A stretch of 64,000 nucleotides of DNA from Muribaculaceae bacterium (GTDB taxonomy: Bacteria > Bacillota > Clostridia > Lachnospirales > Lachnospiraceae): contig JAMPCA010000001.1 in assembly GCA_023666425.1 (NCBI GenBank), positions 889,329 to 953,328 on the forward strand, in the 5' to 3' direction. The notes under the pieces are model-generated. The model was not told the DNA's origin. It saw only the letters and a program-made list of their open reading frames with translations, and ran no database searches. Positions 1 to 64,000 of the stretch are shown here, in pieces. A program made the translations under genes and the position numbers. Positions within the stretch are counted from its first letter, which is position 1, and every line of letters starts with the position of its first letter.

Positions 1-5
1 GTCAT
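1..5 (-). CDS. First codons of a gene leaving the left edge
   Basis: The first five bases read as ATGAC on the minus strand, and just upstream on that strand is AGAAGGAGG followed by three bases, an excellent ribosome-binding site. A promoter lies at 72-100. A gene therefore starts here and runs off the window. Its product cannot be told. It follows the sugar transporter operon in the same direction but is separated from it by a terminator, so it may be independently transcribed; a regulator of the sugar locus is possible but unsupported. Confidence 0.6.
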
Positions 6-71
6 AAACCTCCTTCTCCGCATTACAGAAAATGCAAAAGCCATTCCCAAAAGGTGTATGACCTTAGAAAC

Positions 72-100
72 ATTATATCCCGAACCCCCTGCCAAATCAA
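72..100 (-). promoter_or_regulatory. Sigma-A-type promoter for the left-edge gene
   Basis: On the minus strand TTGATT (95-100) and TATAAT (72-77) are separated by 17 bases, close to consensus. The start site would fall about 60 bases before the ATG at positions 3-5. Confidence 0.55.
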
Positions 101-155
101 TCTGATTTTTCAAAATTCAAATATTCGGAAAATGAGAACAAAATACTACACATAC

Positions 156-186
156 GAAAAAAGACCCTGCATAGCAGGATCTTTTT
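156..186 (-). terminator. Terminator of the sugar ABC transporter operon
   Basis: On the minus strand GATCCTGC and GCAGGGTC form a stem (one G-U pair) with a 3-base loop, followed by TTTTTT. It lies about 50 bases beyond the permease stop codon. The opposite strand could also form it, but with a mismatch. Confidence 0.8.
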
Positions 187-237
187 CCGTATAAATACTT
201 TTAGGGGAGAAAAAAAACTATAAAAAAGATAATAAGC

Positions 238-1074
238 TTATTCTTTTACCGCTCCAGCAGCGATACTACTGATAATATACTTGGAGAAGCAGGTAAACAC
301 AATCAGGATCGGAATAACGGAAATCGCAACTGCGAGATAAATCGCACCCTGATTTTTTGTAATCTCCGTGGACGCCTTAAGGGTCGCCATCATAACCGGA
401 AGTGTAAACTTCTCCTTCTTGTTCAGTATGATCATGGGAAGCAGGTAGTTATTCCAGTTCCCGATAAAGCCCATGATTGCCATGGTCGCAAGACCCGGTG
501 ACATCATCGGAAGACCAATGCGGTGGAAGATGTAGAGCTCTCCCGCTCCGTCAATTCTTGCCGCCTCAATCAGTGAGGGAGGCATTACCGACAGCACATA
601 CTGTCTGAGGAAGAATACTGTTCCCGGAGCTGCAATTGCCGGAATAATCAACGGTATGTATGAGTTTACCAGATGCAGCTTCGTACAGAGATTGTAGAAA
701 CCGATCAGTCCGAGCTGTCCCGGAATCATCATAAAGATGAGGATTACGGTAAAGATCAGCTTGTTGCCCTTAAACTTATACATTGCCAGCGCATAGGCCG
801 TCAATGCTGAGAAATAAGCTCCCAGCGCTGTGGCAGGAATCGCCACCTTGATACTGTTCCACATTCCCTGAAACAGATTGAAATAGCTGAATACGGCTTC
901 CCAGTTTTCCTTGATATGGGAACTCGGAAGCAGGGAGAAGGAGGTCACAATCTCCGCTCCGCTTCTCGTAGCGTTGACAATCATCAGCCAAAATGGCAGG
1001 AAGCACAACACCGCAAGGAGAGTCAACAGGAAATAGAGGATTCCTTTTTTTATCTTATAACCGATTCCATTCAT
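238..1074 (-). CDS. Carbohydrate ABC transporter permease, MalG/AraQ type
   Basis: Inner-membrane permease of a CUT1 sugar importer, 278 residues, the usual size for this family. It has an N-terminal membrane segment near residues 10-32 and further hydrophobic segments. The cytoplasmic EAA loop that contacts the ATPase reads EAARIDGAGE (about residues 170-180). The ATG follows AAGGAGG by 9 bases, and this ribosome-binding site lies inside the last codons of the upstream permease, so the two are translationally close. It would pair with the permease at 1079-2005 and the binding protein at 2099-3538. No ATPase gene is present here; such importers often share an MsmK/MalK ATPase encoded elsewhere. 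Substrate is inferred from the neighbouring phosphorylases: beta-gluco-oligosaccharide. Confidence 0.9.
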   Translation of the reverse strand: MNGIGYKIKKGILYFLLTLLAVLCFLPFWLMIVNATRSGAEIVTSFSLLPSSHIKENWEAVFSYFNLFQGMWNSIKVAIPATALGAYFSALTAYALAMYKFKGNKLIFTVILIFMMIPGQLGLIGFYNLCTKLHLVNSYIPLIIPAIAAPGTVFFLRQYVLSVMPPSLIEAARIDGAGELYIFHRIGLPMMSPGLATMAIMGFIGNWNNYLLPMIILNKKEKFTLPVMMATLKASTEITKNQGAIYLAVAISVIPILIVFTCFSKYIISSIAAGAVKE

Positions 1075-1078
1075 ACGC

Positions 1079-2005
1079 CTAATCCTCCTTCTTATTGAAC
1101 AGCTTCATCTGCACAAGAGATACTGCCAAAATAATGACAAAGATTACATAGGCAATTGCGGAAGCAAAGCCCGTCTGTGTAGTTCCGGTGGTAAATCCAA
1201 ATTTATACATGTACATAATCGCTGTGTATACCGAGTTGTAGGATGCACTTGACGGAGTAACCATCAGGTAGGGCAGATCGAACATCTGCAGACCACCGAT
1301 TAAGGAGGTAATCGCCACATACATGAGCATCGGCTTTAAAAGCGGTAATGTGATTTTTCCAAATGTCGTCCATCTTCCGGCGCCGTCGATGGCTGCTGCC
1401 TCAAAATAATCCTTGGGAATACCCTGCACACCTGCCATCAGCATGATAAAGGAGTTACCAAACCACATCCATGCCTGAATCACTGCGATGGTATTGCCAG
1501 CTGTCCCGGATTGGCCAAGCCAGTCGATTGGATTGTAGGTCGCACCAAAGAAATTAAATATATTCGTAATAATCTGATTAAGAGTTCCGTATCTCCAGTC
1601 CAAAAGCGTCTGGAAAAGAAATGCGATGGAGGTCGCCGCAATCAAATTCGGCAGATAGTAAACGATACGGTAAACTTTAAGTCCCTTCATCTTATACTTG
1701 ATATCGCTGAACACGATAGTCAAAAGAAACGCAAGTCCCAGCTGGAGTACGATATTAACGCCCCAGATCTTGACCGTGTTCCAAAGTCCGCGCCAGAAGA
1801 ACTTATCCGTAATCGCGCGCACATAATTTTCAAACCATACCCAGTGGGTCTCTCCAACGCCTGCTATTTTTGCGTCTGTAAAACTCAGATACAATGTCCG
1901 GAATACCGGATATACACTAAAAATCAAGAATACAACCACAAACGGCAGGACAAACAGATAGCCCATATGGTCATATGTCTTAAGTCCCTTCTTTTTTTTG
2001 CCCAT
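1079..2005 (-). CDS. Carbohydrate ABC transporter permease, MalF/UgpA type
   Basis: Second inner-membrane permease of the CUT1 importer, 308 residues. After a lysine-rich N-terminus (MGKKKKGLK) come several hydrophobic segments and the EAA loop EAAAIDGAGRW. I chose the start at 2005 rather than the upstream in-frame ATG at 2047 because GGGGAG lies 9 bases before it and because family members begin shortly before the first membrane segment. Its stop is 4 bases before the next permease. It is likely co-transcribed with the binding protein upstream (about 90-base gap). Confidence 0.9.
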   Translation of the reverse strand: MGKKKKGLKTYDHMGYLFVLPFVVVFLIFSVYPVFRTLYLSFTDAKIAGVGETHWVWFENYVRAITDKFFWRGLWNTVKIWGVNIVLQLGLAFLLTIVFSDIKYKMKGLKVYRIVYYLPNLIAATSIAFLFQTLLDWRYGTLNQIITNIFNFFGATYNPIDWLGQSGTAGNTIAVIQAWMWFGNSFIMLMAGVQGIPKDYFEAAAIDGAGRWTTFGKITLPLLKPMLMYVAITSLIGGLQMFDLPYLMVTPSSASYNSVYTAIMYMYKFGFTTGTTQTGFASAIAYVIFVIILAVSLVQMKLFNKKED

Positions 2006-2098
2006 AAGCCACATCTCCCCATCTTGGTGATGGCAGCCCGCAGACAATCCTGCGGGCTGCCCATGTCAACATGTCACTTTGTCAGTTTCCGCTGTATA

Positions 2099-3538
2099 TT
2101 ACCGCTCAATCACAAGATCCGGGTATGTTGCCTGTACGGTGTCATAGAACTCCGCAATCGCATCGTCCTTTGACTTCTGTCCAGTCTTTACCTGGGAAAT
2201 TGCTGTGCCCCAAGCGTCGCCGATCAGCTTGTCATAACGTGTAACCTTGGTGTAGTCGATCAGCTCAGCCTGATCCTGCCAGAAGCTGAACAGATTCTGT
2301 CCGCCGTATGTTGCATTCTCATCGTTTGCATGCTTCTCAAGTGTAGCAACAAGAGCCGGAGTATCGCCCTGGGAGAAATCGATCCACCAGTCAGCGGTAT
2401 CAGGATTCAGAGTACAGAACTTTACGAACTCCCATGCTGTCTGCTGACGCTCGGACTGGGAAGAAATACCAACATATGTACCACCACCGAAGCCTGAGCA
2501 CGGTCCTGCACATACACCCCAGCTGCCGGAGGTATCGCCTACATGGTCACGAAGAGTAAGTACGCCCCAGGAAGGAAGTCCATATGCAAATACGCTGGTC
2601 TTATCCATGTCTGCTGTTGCCTCGTTGAAAGATGCCTCATCCCAAACGTTTACGGAATCATCTGCGTAGTTCTGGATATCAGCGGTCAGGATCGGCACCT
2701 CGCCTGCCATTGCCTGATACCACGGTGTAGACCACTGGTTTGCGTATGCGGTCAAATCATCCTGATACAGAGATACAACCAGATCCATGTAATCGGTTCT
2801 GCTCTGGCTTACATTCAGCTTGCCGTCGATTACCCATGCGCTGTCGCCTGAGAAGTAGCTCAGCTCGGAGTCGGAAGCGAAGATTCTGTAGCCCTTGTCC
2901 TTTAACTTCTTTGCGGTGTCAAGAATGGTCGGATAGTCTGCAAAGAGCTTGCCAACCTCTGCCGGGTCGTCGGTTCCAAATACATCCTGTGCGATATCTC
3001 TTCTGTAATAGAAGCCTGCCGGTGTGATCTGGTAGGTGATGGCTCTCTGTGTGCCGTCTGCATCCTGGCCAACCTTCCAAACGTAATCTACAACCTGCCC
3101 CTCGTAATCCTTTGCGCCGAAGTCGTCAAGGTTTGCAAAGAAGCCTGCATCGTAGAAGTCCTCAAGCATCTGGGGCTCGCCGCAGATGATATCCGGCTCT
3201 GTCTCGCCTGCCAGAAGTGCGGTCTGGATCTTGGTCGGGTAGTCGCCGGCCTCGGAAACTACGATCGCCTCTGCCTCGATTCCGGTCTCCTCGGTAAACT
3301 TGGCAGCGATGTCCACCAGGTCGTTGGTGAATGTCCAGATTACGAGCTTGCCCTCTGCGTCTGTGCTGCCAGCATTGCTGTCGTCGCCGCCAGCGTTGTC
3401 ATCTGTCGCTGTGCCGCCAGCCTGGGAGCTGTCACCGCCGTTGTTGTTACTGCTGCTATCGTCTCCGCCGCCGCAGGCTGCCAGAGAAAATGCCATCGTT
3501 CCAACGAGTAATGCTGATACTACTTTTTTCCATTTCAT
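2099..3538 (-). CDS. Sugar ABC transporter solute-binding lipoprotein
   Basis: 479 residues. A lipoprotein signal peptide (MKWKKVVSALLVGTMAFSLAAC, Cys at 22) is followed by a Gly/Ser/Asp-rich linker to about residue 62 and a periplasmic-binding-protein fold (bacterial extracellular solute-binding family 1). It should be anchored on the outer face of the membrane and deliver oligosaccharide to the two permeases downstream. Start is well set by AAGGAGG. The gap of 108 bases upstream to the GH30 gene is AT-rich and holds a TATAAT, so an additional promoter boosting the binding protein is possible, as often seen, but the -35 is weak. Confidence 0.92.
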   Translation of the reverse strand: MKWKKVVSALLVGTMAFSLAACGGGDDSSSNNNGGDSSQAGGTATDDNAGGDDSNAGSTDAEGKLVIWTFTNDLVDIAAKFTEETGIEAEAIVVSEAGDYPTKIQTALLAGETEPDIICGEPQMLEDFYDAGFFANLDDFGAKDYEGQVVDYVWKVGQDADGTQRAITYQITPAGFYYRRDIAQDVFGTDDPAEVGKLFADYPTILDTAKKLKDKGYRIFASDSELSYFSGDSAWVIDGKLNVSQSRTDYMDLVVSLYQDDLTAYANQWSTPWYQAMAGEVPILTADIQNYADDSVNVWDEASFNEATADMDKTSVFAYGLPSWGVLTLRDHVGDTSGSWGVCAGPCSGFGGGTYVGISSQSERQQTAWEFVKFCTLNPDTADWWIDFSQGDTPALVATLEKHANDENATYGGQNLFSFWQDQAELIDYTKVTRYDKLIGDAWGTAISQVKTGQKSKDDAIAEFYDTVQATYPDLVIER

Positions 3539-3645
3539 ATAATTTTCCTCCTTTTTGATTCAACTTCTTTTGTTGATAATGTCATTATATATACATTCTG
3601 CATTGTATAAAATATACTGAATTTTAAAATGGTGTCATTTTTTTA

Positions 3646-4983
3646 TTAAATAATCACATAAGTGACAATACAGTGAGCCGGTACCGTCTCATGTATGCGC
3701 GCGCCGCCCTCGCACAGCTCAAGCTCCTTTGGCGCATCCGTGCGGTTTAAGACGATGGCGACACGGCTTTTGTCCGGATTTTCAAAGGCCACAAGCTCAA
3801 GGTCTGTGGTATAGCGGGTGCTCCCGATGCGCACCGCACCCTTTTGCACATAGCGGCTGAACTGCCCGATATAGTAGTAGGTCAGGCGCTTCTCAAAGGT
3901 GTTTTCCGTGGGATTGCACATAATCGGCGCCGCACAGAAATTGCCCACATGGTTCGGCCCGCCCTTCTCGTCCAAAAACAGGTTCCAGTCCAGATAGGAG
4001 GTGATTCCCGCCGCAAGGTTCCCCAGCATGTCGTGCGCGTACATCTCCGCCTTATAAGTCTCCCTCGTGTCAGCAAAGCGGGAGTACTCCACACAGCCCT
4101 CGGAAAAGATCACTTTTGCGTCCGGGTAGCATTTTTTCACCAGCTCGATGGCCTCAAAATGGTCGCCCGTATACCAGTGAACGGCGGCGCCTTTGATATA
4201 TCCTGCCGCCTTCGGGTTCTCCATGGAGCCGGAAAAACGGTCAAAGAGTATCTCTTTATTGTGATCCCACACAAAAATCTCCACGTCTGAGAGTCCTGCC
4301 TCCTCCAGCGCAGGCCCGAGATGATCCGCCACAAACTCCGCTTCCTCGGAGGCGGAATAGATGCAGGAGTCCCATGTCTGGACTGCCGCAGGCTCGTTCT
4401 GCACCGTGAGCGCTGTGATATTCACGCCCTTCTCCCGGTATGCCTGAATGAATTTCACAAAATACTGTGCCCACAGCGGATAGTATTCCTTTTTTAGCTG
4501 TCCGCCGTGGTTCATCTCGCCATTGGTCTTCATAAAGGCAGGCGGCGACCACGGGGATACTAAAAATACCATCTTTTCCTGCTTTTGCGCTTCCACTGCC
4601 GCGCGAAGCAGCGGAAGGATCTCCGCCTCGTCCCGCGAAATATCAAAGCTCTCTAAGGTCCCGTCTCCTTCTTTAATATAAGTATAGTTGCCGAGGCCGA
4701 AGTCACAGCTGTTCATGTGCACACGGCCGATGTTGTAGCGCAGGCCGCTCTCTCCAAAATACGCCTCTACCAGCTCTTTTCTTTTCTCTTCGCCCATTCC
4801 CATGTAATTGTGGGCGCTGGCTTCGGTGAACGCGCCCCCGAAGCCCTCAATGGTCTGGTATTTCACCTGCGGGTAGAGGTTTAAGACATGCATGACGTCC
4901 TCCTGCCCTGCCAGCGCAACTGCGCTCTCCTCCCAGAGCTTTCCCTCCGCCTCGCAAGTGATGATTTTCTTAATACTCTTCAT
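3646..4983 (-). CDS. Glycoside hydrolase family 30 enzyme
   Basis: 445 residues, no signal peptide, so probably cytoplasmic. It matches GH30 (glucosylceramidase-like, TIM barrel with a beta-sandwich). The acid/base glutamate is in TVQNEPA (E197) and the nucleophile in FSEGC (E295); the N-terminal IEGFGGAFTEA is also typical. GH30 covers beta-glucosidase, beta-1,6-glucanase, beta-xylosidase and glucuronoxylanase. In this context, next to beta-1,3-glucan phosphorylase-like genes, hydrolysis of beta-1,6 branches or beta-glucosides is plausible but is an inference. GGGAGG precedes the ATG; the gap to the upstream phosphorylase is about 9 bases, so they form an operon. Confidence 0.88.
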   Translation of the reverse strand: MKSIKKIITCEAEGKLWEESAVALAGQEDVMHVLNLYPQVKYQTIEGFGGAFTEASAHNYMGMGEEKRKELVEAYFGESGLRYNIGRVHMNSCDFGLGNYTYIKEGDGTLESFDISRDEAEILPLLRAAVEAQKQEKMVFLVSPWSPPAFMKTNGEMNHGGQLKKEYYPLWAQYFVKFIQAYREKGVNITALTVQNEPAAVQTWDSCIYSASEEAEFVADHLGPALEEAGLSDVEIFVWDHNKEILFDRFSGSMENPKAAGYIKGAAVHWYTGDHFEAIELVKKCYPDAKVIFSEGCVEYSRFADTRETYKAEMYAHDMLGNLAAGITSYLDWNLFLDEKGGPNHVGNFCAAPIMCNPTENTFEKRLTYYYIGQFSRYVQKGAVRIGSTRYTTDLELVAFENPDKSRVAIVLNRTDAPKELELCEGGARIHETVPAHCIVTYVII

Positions 4984-4992
4984 TGCGCCTCC

Positions 4993-7900
4993 CTATTTGA
5001 CATTGACACAAATACTCTTAATCCTGCCCTCGCGGATCTCCTCCGCCAGCGGGGAGGGCACTTCCCCTCCGTTAATCTGCGCCGCCGTGCCGTCTCCGCG
5101 CGTAATCTCCATGCCCGTGATCCCGTAGCTGCCCGGGAAGTAATCCCTTCTCTCCGCAAAGCGGTAAGTCACTTCCACACCGCTTAAGAGCATCGCCGTA
5201 ACTGTGCCGTCCTCTGCGATCAGATACTCGGGAACCGCAGGCGCAAGGACAAGCTTGAGGCCGTCCTCACCGCAGACAAAGGGCGTTTTTCCAAACATCA
5301 TAATCTTCCACATGTGTAAAAACTCTACCGTGGAGCCGGAAAGACGCGCGACAAAGCCCTTGCCGTGAATCTTTTTATTGGGATTTTTGCTGCTGGCGAT
5401 AAAGGAAGAATTCTCCAGCGTGCTCCTCCCGTATACCTTTTCGTCCAAAAACGGTATGACCGCTTTGTGGAAATCCTCTGCAAACTCCGGGTACATGCCG
5501 GACTTTAAAAGCTCCAGCAGATACTTGTACTCCATGTGCAGCCAGATGGACTCGTTTTCCAGCCAGCCCGGCGTAAATGCGCGGGCGCGCCCCAGCTCGT
5601 AGCTTGCCTCCTGCAGGGAAGCGTTCACTTTATACATGGAGAGCTTCTCGTCGTAAAGGTCACTGTTTTTGACGTTCTCGTAGAGATCTTTCTTCGTCTT
5701 TGCCTCCAGCGGCAGCTTCAGATAGCGCACCGGACCTTCTAAGAAACAGGGTACGGAGCGCACCTCAAAGTCAAGCGGTACGATTCCCTCCTCCGTCTCT
5801 CTGTAGTCGGTCACCTCGTAGGTAAAGTAGGTGGGAATGATTCCCTGTCCGTATCCGGCTGCCTTCTCAAGACCATGGTTTACGACATCCAGACAGCCCT
5901 CAAGCATCCGGGCAAGCTCTTCCGCCGTATAGGAGGTGCGCTTTCCTGACACGCCCTGATAGGTCTTGTCGCGGTAGATTTCCTTCGCGTCGTTGATCTT
6001 GTTCCAGAAGGAGATTACCTGGTCTTTGCCAAACAGATTCTCGTTCTCAAGGCGGTTGATCAGCTCCAGCTCGCTGATAAAGCTTCCCAGCTCTGTCAGC
6101 AGCTTAATCTCTCTGGGATAGCGGCGCAGGGCGCCAATCGTGTATTCAAGCATCCGGGCAAGCTCGCAGGCCTCCGCCACAGACGAGCCCAGCATTCCCG
6201 GCATTCCGTTCAGCGCGTCGTACCAGCCGGGCTTTCCTCCCTCCATCTCGATACCCATGCCGTAGGGGTCTAACGCCGCAAACTTGGTCGCGCACAACAG
6301 CAAAAGCTTCTCCACAAGCGTCGTGCGGATGATCTCGCCCTCGCCGAAGTCGGCGCGCACCAGCTTCTCCTTCGTGCTGCGCTTCGTCGCCTCGTTTAAG
6401 GCATGGTACTGGCGGATGCCGTTTGCGGTCTTTTCATAGCGGCGGAACCTGTGGTTGATATTCACCTGCGAGAGGAAAAAGCTGTAAGCCTGCTCATAGA
6501 GCATCTCCTCCTCCTCCTCCGGGAATACGCTTAAGTATTCCTCGATCAGATCCAGATTGTAATCCCAGTGGTCGCTCCAGTAGCCCTCGCCAAAGTTGCC
6601 GTTCACCAGGCTCTCCGCAAAATCAATCATAGAATCAAAGAGCTTCTCCGCCTTTTTCTCTCCCACCGCCCCGGTGAGCGCGGCATAGAGCCTGCCCGGC
6701 GTAAACTGCCCGGTCACTAAGGCCATGAGCTTCTGCCTCTTCTCTGCGTCCAGCTCCTTTAGAATCAGGCGCGCCTTGTCCTCCGCCACAGTGTAGGTCA
6801 GCTTCTCCACCCCGAGAGGATTGTAGCCGTCGAGCTGAACCAGACTGTAGAAGGTGTGGATATTCTCCCTGCCCACGAAGGGAGAGAAGAAGGTGTCCAG
6901 CCTCCGGTTCTGGTTCACATCCCGGAAATTGCCATTTCCCTGGGAGTAGAACTCCGGCAGCATGGAAAAGTAATTGTAATCCCGCTCCAGATCCCCGTGC
7001 TTTCTGGAATATACATAGAAAATCTTATTGTGTCCCAGCGGAATCGGGAAACCGCCCCGCAGGATATTGTCCATGTAGGTGTATTTGCAATACGCGTCGA
7101 AGCGGCCGTTGCCTGTCCTGGTGGTGATTCCGGCCACCAGATCCTCCACAAGGGCGATGGCGCGCGCTTCTTTTTGTTCAAAGTAGTCAGCCGTCAGGGA
7201 GTTTTTCAGAAATCCCGTCAGGATTTCCTTGCTCTCCACCTGACCGATCACCTCAAAGAGCGTCATGCTCTCTCCCGCCGCCAGTGTCTTCTCCTTTAAG
7301 AAGAAGCAGCAGGGAAGCAGATTCGAGTAGTTCTCCTCCTCTGCCCGCACTGCGGAGATACCGCCCTCCATAAAGGTCACAGGCTTTTCCAGCGAATTGT
7401 CATAGGCAAATAACGCCTCCGGGTCTACCACTACGGGAAGACGCTCGCCCTCCCCGTCGATTCCCAGCGCGAAATTGCCGCCCTCCACGATGGAGACTGC
7501 CGCCGTATCGCCCATGCTGGCACGCACTCTGTAGTAGGGTACGCCGGTCGCACTGTCCTCTACCTGCATCCACGCCTTTCCGGTCTGCGTCATGTTCTTC
7601 ATGCTGTCGATGCCCACGCCGTAAGGAATCAGGGCGGGCATTCCGTCGCAGAGCTCTATCCGCGCGGGAGAATCTCCGGTATTTTTCACGGTCAGCCGCC
7701 GCACGAGCGCTCCCACCGGCTCCTCCGGCAGGGTAAAATAGGAAACGGTAACTGCAAGCTGCTGTTCGGGCAGCTCCTCGGAAATCTCCAGCCGGTTCAT
7801 GCCGATCTCCATGCGGTGGGGTCTGTTCTCATCGGAAAAGCTCTCCACATAAGCGCCGTCCCGCCGCAGGAAGGTGCGGAAGCCCGTGCGCTTTACGTTC

Positions 7901-8103
7901 TGGTAAGCCATGTGGGCGGGATAAAATTCCATGATCGCGTGATCCTTGTTGTCCACGCCAAAGCTCACGACCCCCTGCCCGCGGTTCACATAATAGCACC
8001 AGATCGGGATGCCCTTCACGCCCGCGATTCCCGGCAGAAAGCTTGCAAAGGTAGATTCTTTTCCATAATTTTCAAGTGTAAATGTCTCTGTCTGTCTGCT
8101 CAT
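4993..8103 (-). CDS. GH149/GH161-like beta-1,3-oligoglucan phosphorylase
   Basis: 1036 residues, cytoplasmic. The overall plan is that of GH94-clan phosphorylases: N-terminal beta-sandwich, helical linker, (alpha/alpha)6 barrel and C-terminal beta domain. It lacks the DWND motif of GH94; instead it has [11 protein letters not shown] around residue 511, which I recognise as typical of the larger GH149/GH161 enzymes that phosphorolyse beta-1,3-gluco-oligosaccharides to glucose 1-phosphate. The catalytic Asp would be D511. The length (family about 1,000-1,200) agrees. It lies between the GH30 and GH94 genes with short gaps, and AGAGGGAG precedes the ATG. Which of the two families it belongs to, and its chain-length preference, cannot be settled by eye. 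Confidence 0.72.
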
Positions 8104-8125
8104 ATAAACTCCCTCTTATTCTTTA

Positions 8126-10825
8126 TTATTTGCTTTTTGCCCCAAGCAGCACATGAATCCGGTGCATTCTGCGTGCGTCTAAGGCCGTAACCGTATTCTT
8201 GTCAAAGGTTTTGGAAGAAGCGTGTACCTCCTCCGTCTTCTCGTCCAGGCGGATCTCCTGAATCTCATAGCTGCCGGTCTCCAGACGCTGTGGGTTCTCA
8301 ATGGTCAGCTTCCATGTGATTCCCAAAAGCTTTAAGTCCAGCCCCGCGAGATTCTGCTCGTCAAACTGCTCTGCGAGGAGGGCAGGCTGTACGATCAGTC
8401 CTCCGCCGCTTCCCCTTATGCCGAACATCTGCGTGATCACGGTCAGCATGTACCAGCTCGCCGCGCCGGTCAGGTAGTGGTAAAGCCCCCTGCCGTTCCG
8501 GCCGAAGTACTCCGGTATGCCCGGATAGATACGGCTCTTCTCGAAGTCCATGGACTGTCTGTAGAGCGCATTTAACGCCTTGTAGCCCTCCTTCGCAAAG
8601 CCCCGGCTGTAAAGAGCATTGGCGTACATCACGGCCATGTGGGAGAACACTGCGCCGTTCTCCTTCTCCCCGAAGGCGAAGCCGAACATGCGCCCCATAT
8701 CGGTCTTTAACTCCTTAAAATCTGTGTTCAGGCGGTAACCGCCGCAGCCCTCGTCGTACAGATACGCGTCCGCCGCGCGCACGATCTGGGGAATCTGCTC
8801 CTCTGTGGCCGTCCCCGCCATGATGGAAAATACCTGGCCGGTCAGCATCATGCGCACATTTCCTGCCTCGTCGATGCCCTCCACGCGCCTGCCGTGATCA
8901 TCGTAGTAGCTGTTGTACCAGCCGCCCTGTGAATCCTCGATCCACTCGCGCTCTCTGATGTGCTCCATCAGCCATTTTGCCTTGCCCTCCAGATTCTCTG
9001 CGACCTGCAGCGTATCCAGCCTTGCGCTGTTGCCGCTTATGCTGTGCCTGCACTGCTCCATATAGGTATGTAATACTGCGCTCTTGCCCTGCACGCTGTC
9101 GTAGCCGTCCCCTCTGTCTGTGACCAGCGGTACAAGCTCCTCAAAAATCTCCAGCCCGGAAACGCCGTTTTCCGCCTCGCTCCGAAGGACAGCCGCCAGA
9201 TTTTTCATGTTCATGGCATAGGCGTTGGTAAATGCCACGCTCTCGCCCCGTCTCCCCGCCATATCCAGCGCGTCGTTCCAGTCCGCGTCACGGAGCCGCA
9301 TGTGGTTGTGCTCGCCCACCTCGTAAAAAGCCGTGAGCATCTGCACCAGCAGGTGCTCCAGCACTGTGCCCTCGTAACAGTGCCCCCTTGCATCCTCCTG
9401 CCACTGGCCGCCGTTCCACGCCTCGTCCACCGCGGTGCCGCGCATGACCTGTCTGTCCTTAAAGTATTTTGCCTTCTGGTACAGAATCCCGTAGTCTCCC
9501 GTCTGGTCGAGATACAGCATCGTCGTCACGCAGGGCCATACGCCGTGATCCATCCACACTCTGGTGATGGAATTGCGGTCAGCCTTAAACTCGCCGAGAC
9601 AGTCCCCGATGATCGTCGCGTTGCTCCCGTCCACCCGGACGCCGCCGAAATTGCCGATCAGCATCTGCCTCACCGTCGCCGGATTCATAAGTAAAAGCGC
9701 CAGACAGTCCTGCCAGAGATCGCGCCAGCCTCTTCCTCCCCTGCCGTAGTCGTGATGGGGAAGGAAGGAACAGCCGAAGATCCGGCGCAGCTCCGGCTGG
9801 AAGCTCACCCAGTTCATAAACTGGTCAAAGTTCTCATCCGCGGTGTGATAGTGCACATTCGCCTTGCCGATCCAGTACTGTCTGGTCAGCTCCAGCTCTT
9901 CCTTTACTTTATTTTTTCCCATGTAGGTCAAAATCTCTTCGCCGCCGGCTTCCTTCCAGCTTGCCCCGAGTATGACCGTGTAGGATGCGCTCTCCTGCGG
10001 GCGCAGCTCTCTCTCTGCAAAACGCAGGCCTCCCAGCGCCTCCTGCCCGTTTAACTCCGTGCCCGCAGGTACGCCGGGTCTGTCGCAGCAGACTGCTTCC
10101 GGGCGGGTCGGCGTCCCGCCTGCGCCCCAGAAATCGTCCTGGCAGGGATAAAAGCTCTGCGGCTTTTCATTCTCCCCCGCAAAGCCCTCCACGAAATAGG
10201 TCATGTCGTTCAGCCCGTGTCCCCGCTCATCAAAGGAGAGTGTCGGACATACGCGCACGCCGTACCCGGTGGTCACGATCCGGTGCAGCAGGGAGGTCAC
10301 ATGTCTGTGGTCGCGCAGGTTGTCCGCGCTCCTTGCATAGATGGGAATCGCCGCCACCGCTGTGAGCACAGCCGGCTCTTCACCGGTATTCGTGATCTCC
10401 ACATGCATCACCTCGACATTGTGGCGGATCGACACAAAAGAGGTCACTTTCGCCGAAAGGCCGAGCTCTGCGGACTCCCGCTCCGTCTCGTGCCACATCA
10501 GCCCCGCCCGCACCTTCGACGGCTCCTGCCGTCCGGTAAAGCGGTCGGCCTCCTGCCGCGCCGAGGCGCCCACGGCTGACCACGGCTCCTTTCCCTTTAC
10601 CATGCACCAAAAATTCCTCCCGGCGCGGTTGTTGGTCAAATTTTCTATACTCATGGGCTCCAGCAAAAAGTGATTCTGATCCAGCTTGCTGTCGCCGCTC
10701 AAATTGGGGGAGACGGCGCTCTTTAATCCATCCTCCCCGGCCAGTGGAAAGTAGAGTCCCAGATCGTTCTCCGCCCCCTCCAGCTCAAAGCTCCCGTGTT
10801 CATCAATAAACCGATATCCCATCAT
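8126..10825 (-). CDS. GH94 phosphorylase, laminaribiose/cellobiose type
   Basis: 900 residues, no signal peptide. N-terminal GYRFIDEHGSF and the RNFWCM segment belong to the GH94 beta-sandwich; the catalytic acid lies in RDADWNDALD (D515), and GRGGRGWRDLWQD is the conserved barrel entrance. It should convert a beta-glucosyl disaccharide and phosphate to glucose and glucose 1-phosphate. The N-terminus resembles laminaribiose phosphorylase-like members more than cellobiose phosphorylase, and the neighbour is a beta-1,3-type phosphorylase, so laminaribiose is the favoured substrate. I placed the start at the ATG at 10825 after AAGGGG; an upstream TTG at 10843 lacks a ribosome-binding site. Confidence 0.85.
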   Translation of the reverse strand: MMGYRFIDEHGSFELEGAENDLGLYFPLAGEDGLKSAVSPNLSGDSKLDQNHFLLEPMSIENLTNNRAGRNFWCMVKGKEPWSAVGASARQEADRFTGRQEPSKVRAGLMWHETERESAELGLSAKVTSFVSIRHNVEVMHVEITNTGEEPAVLTAVAAIPIYARSADNLRDHRHVTSLLHRIVTTGYGVRVCPTLSFDERGHGLNDMTYFVEGFAGENEKPQSFYPCQDDFWGAGGTPTRPEAVCCDRPGVPAGTELNGQEALGGLRFAERELRPQESASYTVILGASWKEAGGEEILTYMGKNKVKEELELTRQYWIGKANVHYHTADENFDQFMNWVSFQPELRRIFGCSFLPHHDYGRGGRGWRDLWQDCLALLLMNPATVRQMLIGNFGGVRVDGSNATIIGDCLGEFKADRNSITRVWMDHGVWPCVTTMLYLDQTGDYGILYQKAKYFKDRQVMRGTAVDEAWNGGQWQEDARGHCYEGTVLEHLLVQMLTAFYEVGEHNHMRLRDADWNDALDMAGRRGESVAFTNAYAMNMKNLAAVLRSEAENGVSGLEIFEELVPLVTDRGDGYDSVQGKSAVLHTYMEQCRHSISGNSARLDTLQVAENLEGKAKWLMEHIREREWIEDSQGGWYNSYYDDHGRRVEGIDEAGNVRMMLTGQVFSIMAGTATEEQIPQIVRAADAYLYDEGCGGYRLNTDFKELKTDMGRMFGFAFGEKENGAVFSHMAVMYANALYSRGFAKEGYKALNALYRQSMDFEKSRIYPGIPEYFGRNGRGLYHYLTGAASWYMLTVITQMFGIRGSGGGLIVQPALLAEQFDEQNLAGLDLKLLGITWKLTIENPQRLETGSYEIQEIRLDEKTEEVHASSKTFDKNTVTALDARRMHRIHVLLGAKSK

Positions 10826-10865
10826 AACCCACGCCCCTTCCAATTTCTTAGTGCTTCTATTATAT

Positions 10866-10898
10866 AAAAAAATGGAACCCTAAAATAAGGTTCCATTT
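10866..10898 (-). terminator. Terminator between beta-helix gene and GH94 gene
   Basis: On the minus strand a stem AAATGGAACC/GGTTCCATTT with an A/T-rich 9-base loop is followed by seven T residues. It lies 20 bases beyond the beta-helix protein stop and before GH94. It may fully end the upstream transcript or attenuate it. Confidence 0.7.
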
Positions 10899-10918
10899 AT
10901 CAGTTAGGTATCTTTTTT

Positions 10919-12757
10919 TTACCGCGCCGCGCCATTCTCATATTCCAGCAGAATCTGGCGCTCTCCCGTCCTTATGACGGCTCCGCCGCTGTCGTTTATG
11001 ATATGCTCCATGCCCGGATAGCCGTTCAGCATGACAGTACAGATGTGCTCCACCCGCACCCCCGGCGCGTCCGGGCATTCCATCGCACTGTGCAGGCGCA
11101 CCGGAATATCCCGGTTGTACAGATAGATGCCAAGCCCCGTCGCGTAAAAGTCCGTCACGGAATCCGCCACATGGAAGGAGGAATAGCCATCCACAGTCCC
11201 GTCATGGCTCAGCCACGCGCTCTGGCTGGGAACGTCGTAGGGAATCTCGCTCTGGTACATGTACACCCTGCCCCCGTTTCCGTTCCACACCGTCTGCCAT
11301 TCATTGAAATGCTCGACCATAAGCGCATAGATCTGCACGTCGTCCCCGTTGACGATGAGACCGTTTTTCGCCGTGTTTTTATCCCACGCCACCTGGTCTC
11401 CGTGATCCGCACGCCATACCCAGAAGTTGTCTCCCACCACGTCATCGCTATGTATCGTGATGCACGCCTCCACCGTTGCCGGAGCACTGGTGGGTGCGCC
11501 TCCGACCCTGAAATAGAGGTCTGAGAGCACGATGGGGAGTTCCTTCTCCCCTGCTTTTTCTCCGGTTCCGACGACCATCAGGTTGTCCGCCTTTATGCTT
11601 CCCGCGTCGAACAGGAGACCCGCAACCATGATCCCGCTCTCGTCCGCCACCTGCAGGCAGACATTTCCGTCTGTGGATTCCAGTGTGGCCAGACCCATCC
11701 CCAGCACAACCGTGTCGGCCTGCTCCACACAGAGCGGAGCGTCGAGACGGTAGACGCCGGGCGTCAGCAGAAGATTTTTCCCACCGGCCAGCGCGGCATT
11801 GATCGTCTCCGCCGTGTCCGTCTCCGCCTTTGCCACATAGAAATCCCCTATGCCGACAATAACGTCCGTCTCCGCTCCCATGCGCTTTCTCTCACGGTCG
11901 CTGACCCAGCGCACCTCACTGTCTTCTGACCAGCTTACGCCTGTACTGTTTTGCCTAAGCCCCGGGATACAGACGCCAAAGCCCTCCTTTTCGTCCCATA
12001 CGAGGAAGGGCTTCTCCCGCATGAGCCCGGTATTCTCCACCTCGGTGTATGCCCTGACGGGCCACGTCCCCCCGGGCGCACAGCCCTCCGCCTCGCCGAC
12101 AAAGACCATGTTCCAGTTCTCGCCCATCCATGCCGCCCACTCGCTGTTGCGCGCAAGCCACTGCTGCTGGGAGCCGGAATCCACCAGCCTCGTAATCTTA
12201 GAATCTGCCAGAAAGCCGCCGCTGCACCAGCCGTACTCGTCATGGAGATAGAGCGCGCCCCCGACCTGTATGCGGCGCACATCTGTGGCCTGCGACACCG
12301 CCCAGACGGTGTTGCTGCCGATGGCTATATTCTCGAGGCTTCTCCAGAAATTACAGCAGGCGTTGTGGTTGTTCTCGTCCTCCCCCAGCCAGCGGGCGAG
12401 GCAGGAGAGTCCCGCCAGCCTCGTGTCGCCCGGATATGTCCCAAGCCCCGCGACCTGCGTGTAAAAGCCCACCTCCGGCTGAATGCTTTCATCGTACTCT
12501 CCCGGCAGAAAGTAAAACGCATAGCGTTCCCCGCCGAACTGGTTCGTCTCCTGCACGTCGTAGACGTCCGCGAGAAGCTGCGCCACCACGGCCGGGTCGT
12601 CCTCCGGTGAAAAGATATAGACGTTTTCCCCGAAAAGTTCGCTGTGATAATCCGTAATTTTCATGCCATCGTCCTTTCCCGCAGCCCCGCCTGCCGCCAG
12701 ACACAAAAGCGCCGCCATGACCGCCACAAGAGCCGCCGAAAGCATCCTCTTTCCCAT
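10919..12757 (-). CDS. Secreted right-handed beta-helix protein
   Basis: 612 residues. A signal peptide (hydrophobic core LSAALVAVMAALLCLAAGG) is followed by a pectate-lyase-like beta-helix. I recognise it as a relative of secreted actinobacterial proteins often mislabelled 'adenylyl cyclase': shared blocks include NQFGGERYAF, GFYTQVAGLG, NFWRSLEN, SGSQQQWLARNS, NGDDVQIYAL and VEHFNEWQTVWNG. GH55 beta-1,3-glucanases also have a beta-helix, and the neighbours process beta-1,3-type oligosaccharides, so an extracellular glucanase is a reasonable idea, not shown. The start at 12757 is preferred over the ATG at 12781 because AGAAAGAGG lies 9 bases upstream. It is separated from the GH94 gene by a terminator. 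Confidence 0.7.
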   Translation of the reverse strand: MGKRMLSAALVAVMAALLCLAAGGAAGKDDGMKITDYHSELFGENVYIFSPEDDPAVVAQLLADVYDVQETNQFGGERYAFYFLPGEYDESIQPEVGFYTQVAGLGTYPGDTRLAGLSCLARWLGEDENNHNACCNFWRSLENIAIGSNTVWAVSQATDVRRIQVGGALYLHDEYGWCSGGFLADSKITRLVDSGSQQQWLARNSEWAAWMGENWNMVFVGEAEGCAPGGTWPVRAYTEVENTGLMREKPFLVWDEKEGFGVCIPGLRQNSTGVSWSEDSEVRWVSDRERKRMGAETDVIVGIGDFYVAKAETDTAETINAALAGGKNLLLTPGVYRLDAPLCVEQADTVVLGMGLATLESTDGNVCLQVADESGIMVAGLLFDAGSIKADNLMVVGTGEKAGEKELPIVLSDLYFRVGGAPTSAPATVEACITIHSDDVVGDNFWVWRADHGDQVAWDKNTAKNGLIVNGDDVQIYALMVEHFNEWQTVWNGNGGRVYMYQSEIPYDVPSQSAWLSHDGTVDGYSSFHVADSVTDFYATGLGIYLYNRDIPVRLHSAMECPDAPGVRVEHICTVMLNGYPGMEHIINDSGGAVIRTGERQILLEYENGAAR

Positions 12758-12800
12758 CACGCCATCCCTCTTTCTTCCCATTTTCTTTATAAAAAATTTT

Positions 12801-13463
12801 CTAAAGCATATTGTTGGCCGCTAAAATGTTACTATACTGGAACATGATGTGGTTTTGCGTAATCAGGCTGGCTCCTGCATTGTTCGTAGGCCAGTCCAGC
12901 TGTGTCCCGCGCGCATCCCCCCGGTGATAGGGCGAGTAGAAAAGATTTCTCGGGTCATTGGCAATATTGGCAATCGCATCATCGAATTCCTGGGTCATTA
13001 TATTCAGGTCTTTAGAAAATCGAATAAACGGAATGGCGGCATACCCTGCCCCCACACCATTTAACAGTGCAATCACACCATTGATGCCATTGATTGCATT
13101 TCCAACAGTCTGGTTTATCAGCCAGTTATTCACAATCGCCGCCGCTATGCGGGCATATGGCGCATGATGGTTACAATTCCCCACTCTCCCATTAAACACA
13201 AAAGCATTCTGCCTCTCCCCGTCCCTGAGGGCGACCCGCTGATAATGATTGACCGCTAATATAATAGAATTTATCTGCAGGTCAAAATTGAATAAATTTC
13301 CATACTGGATCGTTGTGGCGCACTGTATGACATCCTCCGGCGAATCGTAGTAATGCTCTCCATTAAGAAACAGATAGCCCGGCTTTTGTGATTTTACTTT
13401 GGAGATACTCTCCATAACTGCTGCGCTTCTTTTTTCTTCCGGCTTCTCCAAATAGCTGTACAT
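12801..13463 (-). CDS. Unknown 220-residue protein in the nadBC operon
   Basis: I do not recognise this protein. It begins MYSYLEKPEEKRSAAVM, has no signal peptide, one helix-prone Gly/Ala/Ile-rich central stretch (about residues 115-148, GNAINGINGVIALLNGVGAG) that might be membrane-active or simply hydrophobic, and a His pair in GNCNHHAPYARI. GGGGAG precedes the ATG by a few bases, and the nadC stop is only 13 bases upstream, so it is translated from the same message as nadB-nadC. The base composition is visibly more AT-rich than its neighbours, a sign of acquisition. No role in NAD synthesis can be supported. Confidence 0.75.
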   Translation of the reverse strand: MYSYLEKPEEKRSAAVMESISKVKSQKPGYLFLNGEHYYDSPEDVIQCATTIQYGNLFNFDLQINSIILAVNHYQRVALRDGERQNAFVFNGRVGNCNHHAPYARIAAAIVNNWLINQTVGNAINGINGVIALLNGVGAGYAAIPFIRFSKDLNIMTQEFDDAIANIANDPRNLFYSPYHRGDARGTQLDWPTNNAGASLITQNHIMFQYSNILAANNML

Positions 13464-13476
13464 GCTTCTCCCCTGC

Positions 13477-14337
13477 TTATGCCTCCGACGGTCTTAAGTT
13501 CTTGAGCGAGATATCCAGAATCGGCGCGGAGTGTGTCAGCGCACCGCTGGATATGTAGTCCACGCCCAGCCCCGCCAGCCTTTTGATATTCTCCCGCGTC
13601 ACATTCCCGGACACTTCAATCTCTGCCCGCCCGTCAATGTATGCGACTGCTTCCTTAAGCTGCTCTGTGTCCATATTGTCCAGCATGATGATATCCGCTC
13701 CGGCCTCCAGAGCCTCCTTCACCATCGCAAGCGTCTCTACCTCCACCTCGATCCTGCGCACAAAGGGAGCGTAGGCCTTCGCCGCCGCTACCGCCTCCTT
13801 TACGCCGCCTGCTGCCCCGATGTGGTTATCCTTTAAAAGCACACCGTCCGAGAGATTGTAACGGTGGTTATTTCCGGAGCCGGTGCGCACTGCGTACTTC
13901 TCGAAAATGCGGTTGTTCGGCGTAGTCTTTCTCGTATCCAGAAGCTTTATGCCGGTTCCCTCCAGGAGCGCCGCCACACTGCGGGTATAGCTCGCAATCC
14001 CGCTCATCCGCTGGAGATAATTTAAGGCCGTGCGCTCCCCGCTCAAAAGGACGCGGATATCTCCATATACCTTCGCCATGAGCTGCCCGCTCTTCACCTC
14101 ATCGCCGTCCGTCACAAAAAAATCTACCCGCGTTTTCTCATCGAGCAGGGTAAACACCCTCTCAAAGATCTGCAGGCCGCAGATGATTCCATCCTCCTTG
14201 CAGATTAAGTCCACCTCTCCCGCCTTAGGCTCCGGCATCACGCTGTTTGTGGACACATCCTCGCTGGTGATATCCTCCCGGAGCGCACCGAGAATCAGCG
14301 GATCTGCATTCAGCCTCAAAGTCGCCTGGTCGTACAT
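13477..14337 (-). CDS. nadC: Nicotinate-nucleotide pyrophosphorylase (carboxylating)
   Basis: 286 residues, the normal size for quinolinate phosphoribosyltransferase, which converts quinolinate and PRPP to nicotinate mononucleotide, CO2 and diphosphate in de novo NAD synthesis. Typical blocks: LSGERTALNYLQRMSGIAS, DTRKTTPNNRIFEKYAVRTGSGNNHR (with the substrate-binding Arg/Lys residues), LLKDNHI, EVEVETL and ADIIMLDNM. AAGGAGG sits 4 bases before the ATG at 14337; a more upstream ATG at 14355 has no such site. It begins 10 bases after nadB. Confidence 0.95.
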   Translation of the reverse strand: MYDQATLRLNADPLILGALREDITSEDVSTNSVMPEPKAGEVDLICKEDGIICGLQIFERVFTLLDEKTRVDFFVTDGDEVKSGQLMAKVYGDIRVLLSGERTALNYLQRMSGIASYTRSVAALLEGTGIKLLDTRKTTPNNRIFEKYAVRTGSGNNHRYNLSDGVLLKDNHIGAAGGVKEAVAAAKAYAPFVRRIEVEVETLAMVKEALEAGADIIMLDNMDTEQLKEAVAYIDGRAEIEVSGNVTRENIKRLAGLGVDYISSGALTHSAPILDISLKNLRPSEA

Positions 14338-14347
14338 ATTCCCTCCT

Positions 14348-15706
14348 TTACACACTTAAACGCCTGCGCCCCTGCAGGCCGTCAATGGCGCCGGAGAAAC
14401 CTTCCTGCTCCCCGTCCGCCGCAAGCTCTGCCTCTGCGATCGCATCCCGCACGCGGGTATGGTTTTCGCGGCTCAGCGCAAGCTGATCCATATAGCGTTC
14501 CTTGTCCACCGCGGCAAACACAGAAATGTCCGCCTCTGCCTTCTTTGTATGTACCGCGATCTTTTCCGCCGCCCGTCCCGCAAACACCATGCTCTCAAGG
14601 AGCGAGTTGCTGGCGAGACGGTTTTTCCCGTGGACGCCGTTGCAGGCGGTCTCTCCCACCGCATACAGATGCTCCATGGAGGTCTGACTGTCATGGTCTA
14701 CCCACACGCCCCCCATGAAGTAGTGCTGTGCCGGAACCACAGGAATGCACTGCTTCGTCACATCATAGCCCTTTTTCCCACAGTACTCCACAATATTGGG
14801 AAAATGTAGCAGCAGCTCCTCCTCCGGGATGGCGCGCAGATCCTCCCACACAAACTCCGTGCCGTCCTTCTCCATCTGCGCAAGGATCGCCGCCGTCACC
14901 ACATCTCTGGGGGCAAGCTCATCGACGAAACGCTCCATGTTTTTGCCGTAGAGCTTCGCTCCCTCCCCCCGGACGGACTCGGAGATTAAAAAGCTCCGCT
15001 CCTCCGCTTTTTCCAGGTAAAAGGTCGTGGGATGCACCTGCACATAATTGATATCCCGCAGCCGGACTTTGTGCTGCAGGGCAAGAGCCAGCGCATCCCC
15101 GGTCAGATGGCGGAAATTTGTGGAATGGCGGTACAGACCGCCGATCCCCCCGCAGGCCCAGACGGTATCCGCCGCCTCCACCGTCTCAATGCAGCCGTCC
15201 GGCATCCGGAGCACCGCACCATAGCAGCAATTGTCCGCGCAGACAATGTCCACCATCATCGTATACTCTAAGACAGTCACATGGGGAAGCCCCTGAACCG
15301 CCGCCAAAAGCTTCCCCGTGATCTCCGCCCCGGTGATATCCTTATGGAAGAGTATTCTCTTGGCCGAGTGGGCTCCCTCTCTCGTAAACAAAAGCTCCCC
15401 GTCCTCATCTCTGGCAAACTCCACGCCGTAACCGGTCAGCTTTTCAATGACATTCTGTGAGGAGCGGATCATAATGTCCACGGCCTCCCGGTCGTTCTCG
15501 TAGTGCCCCGCCCGCAGGGTATCCTCAAAATAGCTGTCGTAGTCCGACTCATCCTTTAGCATACAGATTCCCCCCTGCGCCAGAAAGGAATCGCTGCTCT
15601 TTACATCACGCTTGGTAATGATGGTGATTCTTTTATCGGCCGGAAGCTGCAGGGCGCAATACAGCCCGGAACATCCGCTGCCCACAATCAGGACGTCTGT
15701 TTTCAT
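14348..15706 (-). CDS. nadB: L-aspartate oxidase
   Basis: 452 residues. FAD-dependent oxidation of L-aspartate to iminoaspartate, first step of de novo NAD synthesis. The N-terminus has the FAD dinucleotide motif GSGCSGLYCAL, then SFLAQGGI, and later HPTTFYL and the substrate/active-site segment SVRGEGAKLYG with R-containing PAQHYFMGGVWVD. The C-terminal helical domain is short (family 430-540). GCGGGG precedes the ATG. In many bacteria nadA, nadB and nadC are together; nadA is absent here, so quinolinate synthase must be encoded elsewhere or be missing. Confidence 0.94.
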   Translation of the reverse strand: MKTDVLIVGSGCSGLYCALQLPADKRITIITKRDVKSSDSFLAQGGICMLKDESDYDSYFEDTLRAGHYENDREAVDIMIRSSQNVIEKLTGYGVEFARDEDGELLFTREGAHSAKRILFHKDITGAEITGKLLAAVQGLPHVTVLEYTMMVDIVCADNCCYGAVLRMPDGCIETVEAADTVWACGGIGGLYRHSTNFRHLTGDALALALQHKVRLRDINYVQVHPTTFYLEKAEERSFLISESVRGEGAKLYGKNMERFVDELAPRDVVTAAILAQMEKDGTEFVWEDLRAIPEEELLLHFPNIVEYCGKKGYDVTKQCIPVVPAQHYFMGGVWVDHDSQTSMEHLYAVGETACNGVHGKNRLASNSLLESMVFAGRAAEKIAVHTKKAEADISVFAAVDKERYMDQLALSRENHTRVRDAIAEAELAADGEQEGFSGAIDGLQGRRRLSV

Positions 15707-15729
15707 ATTTCCCCGCTTTCTGTTACTGA

Positions 15730-15769
15730 TTTCTGTGTCTAATAAAAGACGGCCATTTTCTGCGTCTAA
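15730..15769 (-). repeat. Two direct 13-base repeats upstream of nadB
   Basis: On the minus strand TTAGACACAGAAA (15730-15742) and TTAGACGCAGAAA (15757-15769) occur 27 bases apart, immediately before nadB; the second overlaps the GT2 stop codon. The spacing is near two and a half helical turns. This could be an operator, for example for a niacin-responsive repressor, but it could be chance. Confidence 0.4.
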
Positions 15770-16779
15770 TTAAAGCCGACCACCTTCTGGGAAAGCCGGT
15801 AGGCCGCCACGGAAATTTTCCGGCCGCCCTTCCCCGGCAGATTCATGGTCTGTCCCATGATGCCCCGGCGCAGCTTGTGAAAGAGCTTGATGTCCTTCTC
15901 CTTAATGTAACGCCACAGCTGCCGCTTTTTCTCAAGATTCTCCTCCGTCCCGGAGCGAATCAGCATAATCGTGGAAATCACTGTGATGATCTCCAGGTAA
16001 TTGAACATATATTTGCGGCATTTCGGGCTTTGCACCTTCCAGAGGTTCACGTCGTCAATCATAATTTTGTTGACCCGCAGCTGCTGGTCGATGCGGCCGA
16101 TCATCACTTTTTCGTTGACGGACTGATCCTCCCTGCCGATAAAATAGCGGTAAAAATCCACGTCCATATAGTACATGGTGCGCACATGGGGAAGAGGCTT
16201 GTACACATAGATATTGTCCACATAAAAAGTGTGCTTCGGAAGCGAAAGCCCGCACTCTCTCAGCAGCTTTGTGCGGTAGATGACCGAGTGCATAAGAATA
16301 TAGTGCCCCTTGTAAAAATGCCGGACGTCGCTCCATGTAAATACCTGATCCTTCGGAAATCCCGTCTGGCGCATCACCTTTTTGTGCTTTGCGCCCTCCT
16401 TCTCGTACACATAGTTGGCCAGAAGCATGTCTAAGGCCTCCCGGCCTCCGGCAAACTCCCGGAGCGTCGATAAAATTTTCTGATAACTCTCCGCGTCCAC
16501 CCAGTCATCGGAGTCCACGACCTTAAAGTACAGCCCCGTGGCGTTCTTGATGCCTGTATTCACCGCCTCCCCGTGGCCGCCGTTCTCCTGGTGAATGGCG
16601 CGCACGATCCCCGGGTATTTCTTCTCATACGCGTCCGCAATCTCCGCGGTGCGGTCTTTGGAGCCGTCGTCCACGATCAGAATCTCGATATCGTCTCCCC
16701 CCGGCAGAATCGACTCGATACAGTGCTCCATATAATCCTGCGAATTGTAGCAGGGTATTGCAAAGGTCAGCAATTTCAT
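15766..16779 (-). CDS. Family 2 glycosyltransferase
   Basis: 337 residues from the preferred start. GT-A fold: LLTFAIPCYNSQDYM at the N-terminus, the nucleotide-binding EILIVDDGSKDRT, and DSDDW as the metal-binding DxD region. Inverting sugar transfer from a nucleotide sugar is expected. Its ATG overlaps the stop of glf as ATGA, so translation is coupled; together they suggest addition of galactofuranose or another sugar to a cell-surface glycan. The alternative start at 16827 lies inside glf and has no good ribosome-binding site, whereas GGAGAG precedes 16779. The C-terminal part is basic and helical without clear membrane spans. Confidence 0.88.
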   Translation of the reverse strand: MKLLTFAIPCYNSQDYMEHCIESILPGGDDIEILIVDDGSKDRTAEIADAYEKKYPGIVRAIHQENGGHGEAVNTGIKNATGLYFKVVDSDDWVDAESYQKILSTLREFAGGREALDMLLANYVYEKEGAKHKKVMRQTGFPKDQVFTWSDVRHFYKGHYILMHSVIYRTKLLRECGLSLPKHTFYVDNIYVYKPLPHVRTMYYMDVDFYRYFIGREDQSVNEKVMIGRIDQQLRVNKIMIDDVNLWKVQSPKCRKYMFNYLEIITVISTIMLIRSGTEENLEKKRQLWRYIKEKDIKLFHKLRRGIMGQTMNLPGKGGRKISVAAYRLSQKVVGFN

Positions 16780-17927
16780 TTTCCATTCTCTCCTATCCTC
16801 TGTGCCAGCTCCATCGCCCTGCGGCACATTGCGTCAATATTGTAGTATTTGTACTCCGCCAGCCGCCCGAGGAGATAGAAATCCGGATAATCCTCCACGA
16901 GCCTCCTGTATTTTTCGTACAGCTCTTCATTCTCCGGATTCAGAATCGCGTAATAGGGAATCTCCCCCTCTGCTCCGGTGTAGGCAAAGGGATACTCCCG
17001 CACGATCGTGGTGCCGTCCGCCTTCTGCCCGGTCAGGAATTTAAACTCCGTGATACGGGTGAAATCCTCGCTCACGGTATAGTTGACCACACTGTGTCCC
17101 TGAAAACTGTCCTGCTTAAAATGCTCAAACTGAAAATCCAGAGAGCGGTAAGGAAGCCGCCCGTAGCGGCAGCCAAAGAGCTCGTCGATTGCTCCGGTGT
17201 AGACCAGCGTCCCGGCAAACGCCTCCCCCTGAAAATAAATCTTCCCACCGGAAAATGTGAGCAGCTCTGTGCAATCGGTGTCCAGCCGGATCTCGATATT
17301 TTCATGCGTAAGCATCCGCTCAAACATCGGGGTAAAGCCCTCTTTTGGCACGCCCTGATACGCATCTTTAAAATAGCGGTTGTCATAGGAGACGACAATC
17401 GGCACCCGCCCCGTCACCTCGGGGCTGATCTCCTCCGGCTTCTGTCCCCACTGTTTCATGGTGTAGTACAAAAAGACATTTTTGTATACATACTCTGCCA
17501 GCTCCTGCACATCCGCATCCGGGTTCTCCCTGAGTTTTAAAAGGGGCACACGGCTTCCCTCGCCGTAGGTTTCGGTCAGCTTGCGCTCTAAGGCGGCCGC
17601 CTTCTCTTCCTCATAGACCATGTGCAGAGTATTCAGATTAAAGGGGATCGGAATCAGCGCAGATCCCACCTTTGCCACCACTTCGTGGTCAAAATCATAC
17701 CATTCGGTAAAGCGGGACAGAAATTCCCGGACGCCCCCGTCTCCGGTGTGAAAAATATGCGGGCCGTACTCATGGATCAAAATCCCGTGCCCGTCCAGCC
17801 TGTCGTAACAGTTCCCTCCGATATGGCTCCGTCTCTCAATCACAAGAATCCGCTTTCCCTGCTCTGCCAGAAGCCTCGCCACGGTGGCTCCGGCAATCCC
17901 CGCGCCCACCACAATACAATCATACAT
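16776..17927 (-). CDS. glf: UDP-galactopyranose mutase
   Basis: 383 residues, standard size. Flavoenzyme converting UDP-galactopyranose to UDP-galactofuranose. N-terminal FAD motif GAGIAGATVARLLAEQGKRILVIE (Rossmann GxGxxG), then HIGGNCYD, HEYGPHIFHT and the flavin/substrate segments FKQDSFQGHSVVNY and YPFAYTGAEGEIPYYAI that mark this family. Gal-f is used in exopolysaccharide or teichoic-type glycans. It is the first gene of a two-gene operon with the GT2 and has its own promoter. Confidence 0.95.
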   Translation of the reverse strand: MYDCIVVGAGIAGATVARLLAEQGKRILVIERRSHIGGNCYDRLDGHGILIHEYGPHIFHTGDGGVREFLSRFTEWYDFDHEVVAKVGSALIPIPFNLNTLHMVYEEEKAAALERKLTETYGEGSRVPLLKLRENPDADVQELAEYVYKNVFLYYTMKQWGQKPEEISPEVTGRVPIVVSYDNRYFKDAYQGVPKEGFTPMFERMLTHENIEIRLDTDCTELLTFSGGKIYFQGEAFAGTLVYTGAIDELFGCRYGRLPYRSLDFQFEHFKQDSFQGHSVVNYTVSEDFTRITEFKFLTGQKADGTTIVREYPFAYTGAEGEIPYYAILNPENEELYEKYRRLVEDYPDFYLLGRLAEYKYYNIDAMCRRAMELAQRIGENGK

Positions 17928-17962
17928 CTCTCTTATCGCTCCATTCTGTTTTGTATAGAAAT

Positions 17963-17990
17963 ATTATACACATTTTCCTCTAATAGCCAA
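17963..17990 (-). promoter_or_regulatory. Promoter of glf
   Basis: TTGGCT (17985-17990) and TATAAT (17963-17968) on the minus strand are 16 bases apart, with TG one base before the -10 as in extended -10 promoters. It lies about 35 bases before the glf start. Confidence 0.6.
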
Positions 17991-18128
17991 AGTCTTTTTA
18001 CTTAAGATTCTATGAATTTGTTCACATTTTATTTACAGAATCCTCATAAACTCAACATACTGGTGTCATATTTGCCCCATATACTATGAATTGTAGGATA
18101 AGTACTAAACTTTTTTCTTTTTCATAAC

Positions 18129-18150
18129 CCTCGCACCGAAAGGCGCGAGG
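18129..18150. other. Hairpin in the glf-mutY intergenic region
   Basis: The roughly 300 bases between glf (17927) and mutY (18228) hold the glf promoter, the mutY terminator, and this GC-rich hairpin: CCTCGC/GCGAGG with inner CC/GG pairs and a GAAA-type loop. No T-tract follows on either strand, so it is not a plain terminator. On the minus strand it is preceded by AAGGGAGG, which it could mask, but no credible reading frame follows. Nothing else was recognised here. Confidence 0.45.
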
Positions 18151-18199
18151 ACCTCCCTTTGACAACTGGATTTTTCTTTCTCATATAAAATCTTTTCGT

Positions 18200-18229
18200 A
18201 AAAAGGACTGCCGCAGGGCAGTCCTTTTT
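18200..18229 (-). terminator. Terminator of the amylase-mutY operon
   Basis: A near-perfect inverted repeat: AAAAAGGACTGCC and GGCAGTCCTTTTT around a 4-base loop. The mutY stop codon overlaps its edge. The symmetry means it could act on either strand, but only the minus strand has a gene running into it. Confidence 0.88.
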
Positions 18230-19346
18230 ACGTCTGATCCGGAATCTGATCCCTGCCGACCCGGATATTCATCAGTTCCGCATACCTGGCAAAGGCGCTG
18301 GGAATCGCATAGCGCTCCCTCGCATCCTCCGCCTCCACAAACAAAAGGCCGCCGTCCTTTTGCGCTGCGGGGACGGCATCCTCCGGCTCCTCCACAAGCA
18401 CGATATACCCCTTCATATGCCACTCGACATGGGAAAAAACATGCTTCGCATCCTCCAGGGGCTGAATGCGGACTGGCGAATAGCCCAGCGACCGGATATA
18501 CGAAAGAGCCTCCTCCCGGTTCATATGCCCGCTGTGGTTGGGAAGCTCATAGAGCCCTGCCAAAAGACCGGCCGCCGGCCGCTTGTGAATGGCGACCCGC
18601 CGGCCATCCCGGACAATAAACACAGTCTTATCCTCGATTCTGCGCGCCTTCGCCTTTGTCCTCACCGGAAGCTCCTGCGTCCTTTCCTGCCGTCTCGCTT
18701 CACAGAAAGCATACCACGGACATTCCGCGCAGCGCGGCAGGGCGTTGGGCAGACACACCGTCGCCCCAAGCTCCATGAGAGCCTGATTAAATATGCGGGG
18801 ATGCACCTCTTTTTTGCCCTGCATAAGCGCCATGAGCCGTCTTTCCATCTCCGTCCGCACTGACTGCTTCCTAATGTCCGAGTCATCCGCACTGACTCTC
18901 GAGAGCACGCGCAGCACATTGCCGTCCACCGCCGGAAACGGCTGGTTGTAGGCGATGGAAGCAATCGCCCCCGCCGTATAGTGCCCGACGCCCTTTAAAG
19001 TGAGAAGCTTGTCATAGTCCTCCGGTATCACACCGCCAAACTCCTCCATGATCTGCTTCGCCGCCGCGTTCAGATTCCGCACGCGGTTATAGTAGCCAAG
19101 GCCTTCCCAGAGCTTTAGGTACCTGTCCTCCGGGCATTCGGCCAGCGCGCGCACATCGGGAAGCGCATGCACAAATTTTTCAAAATATGGCTTTACCGCC
19201 TCCACCCGCGTCTGCTGCAGCATAATTTCCGACACCCACACCCGGTAGGCCGTCGGGCTCTCCCTCCACGGGAGCACCCTTGCATGACCCAAAAACCAGT
19301 CTTCCAGCGGTTCTGCCAGCTGCTCTAAGTCAAACTCACTGAACAT
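18228..19346 (-). CDS. mutY: A/G-specific adenine glycosylase
   Basis: 372 residues. Removes adenine mispaired with 8-oxoguanine. Helix-hairpin-helix motif LKGVGHYTAGAIASIA with the catalytic Asp in AVDGNVLRV, catalytic Glu in SEIMLQQTRVE, and the [4Fe-4S] ligands in C-X7-C-X2-C-X5-C (CLPNALPRCAECPWYAFC; the first spacing is one longer than in E. coli). A C-terminal Nudix-like domain (from about residue 235) recognises 8-oxoG. Its start is about 6 bases after the amylase stop, with only a weak ribosome-binding site, suggesting coupled translation. Confidence 0.95.
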   Translation of the reverse strand: MFSEFDLEQLAEPLEDWFLGHARVLPWRESPTAYRVWVSEIMLQQTRVEAVKPYFEKFVHALPDVRALAECPEDRYLKLWEGLGYYNRVRNLNAAAKQIMEEFGGVIPEDYDKLLTLKGVGHYTAGAIASIAYNQPFPAVDGNVLRVLSRVSADDSDIRKQSVRTEMERRLMALMQGKKEVHPRIFNQALMELGATVCLPNALPRCAECPWYAFCEARRQERTQELPVRTKAKARRIEDKTVFIVRDGRRVAIHKRPAAGLLAGLYELPNHSGHMNREEALSYIRSLGYSPVRIQPLEDAKHVFSHVEWHMKGYIVLVEEPEDAVPAAQKDGGLLFVEAEDARERYAIPSAFARYAELMNIRVGRDQIPDQT

Positions 19347-19352
19347 ATGCGT

Positions 19353-20660
19353 CTATACACTCAAAAAATATGCACTGTACGCGGGCAGCTCCAGGCCGCC
19401 GTCAAGGGAAAGCGTCTCCCCGCTGATTATATCTACCGCGGACGCCGCCCCCGCGTCGAAATTCGCCCGGAAAGGCTGCTCCATGGCATTGACCGCCACA
19501 TAGACCCTCTTCCCCTCATACTCCCTGCAGAAAACGCAGGCGCCGTTTGTGAGCACCGTAGAGGTGAAACTGCCATACTGCAGGGGCTTAGAGCTCTTCT
19601 TTGCCTCCGCAAGCTTTCCAATCCACTCTGTCAGCCCGTTGCTCTCAGGCTTCTCATAAGACAGGCGCAGCTTCGGGTCCCCCTCCTCTTTTTTGCCGGT
19701 CGCTCCCCACTCGCTGCCGTAGTACACGCAGGGAATTCCCGGCATACCGAAGGAAATCGCATAGATGAGCGGCAGATGCTTCGGATTTGTCAAAATCGAC
19801 GCCACCCTCGTCACATCGTGGTTGTCCACAAAGGAGAGCAGATGCTTTCCCCTATACAATGTCCACTGCTCCGGCCCGAACTGGCGCAGGAGGGAGTGGT
19901 TGATCTCAAACATATTCATGGAATTGAAGCTGGAGTACAGCCCCTTGTAGCACTCGTAATTGGTCACGGAGTGCAGCATCTCATCGTTCATAAACTGGTT
20001 GTAATCTCCATGCAGAGTCTCTCCCACAAGGAAAAAGTCAGGCTTAAGCTCATTGCAGAAGCTCCTTAAGCGGCGCAGGAAATCCTTGTCCAGACAGTAG
20101 GCCACATCCAGCCGCAGCCCGTCAATGTCGAACTCCTCCACCCAGCCCCGGATGGCAGAAAAAATGTGCGCGATCACATCCTCATTGCGCAGATTCAGTT
20201 TCACCAGATCGTAATTGCCTTCCCAGCCCTCGTACCAGAGGCCGTCGTTGTAATTTGAATTCCCGTCGAATGCAATGCGTCCAAACCAGCTTACATAGGG
20301 AGAGCGTTCACGGTTTTTAAGCACGTCCTCAAAAGCCCAGAAGCCGCGTCCCACATGGTTAAACACGCCGTCCAGCACCACGCGGATACCCTCCTTGTGC
20401 AGATTCCGGCATACTCCGGCAAAGTCCTCATTTGTGCCCAGCCGTGTGTCAATCTTCGTGTAGTCCCTTGTATTGTAGCCGTGGGTGTCGGATTCAAATA
20501 CCGGTGAAAAATAAATGGCGTTCGCCCCCGTCTCTTTGATATGGGGAATCCAGTTGTTCACCTTCGTAATCCTGTGCTCCGGCACGCCGTCATTCTCAAA
20601 GGGCGCGCCGCAAAAGCCCAACGGATAAATCTGATAAAATACACTTTCATAAGCCCACAT
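19353..20660 (-). CDS. GH13 alpha-amylase family enzyme, intracellular
   Basis: 435 residues, no signal peptide and no N-terminal carbohydrate module. GH13 regions: VLDGVFNHVGRG (region I), GLRLDVAY with nucleophile Asp (II), LVGETLHG with acid/base Glu (III), and FVDNHDVTR with the third Asp (IV). The substrate is likely maltodextrin or cyclodextrin taken into the cell, as in small cyclomaltodextrinase/maltogenic-amylase-like enzymes. AGGAGG lies 8 bases before the ATG at 20660, better than the upstream ATG at 20681. Operon: HAD hydrolase, this gene, mutY. Confidence 0.87.
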   Translation of the reverse strand: MWAYESVFYQIYPLGFCGAPFENDGVPEHRITKVNNWIPHIKETGANAIYFSPVFESDTHGYNTRDYTKIDTRLGTNEDFAGVCRNLHKEGIRVVLDGVFNHVGRGFWAFEDVLKNRERSPYVSWFGRIAFDGNSNYNDGLWYEGWEGNYDLVKLNLRNEDVIAHIFSAIRGWVEEFDIDGLRLDVAYCLDKDFLRRLRSFCNELKPDFFLVGETLHGDYNQFMNDEMLHSVTNYECYKGLYSSFNSMNMFEINHSLLRQFGPEQWTLYRGKHLLSFVDNHDVTRVASILTNPKHLPLIYAISFGMPGIPCVYYGSEWGATGKKEEGDPKLRLSYEKPESNGLTEWIGKLAEAKKSSKPLQYGSFTSTVLTNGACVFCREYEGKRVYVAVNAMEQPFRANFDAGAASAVDIISGETLSLDGGLELPAYSAYFLSV

Positions 20661-20713
20661 TAGTTCATCCTCCTGTTTCAAAATTATAAGTATTTTTCAC
20701 AACAAACAATCTC

Positions 20714-21307
20714 TTACAATCCAAACTCCTCCCGGATTGCATCAAAGCTGCCCTGAAAGCGGACTGCCGCAAGCCCCGCCGCGCGGGCGCCCTCCACATT
20801 GTCCTCCCGGTCGTCGATAAAGAGACATTCCGCCGCCACAAGGCCGTACTTCTTCAAAAACAGCTCGTAAATCTGTATATCCGGCTTTATGACATGCACG
20901 TCACAGGAGACAAATACGCCGTCAAAATATTCGATTGGAGCAAAATTGGGAAAGTACTCGTAAAACAAATCGCTCGCATTCGAGAGCACATAAATTCCAT
21001 ATCCCTTCTCCTTCACATATGCGCAAAACTCCCCCGCACCGGCGAGCGGCTTCATGCAGATGTCCCAGCCCTCCGCACATTTTTTCAACTCCGCATGGTA
21101 CTGCTCTGGCACTCTCTTCTTCACCAGCTCATAGCGGTCACGGTCGCGAATCTCGCCCCGGTCGCCCATCTTCCACTCCGGCCCCAAAAACAGCTCTCTT
21201 CTTATAATATCCCTCGCCTCATCGCTGGTGCAATACTGCGCCAGCGGAACCTCCGGGTCATAATCCAGCAGCACATTTCCCATATCAAACACAATGTTTT
21301 GAAACAT
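20714..21307 (-). CDS. HAD superfamily hydrolase (subfamily IA)
   Basis: 198 residues. HAD motif I in VFDMGNVLLDYD (the usual DxD second Asp is replaced: DMGNV, as in many epoxide-hydrolase-N-like or YihX-type members), motif II in VLSNAS, the lysine in IKPDIQIYE, and motif IV in FIDDREDN. It is expected to be a phosphatase of a small phosphorylated metabolite; YihX-type relatives act on glucose 1-phosphate, which would fit the sugar neighbourhood, but specificity cannot be read. AAGGAGGG precedes the ATG at 21307. Confidence 0.85.
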   Translation of the reverse strand: MFQNIVFDMGNVLLDYDPEVPLAQYCTSDEARDIIRRELFLGPEWKMGDRGEIRDRDRYELVKKRVPEQYHAELKKCAEGWDICMKPLAGAGEFCAYVKEKGYGIYVLSNASDLFYEYFPNFAPIEYFDGVFVSCDVHVIKPDIQIYELFLKKYGLVAAECLFIDDREDNVEGARAAGLAAVRFQGSFDAIREEFGL

Positions 21308-21394
21308 CGCCTGCCCTCCTTGTCCCTGACACAATTATAGCATAACTGCACACTGATACAATATAAAAATGATTTCCGCGTCTTTTTCGCCATC

Positions 21395-21436
21395 AAAAAG
21401 AGCGCTGCCCTTACCTCCGATGTAAGGACAACGCTC
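21395..21436 (-). terminator. Terminator of crotonase gene
   Basis: On the minus strand a 15-base stem, GAGCGTTGTCCTTAC pairing with GTAAGGGCAGCGCTC through two G-U pairs, with a 7-base loop, is followed by TTTTT. It lies 90 bases beyond the crotonase stop; the run between is otherwise empty. Confidence 0.85.
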
Positions 21437-21524
21437 CTCTCTGATTCCTCACGCCTGCACATCCGGCCGTGATTCCGCAGCTCACGCGCTCCTGTGCCAA
21501 AGCATGTCATACTCCCGTCTTTCC

Positions 21525-22328
21525 TTAAAAGTCGGTCAGCTCTGCCGCTCTCTTCTCTAAGAATGCGCCCATACCTTCCTTCTTATCATGGGTATCGTTC
21601 ACAACGCCGAACAGATTCGCTTCCATCTCTACCGCGTTCCGGATGTCCATATCGTAGCCGTTGTTGATGGCTGCCTTTGCAACCGCCACCGCATAGCTTC
21701 CCTTGGAAATAATCTTGGCCGCCATCGCTTTCGCCGTAGCCATCAGCTCCTCTTTGGCAACCACCTTGTTCACCAGACCGATGCGGTATGCCTCGTTCGC
21801 GTCAATATTGTCGCAGGTGAAGATCATCTCCTTCGCCCTTCCCATACCTACCAGACGCGCAAGTCTCTGCGTGCCGCCAAAGCCCGGGATAATTCCCAGA
21901 CCGCACTCCGGCTGTCCAAACACAGCATTGTCGCTGGCGATACGAATATCACAGCTCATAGCGATCTCACAGCCGCCGCCCAGCGCAAAACCATTCACTG
22001 CAGCGATCGTCACCTGACGCATATTCATCAGCTTAAAGAACGGCTCGGAAGCCCTGATTCCGAAAGCCCTCGCCTCGGGAGCGGTGAAATTCACCATCTC
22101 GGCAATGTCTGCGCCTGCCACGAAAGACTTGAACTCGTTGCCCTTCTTGTCCGGGCCGCCCGTCAGAATCACCACCTTGATGCCGTCGTTCTTCTCGATC
22201 TCGCCAAGGCATGTGTTCAGCTCGTCCAGTGTCTCGCTGTTCAGCGCGTTGAGAGCCGCAGGTCTTGCGATCGAAAGCACCGCAACCTGATCTGCAATCT
22301 CGAGTGTCAGGTTCTTAAATTCACTCAT
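21525..22328 (-). CDS. crt: Crotonase / enoyl-CoA hydratase
   Basis: 267 residues. Crotonase fold with oxyanion-hole segments SFVAGADIAEM and FALGGGCEIAMSCD and both catalytic glutamates (in GGGCE and QPECGLGIIPGFGGTQRL). It should hydrate crotonyl-CoA, as in clostridial butyrate formation, although other short-chain enoyl-CoA hydratases look the same. The other butyrate genes (thl, hbd, bcd, etfAB) are not adjacent, so this is a stand-alone copy with its own promoter and terminator. The ribosome-binding site is GGAGGAATTTTGCT before ATG. Confidence 0.85.
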   Translation of the reverse strand: MSEFKNLTLEIADQVAVLSIARPAALNALNSETLDELNTCLGEIEKNDGIKVVILTGGPDKKGNEFKSFVAGADIAEMVNFTAPEARAFGIRASEPFFKLMNMRQVTIAAVNGFALGGGCEIAMSCDIRIASDNAVFGQPECGLGIIPGFGGTQRLARLVGMGRAKEMIFTCDNIDANEAYRIGLVNKVVAKEELMATAKAMAAKIISKGSYAVAVAKAAINNGYDMDIRNAVEMEANLFGVVNDTHDKKEGMGAFLEKRAAELTDF

Positions 22329-22375
22329 AGCAAAATTCCTCCTACATAATATGTAATTATTTTTTCATAACCCCT

Positions 22376-22404
22376 ATGCTAACACTTTGACAAAAAATTG
22401 TCAA
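22376..22404 (-). promoter_or_regulatory. Promoter of crotonase gene
   Basis: Consensus TTGACA (22399-22404) with TAGCAT (22376-22381) 17 bases away on the minus strand. The -35 also pairs with flanking TTGTCA/TGTCAA repeats, so a small hairpin with a T-run that could end the upstream EAL gene overlaps the promoter. Confidence 0.5.
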
Positions 22405-22417
22405 TGCTGACAAGGCT

Positions 22418-24511
22418 TCATTTGCGGACTGCCATTTGCGGGCTGTGGGCGATCTGGTACTCGATAAATTCCTCCAGGGGAACCGGCTTACTGAACAGAT
22501 ATCCCTGATAGCAGGTACAGCCAAGTCTCTCCAAAAGCTGCTGCTGCTCCCTTGTCTCCACATACTCGGCGATCACGCCCACGCCAAGCTCCTTCGCCAG
22601 CTCCACAATAGAGGCGACAATCTTCTGGTTCGTCTCATTCGTCTCAATCGTCCGGATCAGCGAGCCGTCCAGCTTCACAATCCCAAAGAAATTGGACTGC
22701 AGATACAAAAGCGAGGTGTGCCCCATGCCAAAATCGTCGATGAGCAGCATATGCCCCGCTTCCTTAAAGGCATTCAGCTTCCGGCTCACCGCATCGGTCT
22801 GCAGGAGCACATCCTGCTCCGTAATCTCAATCCACAGCTTTTCCGCGGCGATATTGTGCGCGGCAAGATGCTGCTCGATGCACTTTTCCACGTCCCACAA
22901 AAGAGAGTGCGCCGTGAGGTTCACAGACATCTTAAACGGCCCGTCGTAGACCTTCTGCAGCTTGTCAATGCCAGTGGTCACCTCGTCGAGAATAAAGTCC
23001 TCCAGCTCCGGGAGCAGCTTCCCCTCCTCCGCGAGATAGATAATGAGAGGCGGATAGATCAGACCGTAAATTGGATGCTTCCACCGCAGCAGTGCTTCCG
23101 CGCCCACACATCTGCCGTCCGCCGACATCTGGGGCTGATAGAGAAGAAACAGCTCCCGGTTGCGGACTGCCCGCTGCAGATCGTGTAAAAGCGCCCGGGA
23201 GGTGGCGCCGATACGGTCGCCTCTCGTCAGAAACGCCGGCCGTTCCACCTGCTCTTCCTTCTGTTGCAGCTCCAGAATAATCGCCCCGACCTCCTCCTTG
23301 GAACGAACCTGTTCCAGCCTGCTGTTGATGCGCAAAAACGGCAGATAAATCAGCACGCCGACCGTGATGCACAGCACCTGCAGCAGCGTTCCGCGCAGGG
23401 AATCCGTCGCCAGATACCCCCCGACAAACACGGGGATCGTCCATGTATTTGTCTGCGTAAGCTGGGGGACAAGCCCCGTGGCTGTCGCCGCGTAGGACAG
23501 ACAGTAGCAGACGATCGGCGTCAGGATAAAGGGGATTCCCAGCACCGGGTTTAAGATAATCGGAATTCCAAAGGTCAGAATCTCATTGACATTAAAAATC
23601 GCAGGCCAGAGCGCAAGCCCCGCCAGCTTGCCGACGCGCTCCTTCCGGAAAAACAAAACAAGCGCGATCAGGACACAGATCGTCGTACCACAGCCCCCCA
23701 TCATAACAAATATGTCAAAGAAGGGCTTGGAGAAAATAGTGTCTCCGGTGAACGCGAAGGTATTCTGCGCCACCGGCTCTAAAATATGGCTCCCGTGCAG
23801 GCCAAAAAACCACAGAAGATGCACGAGGAAAGTATAAAGAAGCCCGGAAGCAAAACCGTCGCCTGCCCCAACCGTCTCAAAAAGCCTGCACAGGTAGGTG
23901 GTGAAAAACTCATAGAGGCTGTACACGCCAAACAGCGCATAGAGCAGCTGGTTGAACAGCGCCACCACACTCACAATGACCGCCATCGGAAAAAAAGTCT
24001 GAATCGCCTGCACACAGATTCCGCCCATTCCCGCCGTGTAATTTTCCAGCGAAAAAATCCGGACTTTCCGCAGAGCCGTGTATGCCACACAGGACAGATA
24101 GGTGACAAAAATTGCCGCAAAGCTCCCCTGTGTGCCAAGCCCCGCAATGTCAAAGCCCTCGCTGCCTATATTCAGCTGCGTTCCAAAGGCTCCGAGGGAT
24201 ACGAGCACATACAGTCCTATGTAATCATAACTCTCATTTTTTTCCATCACATAGCTGACGCTTAATGCAATCACCATCGCCAGTGAAAAAATGCCGAAGG
24301 TTCCCTCATAAATCATATGAAAAAACAGATACAGCGGCCGTCCCTCCCCGGCCAGCCATGACTGGTAGAGAGGAACCGGCAGATCCCGCAGGGCGCAGGC
24401 AAAGGCGCCCACCAAAAGCAGCGGAATCATCATGCCCAGCCCGCGCTTCAATACATTTGAGAAAAATCCATTTTCAAAACGAAGAATCAGCTTCTTTACA
24501 GATTCCTTCAT
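22418..24511 (-). CDS. PTS EIIC (ChbC/CelB-like) fused to EAL phosphodiesterase
   Basis: 697 residues. Residues 1 to about 400 are a lactose/cellobiose-family PTS IIC membrane domain: many hydrophobic spans, WFFGLHGSHIL and NVNEILTFGIPIILNPVLG, the sugar-site signatures with the His and Glu kept. No EIIA or EIIB domain or phospho-Cys is present. After a charged linker, about residues 440-685 form an EAL domain with EALLRW, VNLTAHS, EITE, IDDFGMGH, VKLDGS and AEYVET, so all metal and catalytic positions look intact. Predicted role: membrane c-di-GMP phosphodiesterase whose IIC part senses (rather than transports) a beta-glucoside-type sugar. It follows serS by 18 bases with a strong AGAGGAGG site. 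Confidence 0.9.
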   Translation of the reverse strand: MKESVKKLILRFENGFFSNVLKRGLGMMIPLLLVGAFACALRDLPVPLYQSWLAGEGRPLYLFFHMIYEGTFGIFSLAMVIALSVSYVMEKNESYDYIGLYVLVSLGAFGTQLNIGSEGFDIAGLGTQGSFAAIFVTYLSCVAYTALRKVRIFSLENYTAGMGGICVQAIQTFFPMAVIVSVVALFNQLLYALFGVYSLYEFFTTYLCRLFETVGAGDGFASGLLYTFLVHLLWFFGLHGSHILEPVAQNTFAFTGDTIFSKPFFDIFVMMGGCGTTICVLIALVLFFRKERVGKLAGLALWPAIFNVNEILTFGIPIILNPVLGIPFILTPIVCYCLSYAATATGLVPQLTQTNTWTIPVFVGGYLATDSLRGTLLQVLCITVGVLIYLPFLRINSRLEQVRSKEEVGAIILELQQKEEQVERPAFLTRGDRIGATSRALLHDLQRAVRNRELFLLYQPQMSADGRCVGAEALLRWKHPIYGLIYPPLIIYLAEEGKLLPELEDFILDEVTTGIDKLQKVYDGPFKMSVNLTAHSLLWDVEKCIEQHLAAHNIAAEKLWIEITEQDVLLQTDAVSRKLNAFKEAGHMLLIDDFGMGHTSLLYLQSNFFGIVKLDGSLIRTIETNETNQKIVASIVELAKELGVGVIAEYVETREQQQLLERLGCTCYQGYLFSKPVPLEEFIEYQIAHSPQMAVRK

Positions 24512-24529
24512 AAAAAACCTCCTCTGCCA

Positions 24530-25819
24530 TCAATGCTTCGGAATCAATTTCTCCATTCCCCCCATATAAGGTCTGAGCGCCTCCGGAACCGCCACCGTAC
24601 CGTCCGCCTTAAGATTGTTCTCTAAAAATGCGATCAGCATCCGCGGCGGAGCCACCACCGTGTTGTTCAGCGTGTGGGCAAAATACTTGCTCTTATCGCT
24701 GCCCTTCACGCGGATTTTCAGCCGTCTCGCCTGCGCATCTCCCAGATTCGAACAGCTTCCCACCTCAAAATATTTCTTCTGTCTCGGCGACCACGCCTCC
24801 ACATCGCAGGATTTCACCTTAAGATCCGCCAGATCCCCGGAGCAGCACTCCAGGGTGCGAACCGGAATGTCGAGACTGCGGAACAGATCCACAGTGTTCT
24901 GCCACAGCCTGTCGTACCACATGGGAGACTCCTCCGGCTTACATACCACGATCATCTCCTGTTTTTCAAACTGGTGAATCCGGTAAACCCCGCGCTCCTC
25001 GATGCCGTGCGCCCCCTTCTCCTTGCGGAAGCACGGGGAATAGCTCGTCATGGTGTAGGGCAGCTTCTCCTCGTCGCTGATGGTGTCGATAAACTTGCCG
25101 ATCATGGAGTGCTCCGAGGTGCCGATCAGATAGAGATCCTCGCCCTCGATCTTGTACATCATGGCGTCCATCTCCTCAAAGCTCATCACACCGGTCACCA
25201 CGCCGGAGCGGATCATAAAGGGTGGCACACAGTAGGTAAAGCCCCTGTCAATCATAAAATCCCGGGCATAGGCGATCACAGCGGAATGGAGCCTTGCAAT
25301 ATCTCCCATCAGATAATAAAAGCCGTTGCCTGCCACCTTCCCCGCGGCGTCCATATCAATACCGTCAAAGCGCTCCATAATCTGAGTGTGGTACGGAATC
25401 TCAAAATCCGGCACCAGAGGCTCGCCGAAGCGCTCAAGCTCCACGTTGCAGCTGTCGTCCTTACCGACGGGCACCGACGGATCAATGATATTCGGAATCT
25501 GCATCATCAGAGCCGTAACCTTTTCGGAGAGCTCCTTCTCCTGCTCCTCCAGCTGTGCAAGGCGGGCGGCATTCTCCGCGACCTCGGCCTTCACCTGGTC
25601 AGCCTCCTCCTTCTTTCCCTGCCCCATCAGCGCACCGATCTGCTTCGAGAGCTTATTGCGGCTGGCGCGAAGCTCATCTGCCTCCTGCTGCGCCGCCCGC
25701 GCCTTTACGTCAAGCGCAATCACCTCGTCCACCATGGGAAGCTTGTGCTCCTGGAACTTTTTCTTAATATTTTCTTTTACTGCGTCGGGATTCTCCCGCA
25801 AAAACTTAATATCAATCAT
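24530..25819 (-). CDS. serS: Seryl-tRNA synthetase
   Basis: 429 residues, normal length. N-terminal tRNA-binding coiled coil (about residues 30-100), then the class II catalytic core: motif 2 region CFRKEKGAHGIEERGVYRIHQF with FEKQEM, serine pocket GTSEHS, and motif 3 GDAQARRLKIRVK with HTLNNTVVAPPRMLIAFLEN. Charges tRNA-Ser. It lies 18 bases after glyA, the enzyme that consumes serine, a sensible serine/glycine pairing, and before the EIIC-EAL gene. Confidence 0.97.
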   Translation of the reverse strand: MIDIKFLRENPDAVKENIKKKFQEHKLPMVDEVIALDVKARAAQQEADELRASRNKLSKQIGALMGQGKKEEADQVKAEVAENAARLAQLEEQEKELSEKVTALMMQIPNIIDPSVPVGKDDSCNVELERFGEPLVPDFEIPYHTQIMERFDGIDMDAAGKVAGNGFYYLMGDIARLHSAVIAYARDFMIDRGFTYCVPPFMIRSGVVTGVMSFEEMDAMMYKIEGEDLYLIGTSEHSMIGKFIDTISDEEKLPYTMTSYSPCFRKEKGAHGIEERGVYRIHQFEKQEMIVVCKPEESPMWYDRLWQNTVDLFRSLDIPVRTLECCSGDLADLKVKSCDVEAWSPRQKKYFEVGSCSNLGDAQARRLKIRVKGSDKSKYFAHTLNNTVVAPPRMLIAFLENNLKADGTVAVPEALRPYMGGMEKLIPKH

Positions 25820-25837
25820 AGCTCTGCGCTCCTTTTT

Positions 25838-27085
25838 CTACTGAAAATCCGGAAGGGGACAGCGGTCTGTCAGCGCCTTCACGATACTCCTCGCCTCATC
25901 CAGCGCGGACTCCCCGTCTTTGACCAGCATGGCAATCGCGGACGCCACCTCGTCGAAGTCATGCTCCACAAGCCCCCGGGAAGTCGCCGCCGGAGTCCCC
26001 AGCCGGATACCGCTGGTGACAAACGGCTTCTGCGGATCGTTCGGAATCGTATTTTTATTGGCCGTGATATTGGCATTGTCCAAAAGCTTCTCCACCGCCT
26101 TGCCGGTCAGCCCGTAGGGCGTCAGATCCACGAGCATCAGATGGTTGTCCGTGCCGTCGGAAACGATCTTAATATCACGGTTCTGCAGACCCTTGCAGAG
26201 CGCCTGGGCATTTTTCACAATCTGCGTCTGGTACTCCTTAAACTCAGGCTTTAACGCCTCCGCAAAGCAGACTGCCTTCGCCGCGATCACATGCATCAGC
26301 GGGCCGCCCTGCGTCCCCGGGAAAATCGCCTTGTTAAAATTAAATCTCTCGTTCGCCTCGCTGCTGCACAGAATCATGCCGCCCCTCGGCCCCCTGAGCG
26401 TCTTGTGCGTCGTGGTAGTGACAACGTCCGCATAGGGAATGGGACTCGGATGAAGGCCTGCGGCCACCAGTCCCGCGATGTGCGCCATATCCACCATGAG
26501 CACCGCGCCCACCTCGTCCGCAATCTCACGGAATTTCTTAAAATCAATCGTCCGGGCATAGGCGGAAGCTCCGGCAATGATCATCTTCGGCCTGCAGGAA
26601 CGCGCCGTCTCCCTCACCGCATCATAATCAATAAAACCCTCATCATTGACGCCGTAGGGCACAATATGAAAATAGGAACCGGAGAAATTCACCGGTGAAC
26701 CGTGGGTCAGGTGTCCGCCGTGGTCAAGGTTCATGCCCATCACCGTATCCCCGGGCTTTAAAATTGCAAACTGCACCGCCATATTCGCCTGCGCGCCGGA
26801 GTGGGGCTGTACATTGACATACTCGCAGCCAAACAGCTTTTTCGCCCGCTCCCTCGCCAGCTCCTCAACGACATCCACACACTCGCAGCCGCCGTAATAC
26901 CGCTTTCCGGGATACCCTTCCGCATATTTGTTGGTCAAAATACTCCCCATGGCCGACATCACGGCCGGGCTCACCCAGTTCTCGGAAGCAATCAGCTCAA
27001 TGTGGCTGCTCTGCCTCTCATACTCCGCCGTAATCGCCTCTGCAATCTCCGGGTCTACTGTCTTAATGTCGTCTAACGTATACAT
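25838..27085 (-). CDS. glyA: Serine hydroxymethyltransferase
   Basis: 415 residues. PLP enzyme interconverting serine and glycine with tetrahydrofolate. PLP lysine lies in [13 protein letters not shown]; other signatures are [32 protein letters not shown] and [22 protein letters not shown] precedes the ATG. First gene of glyA-serS-EIIC/EAL with a good promoter upstream. Confidence 0.97.
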
Positions 27086-27135
27086 AGTATTCTCCTTTTA
27101 TCTGCTATTTTCCGGGACAACGCCCACATACAACG

Positions 27136-27164
27136 ATTATATAGGATTGCCGGATATTTTGCAA
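27136..27164 (-). promoter_or_regulatory. Promoter of glyA-serS operon
   Basis: TTGCAA (27159-27164), 17-base spacer, TATAAT (27136-27141) on the minus strand, about 45 bases before the glyA start. Confidence 0.65.
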
Positions 27165-27173
27165 TCCCGTTCG

Positions 27174-27204
27174 AAAAAAGAGCCACGGGCAAAGCCCGCA
27201 GCTC
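27174..27204 (-). terminator. Terminator of secDF transcript
   Basis: On the minus strand GAGCTGCGGGC and GCCCGTGGCTC with a TTT loop form a GC-rich stem followed by TTTTTT, just beyond the secDF stop codon. Confidence 0.92.
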
Positions 27205-27212
27205 CTTATGCT

Positions 27213-29504
27213 TTATTTCTCACTTTTCTTTACCAGCCGTCCCCTGCCGAGATGAAGCTTCATCTCATACCAGATCGACGTCGCGATGAAGATGGACGAG
27301 TAGGTACCGGAAATCAGACCTGCCATCAGCGGAAGCGCAAACTCCCGGATGGACGCCACACCTAAAATGAACAGCAGAAGTACCATCACGAAGGTCGTGA
27401 TCGAGGTGTTGATGGATCTCGAGAGCGTCTGGGTCAGGGACTTATTCGCCACTTCCACCAGAGACTCCTTCGTCGCCTTCTTCACGCCGTGCAGATTCTC
27501 ACGGACACGGTCAAACACGACGATGGTGTCATTGATGGAATATCCGAGAATCGTCAGCATACAGGCGATAAACGTACCGCCCACCGAAATCCGGATCAGC
27601 GCATAGGCGGTCAGCACCACCAGCACATCGTGCACCAGCGCGAGAATCGCGCTTCCTGCAAAACGGATATCCTTAAAGCGGAACCAGATATACAAAAGCA
27701 TACAGATACATGCCACGATCACGGCGATAAATGCATCCTTGCGCATCTCCCCGCTGATGGTGGAGCCGATGCTCTGGCTCTCGATCGTAGACGCATCCAC
27801 GCCGAACTTCTCTACGAACATATTGTTGACGGCTTCTCTCTCCTCAAGCTCCAGCGTTCTGGTCTTAAACTCCACCGCCGTGCTTCCGGATACAGTAGAA
27901 GCCTGAATCGCACTGTCCCCGATGGTATTGGCAAGCTCGGGAACAATCTGTGCCTCCACCTCTTCTACCGTGTAGTCTTTTCCAAAATCCGCGGAGATCG
28001 CTGTACCGCCCGCAAACTCCAGGCTAAAATTCAGCGCGCCCTTTCCCATTCCAGCGTTCGCTCCCATTCCCACAAAACCGGCAAGAATCACAACGACAGA
28101 AATTGCAAAGAATACTTTGCGCTTTGCCAGAAAATCAAAGTTCTTTCTCTCCTTCGCCTTGCCGTAAAGCTTCTCATTCTGAAATCCTACCGCATACAGG
28201 GAAAGGTTCAGGTATCTGGATACCACGAGCGCGGTAAACACGGACACGATGATCGAGATCATCAGCGTGTAGGCAAAGCCCTTCACCGTACCGGAGCCCA
28301 GCCACATCAGCACAAGCGCCGCGATAAAGGTGGTGAGCTGTCCATCGATGATGGCCGGAAGCGCCCGCTTATATCCCTCCTTGATGGAAGTCAGCACGCT
28401 CTTGCCGCCCGCCAGCTCCTCCCGCATACGGGAGATAATGATGACGTTTGCATCCACCGCCATACCGATACCGAGGATCACACCCGCGATACCGGGCAGC
28501 GTCAGCGTTATCTCAAACAGATAGATGAACGATACCACAATGAAGGTATAAATTCCAAGTCCCACCGACGCCACCACACCGGAAAGACCATACATCACGA
28601 TCATAAACAGCATAACAAGAACCAGGCCGATAATAGCCGCCCTGATACTGGTGGACAATGCCTGTCCGCCGAGCTGCGCGCCCACGACCTTGGACTCCAG
28701 CTCTGCGAGCTCTAAGTTAATCGCACCGACACGGATAAAGGTAGCGAGCTGCTCTGCTTCCTCATAGCCGCCCATTCCCTCGATCACACAATGGCCGTCG
28801 GAAATAATCGTACTCACCTGCGGCACGCTGATAAAGTGATCGTCATAGTAGACGCCGATGGTGTCCTGGGAATTATTGTATGCCTCGGTCGTCGCCGCCG
28901 CCCAGATCTCCGCCGCATCATCGCTGAATACAAGCTCTACCACGGGCTTACTGGAATTCATGGTCTGGTCATTCTGATATCCCGCGCTGGCAGACTGCAC
29001 GTCATTGCCGTCCAGCACAATGGAACCGTCCGCGAGCAGAGTGTCGATATCCTTCGTAAGAACATACGCACCGGAGGCACTGTCATATTCATAATTGGTG
29101 CTTCCGCTGCTGTCATAATGCTTGATAAAATACAGGGTTCCGGGACTTCCCAGCTCCGCCAATACCGCGTTCGCATCGTAAACGCCCGGAATCTCCACGG
29201 TAATACGGTCGTCTCCCACCGGATACACACTGTACTCCGTGCTGTAGCTCTCCGCACGCTCCTCCAGTTTTGCCACCGTATCGTTCACGTCCGTCTGGGA
29301 CGGGTTTTCGTCCACGATCTGGTAAGTGATGGACACACCGCCGGACAGATCCAGACCGAGCTTAATACCGGTAGACAACGCCTGATTGTCTGTGTTGCTC
29401 TGACTTACGCTTGTCGATGACATAATCGTGGCGGCATAGTAGCCGAGGCCGATCAGGCAGGCCAAAATCACCGCGATAATCACGACGCCTTTACTTTTCT
29501 TCAT
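27213..29504 (-). CDS. secDF: Protein translocase subunit SecDF (fused)
   Basis: 763 residues, combining SecD (about 1-440) and SecF (about 455-763) in one chain, as in several Firmicutes. Uses the proton gradient to help protein export through SecYEG. SecD features: N-terminal membrane span, GLDLSGGVSITYQI, a large outer domain, and AIIGLVLVMLFMIVMYGLSG with GIGMAVDANVIIISRMREE. SecF features: LNFSLEFAGGTAIS, DIRFAGSAILALVHDVLVV and TILGYSINDTIVVFDRVREN. It follows scfB by 16 bases; the association of SCIFF genes with sec genes is common in Clostridia. Confidence 0.96.
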   Translation of the reverse strand: MKKSKGVVIIAVILACLIGLGYYAATIMSSTSVSQSNTDNQALSTGIKLGLDLSGGVSITYQIVDENPSQTDVNDTVAKLEERAESYSTEYSVYPVGDDRITVEIPGVYDANAVLAELGSPGTLYFIKHYDSSGSTNYEYDSASGAYVLTKDIDTLLADGSIVLDGNDVQSASAGYQNDQTMNSSKPVVELVFSDDAAEIWAAATTEAYNNSQDTIGVYYDDHFISVPQVSTIISDGHCVIEGMGGYEEAEQLATFIRVGAINLELAELESKVVGAQLGGQALSTSIRAAIIGLVLVMLFMIVMYGLSGVVASVGLGIYTFIVVSFIYLFEITLTLPGIAGVILGIGMAVDANVIIISRMREELAGGKSVLTSIKEGYKRALPAIIDGQLTTFIAALVLMWLGSGTVKGFAYTLMISIIVSVFTALVVSRYLNLSLYAVGFQNEKLYGKAKERKNFDFLAKRKVFFAISVVVILAGFVGMGANAGMGKGALNFSLEFAGGTAISADFGKDYTVEEVEAQIVPELANTIGDSAIQASTVSGSTAVEFKTRTLELEEREAVNNMFVEKFGVDASTIESQSIGSTISGEMRKDAFIAVIVACICMLLYIWFRFKDIRFAGSAILALVHDVLVVLTAYALIRISVGGTFIACMLTILGYSINDTIVVFDRVRENLHGVKKATKESLVEVANKSLTQTLSRSINTSITTFVMVLLLFILGVASIREFALPLMAGLISGTYSSIFIATSIWYEMKLHLGRGRLVKKSEK

Positions 29505-29520
29505 CTTCGTTTCCTCTCTT

Positions 29521-30882
29521 TTATTCTATTATGTCCGCTTCTGCGGCTTTTATCATAATCGCACACTCGATGCGTTTTTTCTGAAGCTCACAGCCGAGCT
29601 CATAGGCGTCCGTAATACTCCCGTGGAAATTGTAGGAGTTCGCGGCACAGCCTCCGCTGCAGTAGAACCTCGCAAAACAGTCCCGGCATTTCTCCTTTGC
29701 ATAGACATTGCAGCTCTTAAATTCGTCCCTGATGGCCTCTGCAGTCACGCCGTCCCAGACATTTCCCATAAGAAACGCCTCGTTTCCGACGAACTGGTGG
29801 CAGGGATAGAGATCCCCCCAGGGTGTTACCGCCAGATATTCCGTGCCGGAGCCGCAGCCGCTCAGCCTCTTGTAGACGCAGGGGCCGCCCGTCAGGTCGA
29901 TCATAAAGTGGAAAAAGTGAAAGCCCTTCCCCTCCCGCTTCCTTTTGACCATCTCTGCCGCCAGTCTGTCATACTCCGCAAAAAGCTTCGGCAGATCCTC
30001 CTTCGTCAGGGCATAATCGTCTGTCGGCTGTGCCACCACCGGTTCCACCGAAATCTGCTGAAATCCCAGATCGGCAAGGTGCAGCACGTCCTCAGAAAAG
30101 TCTGTATTGTAATGGGTGAAGGTTCCCCGCACATAGTAGCGCTCCTGCTTCCGGCTGTCCGCAAGCTTTTGAAACTTTGGCACGATCATGTCGTAGCTGC
30201 CCGCGCCCTTCCGGAAGGGGCGCATCCTGTCGTGCACCTCCCTGCGCCCGTCGATGCTAAGCACGACATTGTCCATCTCCCGGTTGGCAAATTCCATCAC
30301 TGCGTCGTCCAAAAGCACGCCGTTCGTCGTCAGGGTAAAACGAAAATGCTTGTCGTGCAGCTTTTCCTGCTCCCTGCCGTATGCCACCAGCTGCTTCACC
30401 ACCTCGAAATTCATAAGGGGCTCGCCGCCAAAAAAATCGACCTCAAGATTCTTTCTCGTACCGGAATTCGCAATCAGAAAATCCAGCGCCCGCTTTCCGG
30501 TCTGAACATCCATGAGCGCCCGGCGTCCGTGGTATTCCCCCTCCTCCGCAAAACAGTAGCGGCAGGCGAGATTACAGTCGTGCGCGATATGCAGGCACAG
30601 CGCCTTCACCACAGTGGGGCGCTTCTTAAAATCTGTGATATGCTTCTCGTATATATCTTCGGAAAAAAGCTCTCCCCGCTCTTTTAGCTCCGCCACCTCA
30701 TCGAGAGCCTCGACAATCTCCTGTGCGGGATACTTGTCCAGCAGCGCGGCCGTGATCTCTTCTTTCGTATGCTCCGGAAACAGCGCAATCACATCGTAGG
30801 TCACATCATCTACCACATGAACCGCGCCGGAATTGACATCTAAAACAATCGCATAGCCGTTGTTCTTAAACTGATGAACCAC
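29521..30882 (-). CDS. scfB: SCIFF thioether maturase, radical SAM
   Basis: 453 residues. N-terminal peptide-recognition (RRE-like) part, radical SAM core with C103, C107 and C110 (CNLACRYC) binding the SAM [4Fe-4S] cluster, FFGGEPLMNF, and a C-terminal SPASM domain with many cysteines (GGPCVYKRLSGCGSG, PCHQF, CRDCFARFYCSGGC). It introduces Cys-to-Thr or similar thioether links in the SCIFF peptide encoded about 100 bases upstream. What the mature peptide does in Clostridia is not established. Order is scfA-scfB-secDF. Confidence 0.95.
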   Translation of the reverse strand: MVHQFKNNGYAIVLDVNSGAVHVVDDVTYDVIALFPEHTKEEITAALLDKYPAQEIVEALDEVAELKERGELFSEDIYEKHITDFKKRPTVVKALCLHIAHDCNLACRYCFAEEGEYHGRRALMDVQTGKRALDFLIANSGTRKNLEVDFFGGEPLMNFEVVKQLVAYGREQEKLHDKHFRFTLTTNGVLLDDAVMEFANREMDNVVLSIDGRREVHDRMRPFRKGAGSYDMIVPKFQKLADSRKQERYYVRGTFTHYNTDFSEDVLHLADLGFQQISVEPVVAQPTDDYALTKEDLPKLFAEYDRLAAEMVKRKREGKGFHFFHFMIDLTGGPCVYKRLSGCGSGTEYLAVTPWGDLYPCHQFVGNEAFLMGNVWDGVTAEAIRDEFKSCNVYAKEKCRDCFARFYCSGGCAANSYNFHGSITDAYELGCELQKKRIECAIMIKAAEADIIE

Positions 30883-30983
30883 TCAAATACTCCTCTCTCG
30901 TAAATCCCTGCCCTGTCGCAAGCACAACAATAACCGCGCGCGGCGCACGCGGTCTAAAACAGAGCCGGGCCGTTAATCAGTAT

Positions 30984-31127
30984 TTAACGGCATTTCTCAC
31001 AAGTCTGGTTGCCGACTGTGCAGGAGGTCTTGCAGGCAGACTGGCAGGAAGTCTGGCACTCGCCGCAGCCGCCCTTTACGATCGTATTCTGCAGCTTTCT
31101 TGTATTCAATGTCTTCACATGCTTCAT
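30984..31127 (-). CDS. scfA: SCIFF RiPP precursor peptide
   Basis: 47 residues: MKHVKTLNTRKLQ leader-like start, then GGCGECQTSC and QSACKTSCTVG, the highly conserved SCIFF core (six cysteines in forty-five residues). The six usual cysteines are at 21, 24, 28, 32, 36 and 43. A seventh, C46, follows near the end (CEKCR). The start at 31127 has AAGGAG 9 bases upstream; the ATG two codons earlier is too close to that site. It is modified by the adjacent scfB product. The threonines at 26, 34, 37 and 42 are potential thioether acceptors. Confidence 0.95.
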   Translation of the reverse strand: MKHVKTLNTRKLQNTIVKGGCGECQTSCQSACKTSCTVGNQTCEKCR

Positions 31128-31183
31128 AATCATTATCTCCTTTTTTCTTACACAAATCTGTATTTTAAAGAATTCGCTTATCC

Positions 31184-31211
31184 ATTATAGCACAGACGTT
31201 TTGATATGCAA
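31184..31211 (-). promoter_or_regulatory. Promoter of scfA-scfB-secDF
   Basis: TTGCAT (31206-31211), 16-base spacer, TATAAT (31184-31189) with TG nearby, on the minus strand about 55 bases before scfA. Just upstream a 10-base sequence (TTCGTGGATT) is repeated in tandem. Confidence 0.6.
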
Positions 31212-31247
31212 AGCTTTTTTTCAGGAAATCCACGAAATCCACGAAAA

Positions 31248-31700
31248 TCAATTTTTGGAATTGTGAATGGCTGGCTTTTTTCCTTTCAGAAGCACCGGCG
31301 CCACACCTCCCGCAAGACACAAAACGGGGATTCCTCCCCCGATGGCGGCTCCTGCCTGCAGCAGCACGGACATTGCCAGCAGGACTCCGTAAAAAGCCGC
31401 ACCCGCGCCGATTCCCCACAGCAGAGCCGGGGACAGCTTCCCCCAGCGCACGAAACAGCCTCCCAGCAGGCACGGCAGGAGATAGAGCGCGGTGAGTCCC
31501 GCCCGGATCACTTCTGTGGAGAGCCGCAGCCGAAAGGCTATACAGGCAAAAAGCAGCAGAAGCCCTGCCGCCGCCGCACATTCTGACAACAGTATTCCCA
31601 AAAAAGCAAAAAGTCGCTTCGGCAGCCTGAGCTTTCGCGGCGGACGCTCCTTTTCCTCCGGCTCCTGCCCCTGTTCCTGCCGCACTCTCTCCTCACTCAT
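31248..31700 (-). CDS. Small membrane protein, TIGR04086-like
   Basis: 150 residues. A charged N-terminus (about 1-30, Glu/Arg/Pro-rich) is followed by four hydrophobic segments (roughly 33-55, 65-82, 92-112, 115-135) and a short Lys-rich tail. The four-span layout and its place directly before scfA match the TIGR04086 family often found next to SCIFF genes in Clostridia. Function unknown. The start MSEERVRQ at 31700 is favoured by length of the N-terminus and a GGGGGGG stretch upstream; 31718 is an alternative. Confidence 0.75.
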   Translation of the reverse strand: MSEERVRQEQGQEPEEKERPPRKLRLPKRLFAFLGILLSECAAAAGLLLLFACIAFRLRLSTEVIRAGLTALYLLPCLLGGCFVRWGKLSPALLWGIGAGAAFYGVLLAMSVLLQAGAAIGGGIPVLCLAGGVAPVLLKGKKPAIHNSKN

Positions 31701-31757
31701 TTCCGCGCCCCCCCGCAAATTTCTCTATTCATTCTATGCGCGTTCTTTCCTGAATAT

Positions 31758-31796
31758 GAAAAATAAGCCCTACACTATGTGTACGGCTTATTTTTC
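31758..31796 (-). terminator. Terminator after the small unknown gene
   Basis: AAAAATAAGCC and GGGCTTATTTTT flank a partly paired GTACAC/AGTGTA loop; T-runs exist on both strands, so it may serve as a bidirectional terminator. It directly follows the stop of the gene at 31799-32035. Confidence 0.8.
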
Positions 31797-31798
31797 TC

Positions 31799-32035
31799 TT
31801 AGTAAGTATACTCTTTTTGCATTTCCTGGGTGAAGTAAGCCTGCGCGTTCCTGGTATATCCGAGGGTCGCACCCTCCAGATTCTTTGTCCAGTCCGCTCT
31901 GCCTGCCCTGCTGCCCGAATGCATTCCGAATTGTCTCGTGGAATTTTTCATCTCCTCCTTCAATCTGGATTTGAGATCGATCGAAGAAGCTGCTGATCCC
32001 ACAGACGTCACCTTAAAAATATCCCTCACTTCCAT
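31799..32035 (-). CDS. Small unknown protein
   Basis: 78 residues, begins MEVRDIFKVTSVGSAASS and ends FTQEMQKEYTY; hydrophilic, helix-prone, no signal peptide or Cys. I do not recognise it. AAGGAAGG lies 11 bases before the ATG at 32035, and a terminator follows at once, which supports a real gene. It is downstream of asnS with a 130-base gap that contains only A/T-rich runs and a weak hairpin. Confidence 0.6.
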   Translation of the reverse strand: MEVRDIFKVTSVGSAASSIDLKSRLKEEMKNSTRQFGMHSGSRAGRADWTKNLEGATLGYTRNAQAYFTQEMQKEYTY

Positions 32036-32164
32036 ATGCGGCACATCCTTCCTTGGATACATATTTTACTGGTCACATCTTTTATATCGGCTTTATGGGA
32101 AAAAAAACAAGCTTTTTTTGGAAAAACATACAAAATTACACAAATGTAATACCATTTCAGGGCA

Positions 32165-33556
32165 TTACAAGTCGCAATTTCCCACGGTTCTTGGGAAGGG
32201 AACCACGTCGCGGATATTGGTCATCCCGGTCAGATACATGACAAGGCGCTCAAAGCCCAGTCCAAAGCCCGCATGTCTGGAACTGCCATATCTGCGCAGA
32301 TCCAGATAAAAGCCGTAATCCTTCTCGGAAAGTCCCAGCTCCCGGATTCTGGCAAGGAGCTTGTCATAGTCGTCCTCCCTCTGGCTTCCGCCGATGATCT
32401 CCCCGATGCCCGGCACCAGACAGTCCACTGCCGCGACCGTCCTGCCGTCGTCGTTCAGCTTCATATAAAATGCCTTGATTTCCTTCGGATAATCCGTCAC
32501 AAACACGGGACGCTTAAAGGTCTGCTCCGTCAGATACCGCTCATGCTCCGTCTGCAGATCACAGCCCCACGAAACCTTGTACTCGAACTTTTCATTTTTC
32601 CTGGAGAGCATCTTTATGGCCTCCGTGTAAGTCACCCGGGCAAAATCACTGTTCACCACATTCTCCAGGCGGTCCAGAAGCCCCTTGTCCACAAAGCTGT
32701 TGAAAAAGGCCATCTCCTCCGGCGCGTGCTCCAGCACATAGCGGATTACATATTTCAGCATGTGCTCCGCCAAAAGCATATCGTCCTCCAGATCCGCAAA
32801 GGAAATCTCCGGCTCGATCATCCAGAACTCCGCCGCGTGCCTTGTCGTGTTGGAGTTCTCCGCCCGGAAAGTGGGGCCGAATGTATATATGTTCTTAAAT
32901 GCCTGCGCATAGGTCTCGCCGTTCAGCTGGCCTGACACGGTAAGATTCGTGGACTTTCCGAAAAAGTCCTTTGAAAAATCCACGCTGCCGTCGGGATTTT
33001 TCGGCAGATTTTCCAGATCCAGCGTCGTCACCTGAAACATTTCCCCGGCTCCCTCACAGTCGCTTCCGGTTATGATCGGCGTGTGCACATACACAAAATC
33101 CCGCTCCTGAAAAAACCTGTGAATCGCGTAAGCACACAGCGAACGCACGCGGAAAACCGCCTCAAAGGTGTTTGTCCTTGCCCGCAGATGGGAGATCGTG
33201 CGCAGATATTCGAAGGTGTGGCGCTTTTTCTGCAGGGGATAATCGGGCGTGGAAGCCCCCTCGATCTGTACCGAGGCTGCCTGAATCTCAAAGGGCTGCT
33301 TCGCCTCGGGAGTGGGCACCAGCGTTCCCCTTACTATGACCGCCGCCCCCACATTGATCTTACTGATCTCCTCATAATTGTCCAGCCCGTCCGCATAGAC
33401 CACCTGAATGGGCTCAAAAAACGTACCGTCGTTTACCACGAGGAAGCCGAAATTTTTGGAACTTCTGTTGCTTCTGACCCAGCCCCCGACTGCGACCTCC
33501 TGATCCCGGTACCGCACTGTATCCCGGAAAATATCCCGTATGTTTACCAGCTCCAT
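32165..33556 (-). CDS. asnS: Asparaginyl-tRNA synthetase
   Basis: 463 residues. N-terminal OB-fold anticodon-binding domain ([24 protein letters not shown]) and class II core with [21 protein letters not shown] (motif 2) and [20 protein letters not shown] (motif 3). The FWMIEPE form and the absence of an AspRS insert argue for Asn rather than Asp. It is followed by the small gene at 31799 and preceded, 20 bases away, by the trigger-factor-like lipoprotein. Confidence 0.96.
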
Positions 33557-33577
33557 CTCAAAACCCTCCTTACTGTT

Positions 33578-34822
33578 CTATTCCTGCGCGTTCTGTGTTT
33601 CTGTTTCCGTCTCCGGCTCCGCTGCCTCCATCCCCTCCACGGTCACATTGGCGTTTTCCGCCACAAAGCTTAAGGCTCTCTGGGCGAGAAACAGCTTGCG
33701 GAGCTCCTGCTCTCCGCCCTTTGCATCCCCGACGCCGTAGTAGTTGTACACGTCTTCCAGCGTGGTGAAATTGCCGCTGCCGGACTGTATGAAATAATTC
33801 ACATAATTGGTGAATTCCTCTTCATTTATTGTAATCTGCTCCAGCTCGGCAATGCGCCTGAACAAGATTTCCATCTTAATCTGCTGCTCCAGCGTGGTTG
33901 TCCAGACCTCCCGCTGTGCCTCTAACGTCGTGCCGTTTGCCACCAGAAACTCGTCCAGCGTCTGCCCCTCCTGACAGTTCTCTATCGTGGTGCTGTACTC
34001 CAGCTCCGCCATGCGGGCCTGCATATACTCCCCGGGAATCTCCACCTCGCTGTGCTCAAGAATGTAGGTCTGCACGGCGTTCAGCGTCGCCTGCATCTTG
34101 TAGGAGGACATCTGGCTCTCCAGCATCTCCCGCATACTGCCCACAAGCTCATCCTTTGTGGAAACGCCCTGCTCTGCAAAGGCGGCTGCCACCATCTCGT
34201 CGGTCAGCTCTTCCACGGTCAGCGGCCGGTAGATTCCTTTGACTGTGATATGAAATACCGCCGGCTGTCCCGCCAGCTCTGCCGACTGGTATTGCTCCGG
34301 AAAGGTTACATCCGTATCCAGTTCATCCCCTACCTTTGCCCCCTCCAGGTCGTCGCAGAAGCCGTCAATATAGGGGTTGCCGCTGGTGACCTCCCGGTTG
34401 TTGCTGACATCCATCATCACGTCTGCCGCTGCTCCCCCGTCGAACGCCACGCCATCTTTATAGCCCGTGTAATCAATCTTCACATAATCTCCCGCTTCCA
34501 CGGTATCGCGGTCTGTCACCTCCACGGAGTCGGCCCCGCTATAGGAGAGAACCTGCAGGACGCTCTGCTCTACTGTCTCGTCCGTCACCTCGTAATCCCC
34601 GGTGATCGTCACATCAATTCCCTTGTAATCGGAGAGCGTCTTTACCAGCTTTTCCGGCTCCACCTCTATCTGGGCGCTGCGGACGCCCTCGTAGGCAGGC
34701 GTGGCTCCCGTTTCTGTCCCGTTCTCCGTCCCTGCGTTCCGGCTATCCTCTGCGCCGTTCCCGCAGGCGGCCGCCGTCGCCATCACCAGACACAAAAGAC
34801 CCGTCAGTATCTTTTTCTTCAT
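33578..34822 (-). CDS. Trigger-factor-like PPIase lipoprotein
   Basis: 414 residues. A lipoprotein signal peptide (MKKKILTGLLCLVMATAAAC, Cys at 20) replaces the ribosome-binding domain of true trigger factor. After an acidic linker come an FKBP-type domain (AGDYVKIDYTGYKDGVAFDGG, about residues 115-200) and the trigger-factor C-terminal helical domain (about 210-390). A canonical tig gene is also in the window at the right end, so this is a paralogue that should act outside the membrane on exported proteins, perhaps alongside or instead of PrsA. I chose the start at 34822 for the signal peptide; the in-frame ATG at 34906 would bury it. Confidence 0.88.
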   Translation of the reverse strand: MKKKILTGLLCLVMATAAACGNGAEDSRNAGTENGTETGATPAYEGVRSAQIEVEPEKLVKTLSDYKGIDVTITGDYEVTDETVEQSVLQVLSYSGADSVEVTDRDTVEAGDYVKIDYTGYKDGVAFDGGAAADVMMDVSNNREVTSGNPYIDGFCDDLEGAKVGDELDTDVTFPEQYQSAELAGQPAVFHITVKGIYRPLTVEELTDEMVAAAFAEQGVSTKDELVGSMREMLESQMSSYKMQATLNAVQTYILEHSEVEIPGEYMQARMAELEYSTTIENCQEGQTLDEFLVANGTTLEAQREVWTTTLEQQIKMEILFRRIAELEQITINEEEFTNYVNYFIQSGSGNFTTLEDVYNYYGVGDAKGGEQELRKLFLAQRALSFVAENANVTVEGMEAAEPETETETQNAQE

Positions 34823-34919
34823 AATACAATCATCTTCCTTTCCCTGTTCCACTTTTGGCGGAACATGCAATAACACTAACATACCACAGTTTTCTCCAAA
34901 ATACAAACAATATTGTGCA

Positions 34920-34948
34920 TTGATTTTTTTATAAAACTTTGCTACAAT
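34920..34948 (+). promoter_or_regulatory. Promoter of the 34982 gene
   Basis: TTGATT (34920-34925), 17-base spacer, TACAAT (34943-34948). It lies in the divergent gap with the lipoprotein gene. Confidence 0.6.
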
Positions 34949-34981
34949 TTTTCATTATGAGAATCAGCAGGAGGAAAAAAA

Positions 34982-35494
34982 GTGAGAACATCGACAATTG
35001 TTTTACTGGTTATCGCCGTCATACTTCTGGCTGTGATGGCAGCGTTGTATTTTCTTGGCAAAAAGGCACAGAAGCGAAAGGAAGAGCAGGATCAGCAGAT
35101 TGCGGCGGCGGCACAGACCATCACCATGTTAATTATTGATAAAAAGCGAATGCGCATGAATGAATCGGGGCTTCCCCAGCAGATTCTGGAGCAGACGCCC
35201 AAGCTGATGCGCCGCACCAAAATGCCCATTGTCAAGGCGAAGGTCGGCCCGAAGATTATGACGCTCATTGCGGACGAGCAGGTTTTCGACGATATCCCTG
35301 TCAAAAAAGAGGTAAAGGCCACCGTCAGCGGACTCTACATAACCGGCGTGCGGGGACTTCGCGCCCCGCTGGAAAAGCCCGAGAAAAAGAAGAGCTTCCG
35401 CGCCAGAATGCAGGCTAAATACAACGAGGCTAACGCTAAACTGAAGGCGGAGAAAGAAAATGAGGCTCCCAAAAAGCCGTCTAAGAAGAAATAA
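34982..35494 (+). CDS. Single-span membrane protein of unknown function
   Basis: 170 residues, GTG start with AGGAGG 7 bases upstream. One N-terminal membrane span (about residues 5-26) followed by a basic cytoplasmic part: a coiled segment KKAQKRKEEQDQQIAAAAQT, a compact middle region with VKAKVGPKIMTLIADEQVFDDIPVKKEVKATVSGLYI, and a Lys-rich tail. I recognise no family by name; the size and layout recur as 'hypothetical protein' in Lachnospiraceae. It stands alone between a divergent gene and a gene-free stretch. Confidence 0.8.
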   Translation: MRTSTIVLLVIAVILLAVMAALYFLGKKAQKRKEEQDQQIAAAAQTITMLIIDKKRMRMNESGLPQQILEQTPKLMRRTKMPIVKAKVGPKIMTLIADEQVFDDIPVKKEVKATVSGLYITGVRGLRAPLEKPEKKKSFRARMQAKYNEANAKLKAEKENEAPKKPSKKK

Positions 35495-35624
35495 CGGCTT
35501 AATGTATATACATTTTAAGAGATGAATATTTTAAGGGAATACCTGCTCGACAGAGAAAAGGAAAACTCCCTGCCGTTATGAGGAATCCGGTATAGAATGA
35601 TTTTAACGGGGTATCCCGCAGCGT

Positions 35625-35653
35625 TTGACAATTTCATATAAATTTGCTAAAAT
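35625..35653 (+). promoter_or_regulatory. Strong promoter in a gene-free stretch
   Basis: Consensus TTGACA (35625-35630), 17-base spacer, TAAAAT (35648-35653). No reading frame starts downstream within 350 bases, which suggests an RNA gene or leader. Confidence 0.65.
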
Positions 35654-35660
35654 AGTTTTA

Positions 35661-35807
35661 CATATAGGTACTGCCGATAGACGGCTAGTCCGATTTCATA
35701 TTAGCAAAATAGCCGCTAAAGTTTGTCAGACTGGGGGCGGCCATTTAGTACCATATAAGTGTAGTGGATAGGAAATATCATTTCCTCCATTGCACTTATT
35801 TTTTATT
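35661..35807 (+). ncRNA. Candidate structured RNA of unknown family
   Basis: The gap 35495-36050 (556 bases) holds no credible gene. A strong promoter is followed by a sequence whose ends pair (CATATAGGTACT at 35661-35672 with AGTACCATATA at 35747-35757), enclosing a hairpin GCCG/CGGC (35673-35685) and a longer GCCGC/GCGGC pairing, and it ends in a long terminator hairpin (35757-35797) with a T-rich run. That is the plan of a small RNA of about 150 nt or of a riboswitch leader ending in a terminator ahead of the HD hydrolase gene. I could not match it to a known family. Confidence 0.45.
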
Positions 35808-35840
35808 ATAAGGGGTACATTGTCTGACGTGCGGCTATTT
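35707..35840. repeat. Imperfect inverted repeat
   Basis: AAATAGCCGC and GTCAGAC (35707-35716 and 35725-35731, 8 bases between) reappear inverted as GTCTGAC and GCGGCTATTT (35822-35828 and 35831-35840, 2 bases between). The left arm is inside the candidate RNA and the right arm beyond its terminator. It may be the ends of a small non-autonomous element or a relic of one. From 35841 to 36050 I see nothing else beyond short inverted stretches and a 12-codon minus-strand frame with a good Shine-Dalgarno. Confidence 0.45.
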
Positions 35841-36050
35841 GGGCTTGGCGCCGTCACAAAAACCGTCAGCCATCTCCTTATTATCGGTATTCGTTTAAGC
35901 AGTTTTTTCGGGCTCGGGCGGGCTTTATAAGTATAGTGTCTCTATTATACCATGTCCACCCGCGAACAAATCTCTTGGTTGATTTGCTTGCGATATCATG
36001 GTATATTGGGCTTGCACAGCACGATAGATTTGGATTTATGGGAGCGCCTT

Positions 36051-36695
36051 ATGAGCAAAATGATAATTAACGATGCACTGGAATTTGTCAAAAATATTTT
36101 TAACAATGATTGTAGCGGCCATGACTATTTCCATACTCTGCGAGTGTACGAAATGGCAACGAGAATTGCAGAGCAGGAGGATGCGAATTTATTAGTAGTT
36201 CAGTTGGCCGCACTGTTGCATGATGTTGACGACATCAAATTATCGCCTGAAACATACGCAAATAACGATAGAGCGGTTGGTTTTATGAGCAAGCATGGTG
36301 TATCGGAAGCAATGATAAAAACCATATGCAATATTATTGGTGAAGTGTCTTTCAAAGGGACAGATTCTACCACACCCGAAACGATTGAGGGTAAATGCGT
36401 ACAGGACTCTGACAGACTGGATGCACTGGGAGCTATCGGCATTGCCAAAGCTTTTGCGTATGGCGGAAGCCATAATCGAATCATTTATGACCCCGAAATC
36501 AAACCAACTGTAAACATGAATGCTGATATGTACCGGGGCCATATTTCTACAACGATTAACCATTTTTATGAAAAGTTGTTCCAACTCAAAGACTTGATGA
36601 ATACAGACACAGCAAGAAGGATTGCCAAACAAAGGGAAAATTTTATGAAAATCTACATTTCAGAATTTTTAGATGAATGGAACGGAGCTCAGTAA
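36051..36695 (+). CDS. HD-domain phosphohydrolase
   Basis: 214 residues from the ATG at 36051 (GGGAG 6 bases upstream); an in-frame ATG at 35952 would add 33 residues of poor character. HD-domain metal ligands: GHDYFHTLRV, LLHDVDD and DSDRLDALGAIGIAKA, the pattern of YedJ/YpgQ-type nucleotide or pyrophosphate hydrolases. Such enzymes hydrolyse nucleoside triphosphates or similar phosphoesters. The gene is more AT-rich than the flanking housekeeping genes and lies in the accessory patch. The exact substrate is unknown. Confidence 0.85.
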   Translation: MSKMIINDALEFVKNIFNNDCSGHDYFHTLRVYEMATRIAEQEDANLLVVQLAALLHDVDDIKLSPETYANNDRAVGFMSKHGVSEAMIKTICNIIGEVSFKGTDSTTPETIEGKCVQDSDRLDALGAIGIAKAFAYGGSHNRIIYDPEIKPTVNMNADMYRGHISTTINHFYEKLFQLKDLMNTDTARRIAKQRENFMKIYISEFLDEWNGAQ

Positions 36696-36792
36696 CTCTC
36701 AGTTTATCACTTCTCACTCGTCGGAGGGGGTACACAACTTTGTACACAATACAAGCTGCTTCTGTCCGCTTGAAACTGTACGAAGAAAAGAT

Positions 36793-36852
36793 AGGGAACG
36801 CTGGAAATGCTTGAAGCTACACGACATTGTTTGAGACTGAACCAGCGTCCCT
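36793..36852. repeat. Inverted repeat between HD gene and DUF2442 gene
   Basis: AGGGAACGCTGG (36793-36804) and CCAGCGTCCCT (36842-36852) pair with one bulge around a 37-base loop. On the minus strand it is followed by ATCTTTTCTTC, so it might end the DUF2442 transcript, but the long loop makes it more like a mobile-element end. The same gap contains GTACACAACTTTGTACAC (36730-36747), another short palindrome. Confidence 0.4.
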
Positions 36853-36902
36853 ATAATTGAAAGTTATGAGAGTTTCGAGATATTATATCAGAACAAAGCG
36901 GT

Positions 36903-37226
36903 TTATGCATGCCCCTGCACCAATTCCGGGATATCGGGGACAACCGGACTTTCAAAAACCAAAAACGGATCAATATCTATACATTTATATTCATCACGGT
37001 TGCCTTCCAAATCCCATGCAACCGTATTGCCAATTACGGTCAATGTTTTTACAAAAATCTCTTTATCTTTTAATGGCTCAAAAACGCCCCCTTTTTCCAA
37101 AAAAGGTTTTATATCAACCTTTCTTATGGAGCCGTCATTTACATATGCATATACTGTATAATCTTCCCCTGCTACCGCCTGAAATATTTCAGGGAAAAAA
37201 TATCTTGTATCTAAGCGATTGTCCAT
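36903..37226 (-). CDS. DUF2442 family protein
   Basis: 107 residues. MDNRLDTRYFFPEIFQAVAGEDYTVYAY, then KPFLEKGGVFEPLKD and a closing NTVAWDLEGNRDEYKCIDIDP match the DUF2442 pattern (in which the usual W-x-x-G-D-I region is close to NTVAWDLEGN). The stop is 16 bases from DUF4160 in the same direction. The DUF4160-DUF2442 pair recurs across bacteria and is often listed as a toxin-antitoxin-like pair; function is not known. AT-rich compared with its surroundings. Confidence 0.85.
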   Translation of the reverse strand: MDNRLDTRYFFPEIFQAVAGEDYTVYAYVNDGSIRKVDIKPFLEKGGVFEPLKDKEIFVKTLTVIGNTVAWDLEGNRDEYKCIDIDPFLVFESPVVPDIPELVQGHA

Positions 37227-37241
37227 ATCATCACCATCCCT

Positions 37242-37502
37242 CTATATCAATGGATTGATTCTGTTAAGTGGTTTATGTGCCTTTGCCAGTTCCCAGTTCT
37301 GCATAAGCTCATCTTTGTGCAGCTCTGCCCATGCCAAAACAAACTTTAACTGTCTTTTAGGAAGATAACCAACACCGATAACCCCCTCTTCTATCAATAC
37401 AGACGCTTTATGATTTGCATATTCTGCATGAAAATGCGGAGGATTATGCTCACTCCAGTTCATTGATATTTTTATCCCATAAAACAATGATATCTCCGGC
37501 AT
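37242..37502 (-). CDS. DUF4160 family protein
   Basis: 86 residues. MPEISLFYGIKISMNWSEHNPPHFHAEYA is the DUF4160 hallmark (metal-like H-N-P-P-H-F-H), followed by ASVLIEEGVIGVG and a C-terminal helix typical of the partner-binding end (LKFVLAWAELHKDELMQNW). AAAAGGAG precedes the ATG and a dedicated promoter lies just upstream. Gene pair with DUF2442. Confidence 0.88.
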   Translation of the reverse strand: MPEISLFYGIKISMNWSEHNPPHFHAEYANHKASVLIEEGVIGVGYLPKRQLKFVLAWAELHKDELMQNWELAKAHKPLNRINPLI

Positions 37503-37530
37503 TCTGTTCTCCTTTTCCCCTGATATCCCT

Positions 37531-37558
37531 ATTATAGCAAATTACAAATTGTTTTCAA
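37531..37558 (-). promoter_or_regulatory. Promoter of the DUF4160-DUF2442 pair
   Basis: TTGAAA (37553-37558), 16-base spacer, TATAAT (37531-37536) on the minus strand, 28 bases before the ATG; its -35 overlaps the 3' end of the kinase gene. Confidence 0.65.
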
Positions 37559-38952
37559 GCTGTTTGCCCTATTTCCCGCGGCAGATACAGCGCGGCCTCA
37601 AAGCCCCCATACCGGCTTCTCCTTATGGTGACCGACCCGCCGTGAGCCGCGATAATCTGCCTGACAAGAAGCAGCCCCAGGCCGTGGCTCTGCTCCGTCG
37701 TATTTTCATCGCAGACCATATAGTGTCGGGCGGCATTCAGCCTCTCCATCTGCGCATCGCTTACTCCTGCCCCATCATCGGCAACCAGAATCGTACAGCC
37801 GTCGCTCTCCCGCTCTGCCCCTACATAGATGGTACAGCCCTCTGCATTATGGCTGATGGAGTTCTGTATCAGATTCCCCACCGCCCTTTTCAGCAAAGCC
37901 TTGTCGGCGTTTACCGTACAACCTTTCAGATCCTGCCCGCCTGTCCATTCCAGCGGATATTTTCCCTCAATGTCCAGATTCATAAAGTCCACGGCCACCT
38001 GCCGGACCAGCGCAATGAGGTTCACTTCCTCTCTGTGGAGCGGCTGCATATTGTACTCCAGCTTAGAGGCGAGATTTAAGTCGTTTACCAGATTGCGCAT
38101 CCGCTGACTCTGCCGCACGATCACAGCCGCCTTTTGGCGCTCCTCCCCGGACAGCGCCTCCTCCAGCCGTGCCGCATATCCCATAATAACGGACAGGGGC
38201 GTGCGTATATCGTGCGATACGCCCGCAATCCAGTTCGCCCTCGCCTGCTCTTTTTTTGCAAGCAAAAGCTCCTGATTTTCCAGCCTCCCGGCAACCTGAT
38301 TGATGGAGAAGGCCAGCTCGGAAAACACGCCCTTTTCCTTCACCCGCAGCCGCTTTTCCATCGTCAGGCTTTTGATTCCCGCAAGAATGGGCGCAATGGA
38401 TTTTATCAGCCCTCCCGTGACCGTTATATAGATGAGAAAAATCATAAGCACATTGCACAGTAAAGCGACGAGAATGGTTTTTGGCAGGTTTTTGATAAAG
38501 TAGTAATCCCACGTCGGCCACATGGATTTCCAGTAGCGGTTCACGGGATAGCCTACTACCACGATTCCGCCAGCGGTATCCCCCACATAGGTGGGATAGT
38601 CCTGCACATAGCCCAGAGTAAGATCCGAGATATCTGACAGGGAATAGCTCTCCGGGATTCCCTCCGGGAGATTTTCCGTCTGCCATACCCTCTCATGCGT
38701 CCGGTTGTCGATGCAGATTGCCCACGCGTCCGCCTCCTCCAGAATCCGGGCATACGCCTCCTCCATCACATAGCCGTTCTGTGTTTTTCTGAGGGCGGCT
38801 CCCGCCTCCTGCGCCGTCGTGTAGGGGTGCCCGCTGGCGGTCTGCTTTAAGCCCACCACAAGAAAGACTGTAATATTCAGCAAAAGAAGCAGAAGAAAAC
38901 TGATAAACAAAACGCCCACAAAACGCCGGATCAGTTTAGGTACACTTTTCAT
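37555..38952 (-). CDS. Sensor histidine kinase
   Basis: 465 residues. Two membrane spans (about 13-37 and 165-188) enclose an extracytoplasmic domain of about 125 residues; then a HAMP-like linker, the H-box GVSHDIRTPLSV (phosphorylated His), N-box NLIQNSISHNAEG, and ATP-binding motifs VADDGAGVSD and SHGLGLLLVRQI. It should phosphorylate the response regulator just upstream (1-base gap). Kinases of this plan regulate lantibiotic- or bacitracin-immunity transporters like the one divergent from this pair. Confidence 0.92.
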   Translation of the reverse strand: MKSVPKLIRRFVGVLFISFLLLLLLNITVFLVVGLKQTASGHPYTTAQEAGAALRKTQNGYVMEEAYARILEEADAWAICIDNRTHERVWQTENLPEGIPESYSLSDISDLTLGYVQDYPTYVGDTAGGIVVVGYPVNRYWKSMWPTWDYYFIKNLPKTILVALLCNVLMIFLIYITVTGGLIKSIAPILAGIKSLTMEKRLRVKEKGVFSELAFSINQVAGRLENQELLLAKKEQARANWIAGVSHDIRTPLSVIMGYAARLEEALSGEERQKAAVIVRQSQRMRNLVNDLNLASKLEYNMQPLHREEVNLIALVRQVAVDFMNLDIEGKYPLEWTGGQDLKGCTVNADKALLKRAVGNLIQNSISHNAEGCTIYVGAERESDGCTILVADDGAGVSDAQMERLNAARHYMVCDENTTEQSHGLGLLLVRQIIAAHGGSVTIRRSRYGGFEAALYLPREIGQTA

Positions 38953-38953
38953 C

Positions 38954-39658
38954 TCATTTCCCCTCCACGATCAGCTTATAGCCCAGCCCCCGAATCGTAA
39001 TCAGTGAGGCCGGGCGGGACGGATCCTCCTCGATTTTTTCCCGGATACGGTGAATGTGCGCCATCAGCGAATTCTCATAGCCGAAGGGATTGTCCCCCCA
39101 TGCGGCTTCGCACAGAGCGTCGATGGTGACGATCCGTCCGGCATTCCGGTAGAGACTGGAGAGTATGTCGAATTCTTTTTTTGTGAGCGGAATAATCTCC
39201 CCATTTCTTACCACCTGCCCGCGGGCAAAATCCACCTCGCTGTCCGAGAGCCTGACGAGAGGATTTTCCGTCCTGTAGCTGCGCCTCAAAATTGCATTGA
39301 CCCTGCAGAGCAGCTCACGCGGCAGAAACGGCTTAACCATATAGTCGTCCGCTCCCAGCCCAAAGCCCCGGAATTTGTCCTCCTCCTCTCCCCTCGCCGT
39401 CAAAAACAGAACCGGATAATCCCCACCGGCTCTCAGCCTCTCCATCAGGGAGAAGCCGTCCCCGTCCGGAAGCATGACGTCTAAAATTGCAAACTCCGGC
39501 AGACAGCGTCCCGCTTCCAAAATCGCCTCCTTCACACAGCCCGCTGTCCGTATGCTGCAAAAACCATCCTCTTTTAAAATAGAAGTCACCATATCTAAAA
39601 TTGCCTGCTCGTCGTCCACCAGCAGAATGCGCTTTTGCTTCAAATAATCCAGACTCAC
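38954..39658 (-). CDS. OmpR-family response regulator
   Basis: 234 residues. Receiver domain with the phospho-acceptor Asp in EFAILDVMLPDGDG and FLTARGEEEDKFRGFGLGADDYMVKPF, then a winged-helix domain ending SLMAHIHRIREKIEEDPSRPASLITIRGLGYKL. The start is a GTG at 39658, with GGAGGGG upstream; the in-frame ATG at 39871 lies across the divergent promoter region and is not credible. Likely target: the repeats at 39731-39750 ahead of the ABC genes. Confidence 0.92.
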   Translation of the reverse strand: MSLDYLKQKRILLVDDEQAILDMVTSILKEDGFCSIRTAGCVKEAILEAGRCLPEFAILDVMLPDGDGFSLMERLRAGGDYPVLFLTARGEEEDKFRGFGLGADDYMVKPFLPRELLCRVNAILRRSYRTENPLVRLSDSEVDFARGQVVRNGEIIPLTKKEFDILSSLYRNAGRIVTIDALCEAAWGDNPFGYENSLMAHIHRIREKIEEDPSRPASLITIRGLGYKLIVEGK

Positions 39659-39690
39659 AGCGTCCCCTCCTTTTTTCCCTTTACACTGTA

Positions 39691-39718
39691 AGTATAGCAT
39701 AAAAATCACATTTTTCAC
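39691..39718 (-). promoter_or_regulatory. Promoter of the two-component pair
   Basis: Extended -10, TGCTATACT (TATACT at 39691-39696), with a poor -35 GTGAAA (39713-39718) 16 bases upstream on the minus strand. Confidence 0.45.
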
Positions 39719-39730
39719 GGAAAAGGACGG

Positions 39731-39750
39731 AATGTAAGGTAAATGTAAGG
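39731..39750 (+). promoter_or_regulatory. Candidate response-regulator binding site
   Basis: AATGTAAGG occurs twice (39731-39739, 39742-39750), 11 bases start to start: one helical turn, as for tandem OmpR-type half-sites. It sits between the divergent promoters; the likely -10 of the ABC operon is TATAGT at 39791-39796, and no good -35 accompanies it, as in activator-dependent promoters. Confidence 0.55.
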
Positions 39751-39842
39751 ACACGGGAAGGCTGCCGCAAGGTTCGTGCCCTACAATGTCTATAGTGCCT
39801 TTGCAAAGACACTGCCAAATCACTCGTGAAAGGAAGGATATT

Positions 39843-40598
39843 ATGTACATCATTGAAACAAACGGGCTCACAAAATCCTACGGCGGTTTTACCGCCGTCT
39901 CAGACTTAAGCCTGCACATTCCAAAGGGCGCGGTCTACGGCTTTCTCGGTCCGAACGGCGCGGGCAAATCCACGACCATGAAAATGCTTCTGGGACTTAC
40001 AAAGCCCACAGGCGGCTCCTTTACCATCGACGGAAAATCCAGCCCGGGAAACCGGACAGAAATCTTAAAATCCATCGGTTCGTTCATCGAGTCGCCCGCT
40101 TTTTACGGCAATTTGAGCGGGGAGGAAAATCTTTTGATTCTCCAGAAAATTCTGGGGCTTCCGCGCTCCTCTGTGGCCGACGCCCTTGCGCTTGCCGGGC
40201 TGACCCGGTTCCGGAAGCGGCCTGCCAAAAAGTACTCTCTCGGCATGAAGCAGCGGCTGGGGCTTGCCATGGCGCTGATCGGGCGGCCGCCGATCCTGAT
40301 TTTGGACGAGCCGACCAACGGCCTCGACCCGGTGGGCATCCACGAGATTCGAAACCTTATCCGCTCCCTGCCAAAACAATTTGACTGCACGGTTTTTGTA
40401 TCCTCCCACCTTCTGTCGGAGATCGAGCTGATGGCGGACGATATCGGCATCTTAAACCGCGGGCGGCTGCTGTATGAAGGAAGCCTGGAGGGCTTAAAAC
40501 GCGACGCCGCCCTGCGGGGCTTTCCCACGGACAATCTGGAGGATACCTTCCTTGCCCTGATTGCGGACGACGACCAGCAGAGAGGAGCGGTGGGATAA
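39843..40598 (+). CDS. ABC transporter ATPase, lantibiotic/bacitracin immunity type
   Basis: 251 residues. Walker A GPNGAGKST, Q-loop region SIGSFIESPAFYGNLSGEENL, signature YSLGMKQRLGLAMAL, Walker B ILILDEP and the H-loop VSSHLLSEIE. The ESPAFYGNLSG.ENL segment is typical of LanF/BcrA-type ATPases. AAGGAAGG precedes the ATG at 39843. First gene of a three-gene operon, with two permeases. Expected role: export or clearance of a cell-envelope-active peptide. Confidence 0.92.
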   Translation: MYIIETNGLTKSYGGFTAVSDLSLHIPKGAVYGFLGPNGAGKSTTMKMLLGLTKPTGGSFTIDGKSSPGNRTEILKSIGSFIESPAFYGNLSGEENLLILQKILGLPRSSVADALALAGLTRFRKRPAKKYSLGMKQRLGLAMALIGRPPILILDEPTNGLDPVGIHEIRNLIRSLPKQFDCTVFVSSHLLSEIELMADDIGILNRGRLLYEGSLEGLKRDAALRGFPTDNLEDTFLALIADDDQQRGAVG

Positions 40599-40599
40599 T

Positions 40600-41310
40600 A
40601 TGCTTTTAGAATATAAAAAGACAAAGAACTCCGGCTTTTTTCCCGCGTTTTTTGCAGGAGGCTTCCTTGCGGCGGTCATTCCGGTCATCCATACTGCAGC
40701 CCGCGCAAACTTCTTTACAAGGCAGGCGGGCACTCCCGTTTCCATTCTGCTGGACGCAAACGGACAGTTCATGTCCATGCTCCATGTACTGCTGCTCGTG
40801 GCGGCCTCCTGCCTCCTGTACAACATCGAATACGCCGACAACGCCATGACAAAAATGCGGACGCTCCCCCTGCGGGAAAGCGCGGTATTTTTTGGAAAAG
40901 TCGCGCTGACGCTCCTGATGAGCCTGCTTGCGCTCGCCATGGAGGCGGCTGGCATCCTATTGTGCTCCTGCCGCTATTTTACGCCCGGACCCGGCTTGTG
41001 GACTGAGCTTTTCCAAAGCTTTGGCTATACATTTTTTATGCTGCTGCCCTGCACCGTGCTGTCCCTTCTGATTTCGGAGGCCTGCAAAAATATGTGGACG
41101 TCCCTCGGCATCCAGGTCATCTGTGTATTTGCCGCTGCCATGCTGCCGGAAGACAGTTTTCTGTGTTCCCTCTTTCCCTACGCCCTGCCGTTTTTAAGCC
41201 TTGCGGACACGGGAAACGCGGCGGGCTGCCTGTGGGTCGCGGTGGCGGAGCTGGCCGTATTTAGTCTGGCGGAACTCATTTTTATCAAAGCAGGGAGGTT
41301 ATTTACATGA
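40600..41310 (+). CDS. ABC-2 type permease, lantibiotic immunity type
   Basis: 236 residues, six hydrophobic segments. MLLEYKKTKNSGFF and the region YADNAMTKMRTLPLRESAVFFGK (LPLP/LP-x-x-x motif that contacts the ATPase) are seen in LanE/MutE-type permeases. The ATG follows the ATPase stop by one base, and its end overlaps the next gene as ATGA. Confidence 0.85.
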   Translation: MLLEYKKTKNSGFFPAFFAGGFLAAVIPVIHTAARANFFTRQAGTPVSILLDANGQFMSMLHVLLLVAASCLLYNIEYADNAMTKMRTLPLRESAVFFGKVALTLLMSLLALAMEAAGILLCSCRYFTPGPGLWTELFQSFGYTFFMLLPCTVLSLLISEACKNMWTSLGIQVICVFAAAMLPEDSFLCSLFPYALPFLSLADTGNAAGCLWVAVAELAVFSLAELIFIKAGRLFT

Positions 41311-42077
41311 AATTTCTGACACTGTTGGGCGTGGAATTGAAAAAGCTGAAACGCTCAAAAATATGTTTGATTCTTCTCATCCCGGCGGTTCTTTTGTGGA
41401 TACCGTCGGTGATGAACGCTGACTTGAATTTTGGTATGCAGGCGGAGGGAATCTCCCCGGAGCACAACTTTTTTATCCAGGGATATCTGGCTATGACATG
41501 GTTTATGTTTCCCGCAAGTATTGTGGTCTGCACCGTTCTTTTGAGCCAGACCGAGCAAAACAACCGGGGAATCCTGAAAATGCTCTCCCTGCCGGTGCAC
41601 ACCGCATGGCTCTGCCTTGCGAAGTTTTGTGTGCTTCTTGCGCTGGCGGCTGTCCACATTCTGATGATGACGGCCATGTACTATGCTGCCGCCGCCATCG
41701 CTTCCCGCGCGCAGAATTATGATTTTGTGCTGCCGCCGTCGTTTCTTATGGGGAGAGTCGGGGAAATCTGTCTGTCCGCCGTCCCGATGCTCGCAGTGTT
41801 TTTTATGCTCTCCGTGTGCATCCAAAAGCCGGTATTTTCCATCGGAACCGGGCTTTTTTCCATCGTTCCCTCGGTTCTAATCATTAACACGAAGGCATGG
41901 TTTGCCTGGCCTCCTGCCTACCCGCTCTTTATCGTCACCTCAGAATACGGCAGGCTCGCCGGGAATCTCACGACAAGGGATATCCAGTGGCTTCCATGGA
42001 TTCCCACCGCGATACTCATTACGCTTCTCAGCCTCGCCGTCTCCTGCATACGCTTCGGGGCAGACTACAAAATCTGA
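41307..42077 (+). CDS. ABC-2 type permease, lantibiotic immunity type
   Basis: 256 residues, about six spans. MKFLTLLGVELKKLKRSKICLILLIPAVLL is the LanG/MutG-like start, with EQNNRGILKMLSLPVHTAWLCLAKF as the coupling loop. GGGAGG precedes the ATG. Its 3' end overlaps by 13 bases the convergent DUF1934 gene. No lantibiotic synthetase or precursor is seen nearby, so the operon probably serves resistance. Confidence 0.85.
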   Translation: MKFLTLLGVELKKLKRSKICLILLIPAVLLWIPSVMNADLNFGMQAEGISPEHNFFIQGYLAMTWFMFPASIVVCTVLLSQTEQNNRGILKMLSLPVHTAWLCLAKFCVLLALAAVHILMMTAMYYAAAAIASRAQNYDFVLPPSFLMGRVGEICLSAVPMLAVFFMLSVCIQKPVFSIGTGLFSIVPSVLIINTKAWFAWPPAYPLFIVTSEYGRLAGNLTTRDIQWLPWIPTAILITLLSLAVSCIRFGADYKI

Positions 42078-42511
42078 AAGCGTTCCCTCCCCCGGGAGGC
42101 CGCGGTCATCTGCAGCCTGCAATTGGCAATGTGCTGGTTGTTGATATCGAGACTGTAGCACACCAGAATGCCAAGCTCGTCCTCTCCTTTTGTCACGCTG
42201 ACCGCAGAGGCGTCCACCCCAATCTGCAGCCCCCCGAAGGGAGTGTAATAACAGGTGATGTTCTGCTTATTTTTCTCGAAGAGCATGTGGGCGTTCACCA
42301 CGCCCCGCTTCGTGAGCTCCATGAAATCCTCTGACACTTTGACTATGTTTTTCGTGGGCGCTTCGTACCCCTCCATCACTTCCTCGTACAAAAGGTAATG
42401 TTTTCCGTTTTTGAAATAATAGGTTCCCGGCGCGATGACCTCCACACTGTCATTCTGCTGGCCGGGCATTAGCTGCATCCCCTGCACTTTAATGATTACA
42501 TCTTTTGTCAT
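42065..42511 (-). CDS. DUF1934 family (YwiB-like) beta-barrel protein
   Basis: 148 residues from the ATG at 42511 (GGAG 6 bases upstream). MTKDVIIKVQGMQLMPGQQNDSVEVIAPGTYYFKNGKHYLLYEE and LFEKNKQNITCYYTPFGGLQIGVD are typical of DUF1934, calycin-like small cytoplasmic proteins of unknown function. Located just downstream of spoIIR. Confidence 0.82.
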   Translation of the reverse strand: MTKDVIIKVQGMQLMPGQQNDSVEVIAPGTYYFKNGKHYLLYEEVMEGYEAPTKNIVKVSEDFMELTKRGVVNAHMLFEKNKQNITCYYTPFGGLQIGVDASAVSVTKGEDELGILVCYSLDINNQHIANCRLQMTAASRGRERFQIL

Positions 42512-42572
42512 GTCATACTCCGCTCCGGCAGACTCCTGCCCGTAAAATATTATCCCGCATATTTTACCGCGT

Positions 42573-43208
42573 TTACCGGAAATATTCAAGGAATTTCCAC
42601 CGAATCTCATAATTTTGGGAGTCCAGCACCTCCCCGTACTCCTCGGGACTCAGCACTTCTCTTAAAACCTCCCCTCCATCCGCCGACGCCTCATAGACCG
42701 TTCCCTGAAAGCACATGTTCGGATAGAGGACACACCACCAGTTATGTCCCCCTCCATTGCCCAGCTCGATTTCCAGCGCCCTGTACTCCCCTTCGGGGAA
42801 GGTAAAGGCTCCATAGGTTTTTTCCGGAAATTCTGTAGTGACAAGCTTTGCCCCTGCCCCATAGGAACAGCCATTCTCTGCAAGCACTGTCTCTGCGGTT
42901 TCCACCACGGCCGCAAGCTGCTCCCCGACAATCGCCTCGGTTCCTGCCAGCGAGTCCGCCTCCGCCAAAAGGGGCGCAAGCTCTCTTCCCACCGCATCCC
43001 TGACTTTGATCTTTACGCTCTGATCCTCTGCACTGTCGCTGTTTGCCAGAATGTGAAGCCGCAGGATTTTTCCCGCGATCGAGGGCTGCAGCTCTCTGCT
43101 CTGCCAGTCCCTGAGCTCTCCTGTGAGCGCGGCGGCGGTCGCTGCGTTATGCCACGCCAGACTTCCGAGCAAAAGCAGCATGACTGTGATTATGTAGGTT
43201 TTTTTCAT
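42573..43208 (-). CDS. spoIIR: Stage II sporulation protein R
   Basis: 211 residues. N-terminal export signal (MKKTYIITVMLLLLGSLAW), then LRLHILANSDSAEDQSVKIKVRD, the family hallmark, and C-terminal GGGHNWWCVLYPNMCF. SpoIIR is made in the forespore and triggers SpoIIGA to activate sigma-E in the mother cell. GGGAG precedes the ATG at 43208. It proves a sporulation programme in the organism. Confidence 0.95.
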   Translation of the reverse strand: MKKTYIITVMLLLLGSLAWHNAATAAALTGELRDWQSRELQPSIAGKILRLHILANSDSAEDQSVKIKVRDAVGRELAPLLAEADSLAGTEAIVGEQLAAVVETAETVLAENGCSYGAGAKLVTTEFPEKTYGAFTFPEGEYRALEIELGNGGGHNWWCVLYPNMCFQGTVYEASADGGEVLREVLSPEEYGEVLDSQNYEIRWKFLEYFR

Positions 43209-43298
43209 CTGGATACTCCCTTCTGTCATATGCCTGATACGGCCTGACAGTAAGAGAATATCCAGTTTCCGGGAGCTTATTCAGCCGTCCGCAGATTT

Positions 43299-43973
43299 TT
43301 ATCCTTCTGTCCTCATATCCAGCTCTCTGTCCGTCTCCCAGCAGACCGCCCCCTCCTCCACCATGATATTGGGCAGATACAAAAGCCGGCTGTGGTTTTC
43401 TGTCTCATCCAGTATCATGCCGAGTGTCACAAGCTTGCTGTCATGCTCCTTTTCATGGTTTAGAAGGAATGTCTCCAGATAGCTTCCGAGATCGGTCGGC
43501 AGACTTCCCTCCGTCTCCCACAGCTCATCCAGATTTTTTGTCACGCAGACATATATATTTCTGGGAAAAAGTTCGCTCTCCCGCAGGCTTTTGAACATAT
43601 CGAAAAGCGCCTGCCTCTGTCCGAAAAGCTCCTCGCCCAGCACAAGTACCTTCAAATGGTTACAGTCCGCCTGCTTGTCAAGCTGCTGGTGAAAGGCCGA
43701 CACTGCCGCCGGAAAGCTGACTCCCTCCGTCGTGGCCGCATCCACTTTCGACGCATCCACGTCCGTGTTTTCCTTCTGGCTCAGCTCGGGAAAGCCATAG
43801 GCAAAGGCGTACTCTGTGTCATAATCCACCGCCGCCAGCATGGGAAAGCACCTGTCTTCCAGCTCCGCCGCACCGCAGCCCGCAAGCTGGAAGATGAGCA
43901 CGCAGGCTGCCAGTGCCGGACGCCGGAGGTATTTCACGCATTTTTTCACACTGCCTTTTTTTGTAATACGCAT
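43299..43973 (-). CDS. Ger(x)C-type germination lipoprotein, short form
   Basis: 224 residues. Lipobox LIFQLAGCG (Cys at 33), then a domain like the N-terminal part of GerAC: RCFPMLAAVDYDTEYAFAYGFP and HLKVLVLGEELF. Typical GerC proteins are about 370-400 residues with three domains; here the C-terminal two are missing, yet the reading frame ends cleanly and has no frameshifted remainder downstream (the next 90 bases lead to spoIIR). It is third in gerA-gerB-gerC and should be a receptor lipoprotein on the inner spore membrane. Confidence 0.82.
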   Translation of the reverse strand: MRITKKGSVKKCVKYLRRPALAACVLIFQLAGCGAAELEDRCFPMLAAVDYDTEYAFAYGFPELSQKENTDVDASKVDAATTEGVSFPAAVSAFHQQLDKQADCNHLKVLVLGEELFGQRQALFDMFKSLRESELFPRNIYVCVTKNLDELWETEGSLPTDLGSYLETFLLNHEKEHDSKLVTLGMILDETENHSRLLYLPNIMVEEGAVCWETDRELDMRTEG

Positions 43974-43979
43974 AGTCTC

Positions 43980-45125
43980 CTACTCTCCTTTTGCTGCCTT
44001 TTTTCTGTATTTTCCCACGATCAGCGCAAGCCCCGGAAGAAGCACCAGAAGCGGCATGCCGAGATAGCACACATAATTCAAAAACAGTCCTTCCCCGTCC
44101 CGATAGTAGAACAGCTCCGCCACAAGAAATGCCAGCGCCATCATGCACCCCAGGGAAATCCAGCTCCTTTTGCTGTGCCCATCCGGCGCATCGGCATCCT
44201 CTTCTTTCGTCTCCTCCGGCAAGAAGGCCGCCGTCAGGAGCTTTGTCCCGTAAAACAGATACAGATTGACCAGCGCAAAAAGTGTAAAAAACCAGATTCC
44301 CAGCATGAAAGCGTCAAAACGTTTCAAAAAGCTGCTCCGCAGATGGATATTGCTCATAAGCGTCACCGCCGGATAGCGCATGTGCATAAGCGCCCCGCTT
44401 CCAAAGCTGCCGAGCAACAGCAGATAGAGCACGAAGAGCACCAGCACCGCGCTCCACAGCGCCGCCATGACGGTGGGTATGAGCTGTTTCTCCTTCTCCT
44501 TTTTCACATAGGCCGGGAAAAACACCACTGCAAAAAGCGGAATAAAGCAGAACACCTCAAGGAGCGCTCCCTTTGTCAGATTTCCCGGGCTGCTTTTAAA
44601 AAACGGCCCGACATACGCCCATTCCATATCGGAAAAGGCGGTCAGAAACATGAGCACAAGTCCCACTGCCAGCACCACGAAGAGTACTTCGTAGAGCCTC
44701 GCCCGGCTCTCGATACCGCCACAGACGGCATAAGCCGCCGCCAGCAGAATAAGGATCAGTATCAGCGTGTAGGACTGCTCCGGGATCAGTCCCTTCTTCA
44801 TCACATCTGCAAAGATATATGCGCCAAATCCGGCCTCCAGCATCGCATGAAAACTCAAAAACAGAAGGATCAGCCTGGCGAGCCAGCCCGGAATGCTCTG
44901 GTTTACATAAGTGACCAGATCGGTTTTCATACCCGCCACGATACGACCGAGATACCAGAGATACACGGATGCCAGTCCGCCTCCAATCACTATGGAAAGC
45001 AGGCCGTCGCTGCCGGAAAAATAGGACAGCTTCGCCGGAAGCTCCAGCGTACAAACGCCGATCAGATCAAATACAAACAGCCGGTATACCTGGCGCATGG
45101 ATATTTTGTCATTGCCTGAAAACAT
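43980..45125 (-). CDS. Spore germination permease GerB type
   Basis: 381 residues, about ten membrane spans, GerAB/APC-like: GNDKISMRQVYRLFVFDLIGVCTLELP at the N-terminus and TAFSDMEWAYVGPFF in the middle. It forms the germinant-binding membrane part of the GerA receptor. Three bases from the end of gerA; GerC follows by 6 bases. Confidence 0.9.
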   Translation of the reverse strand: MFSGNDKISMRQVYRLFVFDLIGVCTLELPAKLSYFSGSDGLLSIVIGGGLASVYLWYLGRIVAGMKTDLVTYVNQSIPGWLARLILLFLSFHAMLEAGFGAYIFADVMKKGLIPEQSYTLILILILLAAAYAVCGGIESRARLYEVLFVVLAVGLVLMFLTAFSDMEWAYVGPFFKSSPGNLTKGALLEVFCFIPLFAVVFFPAYVKKEKEKQLIPTVMAALWSAVLVLFVLYLLLLGSFGSGALMHMRYPAVTLMSNIHLRSSFLKRFDAFMLGIWFFTLFALVNLYLFYGTKLLTAAFLPEETKEEDADAPDGHSKRSWISLGCMMALAFLVAELFYYRDGEGLFLNYVCYLGMPLLVLLPGLALIVGKYRKKAAKGE

Positions 45126-45128
45126 TCT

Positions 45129-46628
45129 CTAACCGTTCCCTTTCTTCTTTTTCAGCTTCACCCGCCGTCCCCGTCTCGCGTAGATCGGCCGCCGCGTCAT
45201 TTTCCTCATGGGCGCACGCCAGATGCTGTCCCTCTCGTCCTCGTAGTCGTTCAGGTCAGCGCCCACAAAGGGCATGAGGTACGGAATCCAGAAGCTCTTA
45301 AGCCTGCACAAATGAATGAGCACGGTGAGAAGCCCCAGCAAAAAACCGAAAAAGCCCAGCCACGCGGACATTAGGATAATATAAAATTTCAATATCCGGA
45401 AGGAGAAGGCAAACTCCTCATTCGGAATCGAGAAGGAGCACAGCGCCGTGAACGCGACCACGATCACCACGATGGGACTCACCAGATTCGCCTCCACCGC
45501 CGCCTGACCGATGATCAGACCTCCCACGATGCCGATGGTATTTCCCATGGCTCCGGGCAGGCGCACCCCCGCCTCCCGCAGAAGTTCAAAAGACAGCTCC
45601 ATCAAAATGACCTCGAGCACCGCCGGGAAGGGCACGCCAATCCTCGCCTCCCAGAAGGACAAAAGCAGCGGCGTCGGCAAAATCTGCGTGTGAAAATTCG
45701 TCACTGCCAGATAGAGTCCCGGAAGGCTCATCGCAAAAAACGCCGCAAGGAAACGAAGGATCCGGGCGAAGGTTGCCACCTCAAACCTGTTGTAATAATC
45801 GTCGCTCGTTTTCAGGAAGGAATTGAAATCCGTGGGGAGTATCAGCGCGGTGGGGGAATTGTCGCTCATCACTACCACCCGCCCCTCCATCACGGCAAGC
45901 GCCGCCCTGTCCGGCCGCTGTGTCGTCTGGAACTGCGGAAAGGGCGAGTACCATTTCCGCTCCGCGAGCTGCTCTAAAATCCCGCTGTCCATCACGCCGT
46001 CAATCTCATACTCTGTGAGCCGTTTTTCAATTTCTTCAAGCACCGAAGGATAAGCGAGATCCTCCATATAGACCAGACTCACCAGTGTGTGGGAGTACAC
46101 GCCCTGATTGATGTTTTTTATCTTTACCCGTGTGGAGCGGATCCGCTTTCGGATCAGTGCGGTATTGGTTTTTACAGAATCGGTGAACCCCTCCTTGGAG
46201 CCACGGATCACCTTTTCCGAGTCCGGCTCCTGCACGCCTGCACCCGGATACCCCTTATCTGCAATCTTGAGCGCCTTGTCGTAGCCGTCCACAAAAAGGA
46301 TCGCATCCCCCGTCAGCATACCGTTCGCCGCATCCTCAATGTAAGTAAAGGGCGTCACATCGGAGATCCCCATGGCATTGTCATCGAGCACCCGGCCGAC
46401 GTCTGCATCGGGCGTCCTGCCCAGATAGGCCAGCGCGCGCCCCAGCGCCGTATTCTCCAGCATCATATTTGTGACGCTTCCCTCTATATAGGCCAGAAAG
46501 CACTCGCGCTTTTTATCACTGCCGAGCGCCATTCTCCGCATTTTAATATCGGCGCACTCTGCAAAAATGCGCTGATACTCTGCAATATTCTTTTCTAAAT
46601 CCGTGGAAATTTTCGTCTTGTCTGTCAT
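45129..46628 (-). CDS. Spore germination receptor subunit GerA
   Basis: 499 residues. Soluble N-terminal part (about 1-275), membrane part with four to five spans, and a basic C-terminal tail. Signatures: FIEGSVTNMMLENTALG-like region, SDNSPTALILPTDFNSFLKTSDDYYNRFEVATFARILRF and PFPAVLEVILMELSFELLREAGVRLPG. Part of the nutrient germinant receptor. AAGGAGAG precedes the ATG; a sigma-G-like promoter is upstream. Confidence 0.95.
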   Translation of the reverse strand: MTDKTKISTDLEKNIAEYQRIFAECADIKMRRMALGSDKKRECFLAYIEGSVTNMMLENTALGRALAYLGRTPDADVGRVLDDNAMGISDVTPFTYIEDAANGMLTGDAILFVDGYDKALKIADKGYPGAGVQEPDSEKVIRGSKEGFTDSVKTNTALIRKRIRSTRVKIKNINQGVYSHTLVSLVYMEDLAYPSVLEEIEKRLTEYEIDGVMDSGILEQLAERKWYSPFPQFQTTQRPDRAALAVMEGRVVVMSDNSPTALILPTDFNSFLKTSDDYYNRFEVATFARILRFLAAFFAMSLPGLYLAVTNFHTQILPTPLLLSFWEARIGVPFPAVLEVILMELSFELLREAGVRLPGAMGNTIGIVGGLIIGQAAVEANLVSPIVVIVVAFTALCSFSIPNEEFAFSFRILKFYIILMSAWLGFFGFLLGLLTVLIHLCRLKSFWIPYLMPFVGADLNDYEDERDSIWRAPMRKMTRRPIYARRGRRVKLKKKKGNG

Positions 46629-46650
46629 CGCGGCACTCTCCTTGTGCCGT

Positions 46651-46680
46651 TAGTATGGACAGATGCTATGCGAAATATAC
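46651..46680 (-). promoter_or_regulatory. Sigma-G-like promoter of the gerA operon
   Basis: On the minus strand GTATA (46676-46680), 18 bases, CATACTA (46651-46657), which fits the forespore sigma-G pattern (GMATR-18-CATNMTA as known from Bacillus) apart from one -35 base. gerA operons are sigma-G dependent in Bacillus. It sits 23 bases before gerA. Confidence 0.5.
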
Positions 46681-46690
46681 GAAAGGTTTT

Positions 46691-46725
46691 ACAAACAAAA
46701 GAGACCGACACGCAATCTGTCGGTC
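46691..46725 (-). terminator. Terminator of the DUF4474-lipoprotein operon
   Basis: On the minus strand GACCGACA/TGTCGGTC with a 7-base loop is followed by TCTTTTGTTTGT. It ends the transcript that begins at the riboswitch near 51.5 kb. Confidence 0.82.
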
Positions 46726-46748
46726 TCCCTGCACATTCCAGCAATCCG

Positions 46749-47327
46749 CTGTACACATATGAGTCTACCACCACATGACATATCATTTAAGCATCAATAA
46801 AACAAACAGCTTCATCCGGATAATCCTCTTTCTCCGGATCATACATATCTTTATCAAGCAATCCTATACTCACAATTCCCACATATTCCGGATGATCCAG
46901 GTATATATTATATGCATTGTGCCTAAAAATATATGTCTTACCGGTGCTTGTCTTAAATTCTACCCTTGATTCAATGCTTTCTACCGTTACCCCCCTCATC
47001 TCCTCTGAGTTCCATCCACCACGGCCTGAATGTGTTATATCATACGATACGATCTCACCATCAACAAAATCAATCCATTCCTCTATCTCCCCCTCCAGAT
47101 CCGAATGTTGTTCCTTTGCATATGAACAGAATTGCTCCATAATAATTGCAGGATCTTTTTCCTTAATCCCCGTCATAATCACCTCAACCTGCCCATCCGC
47201 AATTTGCTTCGGTGACTTCCACTCTCCTTCCTTTCCACATCCCTCCAGCAAAAGTACAGCCACCATCAGCGCAACCATAAAAATTCTAATTCTTCGGCCT
47301 TCCATCATACGATTCCCCTCCATAATA
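46749..47327. repeat. Duplicated unit, copy 1
   Basis: This unit and 47346-47922 are direct repeats of about 578 bases, sharing roughly nine bases in ten by eye, covering each lipoprotein gene, its ribosome-binding site and 35 bases after its stop (shared GTACACATA..GTCTACC). A recent tandem duplication. Confidence 0.85.
46787..47308 (-). CDS. Lipoprotein, tandem copy 1 (DUF5104-like)
   Basis: 173 residues from the ATG at 47308 (GGAGGGG 6 bases upstream). Lipobox LLLEGCGKEG; mature part MTGIKEKDPAIIMEQFCSYAKEQHSDLEGEIEEWIDFVDGEIVSYD and DHPEYVGIVSIGLL. It resembles the small DUF5104-type lipoproteins (helical, KDPxxIxxMFSxYAK-like), of unknown function. It duplicates the gene at 47384-47902, with differences mostly at GRGGWN/GRDGLE, FRH/FIH, and the C-terminus (DPEKEDYPDEAVCFIDA against DPEEGYPDEAVCAINA). 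Last gene of the operon. Confidence 0.82.
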   Translation of the reverse strand: MMEGRRIRIFMVALMVAVLLLEGCGKEGEWKSPKQIADGQVEVIMTGIKEKDPAIIMEQFCSYAKEQHSDLEGEIEEWIDFVDGEIVSYDITHSGRGGWNSEEMRGVTVESIESRVEFKTSTGKTYIFRHNAYNIYLDHPEYVGIVSIGLLDKDMYDPEKEDYPDEAVCFIDA

Positions 47328-47345
47328 CTGCATTTAAGAAATCAT

Positions 47346-47922
47346 CTGTACACATATAAGTCTACCACCACATGACATATCATTTAAGCATTTATGGCGC
47401 AAACGGCCTCATCCGGATAACCTTCCTCCGGATCATACATATCCGCATCAAGCAATCCTATACTCACAATTCCCACATATTCCGGATGATCCAGATATAC
47501 ATTATATGCATGGTGTATAAATGTATATGTCTTCCCGGTACTTGTCTTCAATTCTACCATTGATTCAATTCTTTCTACCGTTATCCCTCTCATCTCTTCT
47601 GATTCCAAGCCGTCACGGCCTGAATGTATTATATCATACGATACGATCTCACCATCAACAAAATCAATCCATTCCTCTATCTCTCCCTCCAGATCCGAAT
47701 GTTGTTCCTTGGCATATGAACAGAATTGTTCCATAATAATTGCAGGATCTTTTTCCTTAATCCCCGTCATAATTGCCTCGACCTGCCCATCCGCAATTTG
47801 TTTCGGTGACTTCCACTCTCCTTCCTTTCCACATCCCCCCAGCAAAAGTGCAGCCACCATCAGCGCAACCATAAAAGTTCTAATTCTTCGGCCTTCCATC
47901 ATACGATTCCCTTCCATAATAA
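47346..47922. repeat. Duplicated unit, copy 2
   Basis: Second copy of the direct repeat described at 46749-47327; its upstream end lies inside the 3' end of the large protein gene, which shows that the copy nearest to the large gene is the original position. Confidence 0.85.
47384..47902 (-). CDS. Lipoprotein, tandem copy 2 (DUF5104-like)
   Basis: 172 residues from the ATG at 47902 (GGAAGGG 6 bases upstream). Lipobox LLLGGCGKEG. Its first 23 bases overlap the end of the 1179-residue protein gene in another frame, so translation is coupled to it. Close paralogue of copy 1. Extracytoplasmic membrane anchoring, overlap with a large secreted protein, and duplication are what one expects of an immunity or partner protein, but no such role is known for this family. 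Confidence 0.82.
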   Translation of the reverse strand: MMEGRRIRTFMVALMVAALLLGGCGKEGEWKSPKQIADGQVEAIMTGIKEKDPAIIMEQFCSYAKEQHSDLEGEIEEWIDFVDGEIVSYDIIHSGRDGLESEEMRGITVERIESMVELKTSTGKTYTFIHHAYNVYLDHPEYVGIVSIGLLDADMYDPEEGYPDEAVCAINA

Positions 47923-50900
47923 TAAATCCATACTGTTTTATTTTCATCATCAAATATGAGATAGTCACTATATTTGTTTTTACTGTTGCTTTTCTTTTCT
48001 ATTTCAGCAGTTGCTTTCAAAGCCTCATAGATTGCCGTCGCATTATGCTCCCCGGTCTCAGACAAATCTACAGATCCGACAAAGACCATCTTGCCTGGAT
48101 TTGGATACAAGTATTTGGTATTGTATCCGGTGAAGCCCGTAATCCACCACTGCTTCTGGCTGGGCGCCCAGTTAAATAAAGTATCAATATCATTCACGCC
48201 GTAATAATTGTACAAGCTCAATGTCATGGGCACCTCAAAATCAATCGCGTGATAATGCACTGTATTGTCGTCCCCGATATCGGTCAGCTCGTACAGCCCA
48301 ATTTCTGCTCCGCTGTGAACATTCCAGTAATCTCCCTTCCATATCCACAAGATATAATTCCCACCCTTAAAGGGCATATTGTTCATATTTGTTACAATCC
48401 GGAACACATCATCATATAAATCATTGTATCCAAAATATCTCTGCCAGGTCTCCGGCTGGGAGTGGTAGGCCATATTCTCATTATCGTACACAAAATTTAA
48501 AAAATATGCGCCTATAACGGTCTGAAATTCTTCGTTGCAGAACAGCTTAATCAGCATTGCCGCCGGCCGGAATACATCCCCATATTTATCAACCGGTCCC
48601 CGCAGCTTTATAATGAGTCCGACAATTACGTCCGCAATCTCCTGATTATTTGGAATGTCCTTATCAATTGCATTTTTGACCAATTCAGAAAACTCCGGCA
48701 CCTGAAATCCAAAATCATTTTTATACTCTGTACCTACCGTTCCATTGGTCTGCTGAATCACATGATTATTCCACATTCCCATCGGCCCATTGGGAATGAG
48801 GGGATCCGGGTCAGCCGGTGCTGCGATCCTTCCATTTGCCCACCGCGCAAAGCCATCATATAGGCCATCGCCATCCGAATCAATGCTGGTCGGATCCGAT
48901 TCGAATCTTCCAATCACCCTTACCTTTGTCTTGTCTGCGTTATATATGTATTTCAGCTCAACGATCTCCTCTCCATCAGGCAGACCATCTCCATCGGTAT
49001 CGGGATTATTTTTGTCAAGCTTAATCTCTACACCATTAAAAATTGCCATATGGTCTTCATAATAATCCGGAAGACCATCTCCATCGCTGTCAACCGTGAG
49101 GTCAATCCTCTCGTTAATATCCTGATAGATATCAGCAAGCTCATCCGCCTGCTCCGCCAGATAGAACTTTCCGGCTGTATCCACGGCTAAAGGCTTCATA
49201 TAGCTGGTAAAATATTCGCTGCTGTTTCCCAAACCTACTGTGTGAATTCTGATTTTTTTCTCATTTGCATTGCTTACTACTGCTGAATGCAGATATGTGT
49301 CAAAGGATTCTCCGTCACTCAGCACAATTATCATCTTCAACACATCATCATCTGTGGACTCAAACAGAGAAAATGCATTCAAAATGCCCAAATACATATT
49401 AGTACTTTCTTCTATTTGGAAATTATCTGGTTGTAAACAGTGTTTTGCCACATCTTTATTCTCTGTCAGAGTGGAAGTCAATTTGATGCTAGACCCCCAA
49501 AATTTTACCACCCCGATCTTACTTCCCTCCGGCAGCCTGTCTACCAGCTGTCTTGCCACTGTCAGTCTCTCATAATCAGGGTCATTTGTTATCATGCTGA
49601 TGGAGCTGTCAATAACAAATACAACCTCCAGCCCCGTAAAGCCACTGGTATCCCACTCATCTACCCATATGAAAGAATTCTCATACACCGTCCTGTTAAT
49701 CAGGATATACTTCGAAAAATGCTCTACATCTGCATAGGCCACATTTCCAGATACCCTCGTGGAAAGCGGCTCAAGCTCCTGCTCCTCCTCATTGAAATAA
49801 TAAATAACCGGGTCAAAGCCCTCCTGATCTAAAAGTGCTTTGTCAAAAGCAAAGCTGATTGTCGCTAAATCAAATGTACCTTCCACACTGAATTCATAGG
49901 CATCTCCGATATATCCCGGCATATCCTCCGGAAACAGGCATTCACTTCCCACTGGCGATACCTCCAGCGTCTCCACCTGCTTTCCCTCTAATGTAAGTTC
50001 AACAGCGGCCTGCACAGAATCCTCATTCTCTGAAACCTTTTTTATAATAAAGTCTTCCTCTTTCTTCAAAGGATCTGTCCCAAGTTCAATCTCTTTTCCA
50101 TCCGAAACACCGTCGCCATCGGTATCGGGAAGAAGTGGAGCCGTATGATAGATTTTTACCTCCTCGCCATCGCTCAGGCCATCCCCGTCGGTATCCTCAG
50201 AAAGCAGAGCTGTGCCATAGGGCAGCTCCCCAGCATTGCTCAGACCATCTCCATCGCAATCCTCATCTCCATCCTCCACGCCATTGCCGTCGGTATCCGA
50301 AAGTAATGGATCCGTTCCCAGATCATTGATTTCTATATAGTCCGAAATTCCATCTCCATCCGTGTCCGCTTTTCCGGGGTCTGTTCCCATCAACTCCTCA
50401 AATACATCTGCAATACTGTCTCCATCTGTATCCGTCTCATCCGCATAATGAAACCACTTGGCATAAAGTGTCAGATCCTCACAAACCGTTGTTTCCTCAA
50501 AATCAAAATAGTTTGTAAGTCCTCTGTCCGTATACCAGCCCATAAAGACATAATCATCTCTTGTCGGGCTTTCCGGCCTGACCACACAGCCCCCATTTTC
50601 CACCTTCTGAAGCCCCGGAATATTGCTTACATCCTCTGCCAGCACATCAAAAGAAACTCTTCTCTCCACCGATATTCCATAGGAGTACAAGTGAAAACTC
50701 TCCGGCTGTATCTCTTTGCTCCCACCCTCACCGGTAAAACCAAAGGAAATCGTCGTTCCTGCGGGAATATTAGCATTGTATCCATTATTTTTAATAACAT
50801 AATGCTCTCCCTCATGGGATTCAATCCTGCCGTTCCAGATATTGATAATCTCCCTGCCAAAATCAAATTCTAACACCCAGTCCTCAATTACCTGCTCTGA

Positions 50901-51419
50901 ATTGTTGGTAATCGACACCGTCCCGGTAAATCCACTTCCCCAGTCGCTGTCCAAATGATAGCTAACTGAATAATCATCCTGCGCTGAATCCACCGGTCCT
51001 CCAAGCAGGCGATAGCTGTCTGGGTATCCCGCAAAATCCTCTCCGCCGCTAAATCCAAATTCCACGCTTCCGCCTGCTGCAATATCCTGATTCCAACCAG
51101 CATTTTTAATGACATAATATCCGTCTTCCTGACTGCTGATCTCTCCATTCCAGATATTCGCTATTGTCCCCTCATAATCAAAGCCCAGTATCCAGTTCTC
51201 AATTATTTGATCCGAAGTATTTTCAATCTTAATATTTGCATTACAGCCGCCACTCCAGCTCCCCGTAAGAGTAAATACCACCTGAAATCCTTCTCCCTCA
51301 TAGACAGTCTCTGCTGTCTGAGAAAGGTTTTCTTCCGCAAAGGCACTCGGTATTGCCGCACCAAAACAAATATTCAATGCCAGCAGCAGCGCCAACAGTC
51401 TTCTCATACATTTTTTCAT
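47880..51419 (-). CDS. Large secreted CBM2-VWA-TSP3-DUF4474 protein
   Basis: 1179 residues. Signal peptide 1-28; two CBM2-like sandwiches (about 38-142 and 146-247, each with IANIWNGEIS/IINIWNGRIE and a GYN/GWN ..PAG..FGF motif); InlB_B-type repeat about 255-322 (PTRDDYVFMGWYTD, LYAKW); TSP3/calcium DTDGDG repeats about 328-450; a VWA domain about 597-775 with MIDAS D604-S606-S608 and D702; more TSP3 repeats 777-855; and a C-terminal domain with YDDVF, WIWKGDYWNVHSGAEIGLY and WWITGF that I recognise as DUF4474-like. No LPXTG or SLH anchor. AGAGGAG precedes the ATG. Controlled by the upstream riboswitch. Role inferred: polysaccharide-binding adhesin or secreted effector. Confidence 0.85.
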   Translation of the reverse strand: MKKCMRRLLALLLALNICFGAAIPSAFAEENLSQTAETVYEGEGFQVVFTLTGSWSGGCNANIKIENTSDQIIENWILGFDYEGTIANIWNGEISSQEDGYYVIKNAGWNQDIAAGGSVEFGFSGGEDFAGYPDSYRLLGGPVDSAQDDYSVSYHLDSDWGSGFTGTVSITNNSEQVIEDWVLEFDFGREIINIWNGRIESHEGEHYVIKNNGYNANIPAGTTISFGFTGEGGSKEIQPESFHLYSYGISVERRVSFDVLAEDVSNIPGLQKVENGGCVVRPESPTRDDYVFMGWYTDRGLTNYFDFEETTVCEDLTLYAKWFHYADETDTDGDSIADVFEELMGTDPGKADTDGDGISDYIEINDLGTDPLLSDTDGNGVEDGDEDCDGDGLSNAGELPYGTALLSEDTDGDGLSDGEEVKIYHTAPLLPDTDGDGVSDGKEIELGTDPLKKEEDFIIKKVSENEDSVQAAVELTLEGKQVETLEVSPVGSECLFPEDMPGYIGDAYEFSVEGTFDLATISFAFDKALLDQEGFDPVIYYFNEEEQELEPLSTRVSGNVAYADVEHFSKYILINRTVYENSFIWVDEWDTSGFTGLEVVFVIDSSISMITNDPDYERLTVARQLVDRLPEGSKIGVVKFWGSSIKLTSTLTENKDVAKHCLQPDNFQIEESTNMYLGILNAFSLFESTDDDVLKMIIVLSDGESFDTYLHSAVVSNANEKKIRIHTVGLGNSSEYFTSYMKPLAVDTAGKFYLAEQADELADIYQDINERIDLTVDSDGDGLPDYYEDHMAIFNGVEIKLDKNNPDTDGDGLPDGEEIVELKYIYNADKTKVRVIGRFESDPTSIDSDGDGLYDGFARWANGRIAAPADPDPLIPNGPMGMWNNHVIQQTNGTVGTEYKNDFGFQVPEFSELVKNAIDKDIPNNQEIADVIVGLIIKLRGPVDKYGDVFRPAAMLIKLFCNEEFQTVIGAYFLNFVYDNENMAYHSQPETWQRYFGYNDLYDDVFRIVTNMNNMPFKGGNYILWIWKGDYWNVHSGAEIGLYELTDIGDDNTVHYHAIDFEVPMTLSLYNYYGVNDIDTLFNWAPSQKQWWITGFTGYNTKYLYPNPGKMVFVGSVDLSETGEHNATAIYEALKATAEIEKKSNSKNKYSDYLIFDDENKTVWIYYYGRESYDGRPKN

Positions 51420-51435
51420 CTTTATCTCCTCTCAT

Positions 51436-51470
51436 AAAAAAACGGCTGCAATGAATCATCACTGCAACCG
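51436..51470 (-). terminator. Riboswitch-linked terminator
   Basis: On the minus strand CGGTTGCAGTGA and TCATTGCAGCCG with a 4-base loop form a strong stem followed by seven T residues, 9 bases before the Shine-Dalgarno of the large gene. Its 5' arm overlaps the 3' end of the aptamer (GGTTGC), so ligand binding and termination should compete. Confidence 0.85.
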
Positions 51471-51556
51471 AACCGCCAGTATAGCAGACATGCTATCTGC
51501 TACTTAGGCTTCATGCTTTGCGTCCTTACGTTTCCATAAGTTTGCTCTTTTATAAA
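51464..51556 (-). promoter_or_regulatory. GEMM-I cyclic-dinucleotide riboswitch
   Basis: Minus strand shows the class I signature: GAGCAAAC, a 6-bp stem CTTATG/CGTAAG capped by GAAA, GGACGCAAAGC, GCCTAAG (tetraloop receptor side), a P3 stem TAGCAGA/TCTGCTA, and CTGGC closing with GCC, then GGTTCGGTTGC. GEMM-I RNAs bind c-di-GMP; a subset binds 3',3'-cGAMP. The base matching position 20 of the Vibrio Vc2 RNA appears to be A, not G, so ligand choice is open. The overlap with the terminator suggests an ON switch. Confidence 0.88.
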
Positions 51557-51564
51557 GTTAAGGT

Positions 51565-51594
51565 ATTATAGCACAAAATAGACAGTACATGCAA
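51565..51594 (-). promoter_or_regulatory. Promoter of the riboswitch operon
   Basis: TTGCAT (51589-51594), 18-base spacer, TATAAT (51565-51570) on the minus strand, placing the start a few bases before the aptamer. Confidence 0.65.
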
Positions 51595-51680
51595 GATAAA
51601 TTTTTCCGCAGGCTCTGCTGGTATCTTTCGGGACTCTGCTGATAGCGTTGCTTGCCTGCATAGATAGGAAGAACAAGCGA

Positions 51681-51863
51681 AAATAAAAATTGCCTAACCT
51701 GTCGTGCAAACAGACTAGGCGGTGTCCTTTAGGACATTACCCCTTTGCTTGGGAGCATCCACTTTTGGAGTAGGATACTATCCGTTTGAGAGGCATCTGT
51801 CACAGCAGATGCCTTTCGTTACGTTCAATCTGAATATTCGTTATATATTCGAGTTGTTATATA
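51681..51863 (-). ncRNA. Candidate small RNA of unknown family
   Basis: No gene fits between the riboswitch promoter and 52015 on either strand. On the minus strand a near-consensus promoter (51870-51898) starts a transcript of about 180 nt with a hairpin AGGCATCTG/CAGATGCCT (51791-51814), a short one GTCC/GGAC, and a final terminator hairpin GCCTAGTCTGT/ACGACAGGTTAGGC (51692-51720) with a T-rich tail (51681-51691). The first hairpin could also end a plus-strand transcript. No family was recognised. 51600-51680 shows nothing. Confidence 0.45.
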
Positions 51864-51869
51864 ACATGC

Positions 51870-51898
51870 ATTATAACAAAAGGAAAGATTTTTGTTAA
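51870..51898 (-). promoter_or_regulatory. Promoter of the candidate small RNA
   Basis: TTAACA (51893-51898), 17-base spacer, TATAAT (51870-51875) on the minus strand. It is divergent from, and 33 bases from, the nrtR promoter. Confidence 0.55.
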
Positions 51899-51930
51899 GC
51901 TTCGTAACGAAAATATTGTAAAAATAGGCC

Positions 51931-51958
51931 TTGACATTATGCTCAAAATGAGTATAAT
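51931..51958 (+). promoter_or_regulatory. Promoter of nrtR-pncA-pncB
   Basis: Consensus TTGACA (51931-51936), 16-base spacer, TATAAT (51953-51958), about 57 bases before the nrtR ATG. Confidence 0.75.
51936..51958 (+). promoter_or_regulatory. Candidate NrtR operator
   Basis: Inverted repeat with arms ATTATGCTCA and TGAGTATAAT separated by AAA (9 of 10 positions match). It fills the spacer and -10 of the promoter, so a bound repressor would block RNA polymerase. The first downstream gene encodes the likely repressor. Confidence 0.55.
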
Positions 51959-52014
51959 TGTTTTCAACAAATAAAAACCAGACCTGAATATAAGAATGAC
52001 ATGTGAGGCGGACA

Positions 52015-52764
52015 ATGACTACAGAGACGACAAGTGAAGAAAAATTTTTGAAAGCATACCGCCCGGACAAATACGAACGTCCCTCGGTGACGGTGGATAT
52101 TCTGGTATTTACGATCCAGGACGGGCGGCTGGCGCTTCTTTTGATCCGGCGGAAAAACCACCCCTATCAGGGAAAATGGGCGATTCCCGGCGGCTTTGTG
52201 GACATCGCGGAGTCGGCGGAAGCCGCCGCTGCCAGAGAGCTCGCGGAGGAAACCGGAGTGACCTCCGTCTATCTGGAGCAGCTCTACACCTTTTCCGAAG
52301 TGAACCGCGATCCCCGGATGCGCGTCATTTCCATCGCCTATCTGGCGCTGGTGCCGGGATCCGCGCTCCTGATCCATGCCGGTTCGGACGCAAAAGAGGC
52401 CGGGCTTTTTACGCTGGCAGGCGGACAGTTTGTTTCCGGGGAAAAGGGCATAACCCTCACCGACGCGGATTTTGCCTTTGACCACGCTAAAATTATCAAC
52501 ATGGGCGTTGACCGTCTCAGAAGCAAGCTGGCTTACACCGACATTGCTTTTGAGATGCTGGGGGACAAGCACAGATTCACTCTCACAGAGCTGTGCTCTG
52601 TCCACGAGGCGATTCTCGGCGTTCCCGTCCACAAATCGAATTTCCGCCGGGATTTCCAGCGGAGATACCTCACACCGGGATATGCCGAAAAACTGGACGA
52701 GCTGTGCTACAGCCGGGGAAAACCCAGCAGCTACTATTCGTATAACAAACAAAAGGAGGACTAG
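52015..52764 (+). CDS. NrtR-like Nudix transcriptional regulator
   Basis: 249 residues. N-terminal Nudix domain (about 20-150) with an intact Nudix box (GGFVDIAESAEA, then AAARELAEETGV) and a C-terminal winged helix (about 165-240, RFTLTELCSVHEAILGVPVHKSNFRRDFQRR). NrtR proteins repress NAD salvage or synthesis genes and release DNA when they bind ADP-ribose; in most regulators the catalytic residues are lost, but here they remain, so hydrolase activity is possible. The ATG at 52015 has GAGGCGG upstream. Heads an operon with pncA (3-base gap) and pncB. Confidence 0.88.
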   Translation: MTTETTSEEKFLKAYRPDKYERPSVTVDILVFTIQDGRLALLLIRRKNHPYQGKWAIPGGFVDIAESAEAAAARELAEETGVTSVYLEQLYTFSEVNRDPRMRVISIAYLALVPGSALLIHAGSDAKEAGLFTLAGGQFVSGEKGITLTDADFAFDHAKIINMGVDRLRSKLAYTDIAFEMLGDKHRFTLTELCSVHEAILGVPVHKSNFRRDFQRRYLTPGYAEKLDELCYSRGKPSSYYSYNKQKED

Positions 52765-52767
52765 ACC

Positions 52768-53301
52768 ATGCCGGAAAACAATTATCTGATCGTCGTGGAT
52801 ATGCAAAAAGATTTTGTGGATGGGGCGCTCGGCTCGCGGGAGGCGCAGGCCATCGTTCCCGCCGTGGAAAAAAAGATTGCAGACTACAAGGGGACTGTGA
52901 TTTTTACGCTGGACACACATGAGGAAAACTATCTCGACACGCAGGAGGGCAGACTGCTCCCCGTTCCCCACTGCATCCGCGGCACAGCGGGCTGGGAGCT
53001 CGTCCCGCCGCTTGAGGTTCTGCGGCAAAAAAATAACTGCAGGGTCTATGAAAAAAACACTTTCGGCAGCACAACGCTCGCGGCGGATCTGTGCCGGGAG
53101 CATCAGACACAGCCCATTTCCGGGATTGAACTCGTCGGCCTCTGCACCGATATCTGCGTCGTCAGCAACGCGCTTCTGATCAAGGCCTTTCTGCCGGAGG
53201 TGCCTGTGTATGTAGATGCCGCCTGCTGCGCCGGAGTTACGCCGGAAAAACACGCCGCCGCCCTCGAAACCATGAAAAGCAGCCAGATTATACCCCGATG
53301 A
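52768..53301 (+). CDS. pncA: Nicotinamidase (cysteine hydrolase)
   Basis: 177 residues. Isochorismatase-like hydrolase with the triad Asp in IVVDMQKDF, Lys in VYEKNTFGS and Cys in VGLCTDICV; metal-binding D/H in LDTHEENY and PVPHC. It deamidates nicotinamide to nicotinate for the Preiss-Handler route. AAGGAGG precedes the ATG. Adjacent pncB uses its product. Confidence 0.92.
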   Translation: MPENNYLIVVDMQKDFVDGALGSREAQAIVPAVEKKIADYKGTVIFTLDTHEENYLDTQEGRLLPVPHCIRGTAGWELVPPLEVLRQKNNCRVYEKNTFGSTTLAADLCREHQTQPISGIELVGLCTDICVVSNALLIKAFLPEVPVYVDAACCAGVTPEKHAAALETMKSSQIIPR

Positions 53302-53315
53302 CAGGAGAAACCATT

Positions 53316-54554
53316 ATGAAATTACAGCCAATTATCAGCAGCTTACTGGAGAACGACCTTTACAAATTTTCCATGGGACAATGCATTTTCCACCAGTTCT
53401 CCGACTACAAGACCACCTGGACCTTTAAATGCCGCAGCGAAAAGACATACTTTACGCCCGCGATGGTGGAGGAGATCCGCGCACAGATCCGCTCCTACTG
53501 TGATCTGCGTTTTACCGAAGAGGAACTTGATTACCTGGAGAATATCCAGTGGATTAAGGGAACCTATGTAGACTTTTTAAGACTCTGGCAGCCGCGCTAC
53601 GAGGACTTTGCCATCAGCACTGACGCCGAATGCGGCCTCTCCATCGAGACACGCGGCTCCTGGCTCAATACCTCTATGTACGAGATCCCCACCTTAGCCA
53701 TTGTGAACGAGGTGTATTTCGGTATGGGGGACGATTACGACCAGCTGCTCGCCTCCTTTGAAAAACGCTTAAATGACAAGATCGGAGGTCTCATAGACGG
53801 AACCTACTGCATCGGCAGCTTCAGTGAATTCGGCCTGCGGCGGCGGCTCTCTGCGGCGGCGCAGGAGCTTTCCGTGCGGCTTCTGTGCGAAAACAATGAT
53901 AAATACCAGGAGTCGCACTGCATCGGCACCTCGAATGTCTACCTCGCCAAAAAATACGGGGTAACGCCGGTGGGTACCATGGCTCACGAGTGGATTATGT
54001 GCGTCGGACAGGGCAACCACAAGCACAATCCCGCCTACTCCAACTGGTACGCACTCGATGCGTGGGTGAAGGAGTACGGCATTTTAAACGGCGTCGCACT
54101 GACCGATACCATCACCACCGAATGCTTTCTAAAGGATTTCCAGCTCACCTACGCCCATCTGTTCTCCGGCGTGCGCCACGACAGCGGGGATCCCTTCCAG
54201 TGGGGAGAGCAGATGCTTGCCCACTATGAGAGCCTCGGCCTTGACCCAAAGAACAAGACCCTGCTGTTTTCCGACAGCCTGGATTTTGCGCGGGCGGCAA
54301 AACTGTACCAGCATTTCAAAAATCGCACAAAGGTCGCCTTTGGCATTGGAACCTATCTCTCCAACGATACAGATACGCCTGCCCTAAACATCGTTATGAA
54401 AACGACCGCCTGCAACGGCATGGACGTGGCAAAGCTTTCCGACACCTCCGGCAAGGGCATGTGCAAAAACGCCGCCTACGTCGATTACCTGACCCGCTGT
54501 ATTCACTGGCGGCTGCAAAACGAGAGAAAAGCGTCTATTCCTGCTCCTGAATGA
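53316..54554 (+). CDS. pncB: Nicotinate phosphoribosyltransferase
   Basis: 412 residues. LLENDLYKFSMGQCIFHQF at the N-terminus (substrate-binding NDLYK), FSEFGLRRRLS, GTSNVYLAKKYGVTPVGTMAHEWIM, and SGVRHDSGDPFQWGEQM for PRPP/phosphohistidine are all typical. Forms nicotinate mononucleotide. AGGAGA lies 7 bases before the ATG at 53316; an ATG-like start at 53298 is less likely. Its 3' end overlaps by 20 bases the convergent GntR gene. Confidence 0.94.
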   Translation: MKLQPIISSLLENDLYKFSMGQCIFHQFSDYKTTWTFKCRSEKTYFTPAMVEEIRAQIRSYCDLRFTEEELDYLENIQWIKGTYVDFLRLWQPRYEDFAISTDAECGLSIETRGSWLNTSMYEIPTLAIVNEVYFGMGDDYDQLLASFEKRLNDKIGGLIDGTYCIGSFSEFGLRRRLSAAAQELSVRLLCENNDKYQESHCIGTSNVYLAKKYGVTPVGTMAHEWIMCVGQGNHKHNPAYSNWYALDAWVKEYGILNGVALTDTITTECFLKDFQLTYAHLFSGVRHDSGDPFQWGEQMLAHYESLGLDPKNKTLLFSDSLDFARAAKLYQHFKNRTKVAFGIGTYLSNDTDTPALNIVMKTTACNGMDVAKLSDTSGKGMCKNAAYVDYLTRCIHWRLQNERKASIPAPE

Positions 54555-55209
54555 TCTGCTTTACGGCCAGTGCCTGATTCGTCACATGCTCCTGCATGGC
54601 CGAGACCGACTGCTCCACGTCCCGGTCCTTAAGCCCCTGCAGAATCGCCTCATGCTCACGGATCAGCACCGGATAATTCCTGGGATCCTTGACATACTCG
54701 ATCCTGTAGCGGTACATCTGCTCCCTCAGATTGTTGAGCATCGCTACCAGCTTGGGATTGCCCGTAGCCTCGTAAATGACGTCGTGAAAAGTCTCGTCCG
54801 CCTCCGCGATCATCTTCACATCACCCGTCCCTGTGCTGGACTCAAACTGCTGGTTGACCACCGACAGCCTCTGCAGCTGCTCTGCGGTGATGCGGGCGCA
54901 GGCGCTCTTCACGGCCAGCTCGTCCAGCACCTCCCGGATCTCCAGCACATCCTCCATGTCCTTTAAGGTCATTTTCGCCACCTCAGCGCCCCGTCTCGGC
55001 ATGGTGACCGCAAGTCCCTCCTGCTCCAGCATCCGGATAGCCTCCCGGATCGGCGTGCGGCTGACGCCGAGCTTTGATGCGAGCTGCAGCTCCATCAAAC
55101 GCTCCCCGGGCTTTAGATCCCCCCGGAGAATGGCTTCCCGCAGGGTATGGAACACCACATCCCGCAGCGGCAGATACGCATCCATATGCAACGTTAAATT
55201 ATCCGTCAT
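54535..55209 (-). CDS. GntR-family regulator, FadR/FCD type
   Basis: 224 residues. N-terminal winged helix (about 15-75: LREAILRGDLKPGERLMELQLASKLGVSRTPIREAIRMLEQEGL) and C-terminal FCD ligand domain (about 85-215) with the metal-binding His/Asp in ADETFHDVIYEATGN and REHEAILQGL. Effector unknown; FCD proteins bind organic acids. GAGGTG precedes the ATG at 55209. It follows ispE by 11 bases, so they share a message, and a matching operator lies ahead of ispE. Confidence 0.9.
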   Translation of the reverse strand: MTDNLTLHMDAYLPLRDVVFHTLREAILRGDLKPGERLMELQLASKLGVSRTPIREAIRMLEQEGLAVTMPRRGAEVAKMTLKDMEDVLEIREVLDELAVKSACARITAEQLQRLSVVNQQFESSTGTGDVKMIAEADETFHDVIYEATGNPKLVAMLNNLREQMYRYRIEYVKDPRNYPVLIREHEAILQGLKDRDVEQSVSAMQEHVTNQALAVKQIIQEQE

Positions 55210-55220
55210 AGCTTCACCTC

Positions 55221-56096
55221 TCACTCCCGCCGATTGTTGTATATTGTCGTAAGATAGACCTGCCGGGCAAGCCCCGACGAACGCATCTCCTCCCGCGCCA
55301 AAAGTGCCTTTTCCTCATTCTCAAACAGTCCGAATACAGTGGGCCCGCTCCCGCTCATCATCGCAGCCGATGCTCCGGAATCCAGCATCCGCTCCTTTAT
55401 GCCGGCAATCACCGGATAGTCCGGAATCGTCACCGACTCCAGCACATTGCCCATATGGGCGCAGACCCCGGCAAAATCCTTTTTCTTAATATCCGCAATC
55501 AGTGTGTTAATATCCGGGTGCCGCAGGCTTTCGTCCAGCTTCAGGTTCTGATAAACGGTCTTTGTGGACACAGAGACGGGCGGCTTTGCAATCAGCACCG
55601 GGCACTTGATCATCGGCGGAAGCGGGGTCAGCTTCTCCCCGATCCCGGTCGCCAGCGCCGTGCCCCGCATCAGACAGTAAGGAACGTCCGCGCCCAGCTT
55701 CACGCCGCGCTTCATCAAATCCCTGCGCCCAAGCCGCAGATCAAAGAGCCGGTTCATTCCGTAGAGCATGGCCGCCCCGTCCGTACTACCGCCTGCCATG
55801 CCTGCGGCAACGGGAATCCGCTTGGTCAGTTTCACCTCCACGCCCTCTCTGAGCTGGAATTCCTTCATCAAAAGCTCCGCCGCCCTGTAGACCAAATTAT
55901 TCTCATTCACCGGCAAAAAGGGCAGATTCGTCGTAATCCGGATCCCCGGCTCCCCCGTTCTTTTGATTTCCAGGCGGTCATACAGATGAATGGTCTGCAT
56001 GACCATCCGCACCTCGTGATAGCCGTCCGGCCGCCGCCTCACCACATCCAGCCCCAAATTTATCTTCGCCAGCGCCTTTAATGTAATTTCCCTCAT
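55221..56096 (-). CDS. ispE: 4-diphosphocytidyl-2-C-methyl-D-erythritol kinase
   Basis: 291 residues. GHMP kinase of the MEP isoprenoid pathway: LKALAKINLGLDVVRRRPDGYHEV at the N-terminus, the ATP loop PVAAGMAGGSTDGAAML, and MMSGSGPTVFGLF near the C-terminus. GGGGG lies 3 bases before the ATG at 56096; the upstream in-frame start at 56144 covers the promoter. First gene of ispE-gntR. Confidence 0.95.
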   Translation of the reverse strand: MREITLKALAKINLGLDVVRRRPDGYHEVRMVMQTIHLYDRLEIKRTGEPGIRITTNLPFLPVNENNLVYRAAELLMKEFQLREGVEVKLTKRIPVAAGMAGGSTDGAAMLYGMNRLFDLRLGRRDLMKRGVKLGADVPYCLMRGTALATGIGEKLTPLPPMIKCPVLIAKPPVSVSTKTVYQNLKLDESLRHPDINTLIADIKKKDFAGVCAHMGNVLESVTIPDYPVIAGIKERMLDSGASAAMMSGSGPTVFGLFENEEKALLAREEMRSSGLARQVYLTTIYNNRRE

Positions 56097-56125
56097 ATTC
56101 CCCCAATTTCCATTCTGTATCCAGT

Positions 56126-56141
56126 ATACAAAATATTGTAT
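56126..56141 (-). promoter_or_regulatory. Candidate GntR operator
   Basis: Perfect inverted repeat ATACAA-4-TTGTAT (16 bases), covering the -10 element of the ispE promoter. GntR/FCD proteins commonly bind such short palindromes, and the co-transcribed gene encodes one, so autoregulation is likely. Confidence 0.55.
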
Positions 56142-56163
56142 CACTTTTTGTACAATGGGTCAA
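56135..56163 (-). promoter_or_regulatory. Promoter of ispE-gntR
   Basis: TTGACC (56158-56163), 17-base spacer, TACAAT (56135-56140) on the minus strand. Confidence 0.7.
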
Positions 56164-56174
56164 CGCCTTCCCTC

Positions 56175-56987
56175 TCACTCCCGGCTCCTCTTCCCCCAAA
56201 AATAGGTCAGGAAATAAATGAGCGATGCGATGATCACAATCATCGGCCCCGTGGCCACATTGGTGTAGAAGCTTAAGACAAGCCCCAGCACTCCCGAAAA
56301 CATGGAAAAAATCAGGGAGAAGAGATGATACTCCCGCATATTCTCCGAGATGTTCCGGCTTGCTGCCGCAGGCAGAATGAGCAGCGCGTTGATAATCAAA
56401 ATTCCCACCCACTTGATGGAAAGCGTGACGATGAGCGCCGTCAGCACGGCAAATATATTGTCCATGAGTCTCACCGGAATCCGCTTGCTCGCCGCCAGCG
56501 TCCGGTGCAGGCAGATGGCGACAAGCCAGTTTATGCCAAACAGCCAGAACACGGCCGTCACCACAAATACGACAGCCAGATACACAATCTCCCGGTCTGT
56601 GATGCTTAACACATCGCCCACAAGAATGCTGCTATATTTGCTGAAATTGCCGCCCTTCGAGAGAATCGCCAGTCCGACCGCCACGGAGCAGGAGGAAAAA
56701 ACGGAGATGATCGTGTCGGTAGATGCTGTGTTCCTGCTCTCAATCCAGTTCAACAGAAGTGCAAAAGCCGCGGCAAAAAGCACCATGGACAGACTCGTAT
56801 CCTGCAGGCCGCAGACAAGTCCCACCGCGATGCCCGTCAGCGCAGAGTGTCCCAGCGCATCCGAAAAATACGCCATCTTTTTATTGACGATCATCGTCCC
56901 CATAAGCCCGAACAGCGGCGTGATAATACAAATGGCGATGAGCGCGCTTCTCATAAAGCCGTAATCCAGCCAGGAAGTCCAGTCCAT
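56175..56987 (-). CDS. Metal ABC transporter permease, ZnuB/TroC family
   Basis: 270 residues, about eight spans (ABC-3 family). MRSALIAICIITPLFGLMGTMIVNKKMAYFSDALGHSALTGIA is the family hallmark, with an interaction loop near SITDREIVYL and IKWVGILIINALLILPAAASRNI. Transports Zn2+ or Mn2+ with the ATPase (start and stop overlap as TAATG) and the binding protein. Order on the strand is binding protein, ATPase, permease. Confidence 0.92.
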   Translation of the reverse strand: MDWTSWLDYGFMRSALIAICIITPLFGLMGTMIVNKKMAYFSDALGHSALTGIAVGLVCGLQDTSLSMVLFAAAFALLLNWIESRNTASTDTIISVFSSCSVAVGLAILSKGGNFSKYSSILVGDVLSITDREIVYLAVVFVVTAVFWLFGINWLVAICLHRTLAASKRIPVRLMDNIFAVLTALIVTLSIKWVGILIINALLILPAAASRNISENMREYHLFSLIFSMFSGVLGLVLSFYTNVATGPMIVIIASLIYFLTYFWGKRSRE

Positions 56988-57751
56988 TACGCCTCCTCCT
57001 TTACCCAGTGCTCCTCTTTCCCTGCGCCAAATACCCGGTCAAACTCGGGGCTTGTGTAGACCTCCCGCACCGTCCCCTGCCTAAGCACTGTCTGGTCTAA
57101 AAGCACCACATGATCCGCATATCTCTTCACATAATCCAGATCGTGGGAGATCAAAATAATTGCCAGGTCATAGTGCTTTTTCAGATAATCCATCGTCTTA
57201 AAAAAGAGTTCCATTCCATTCTGGTCGATGCCCGACACCGGCTCATCCAAAAGCAAAAGCTTCGGATCGTCCATGACGGCGAGGGCAAGGAGCACACGCT
57301 GCAGCTGTCCGCCGGAGAGCTTGCACACCTGACGGTCAATCAGATCCTCCACCTCAAACACCCGCAAGGCCTGCCGGATTTTTTCGTGTACGCTTCTGCT
57401 TTTCGGCAGAAAGACCGGATACCGGGACACATAACTGGCCAGCAGATCGTACACGCTGATGGGGGTATTTTTCTCGATATTCACAGACTGGGGCACATAG
57501 CCGGTTTTCAGCCGCTGCATCCGCCCGTCCTTCGTGTCCTTAAATTCAATGTCCCCGGTGTGGGGGATATCCCCCAGCATGGCGCGCACCAGCGTGGACT
57601 TTCCGGCGCCGTTTTTTCCAATAACAGCGTTCAGTGAGCCGCAATGAATGTGCAGATTTACATCGGTGAGCACGGTCTGCTCGCCAAATGCCACGCCCAG
57701 ATGATTTACCTTGATACAATGAAACCCGCAGGGGGTAATGATTTTACGCAT
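56987..57751 (-). CDS. Metal ABC transporter ATPase, ZnuC family
   Basis: 254 residues. Walker A GKNGAGKST, Q-loop GYVPQSVNIEKNTPISVYD (typical of the zinc/manganese class), signature LSGGQLQRVLLALAV, Walker B LLLLDEP and H-loop ISHDLDYV. A Cys/His-containing start (TPCGFHCIKVNHLGV) is mildly unusual. ATP hydrolysis powers the adjacent permease. Confidence 0.92.
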   Translation of the reverse strand: MRKIITPCGFHCIKVNHLGVAFGEQTVLTDVNLHIHCGSLNAVIGKNGAGKSTLVRAMLGDIPHTGDIEFKDTKDGRMQRLKTGYVPQSVNIEKNTPISVYDLLASYVSRYPVFLPKSRSVHEKIRQALRVFEVEDLIDRQVCKLSGGQLQRVLLALAVMDDPKLLLLDEPVSGIDQNGMELFFKTMDYLKKHYDLAIILISHDLDYVKRYADHVVLLDQTVLRQGTVREVYTSPEFDRVFGAGKEEHWVKEEA

Positions 57752-57762
57752 GTAATTCCTTT

Positions 57763-58671
57763 CTACTGCAAAAGACAGCGCTCCAGCAGCTCAATATTTT
57801 TCTCCATCCCAAGAAGATAGCTGTCGGGATCGTAATCCCCCCGGTTCAGCGGATCGAGATAGCATACCTCTGCCTCTGCCTCCTTCTGCAGAGTCTCCGC
57901 CATGGATTTGCCGTAAAGCTCCTCGGCGAGAATCAGCGTCGCGCCCTCCTCCCGGACGGCAGAGACCGCCGCCTCCACCTCCCCCGCGCTGACCTGCCTC
58001 TCCTCGTCCAGATCCATGACAAAGCAGACCTGCATTCCATAGTCCTCCGCCACATAGTCAAATGCCTCGTGAAAAAGAATGACCTTCCGGCCGCCCGCGG
58101 CGGCTGCCAGCGCGCACTGCCGTTCTTCAAGGAGAGCGAGCTTTTCATCATAGACAGCCGCATTCTTCCGGTATGCCTCCCGGTTGGCAGGATCCGCCTC
58201 CCCAAGCTCTACCGCGATGGTCTGCACCATCTCCCGGTATCTCGCAGGACTCATCCACGCGTGGGCGTTTGTCTCATCTCCGTCAGAAAGAAGCTCCAGA
58301 TATTCCCCCGCCTCTATGACCGTAAGCTCCGGGTAAGCGCCGGCCACTTCCTCCATAAAGGACTCGATGCCTCCCCCGTTGACAATAAACACATCCGCCG
58401 TGCCGAGCAGCTTCATATCCTCCGGCGTAAGCTGGAAATCGTGCAGACACCCGGTCTGCGGCTCACTCAGGTTTTGAAGCGTAATCCCGGGAAGCTCTCC
58501 CGCCACATTGCAGGCGGCAATATACATGGGATAAAAGGATGTCACGACCGTAAATTCCCTCTCCTGCCGCGCCTCCCCGCCGCCATGCTTCACATAGAGC
58601 GCCGTAAGACCCATTCCCAGCGCCAGAATTCCACAGAGCATAACGACAGTAAAAACATATTTATTCCTCAT
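57763..58671 (-). CDS. Metal ABC transporter substrate-binding protein
   Basis: 302 residues, cluster A-I (ZnuA/TroA-like). Likely metal ligands: His in CLHDFQLTPED, His in NAHAWMSP, His in LFHEAFDYVAEDYGM and an acidic residue in YLDPLNRGDYDP. There is no His-rich loop, which zinc-specific ZnuA proteins often have, so manganese is as likely. The N-terminus (MRNKYVFTVVMLCGILALGMGLTAL) lacks a clean lipobox and may stay as a membrane anchor. It starts 21 bases after engB. Confidence 0.88.
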   Translation of the reverse strand: MRNKYVFTVVMLCGILALGMGLTALYVKHGGGEARQEREFTVVTSFYPMYIAACNVAGELPGITLQNLSEPQTGCLHDFQLTPEDMKLLGTADVFIVNGGGIESFMEEVAGAYPELTVIEAGEYLELLSDGDETNAHAWMSPARYREMVQTIAVELGEADPANREAYRKNAAVYDEKLALLEERQCALAAAAGGRKVILFHEAFDYVAEDYGMQVCFVMDLDEERQVSAGEVEAAVSAVREEGATLILAEELYGKSMAETLQKEAEAEVCYLDPLNRGDYDPDSYLLGMEKNIELLERCLLQ

Positions 58672-58692
58672 ACTGATTCCCTGCTTTCCACT

Positions 58693-59430
58693 CTATTTTT
58701 TCTTCGCCTTTTCCTTCTTCTTTGCTTCTTTTTTTCTGGTCTTTTTCGCCACCGGACGGCCGGTCTTTTTCCAGCGGGGCTTGCGCTCCCCTCCCGCCTC
58801 CTGCTTATTTTCATGCGCGCTTTCCTCTGGCCGCACAGACTCCGGAAGCTCCGCCACAGATTCAATCTGCCGCCAGATTTCCTCTCTCCCCTGCTTTGTC
58901 TCCGCAGAAAAAGGAATCAGTACTCCCCCACTGCCCATCGAAAGCGTCTCCCGTATCATCTGCACATGCTTTGCCAGCTGGCTGCGCTTAAGTTTATCGG
59001 CCTTTGTCGCGATAATGATGGGCGCAAAACCGTTGCTGAGCATCCAGTCATACATGAGCCGGTCATTTTCCGATGGCTCATGCCGGATATCCATGAGCAG
59101 AAAAACCGCCCGCAGCTTTTTTGAGCTGTGCAGATAGTTTTCGATCATACGCCCCCACTTCGCCTTAATCTCCACACTGGCGCTGGCGTAACCGTAGCCC
59201 GGCAGATCCACCAGATACACTGCGTCATTGACGTTGTAGAAATTGATGGTCTGGGTCTTCCCCGGCTGGGAGGAGGTACGCGCCAGCGCTTTCCGGTTCA
59301 TCAGCGCATTGATGAGCGAGGATTTCCCCACATTGGACTTGCCCGCAAATGCCACCTCGTTGTATGGATTGTCCGGGATGGTGCTGGTGATCCCGCATAC
59401 TGTCTCTAAATTTACCTCTTTTATTACCAT
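58693..59430 (-). CDS. engB: Ribosome-biogenesis GTPase EngB/YsxC with basic tail
   Basis: 245 residues. GTPase motifs AFAGKSNVGKSSLIN (G1), TSSQPGKTQ (G2), DLPGYGYA (G3), ATKADKL (G4), and SAET (G5). Helps assemble the large ribosomal subunit. Family members are about 195-210 residues; here about 45 extra residues after residue 200 are Lys/Arg/Glu-rich (for example KKTRKKEAKKKEKAKKK), probably RNA-binding. Start at 59430 is chosen because it begins with MVIKEVNLETV like the family; the ATG at 59466 adds an arginine-rich stretch without support. Confidence 0.93.
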   Translation of the reverse strand: MVIKEVNLETVCGITSTIPDNPYNEVAFAGKSNVGKSSLINALMNRKALARTSSQPGKTQTINFYNVNDAVYLVDLPGYGYASASVEIKAKWGRMIENYLHSSKKLRAVFLLMDIRHEPSENDRLMYDWMLSNGFAPIIIATKADKLKRSQLAKHVQMIRETLSMGSGGVLIPFSAETKQGREEIWRQIESVAELPESVRPEESAHENKQEAGGERKPRWKKTGRPVAKKTRKKEAKKKEKAKKK

Positions 59431-59458
59431 ATGCCTGCGCTCCCTCCTTATGATAATA

Positions 59459-59477
59459 GCCCGCACATTGTGCGGGC
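59459..59477. other. Hairpin between lon and engB
   Basis: GCCCGCAC/GTGCGGGC with a 3-base loop, perfect 8-bp stem. No T-tract on the minus strand, so rather an mRNA-stabilising or processing element than a terminator. Confidence 0.55.
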
Positions 59478-59481
59478 CATC

Positions 59482-61797
59482 TTACGCCAAAGCTGCCTTG
59501 ATTACCTGATTCATATGTTCCACAAAGAGAATCTCCATTCCCTCCGTAATTTCCTCCGAGATCTCGCTTAGATCCTTCTCATTTTCCTTCGGCACACAGA
59601 CCGTCCGTATCCCGGCATTTTTCGCCGCCAGAAGCTTCTCCTTGAGACCGCCGATGGGAAGCACACGCCCCCGCAGCGTGATCTCCCCGGTCATGGCGAT
59701 ATCCGCCCGCACCGGTCTGCCCGTCACCGCCGACAGCATGGCAAGCGCCATGGTAATGCCGGCGGAGGGGCCGTCCTTTGGCACCGCTCCCTCCGGGATA
59801 TGAATGTGTATATCATGCTCCTTGAAGTAATCCGCGTCAATCCCGTAATCTGCACTGATAGAGCGAATATAGCTGATGCCTGCCCGGGCGGACTCTTTCA
59901 TCACGTCCCCGAGCTTTCCGGTGAGCACCAGCTCCCCCTTGCCCGGCATCACATTCACCTCGATCTCTAAAGTCACGCCGCCCACGCTCGTCCACGCCAG
60001 CCCACGGACAATCCCCACCTCATCCTTCTGGTTCTTCTTGTCCTGCCGGTATTTTTTCTTTCCAAGATAGTCCTCCAGATTGCTCTTGGAAACCCTCAGC
60101 TTCTCCGCCTCTCCCTGATAGATGCGCCTGGCCGCCTTGCGGCAGACTTCACCGAGCTTGCGCTCCAGATCCCGGACGCCCGCCTCCCTCGTATAGAAGT
60201 GGATAATATCCTGCATCGCCTTGTCGCTGATCTTGAGCTGCGCGGGCTGAATCCCGTTCTTCGTGAGCTGCTTTTCCATGAGATGCTCCTTTGCAATATG
60301 GAACTTCTCATTCTCTGTATAGCTGCTGACCTCGATCAGCTCCATGCGGTCTAAAAGCGGCCGGGGAATGTCCTGCACCGAATTGGCCGTCGCGATAAAG
60401 AGCACCTCCGACAGATCCACCGGCAGCTCCACATAGTGATCCCGGAATCTGCTGTTCTGCTCGCCGTCCAGCACCTCGAGAAGCGCCGCGGAGGTATCTC
60501 CCTTATAATCACTGGAAACCTTGTCAATCTCATCCAAAAGCATCAGCGGATTTTTAACCCCTACGGTGCGAAGCCCCGCCACGATTCGTCCCGGCATGGC
60601 TCCGACATAGGTTCTCCTGTGTCCCCGGATCTCCGCCTCGTCCCGCACGCCGCCCAGACTCACCCGGACATATTTTTTGTCCAGCGCACGGGCAATCGAC
60701 CTTGCAATACTGGTTTTGCCGGTTCCCGGAGGCCCCACCAGACAGATGATCGGGCTCTCGCCCTTACTGGTCAGGTTCCGCACTGCAAGAAATTCAATCA
60801 TGCGCTCCTTCACCTTTTCCAGTCCGTAGTGATCCTGGTCCAGGACGCGCTCCGCATGGGTCAGATCCCGGTTGTCCTCCGAAGCCTTATTCCATGGCAG
60901 CTCCAGAAGCGTCTCGATATACCCCCGGCTCACAGTGCTCTCCGAGGAGTTGGCACTGATTCCCTTAAAACGGGTAATCTCCTTTTTAATCTTCTCGCGC
61001 ACCTCATCGGAACAGTCCAGAGCCGCAAGCTGTTTTTCATAATTCTCCGCATCGGAATCCGTATTCGTCTCGCCAAGCTCTTCCTTAATCAGGGACATCT
61101 GCTCTCTGAGCACATATTCCTTCTGGTGCCGCTCCACCCGCTCCTGCACCTTGTTCTGGAAATCACTCTTGATTGCCAGCACCTCGATCTCCTGCAGGAG
61201 CATTCCCAGCAATACCTCATAGCGCTGGGTCAGAGAAACCGCCTCTAAGATTTTCTGCTTGACACTGTAGCGCACCGGCAGATTGTTTCCCACATAATCC
61301 AGCAGCTTTGACAGATTCCATGTCCGTCCCACCTGCTGCAGCACATCCTGCCCGATCTTGCCGTGGATTCTTGCGTATTTTACAAAAGTCTCCTGCACGG
61401 ACATGACCATGGCGCGCTCCGCCTGCTGGGGCAGCTCGCCCTCGTCCTGCGCATCAAAGCAGAGCACCTGCGCCTCCACATATTCCTCCCTATCCGTGTA
61501 GCCGTATGCTTCCGCCCTGTGCGTGCCCTCCACGAGAATGCGCACAATATCATTTTGTAGTTTAATTACCTGCTTGACGTCTGCCACGATGCCTACCCGG
61601 TACAAGCCCTCGACGCCCGGACTCTCCTGCTCAATGTCTCTCTGCGTTACAAGAAACACGCGCTGGTCGGCCACCATTGCCGCCTCCACCGCACGCATGG
61701 AACGATTCCGGCTAATATCAAAATGGGCAATCATGCCGGGTAAAATTGTCATCCCGCGCAATACCACAGCAGGTATCGTCATTGCCGTATCCTTCAT
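59482..61797 (-). CDS. lon: ATP-dependent protease LonA
   Basis: 771 residues. N-terminal LON domain (about 8-200), coiled linker, AAA+ module with Walker [10 protein letters not shown] and Walker B LLDEID, and a C-terminal serine-lysine protease domain with catalytic Ser in [13 protein letters not shown] and Lys in [10 protein letters not shown]. Degrades damaged and regulatory proteins. AGGA lies 7 bases before the ATG at 61797; a TTG two codons upstream is also possible. Order with clpX and clpP is common in Firmicutes. Confidence 0.97.
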
Positions 61798-61819
61798 ACC
61801 CAATTCCTATATTCGTATT

Positions 61820-63106
61820 CTATGACGCGAGGCCTTCCTGCTTTCCCGCGCCGATCTGCTCTACTTTCGCATTCTTTTTCTCCCCGACGGCAAGCTTTTC
61901 CTCTACCAGCGCCCGGTCAATCACACAGTTGCTGATCGACTCGTCCGAGGGAATCTGATACATGAAATCCAGCATCACGGTCTCCATGATCGCCCGGAGT
62001 CCGCGGGCGCCGGTCTTTCTCTCAAGCGCCTTATCCGCAATCGCACAGATCGCATCCTCCGTGAACTTTAAGCCCACGCCGTCCAGCTCAAAGAGCTTCG
62101 TGTACTGGCGGACTAAAGAATTCTTCGGGTACTGCAAAATGCGAATCAGCGCATCTCTGTCAAGAGAATCTAGGGACACCGTAATCGGTACACGCCCAAT
62201 AAACTCGGGAATCAGCCCGAACTTTACAAAATCCTGCGGAAGCGCCTGCTTAAACGCCTCTCCCACATTCATCTCCGACTTGGAGCGCACCTCCGCGTTA
62301 AAGCCGATGGCAGAGGCGTCCATGCGGGCGTCGATAATCTTCTCAAGCCCGTCAAATGCCCCGCCGCAGATAAAGAGAATGTTCGTCGTGTCTATGGGGA
62401 TCAGCTCCTGCTGCGGATGCTTTCTCCCGCCCTGCGGCGGCACGGAAGCGACCGTCCCCTCTAAGATTTTCAGCAGCGCCTGCTGCACGCCCTCGCCGGA
62501 TACATCCCTTGTGATGGACACATTCTCCGACTTCTTGGAAATCTTGTCAATCTCATCAATATAGACAATTCCGTGCTGGGCTCTCTCCACATCGTAATCC
62601 GCCGCCTGAATCAGCTTTAGGAGAATGTTTTCCACGTCCTCTCCCACATACCCGGCCTCCGTCAGAGTGGTGGCGTCTGCAATCGCAAAGGGAACGTTTA
62701 AGATTCTTGCCAGCGTCTGGGCCAAAAGTGTCTTGCCGGAACCCGTGGATCCGAGCATCAGGATATTGCTCTTCTGCAGCTCCACATCAATCTCCGGGCC
62801 TGCCAGCACTCTCTTGTAATGGTTGTAGACCGCAACGGAAAGCACCTTCTTCGCCTGCTCCTGCCCGATGACATACTCGTCCAGAAAGCTTTTTAGCTCC
62901 TCCGGCTTTAAGAGGTTGATCTCCTCCTTCGCCGGACGGCTTCTCTCGACCTCGACGCCTTCCTCCTCAATAATCTCCGAGCAAATGTCCACGCACTCAT
63001 CGCAGATAAAAACGTCATTGTTCGGCCCTGAAATCAGTCTGCCCGCCTGCTCCTGCGTCTTTCCGCAAAAAGAGCAGCGGATTTTTCCATCATTTTTTCC
63101 TGCCAT
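61820..63106 (-). CDS. clpX: ClpX, ATPase of the ClpXP protease
   Basis: 428 residues. Zinc-binding domain with C-x2-C and C-x2-C ([20 protein letters not shown]), AAA+ core with Walker [12 protein letters not shown], Walker [10 protein letters not shown], sensor region [10 protein letters not shown] and sensor-2 [13 protein letters not shown]. Unfolds substrates for ClpP. GGAGAG precedes the ATG at 63106; an earlier in-frame start at 63121 is less supported. Follows clpP by 16 bases. Confidence 0.97.
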
Positions 63107-63122
63107 AGCTCTACTCTCCAAA

Positions 63123-63704
63123 TTATCGGCTGGCGATCACATCGTCAATCAAACCGTAGTCCCTGGCCTCCTCCGCAGACATATAGTAGTCGCGCTCGGT
63201 ATCCAGCGCAATCACATCATAGGGCTTTCCGGTGTTCGCCGCCAAAATCTCATTTAATTTTTTCTTAGTCTTTAAGATATTCTCAGCCGTAATCTGAATA
63301 TCCGTCGCCTGCCCCTTCGCGCCGCCGGAGGGCTGGTGAATCATAATCTCCGCATTCGGCAGGGCAAGGCGCTTGCCCTTCGTGCCTCCCGCCAGAAGAA
63401 ACGCGCCCATGCTGGCCGCCATTCCGATACAGATTGTGGAAACGTCGCACTTGATATACTGCATCGTGTCATAGATTGCAAATCCTGCCGTCACCATGCC
63501 TCCCGGCGAATTGATATACAGCTGGATATCCTTGCCCGGATCCTCCGACTCCAAAAAGAGGAGCTGCGCCACCACAAGGCTCGCCGTCGTCTCATTTACC
63601 TCCTCGCCGAGAAAAATAATCCTGTCCTTCAGTAAGCGGGAATAGATGTCATAGCTCCGCTCGCCCCTGCTGGTCTGCTCCACGACATAAGGTACTAAAC
63701 TCAT
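63123..63704 (-). CDS. clpP: ClpP, proteolytic subunit
   Basis: 193 residues. Serine-protease triad Ser in GMAASMGAF, His in MIHQPSGG and Asp in the C-terminal part ([12 protein letters not shown]). Forms the tetradecameric chamber. GGGAGG lies 7 bases before the ATG at 63704. Between it and tig is a hairpin (CGGACTGGC/GCTGGTCCG, about 63753-63779) without T-tract, so tig-clpP-clpX-lon may be read through. Confidence 0.97.
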
Positions 63705-63797
63705 AAAATTGCCTCCCATCTGCTATCCAAATATATTTGTAAACCTTGAACGGACCAGCTCATTCCAAGCCAGTCCGTATCATTTGTCAGAGTCCTT

Positions 63798-64000
63798 TTA
63801 CTCCTCTGTCTCCTCCGCGCTGCTGTTTTTCTCGCTCTTTGCCTTCGCTTTTGCCCTCTCCTTCACATTCTCCATAACAAGCTCCACGGCCTTGGTGATC
63901 GCGAGATCCCTCTTCACGGAATTTCTCTCTCCCTCGCCCATGTACTCCCTGAGCTTATCCGGCTCCATACCGTAATTCTTTGCCATCTTTTCGATCTCGG
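63798..64000 (-). CDS. tig: Trigger factor, C-terminal part
   Basis: Partial; runs off the right edge. The visible end, EIEKMAKNYGMEPDKLREYMG, then RDLAITKAVELVMENVKERAKAK and an acidic tail, is the C-terminus of trigger factor. It lies directly ahead of clpP, as in most Firmicutes, and should be the ribosome-bound chaperone, distinct from the lipoprotein paralogue at 33578-34822. Confidence 0.88.
   Translation of the reverse strand, partial: EIEKMAKNYGMEPDKLREYMGEGERNSVKRDLAITKAVELVMENVKERAKAKAKSEKNSSAEETEE

Follow-up and report, generated by a model that had tools for sequence, protein, structure and literature searches.

A predicted beta-1,3-glucan utilization operon in a gut-type Lachnospiraceae bacterium, with a secreted GH55 enzyme and adjacent GH94 and GH161 phosphorylases

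Seven genes, all on the minus strand at positions 238-12781 of the DNA analyzed here (a window of 64,000 nucleotides from a gut-type Lachnospiraceae bacterium), very probably form an operon for the utilization of laminarin-like or fungal-wall-like beta-1,3-glucan through polymer trimming, import, and phosphorolysis. Pfam, NCBIfam, and matches to solved structures identified the genes as those of a CUT1 importer, a GH30 enzyme, a GH161 and a GH94 enzyme, and a secreted GH55 enzyme, with intergenic gaps of 4-107 nt. Fungal, yeast, and algal beta-1,3/1,6-glucans are common in animal diets, and to our knowledge their use by Gram-positive gut bacteria has been little worked out. The operon and its relatives represent a compact, testable pathway in many Lachnospiraceae that would run from a secreted GH55 to two sequential phosphorylases. 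The features of the locus, from upstream to downstream, are as follows.

10919..12781, minus strand: secreted GH55 enzyme, putative exo-beta-1,3-glucosidase/laminarinase, 620 aa, Sec signal peptide (phmmer match to 4pew)
10870..10898, minus strand: hairpin with T-run between the GH55 and GH94 genes (13-bp stem, -15.2 kcal/mol, z=-3.3)
8126..10843, minus strand: cytosolic 905-aa protein (TTG start), a predicted GH94 laminaribiose phosphorylase (PF17167, PF06165; match to 6ggy)
4993..8103, minus strand: predicted GH161 beta-1,3-oligoglucan phosphorylase, cytosolic, 1036 aa (full-length match to 9qqk/9h8v)
3646..4983, minus strand: cytosolic GH30 enzyme of the beta-glucosidase type, 445 aa, lacking a signal peptide (PF02055, E=2.4e-65; PF17189)
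2099..3538, minus strand: CUT1 solute-binding lipoprotein (SBP) (PF01547, E=2.4e-12; signal peptide, lipobox LAAC, Cys22)
1079..2047, minus strand: CUT1 permease, MalF/UgpA type (PF00528; NCBIfam UgpA/MalF-like)
238..1074, minus strand: final operon gene, a MalG/UgpE-type CUT1 permease (PF00528; NCBIfam GlcU/UgpE/MalG-like)
151..193, minus strand: intrinsic terminator at the operon end (20-bp stem; a 108-nt stretch folds at -30.8 kcal/mol, z=-6.5)

A sequence-only reading of this DNA had placed a CUT1 importer, GH30, phosphorylases, and a secreted protein together, and all of these were found. It had also proposed phosphorolytic use of beta-1,3-glucan oligosaccharides by a laminaribiose-type GH94 and a phosphorylase for longer chains; the family assignments of GH30, GH161, and GH94 held in Pfam/NCBIfam and against solved structures, and they support that proposal as a prediction. 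The GH94 and GH161 genes lie on one strand with a 22-nt gap between them and the importer genes alongside, which is the arrangement of a GH94-GH161 tandem locus. What had been called "GH149/GH161-like" proved to be GH161, matching the solved GH161 9qqk/9h8v over its full length with 1455 bits and GH149 6hq6 with only 43 bits; with a score of 97 bits against the NCBIfam GH149 model (cut-off, 1150), we rejected a GH149 identity. Its D629, in GWYDALNG, aligns where GH149 has PEWNDANN. The GH94 protein, which starts at a TTG codon (an ATG is present 6-7 codons further in), carries the catalytic Asp D524 in ADWND.

Sequence alone cannot give the operon's substrate. One alternative is that the true target is another beta-glucan (cellodextrins, mixed-linkage glucan, or beta-1,2-glucan) acted on by phosphorylases of other specificity. 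The GH94 family is multi-specific, "cellobiose phosphorylase" is the title of one of the solved GH161 structures, and a related Lachnospiraceae species handles mixed-linkage glucan with a cellodextrin phosphorylase of GH94 (PMC10318527). However, our GH94 protein matched the laminaribiose phosphorylase 6ggy over residues 7-902 with 924 bits, whereas the next GH94-like chain scored 85 bits and cellobiose or cellodextrin phosphorylases less than 80, and characterized GH161 and GH55 members indicate beta-1,3 links (PMC6484121, PMC10637969). We consider a different target glucan very improbable.

The product of the first gene had been described as a secreted beta-helix protein; it is indeed secreted, but rather than a beta-helix protein of unknown kind it is a GH55 enzyme, aligning with SacteLam55A (the Streptomyces sp. 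SirexAA-E GH55 exo-beta-1,3-glucosidase, 4pew) over residues 50-600 with an E value of 1.6e-114 (phmmer). We therefore dropped the view that the locus contains no laminarinase: a secreted glucanase is present, and only GH16 and GH3 are missing. Genome-wide searches for these two families found no GH16, in the locus or elsewhere, and six GH3 genes outside the locus. The two GH55 enzymes share 43% identity over aligned columns, two-domain beta-helix homology, and their catalytic residues, with 13 of the 16 active-site positions checked being identical. The general acid E512 (=E502) is kept, as are Y505, E490 (=E480), H481, Q164 (=Q174), S187 (=S198), W444, W446, and D449, so that all five of Glu502, Tyr505, Gln174, Ser198, and Glu480 (the last three belonging to the water-activating relay) are present. 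At T149, which is the fourth position of that relay, this protein has Cys, whereas its relatives have Thr, Leu, or Cys and MnLam55A has Glu. Cys also stands in place of Q150, which together with T149 lies beside subsite -1/-2 in SacteLam55A, and Leu stands in place of F144. The protein keeps the aromatic residues F152, W444, and W446, a block found in exo and endo enzymes alike (PMC10637969).

The GH30 protein retains the acid/base E197 and the nucleophile E295 within a GH30 barrel and beta-sandwich, and it is closest to SrfJ (2wnw, E=5.8e-109) and human GBA (glucocerebrosidase; 254 bits). No signal peptide was found in it and its N terminus is not hydrophobic (secretion signals were present in just two of the soluble proteins, GH55 and the SBP); therefore, debranching would be intracellular, on imported pieces. 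The GH30 had been suggested as a possible remover of beta-1,6 branches. The family assignment stood, but the nearest relatives are of the SrfJ/GBA type and not endo-beta-1,6-glucanases, and the linkage cleaved is probably beta-1,6. A secreted endo-beta-1,6-glucanase of the BT3312 type was not supported, as the protein has no signal peptide and scores 248 bits against the NCBIfam endo-beta-1,6-glucanase equivalog, for which the cut-off is 700. That the closest matches are enzymes for glucosylceramide-type substrates, rather than a proven beta-1,6-glucosidase, counts against our preferred explanation.

The SBP lipoprotein and the MalF- and MalG-type permeases make up a CUT1 importer whose ATPase lies outside the locus; the genome has a single gene for a MalK-type (MsmX/UgpC-type) ATPase (C22:92102). 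In the pathway that we propose, GH55 would cleave beta-1,3 links of the polymer extracellularly, and short gluco-oligosaccharides would be taken up by the SBP and the two permeases, probably energized by this ATPase. GH161 would take glucose 1-phosphate units off chains of at least three glucoses, down to laminaribiose, which GH94 would convert to glucose 1-phosphate and glucose, and GH30 would hydrolyze units attached at the side, such as gentiobiose or the stubs of branches (the linkage being probably beta-1,6), that are impassable to the phosphorylases. Glucose 1-phosphate would enter glycolysis via phosphoglucomutase with no ATP spent, and three PGM/PMM genes are present in the genome. A purely exo-acting GH55 yields mostly glucose and gentio-oligosaccharides, and as a consequence the source of laminari-oligosaccharides for GH161 would be unexplained unless GH55 makes internal cuts, the cell imports the short chains that GH55 leaves behind, or oligosaccharides come from other microbes. 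GH161 requires acceptors with a DP of 2 or more, and phosphorolysis of beta-1,3-glucan is known for PapP (PMC6484121).

The order (GH55)-GH94-GH161-(GH30)-SBP-permease-permease is repeated in dozens of Lachnospiraceae, and because it is conserved in so many other genomes, the grouping of these genes is not due to chance. GH94 lies immediately upstream of GH161 in 50 of the 65 related loci with enough flank, and the SBP and both permeases lie downstream in 40 of 58. GH55 lies upstream in 11 of 62; since most related loci do without it, GH55 is an accessory part. Cultured carriers with GH55 are Agathobacter ruminis JK623 and Lachnospiraceae XBD2001, and Konateibacter massiliensis is a carrier without it.

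The rarity of GH55 (11 of 62), the lack of GH16 in the genome, and the retention in GH55 of exo-enzyme residues, including the aromatic block (PMC10637969), would all fit a mainly scavenging way of life, in which laminari- and gentio-oligosaccharides freed by neighbors feed GH161, GH94, and GH30, with no reliance on the cell's own attack on polymer, and in which GH55 joined the operon in one clade and does no more than shorten arriving chains from their ends, giving glucose. On the other hand, GH55 heads the gene string, and its association with GH161 across the family is strong (of 299 Lachnospiraceae genomes, 14 have GH55, 33 have GH161, and 12 have both; Fisher P=3.3e-11); moreover, glucanases of GH17, GH64, GH81, or GH128 may be encoded elsewhere in the genome. 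We regard scavenging as a tentative possibility; it is a variant of our preferred explanation, and the two are not mutually exclusive. In a more specific form of the preferred explanation, which we think conceivable but unlikely, a variant GH55 line in a Lachnospiraceae clade is inherited with GH94-GH161 and feeds branched oligosaccharides to the importer and the phosphorylases, with the cytosolic GH30 debranching them. In this unlikely form, changes in the wall of subsite -1/-2 (Cys or Leu instead of T149 in many cases, Cys instead of Q150) would tune the product pattern, and the sensor module would lie physically apart from the operon in this genome. If true, it would describe how Gram-positive bacteria can process branched beta-1,3/1,6-glucan with debranching kept intracellular.

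GH16 and GH3 are absent from the locus, as the sequence-only reading had said. The set is less distinctive than that reading proposed, given its recurrence in Lachnospiraceae and its precedents from 2019 (PMC6484121). Because GH94-GH161 tandems with NBD-less importers, as well as GH161 loci with GH30, were described then, the operon belongs to a known kind. It shares with the Gram-positive tandem loci of Kuhaudomlarp et al. (PMC6484121) the adjoining genes for cytosolic GH94 and GH161 phosphorylases, an ABC importer of an SBP and two permeases without its own ATPase (GH161 genes co-localize with such importers), and the proposed stepwise breakdown of beta-1,3-gluco-oligosaccharides; however, the main text of that paper has no GH55, whereas the present operon has a secreted GH55 ahead of GH94 and a cytosolic GH30 after GH161. 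The Bacillus weihaiensis Alg07 laminarin locus (GH161, GH30, GH1, and GH16; PMC6484121) likewise combines GH161, GH30, and a secreted beta-1,3-glucanase, but there GH30 is predicted to be secreted, the laminarinase is GH16, and GH1 finishes the disaccharides, whereas the present locus has a cytosolic GH30 and a GH55 glucanase, and its GH94 would take the disaccharide. The mixed-linkage glucan locus of Blautia producta, also of the Lachnospiraceae, has a secreted glucanase, an SBP importer, and a cytosolic GH94, but it uses GH16 and a cellodextrin-type GH94 on beta-1,3/1,4-glucan, and the passages describing it mention neither a GH161 nor a GH55 gene (PMC10318527). What is new relative to the described loci is the GH55 partner (the main addition), a cytosolic rather than a secreted GH30, and a split regulon.

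A 220-aa ORF (12801-13463) had no Pfam or NCBIfam match and no homologue among 199 other genomes of the family. The hairpin between GH55 and GH94 is a possible internal terminator or attenuator, and as a result, co-transcription of GH55 with the remaining genes may be incomplete. In ~40 relatives, a second SBP and a two-component system lie downstream of the permeases. Here they are on another contig (C24), and a contig break does not account for their absence from the locus, as the contig around the operon is 1.2 Mb long and continues past the permeases with the terminator, DUF5674, and mraZ-mraW. The response regulator is frameshifted in this assembly, within C24:4600-4700, and the C24 triad comes after the end of another reading frame.

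The window occupies positions 889329-953328 of contig C11 (1.23 Mb) in a genome of 2.74 Mb that is 98% complete. Every operon gene was identified by profile searches and by comparison with solved structures, which gave the following set:

10919-12781, minus strand: GH55, matching Streptomyces SacteLam55A (PDB 4pew) over nearly the entire mature protein (E=1.6e-114)
8126-10843, minus strand: laminaribiose phosphorylase-type GH94, scoring 924 bits against 6ggy, catalytic Asp D524 kept
4993-8103, minus strand: GH161, 1455 bits to both solved GH161 sequences
3646-4983, minus strand: GH30, closest to SrfJ and human glucocerebrosidase, both catalytic Glu kept
238-3538, minus strand: CUT1 importer lacking its own ATPase, from profile matches

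The minus strand reads nadB, nadC, a 220-aa ORF, GH55, GH94, GH161, GH30, the solute-binding lipoprotein (SBP), two permeases and a terminator, with intergenic gaps of 4-107 nt within the operon gene set. A 13-bp hairpin with a T-run (10870-10898, minus strand) separates GH55 from GH94 and may mean that GH55 is expressed apart from the remaining genes. The 220-aa ORF (12801-13463, minus strand) lies 13 and 19 nt from nadC and GH55; it matched no Pfam or NCBIfam family and had no counterpart in the 199 other family genomes searched, and in a near-identical locus, L003, its middle part is deleted.

Other GH94-like chains score at most 85 bits against the GH94, and GH149 scores 43 bits against the GH161. 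In the GH161 search, the closest named relative was a Blautia sp. MAG (best segment, 97% identity), and the remaining matches were mainly Lachnospiraceae, Roseburia and Agathobacter among them. Several genomes of the same genus carry a second GH94 of the same type (L102-L110; 52-58% identity), remote from GH161 and in some cases close to a different CUT1 importer.

The GH55 begins with a hydrophobic signal peptide. With residues numbered as in PMC10637969, a scheme that transfers cleanly onto the SacteLam55A alignment, it keeps the general acid Glu502, Tyr505, Glu480, His481, Gln174 and Ser198, together with Trp444, Trp446, Asp449, Phe152 and the stacking Tyr194 and Trp196; the substitutions are Thr149 to Cys, Gln150 to Cys and Phe144 to Leu. 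The catalytic set is invariant in 29 relatives, and position 149 varies (Cys, Leu or Thr). In a quick tree, the GH55s adjoining GH94-GH161 grouped together, and one long branch (L129), a copy unlinked to GH161, fell outside. Because the subsite -1 residues are common to both GH55 types, the sequence does not decide between exo and endo action.

Exo GH55 enzymes release glucose and, at branches, gentio-oligosaccharides (PMC10637969). In general, their yield of laminari-oligosaccharides is low, and GH161 must then be fed otherwise: the operon GH55 might also cleave within chains, or the cell might take up remaining short chains together with oligosaccharides made by other microbes. The genome's one MalK/UgpC-type ATPase was located on another contig, C22. 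GH161 action ends at the disaccharide (PMC6484121), so the adjoining GH94 would finish what GH161 had shortened. Each phosphorylase step would give glucose 1-phosphate, which could enter glycolysis through one of the genome's three PGM/PMM-family genes. The GH30 has no signal peptide and scores far below the endo-β-1,6-glucanase equivalog cut-off of the NCBIfam profile. Since the substrate of SrfJ was unsettled according to a review (PMC3226326), the linkage cut by this GH30 is drawn from context, and a cytosolic enzyme cutting gentiobiose or branch stubs would fit the pathway.

Among 80 related loci picked by GH161 similarity, and hence representing close relatives rather than all GH161 loci, GH94 lay immediately upstream of GH161 in 50 of the 65 with enough flank, and the SBP and both permeases lay downstream in 40 of 58. 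GH30 downstream (15/58) and GH55 upstream (11/62) were less frequent. In a sample of 299 genomes from the family, drawn for the most part at one per genus, 14 had GH55, 33 had GH161 and 12 had both (p=3.3e-11, which assumes independent genomes and is weakened by shared ancestry); in at least five of these 12 (G000, the genome under study, and G088, G275, G316 and G331), the coordinates place both genes within about 6 kb of each other.

In ~40 relatives, three more genes come after the second permease and extend the operon; they encode another SBP, of ~540 aa, a histidine kinase resembling YesM, and a response regulator. A protein that combines a LacI-type sugar-binding part with a GGDEF domain is encoded close by in 15 loci. 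Here, none of these genes follows the permeases; the triad lies on contig C24 (280-5296; L146), with a LacI-GGDEF protein behind it, its SBP and kinase being 62% and 53% identical to their SUG1254 counterparts. The YesN-like regulator reads in two frames, the receiver part followed in the next frame by an AraC-type DNA-binding part recognised by eye, and is therefore frameshifted in the present assembly. Upstream on C24, the triad adjoins the end of a different reading frame; its separation from the operon thus looks like a rearrangement rather than a contig break. Methyl-accepting chemotaxis proteins are encoded upstream of GH94 in ~12 related loci (L044:5066-6841 and ~11 others) and, as a pair, beside the relocated module (L146:7257-9080 and 9557-11725); these positions suggest chemotaxis towards β-1,3-glucan products.

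A 2019 paper (PMC6484121) described tandem GH94-GH161 loci whose importers lack an ATPase, as well as GH161 accompanied by GH30; its main text does not mention GH55, and searching the literature for GH161 together with GH55 and GH30 returned unrelated papers only. The operon is therefore of an already known type, useful and testable without being a surprise, its variations being the GH55 partner, the cytosolic GH30 and the split regulon.

Elsewhere in the window, a c-di-GMP-I riboswitch (51460-51556, minus strand; 58 bits) precedes a gene (47880-51419, minus strand) for an 1179-aa protein that is probably a surface adhesin; it has TSP3 repeats, a VWA domain and two matches to CBM2.
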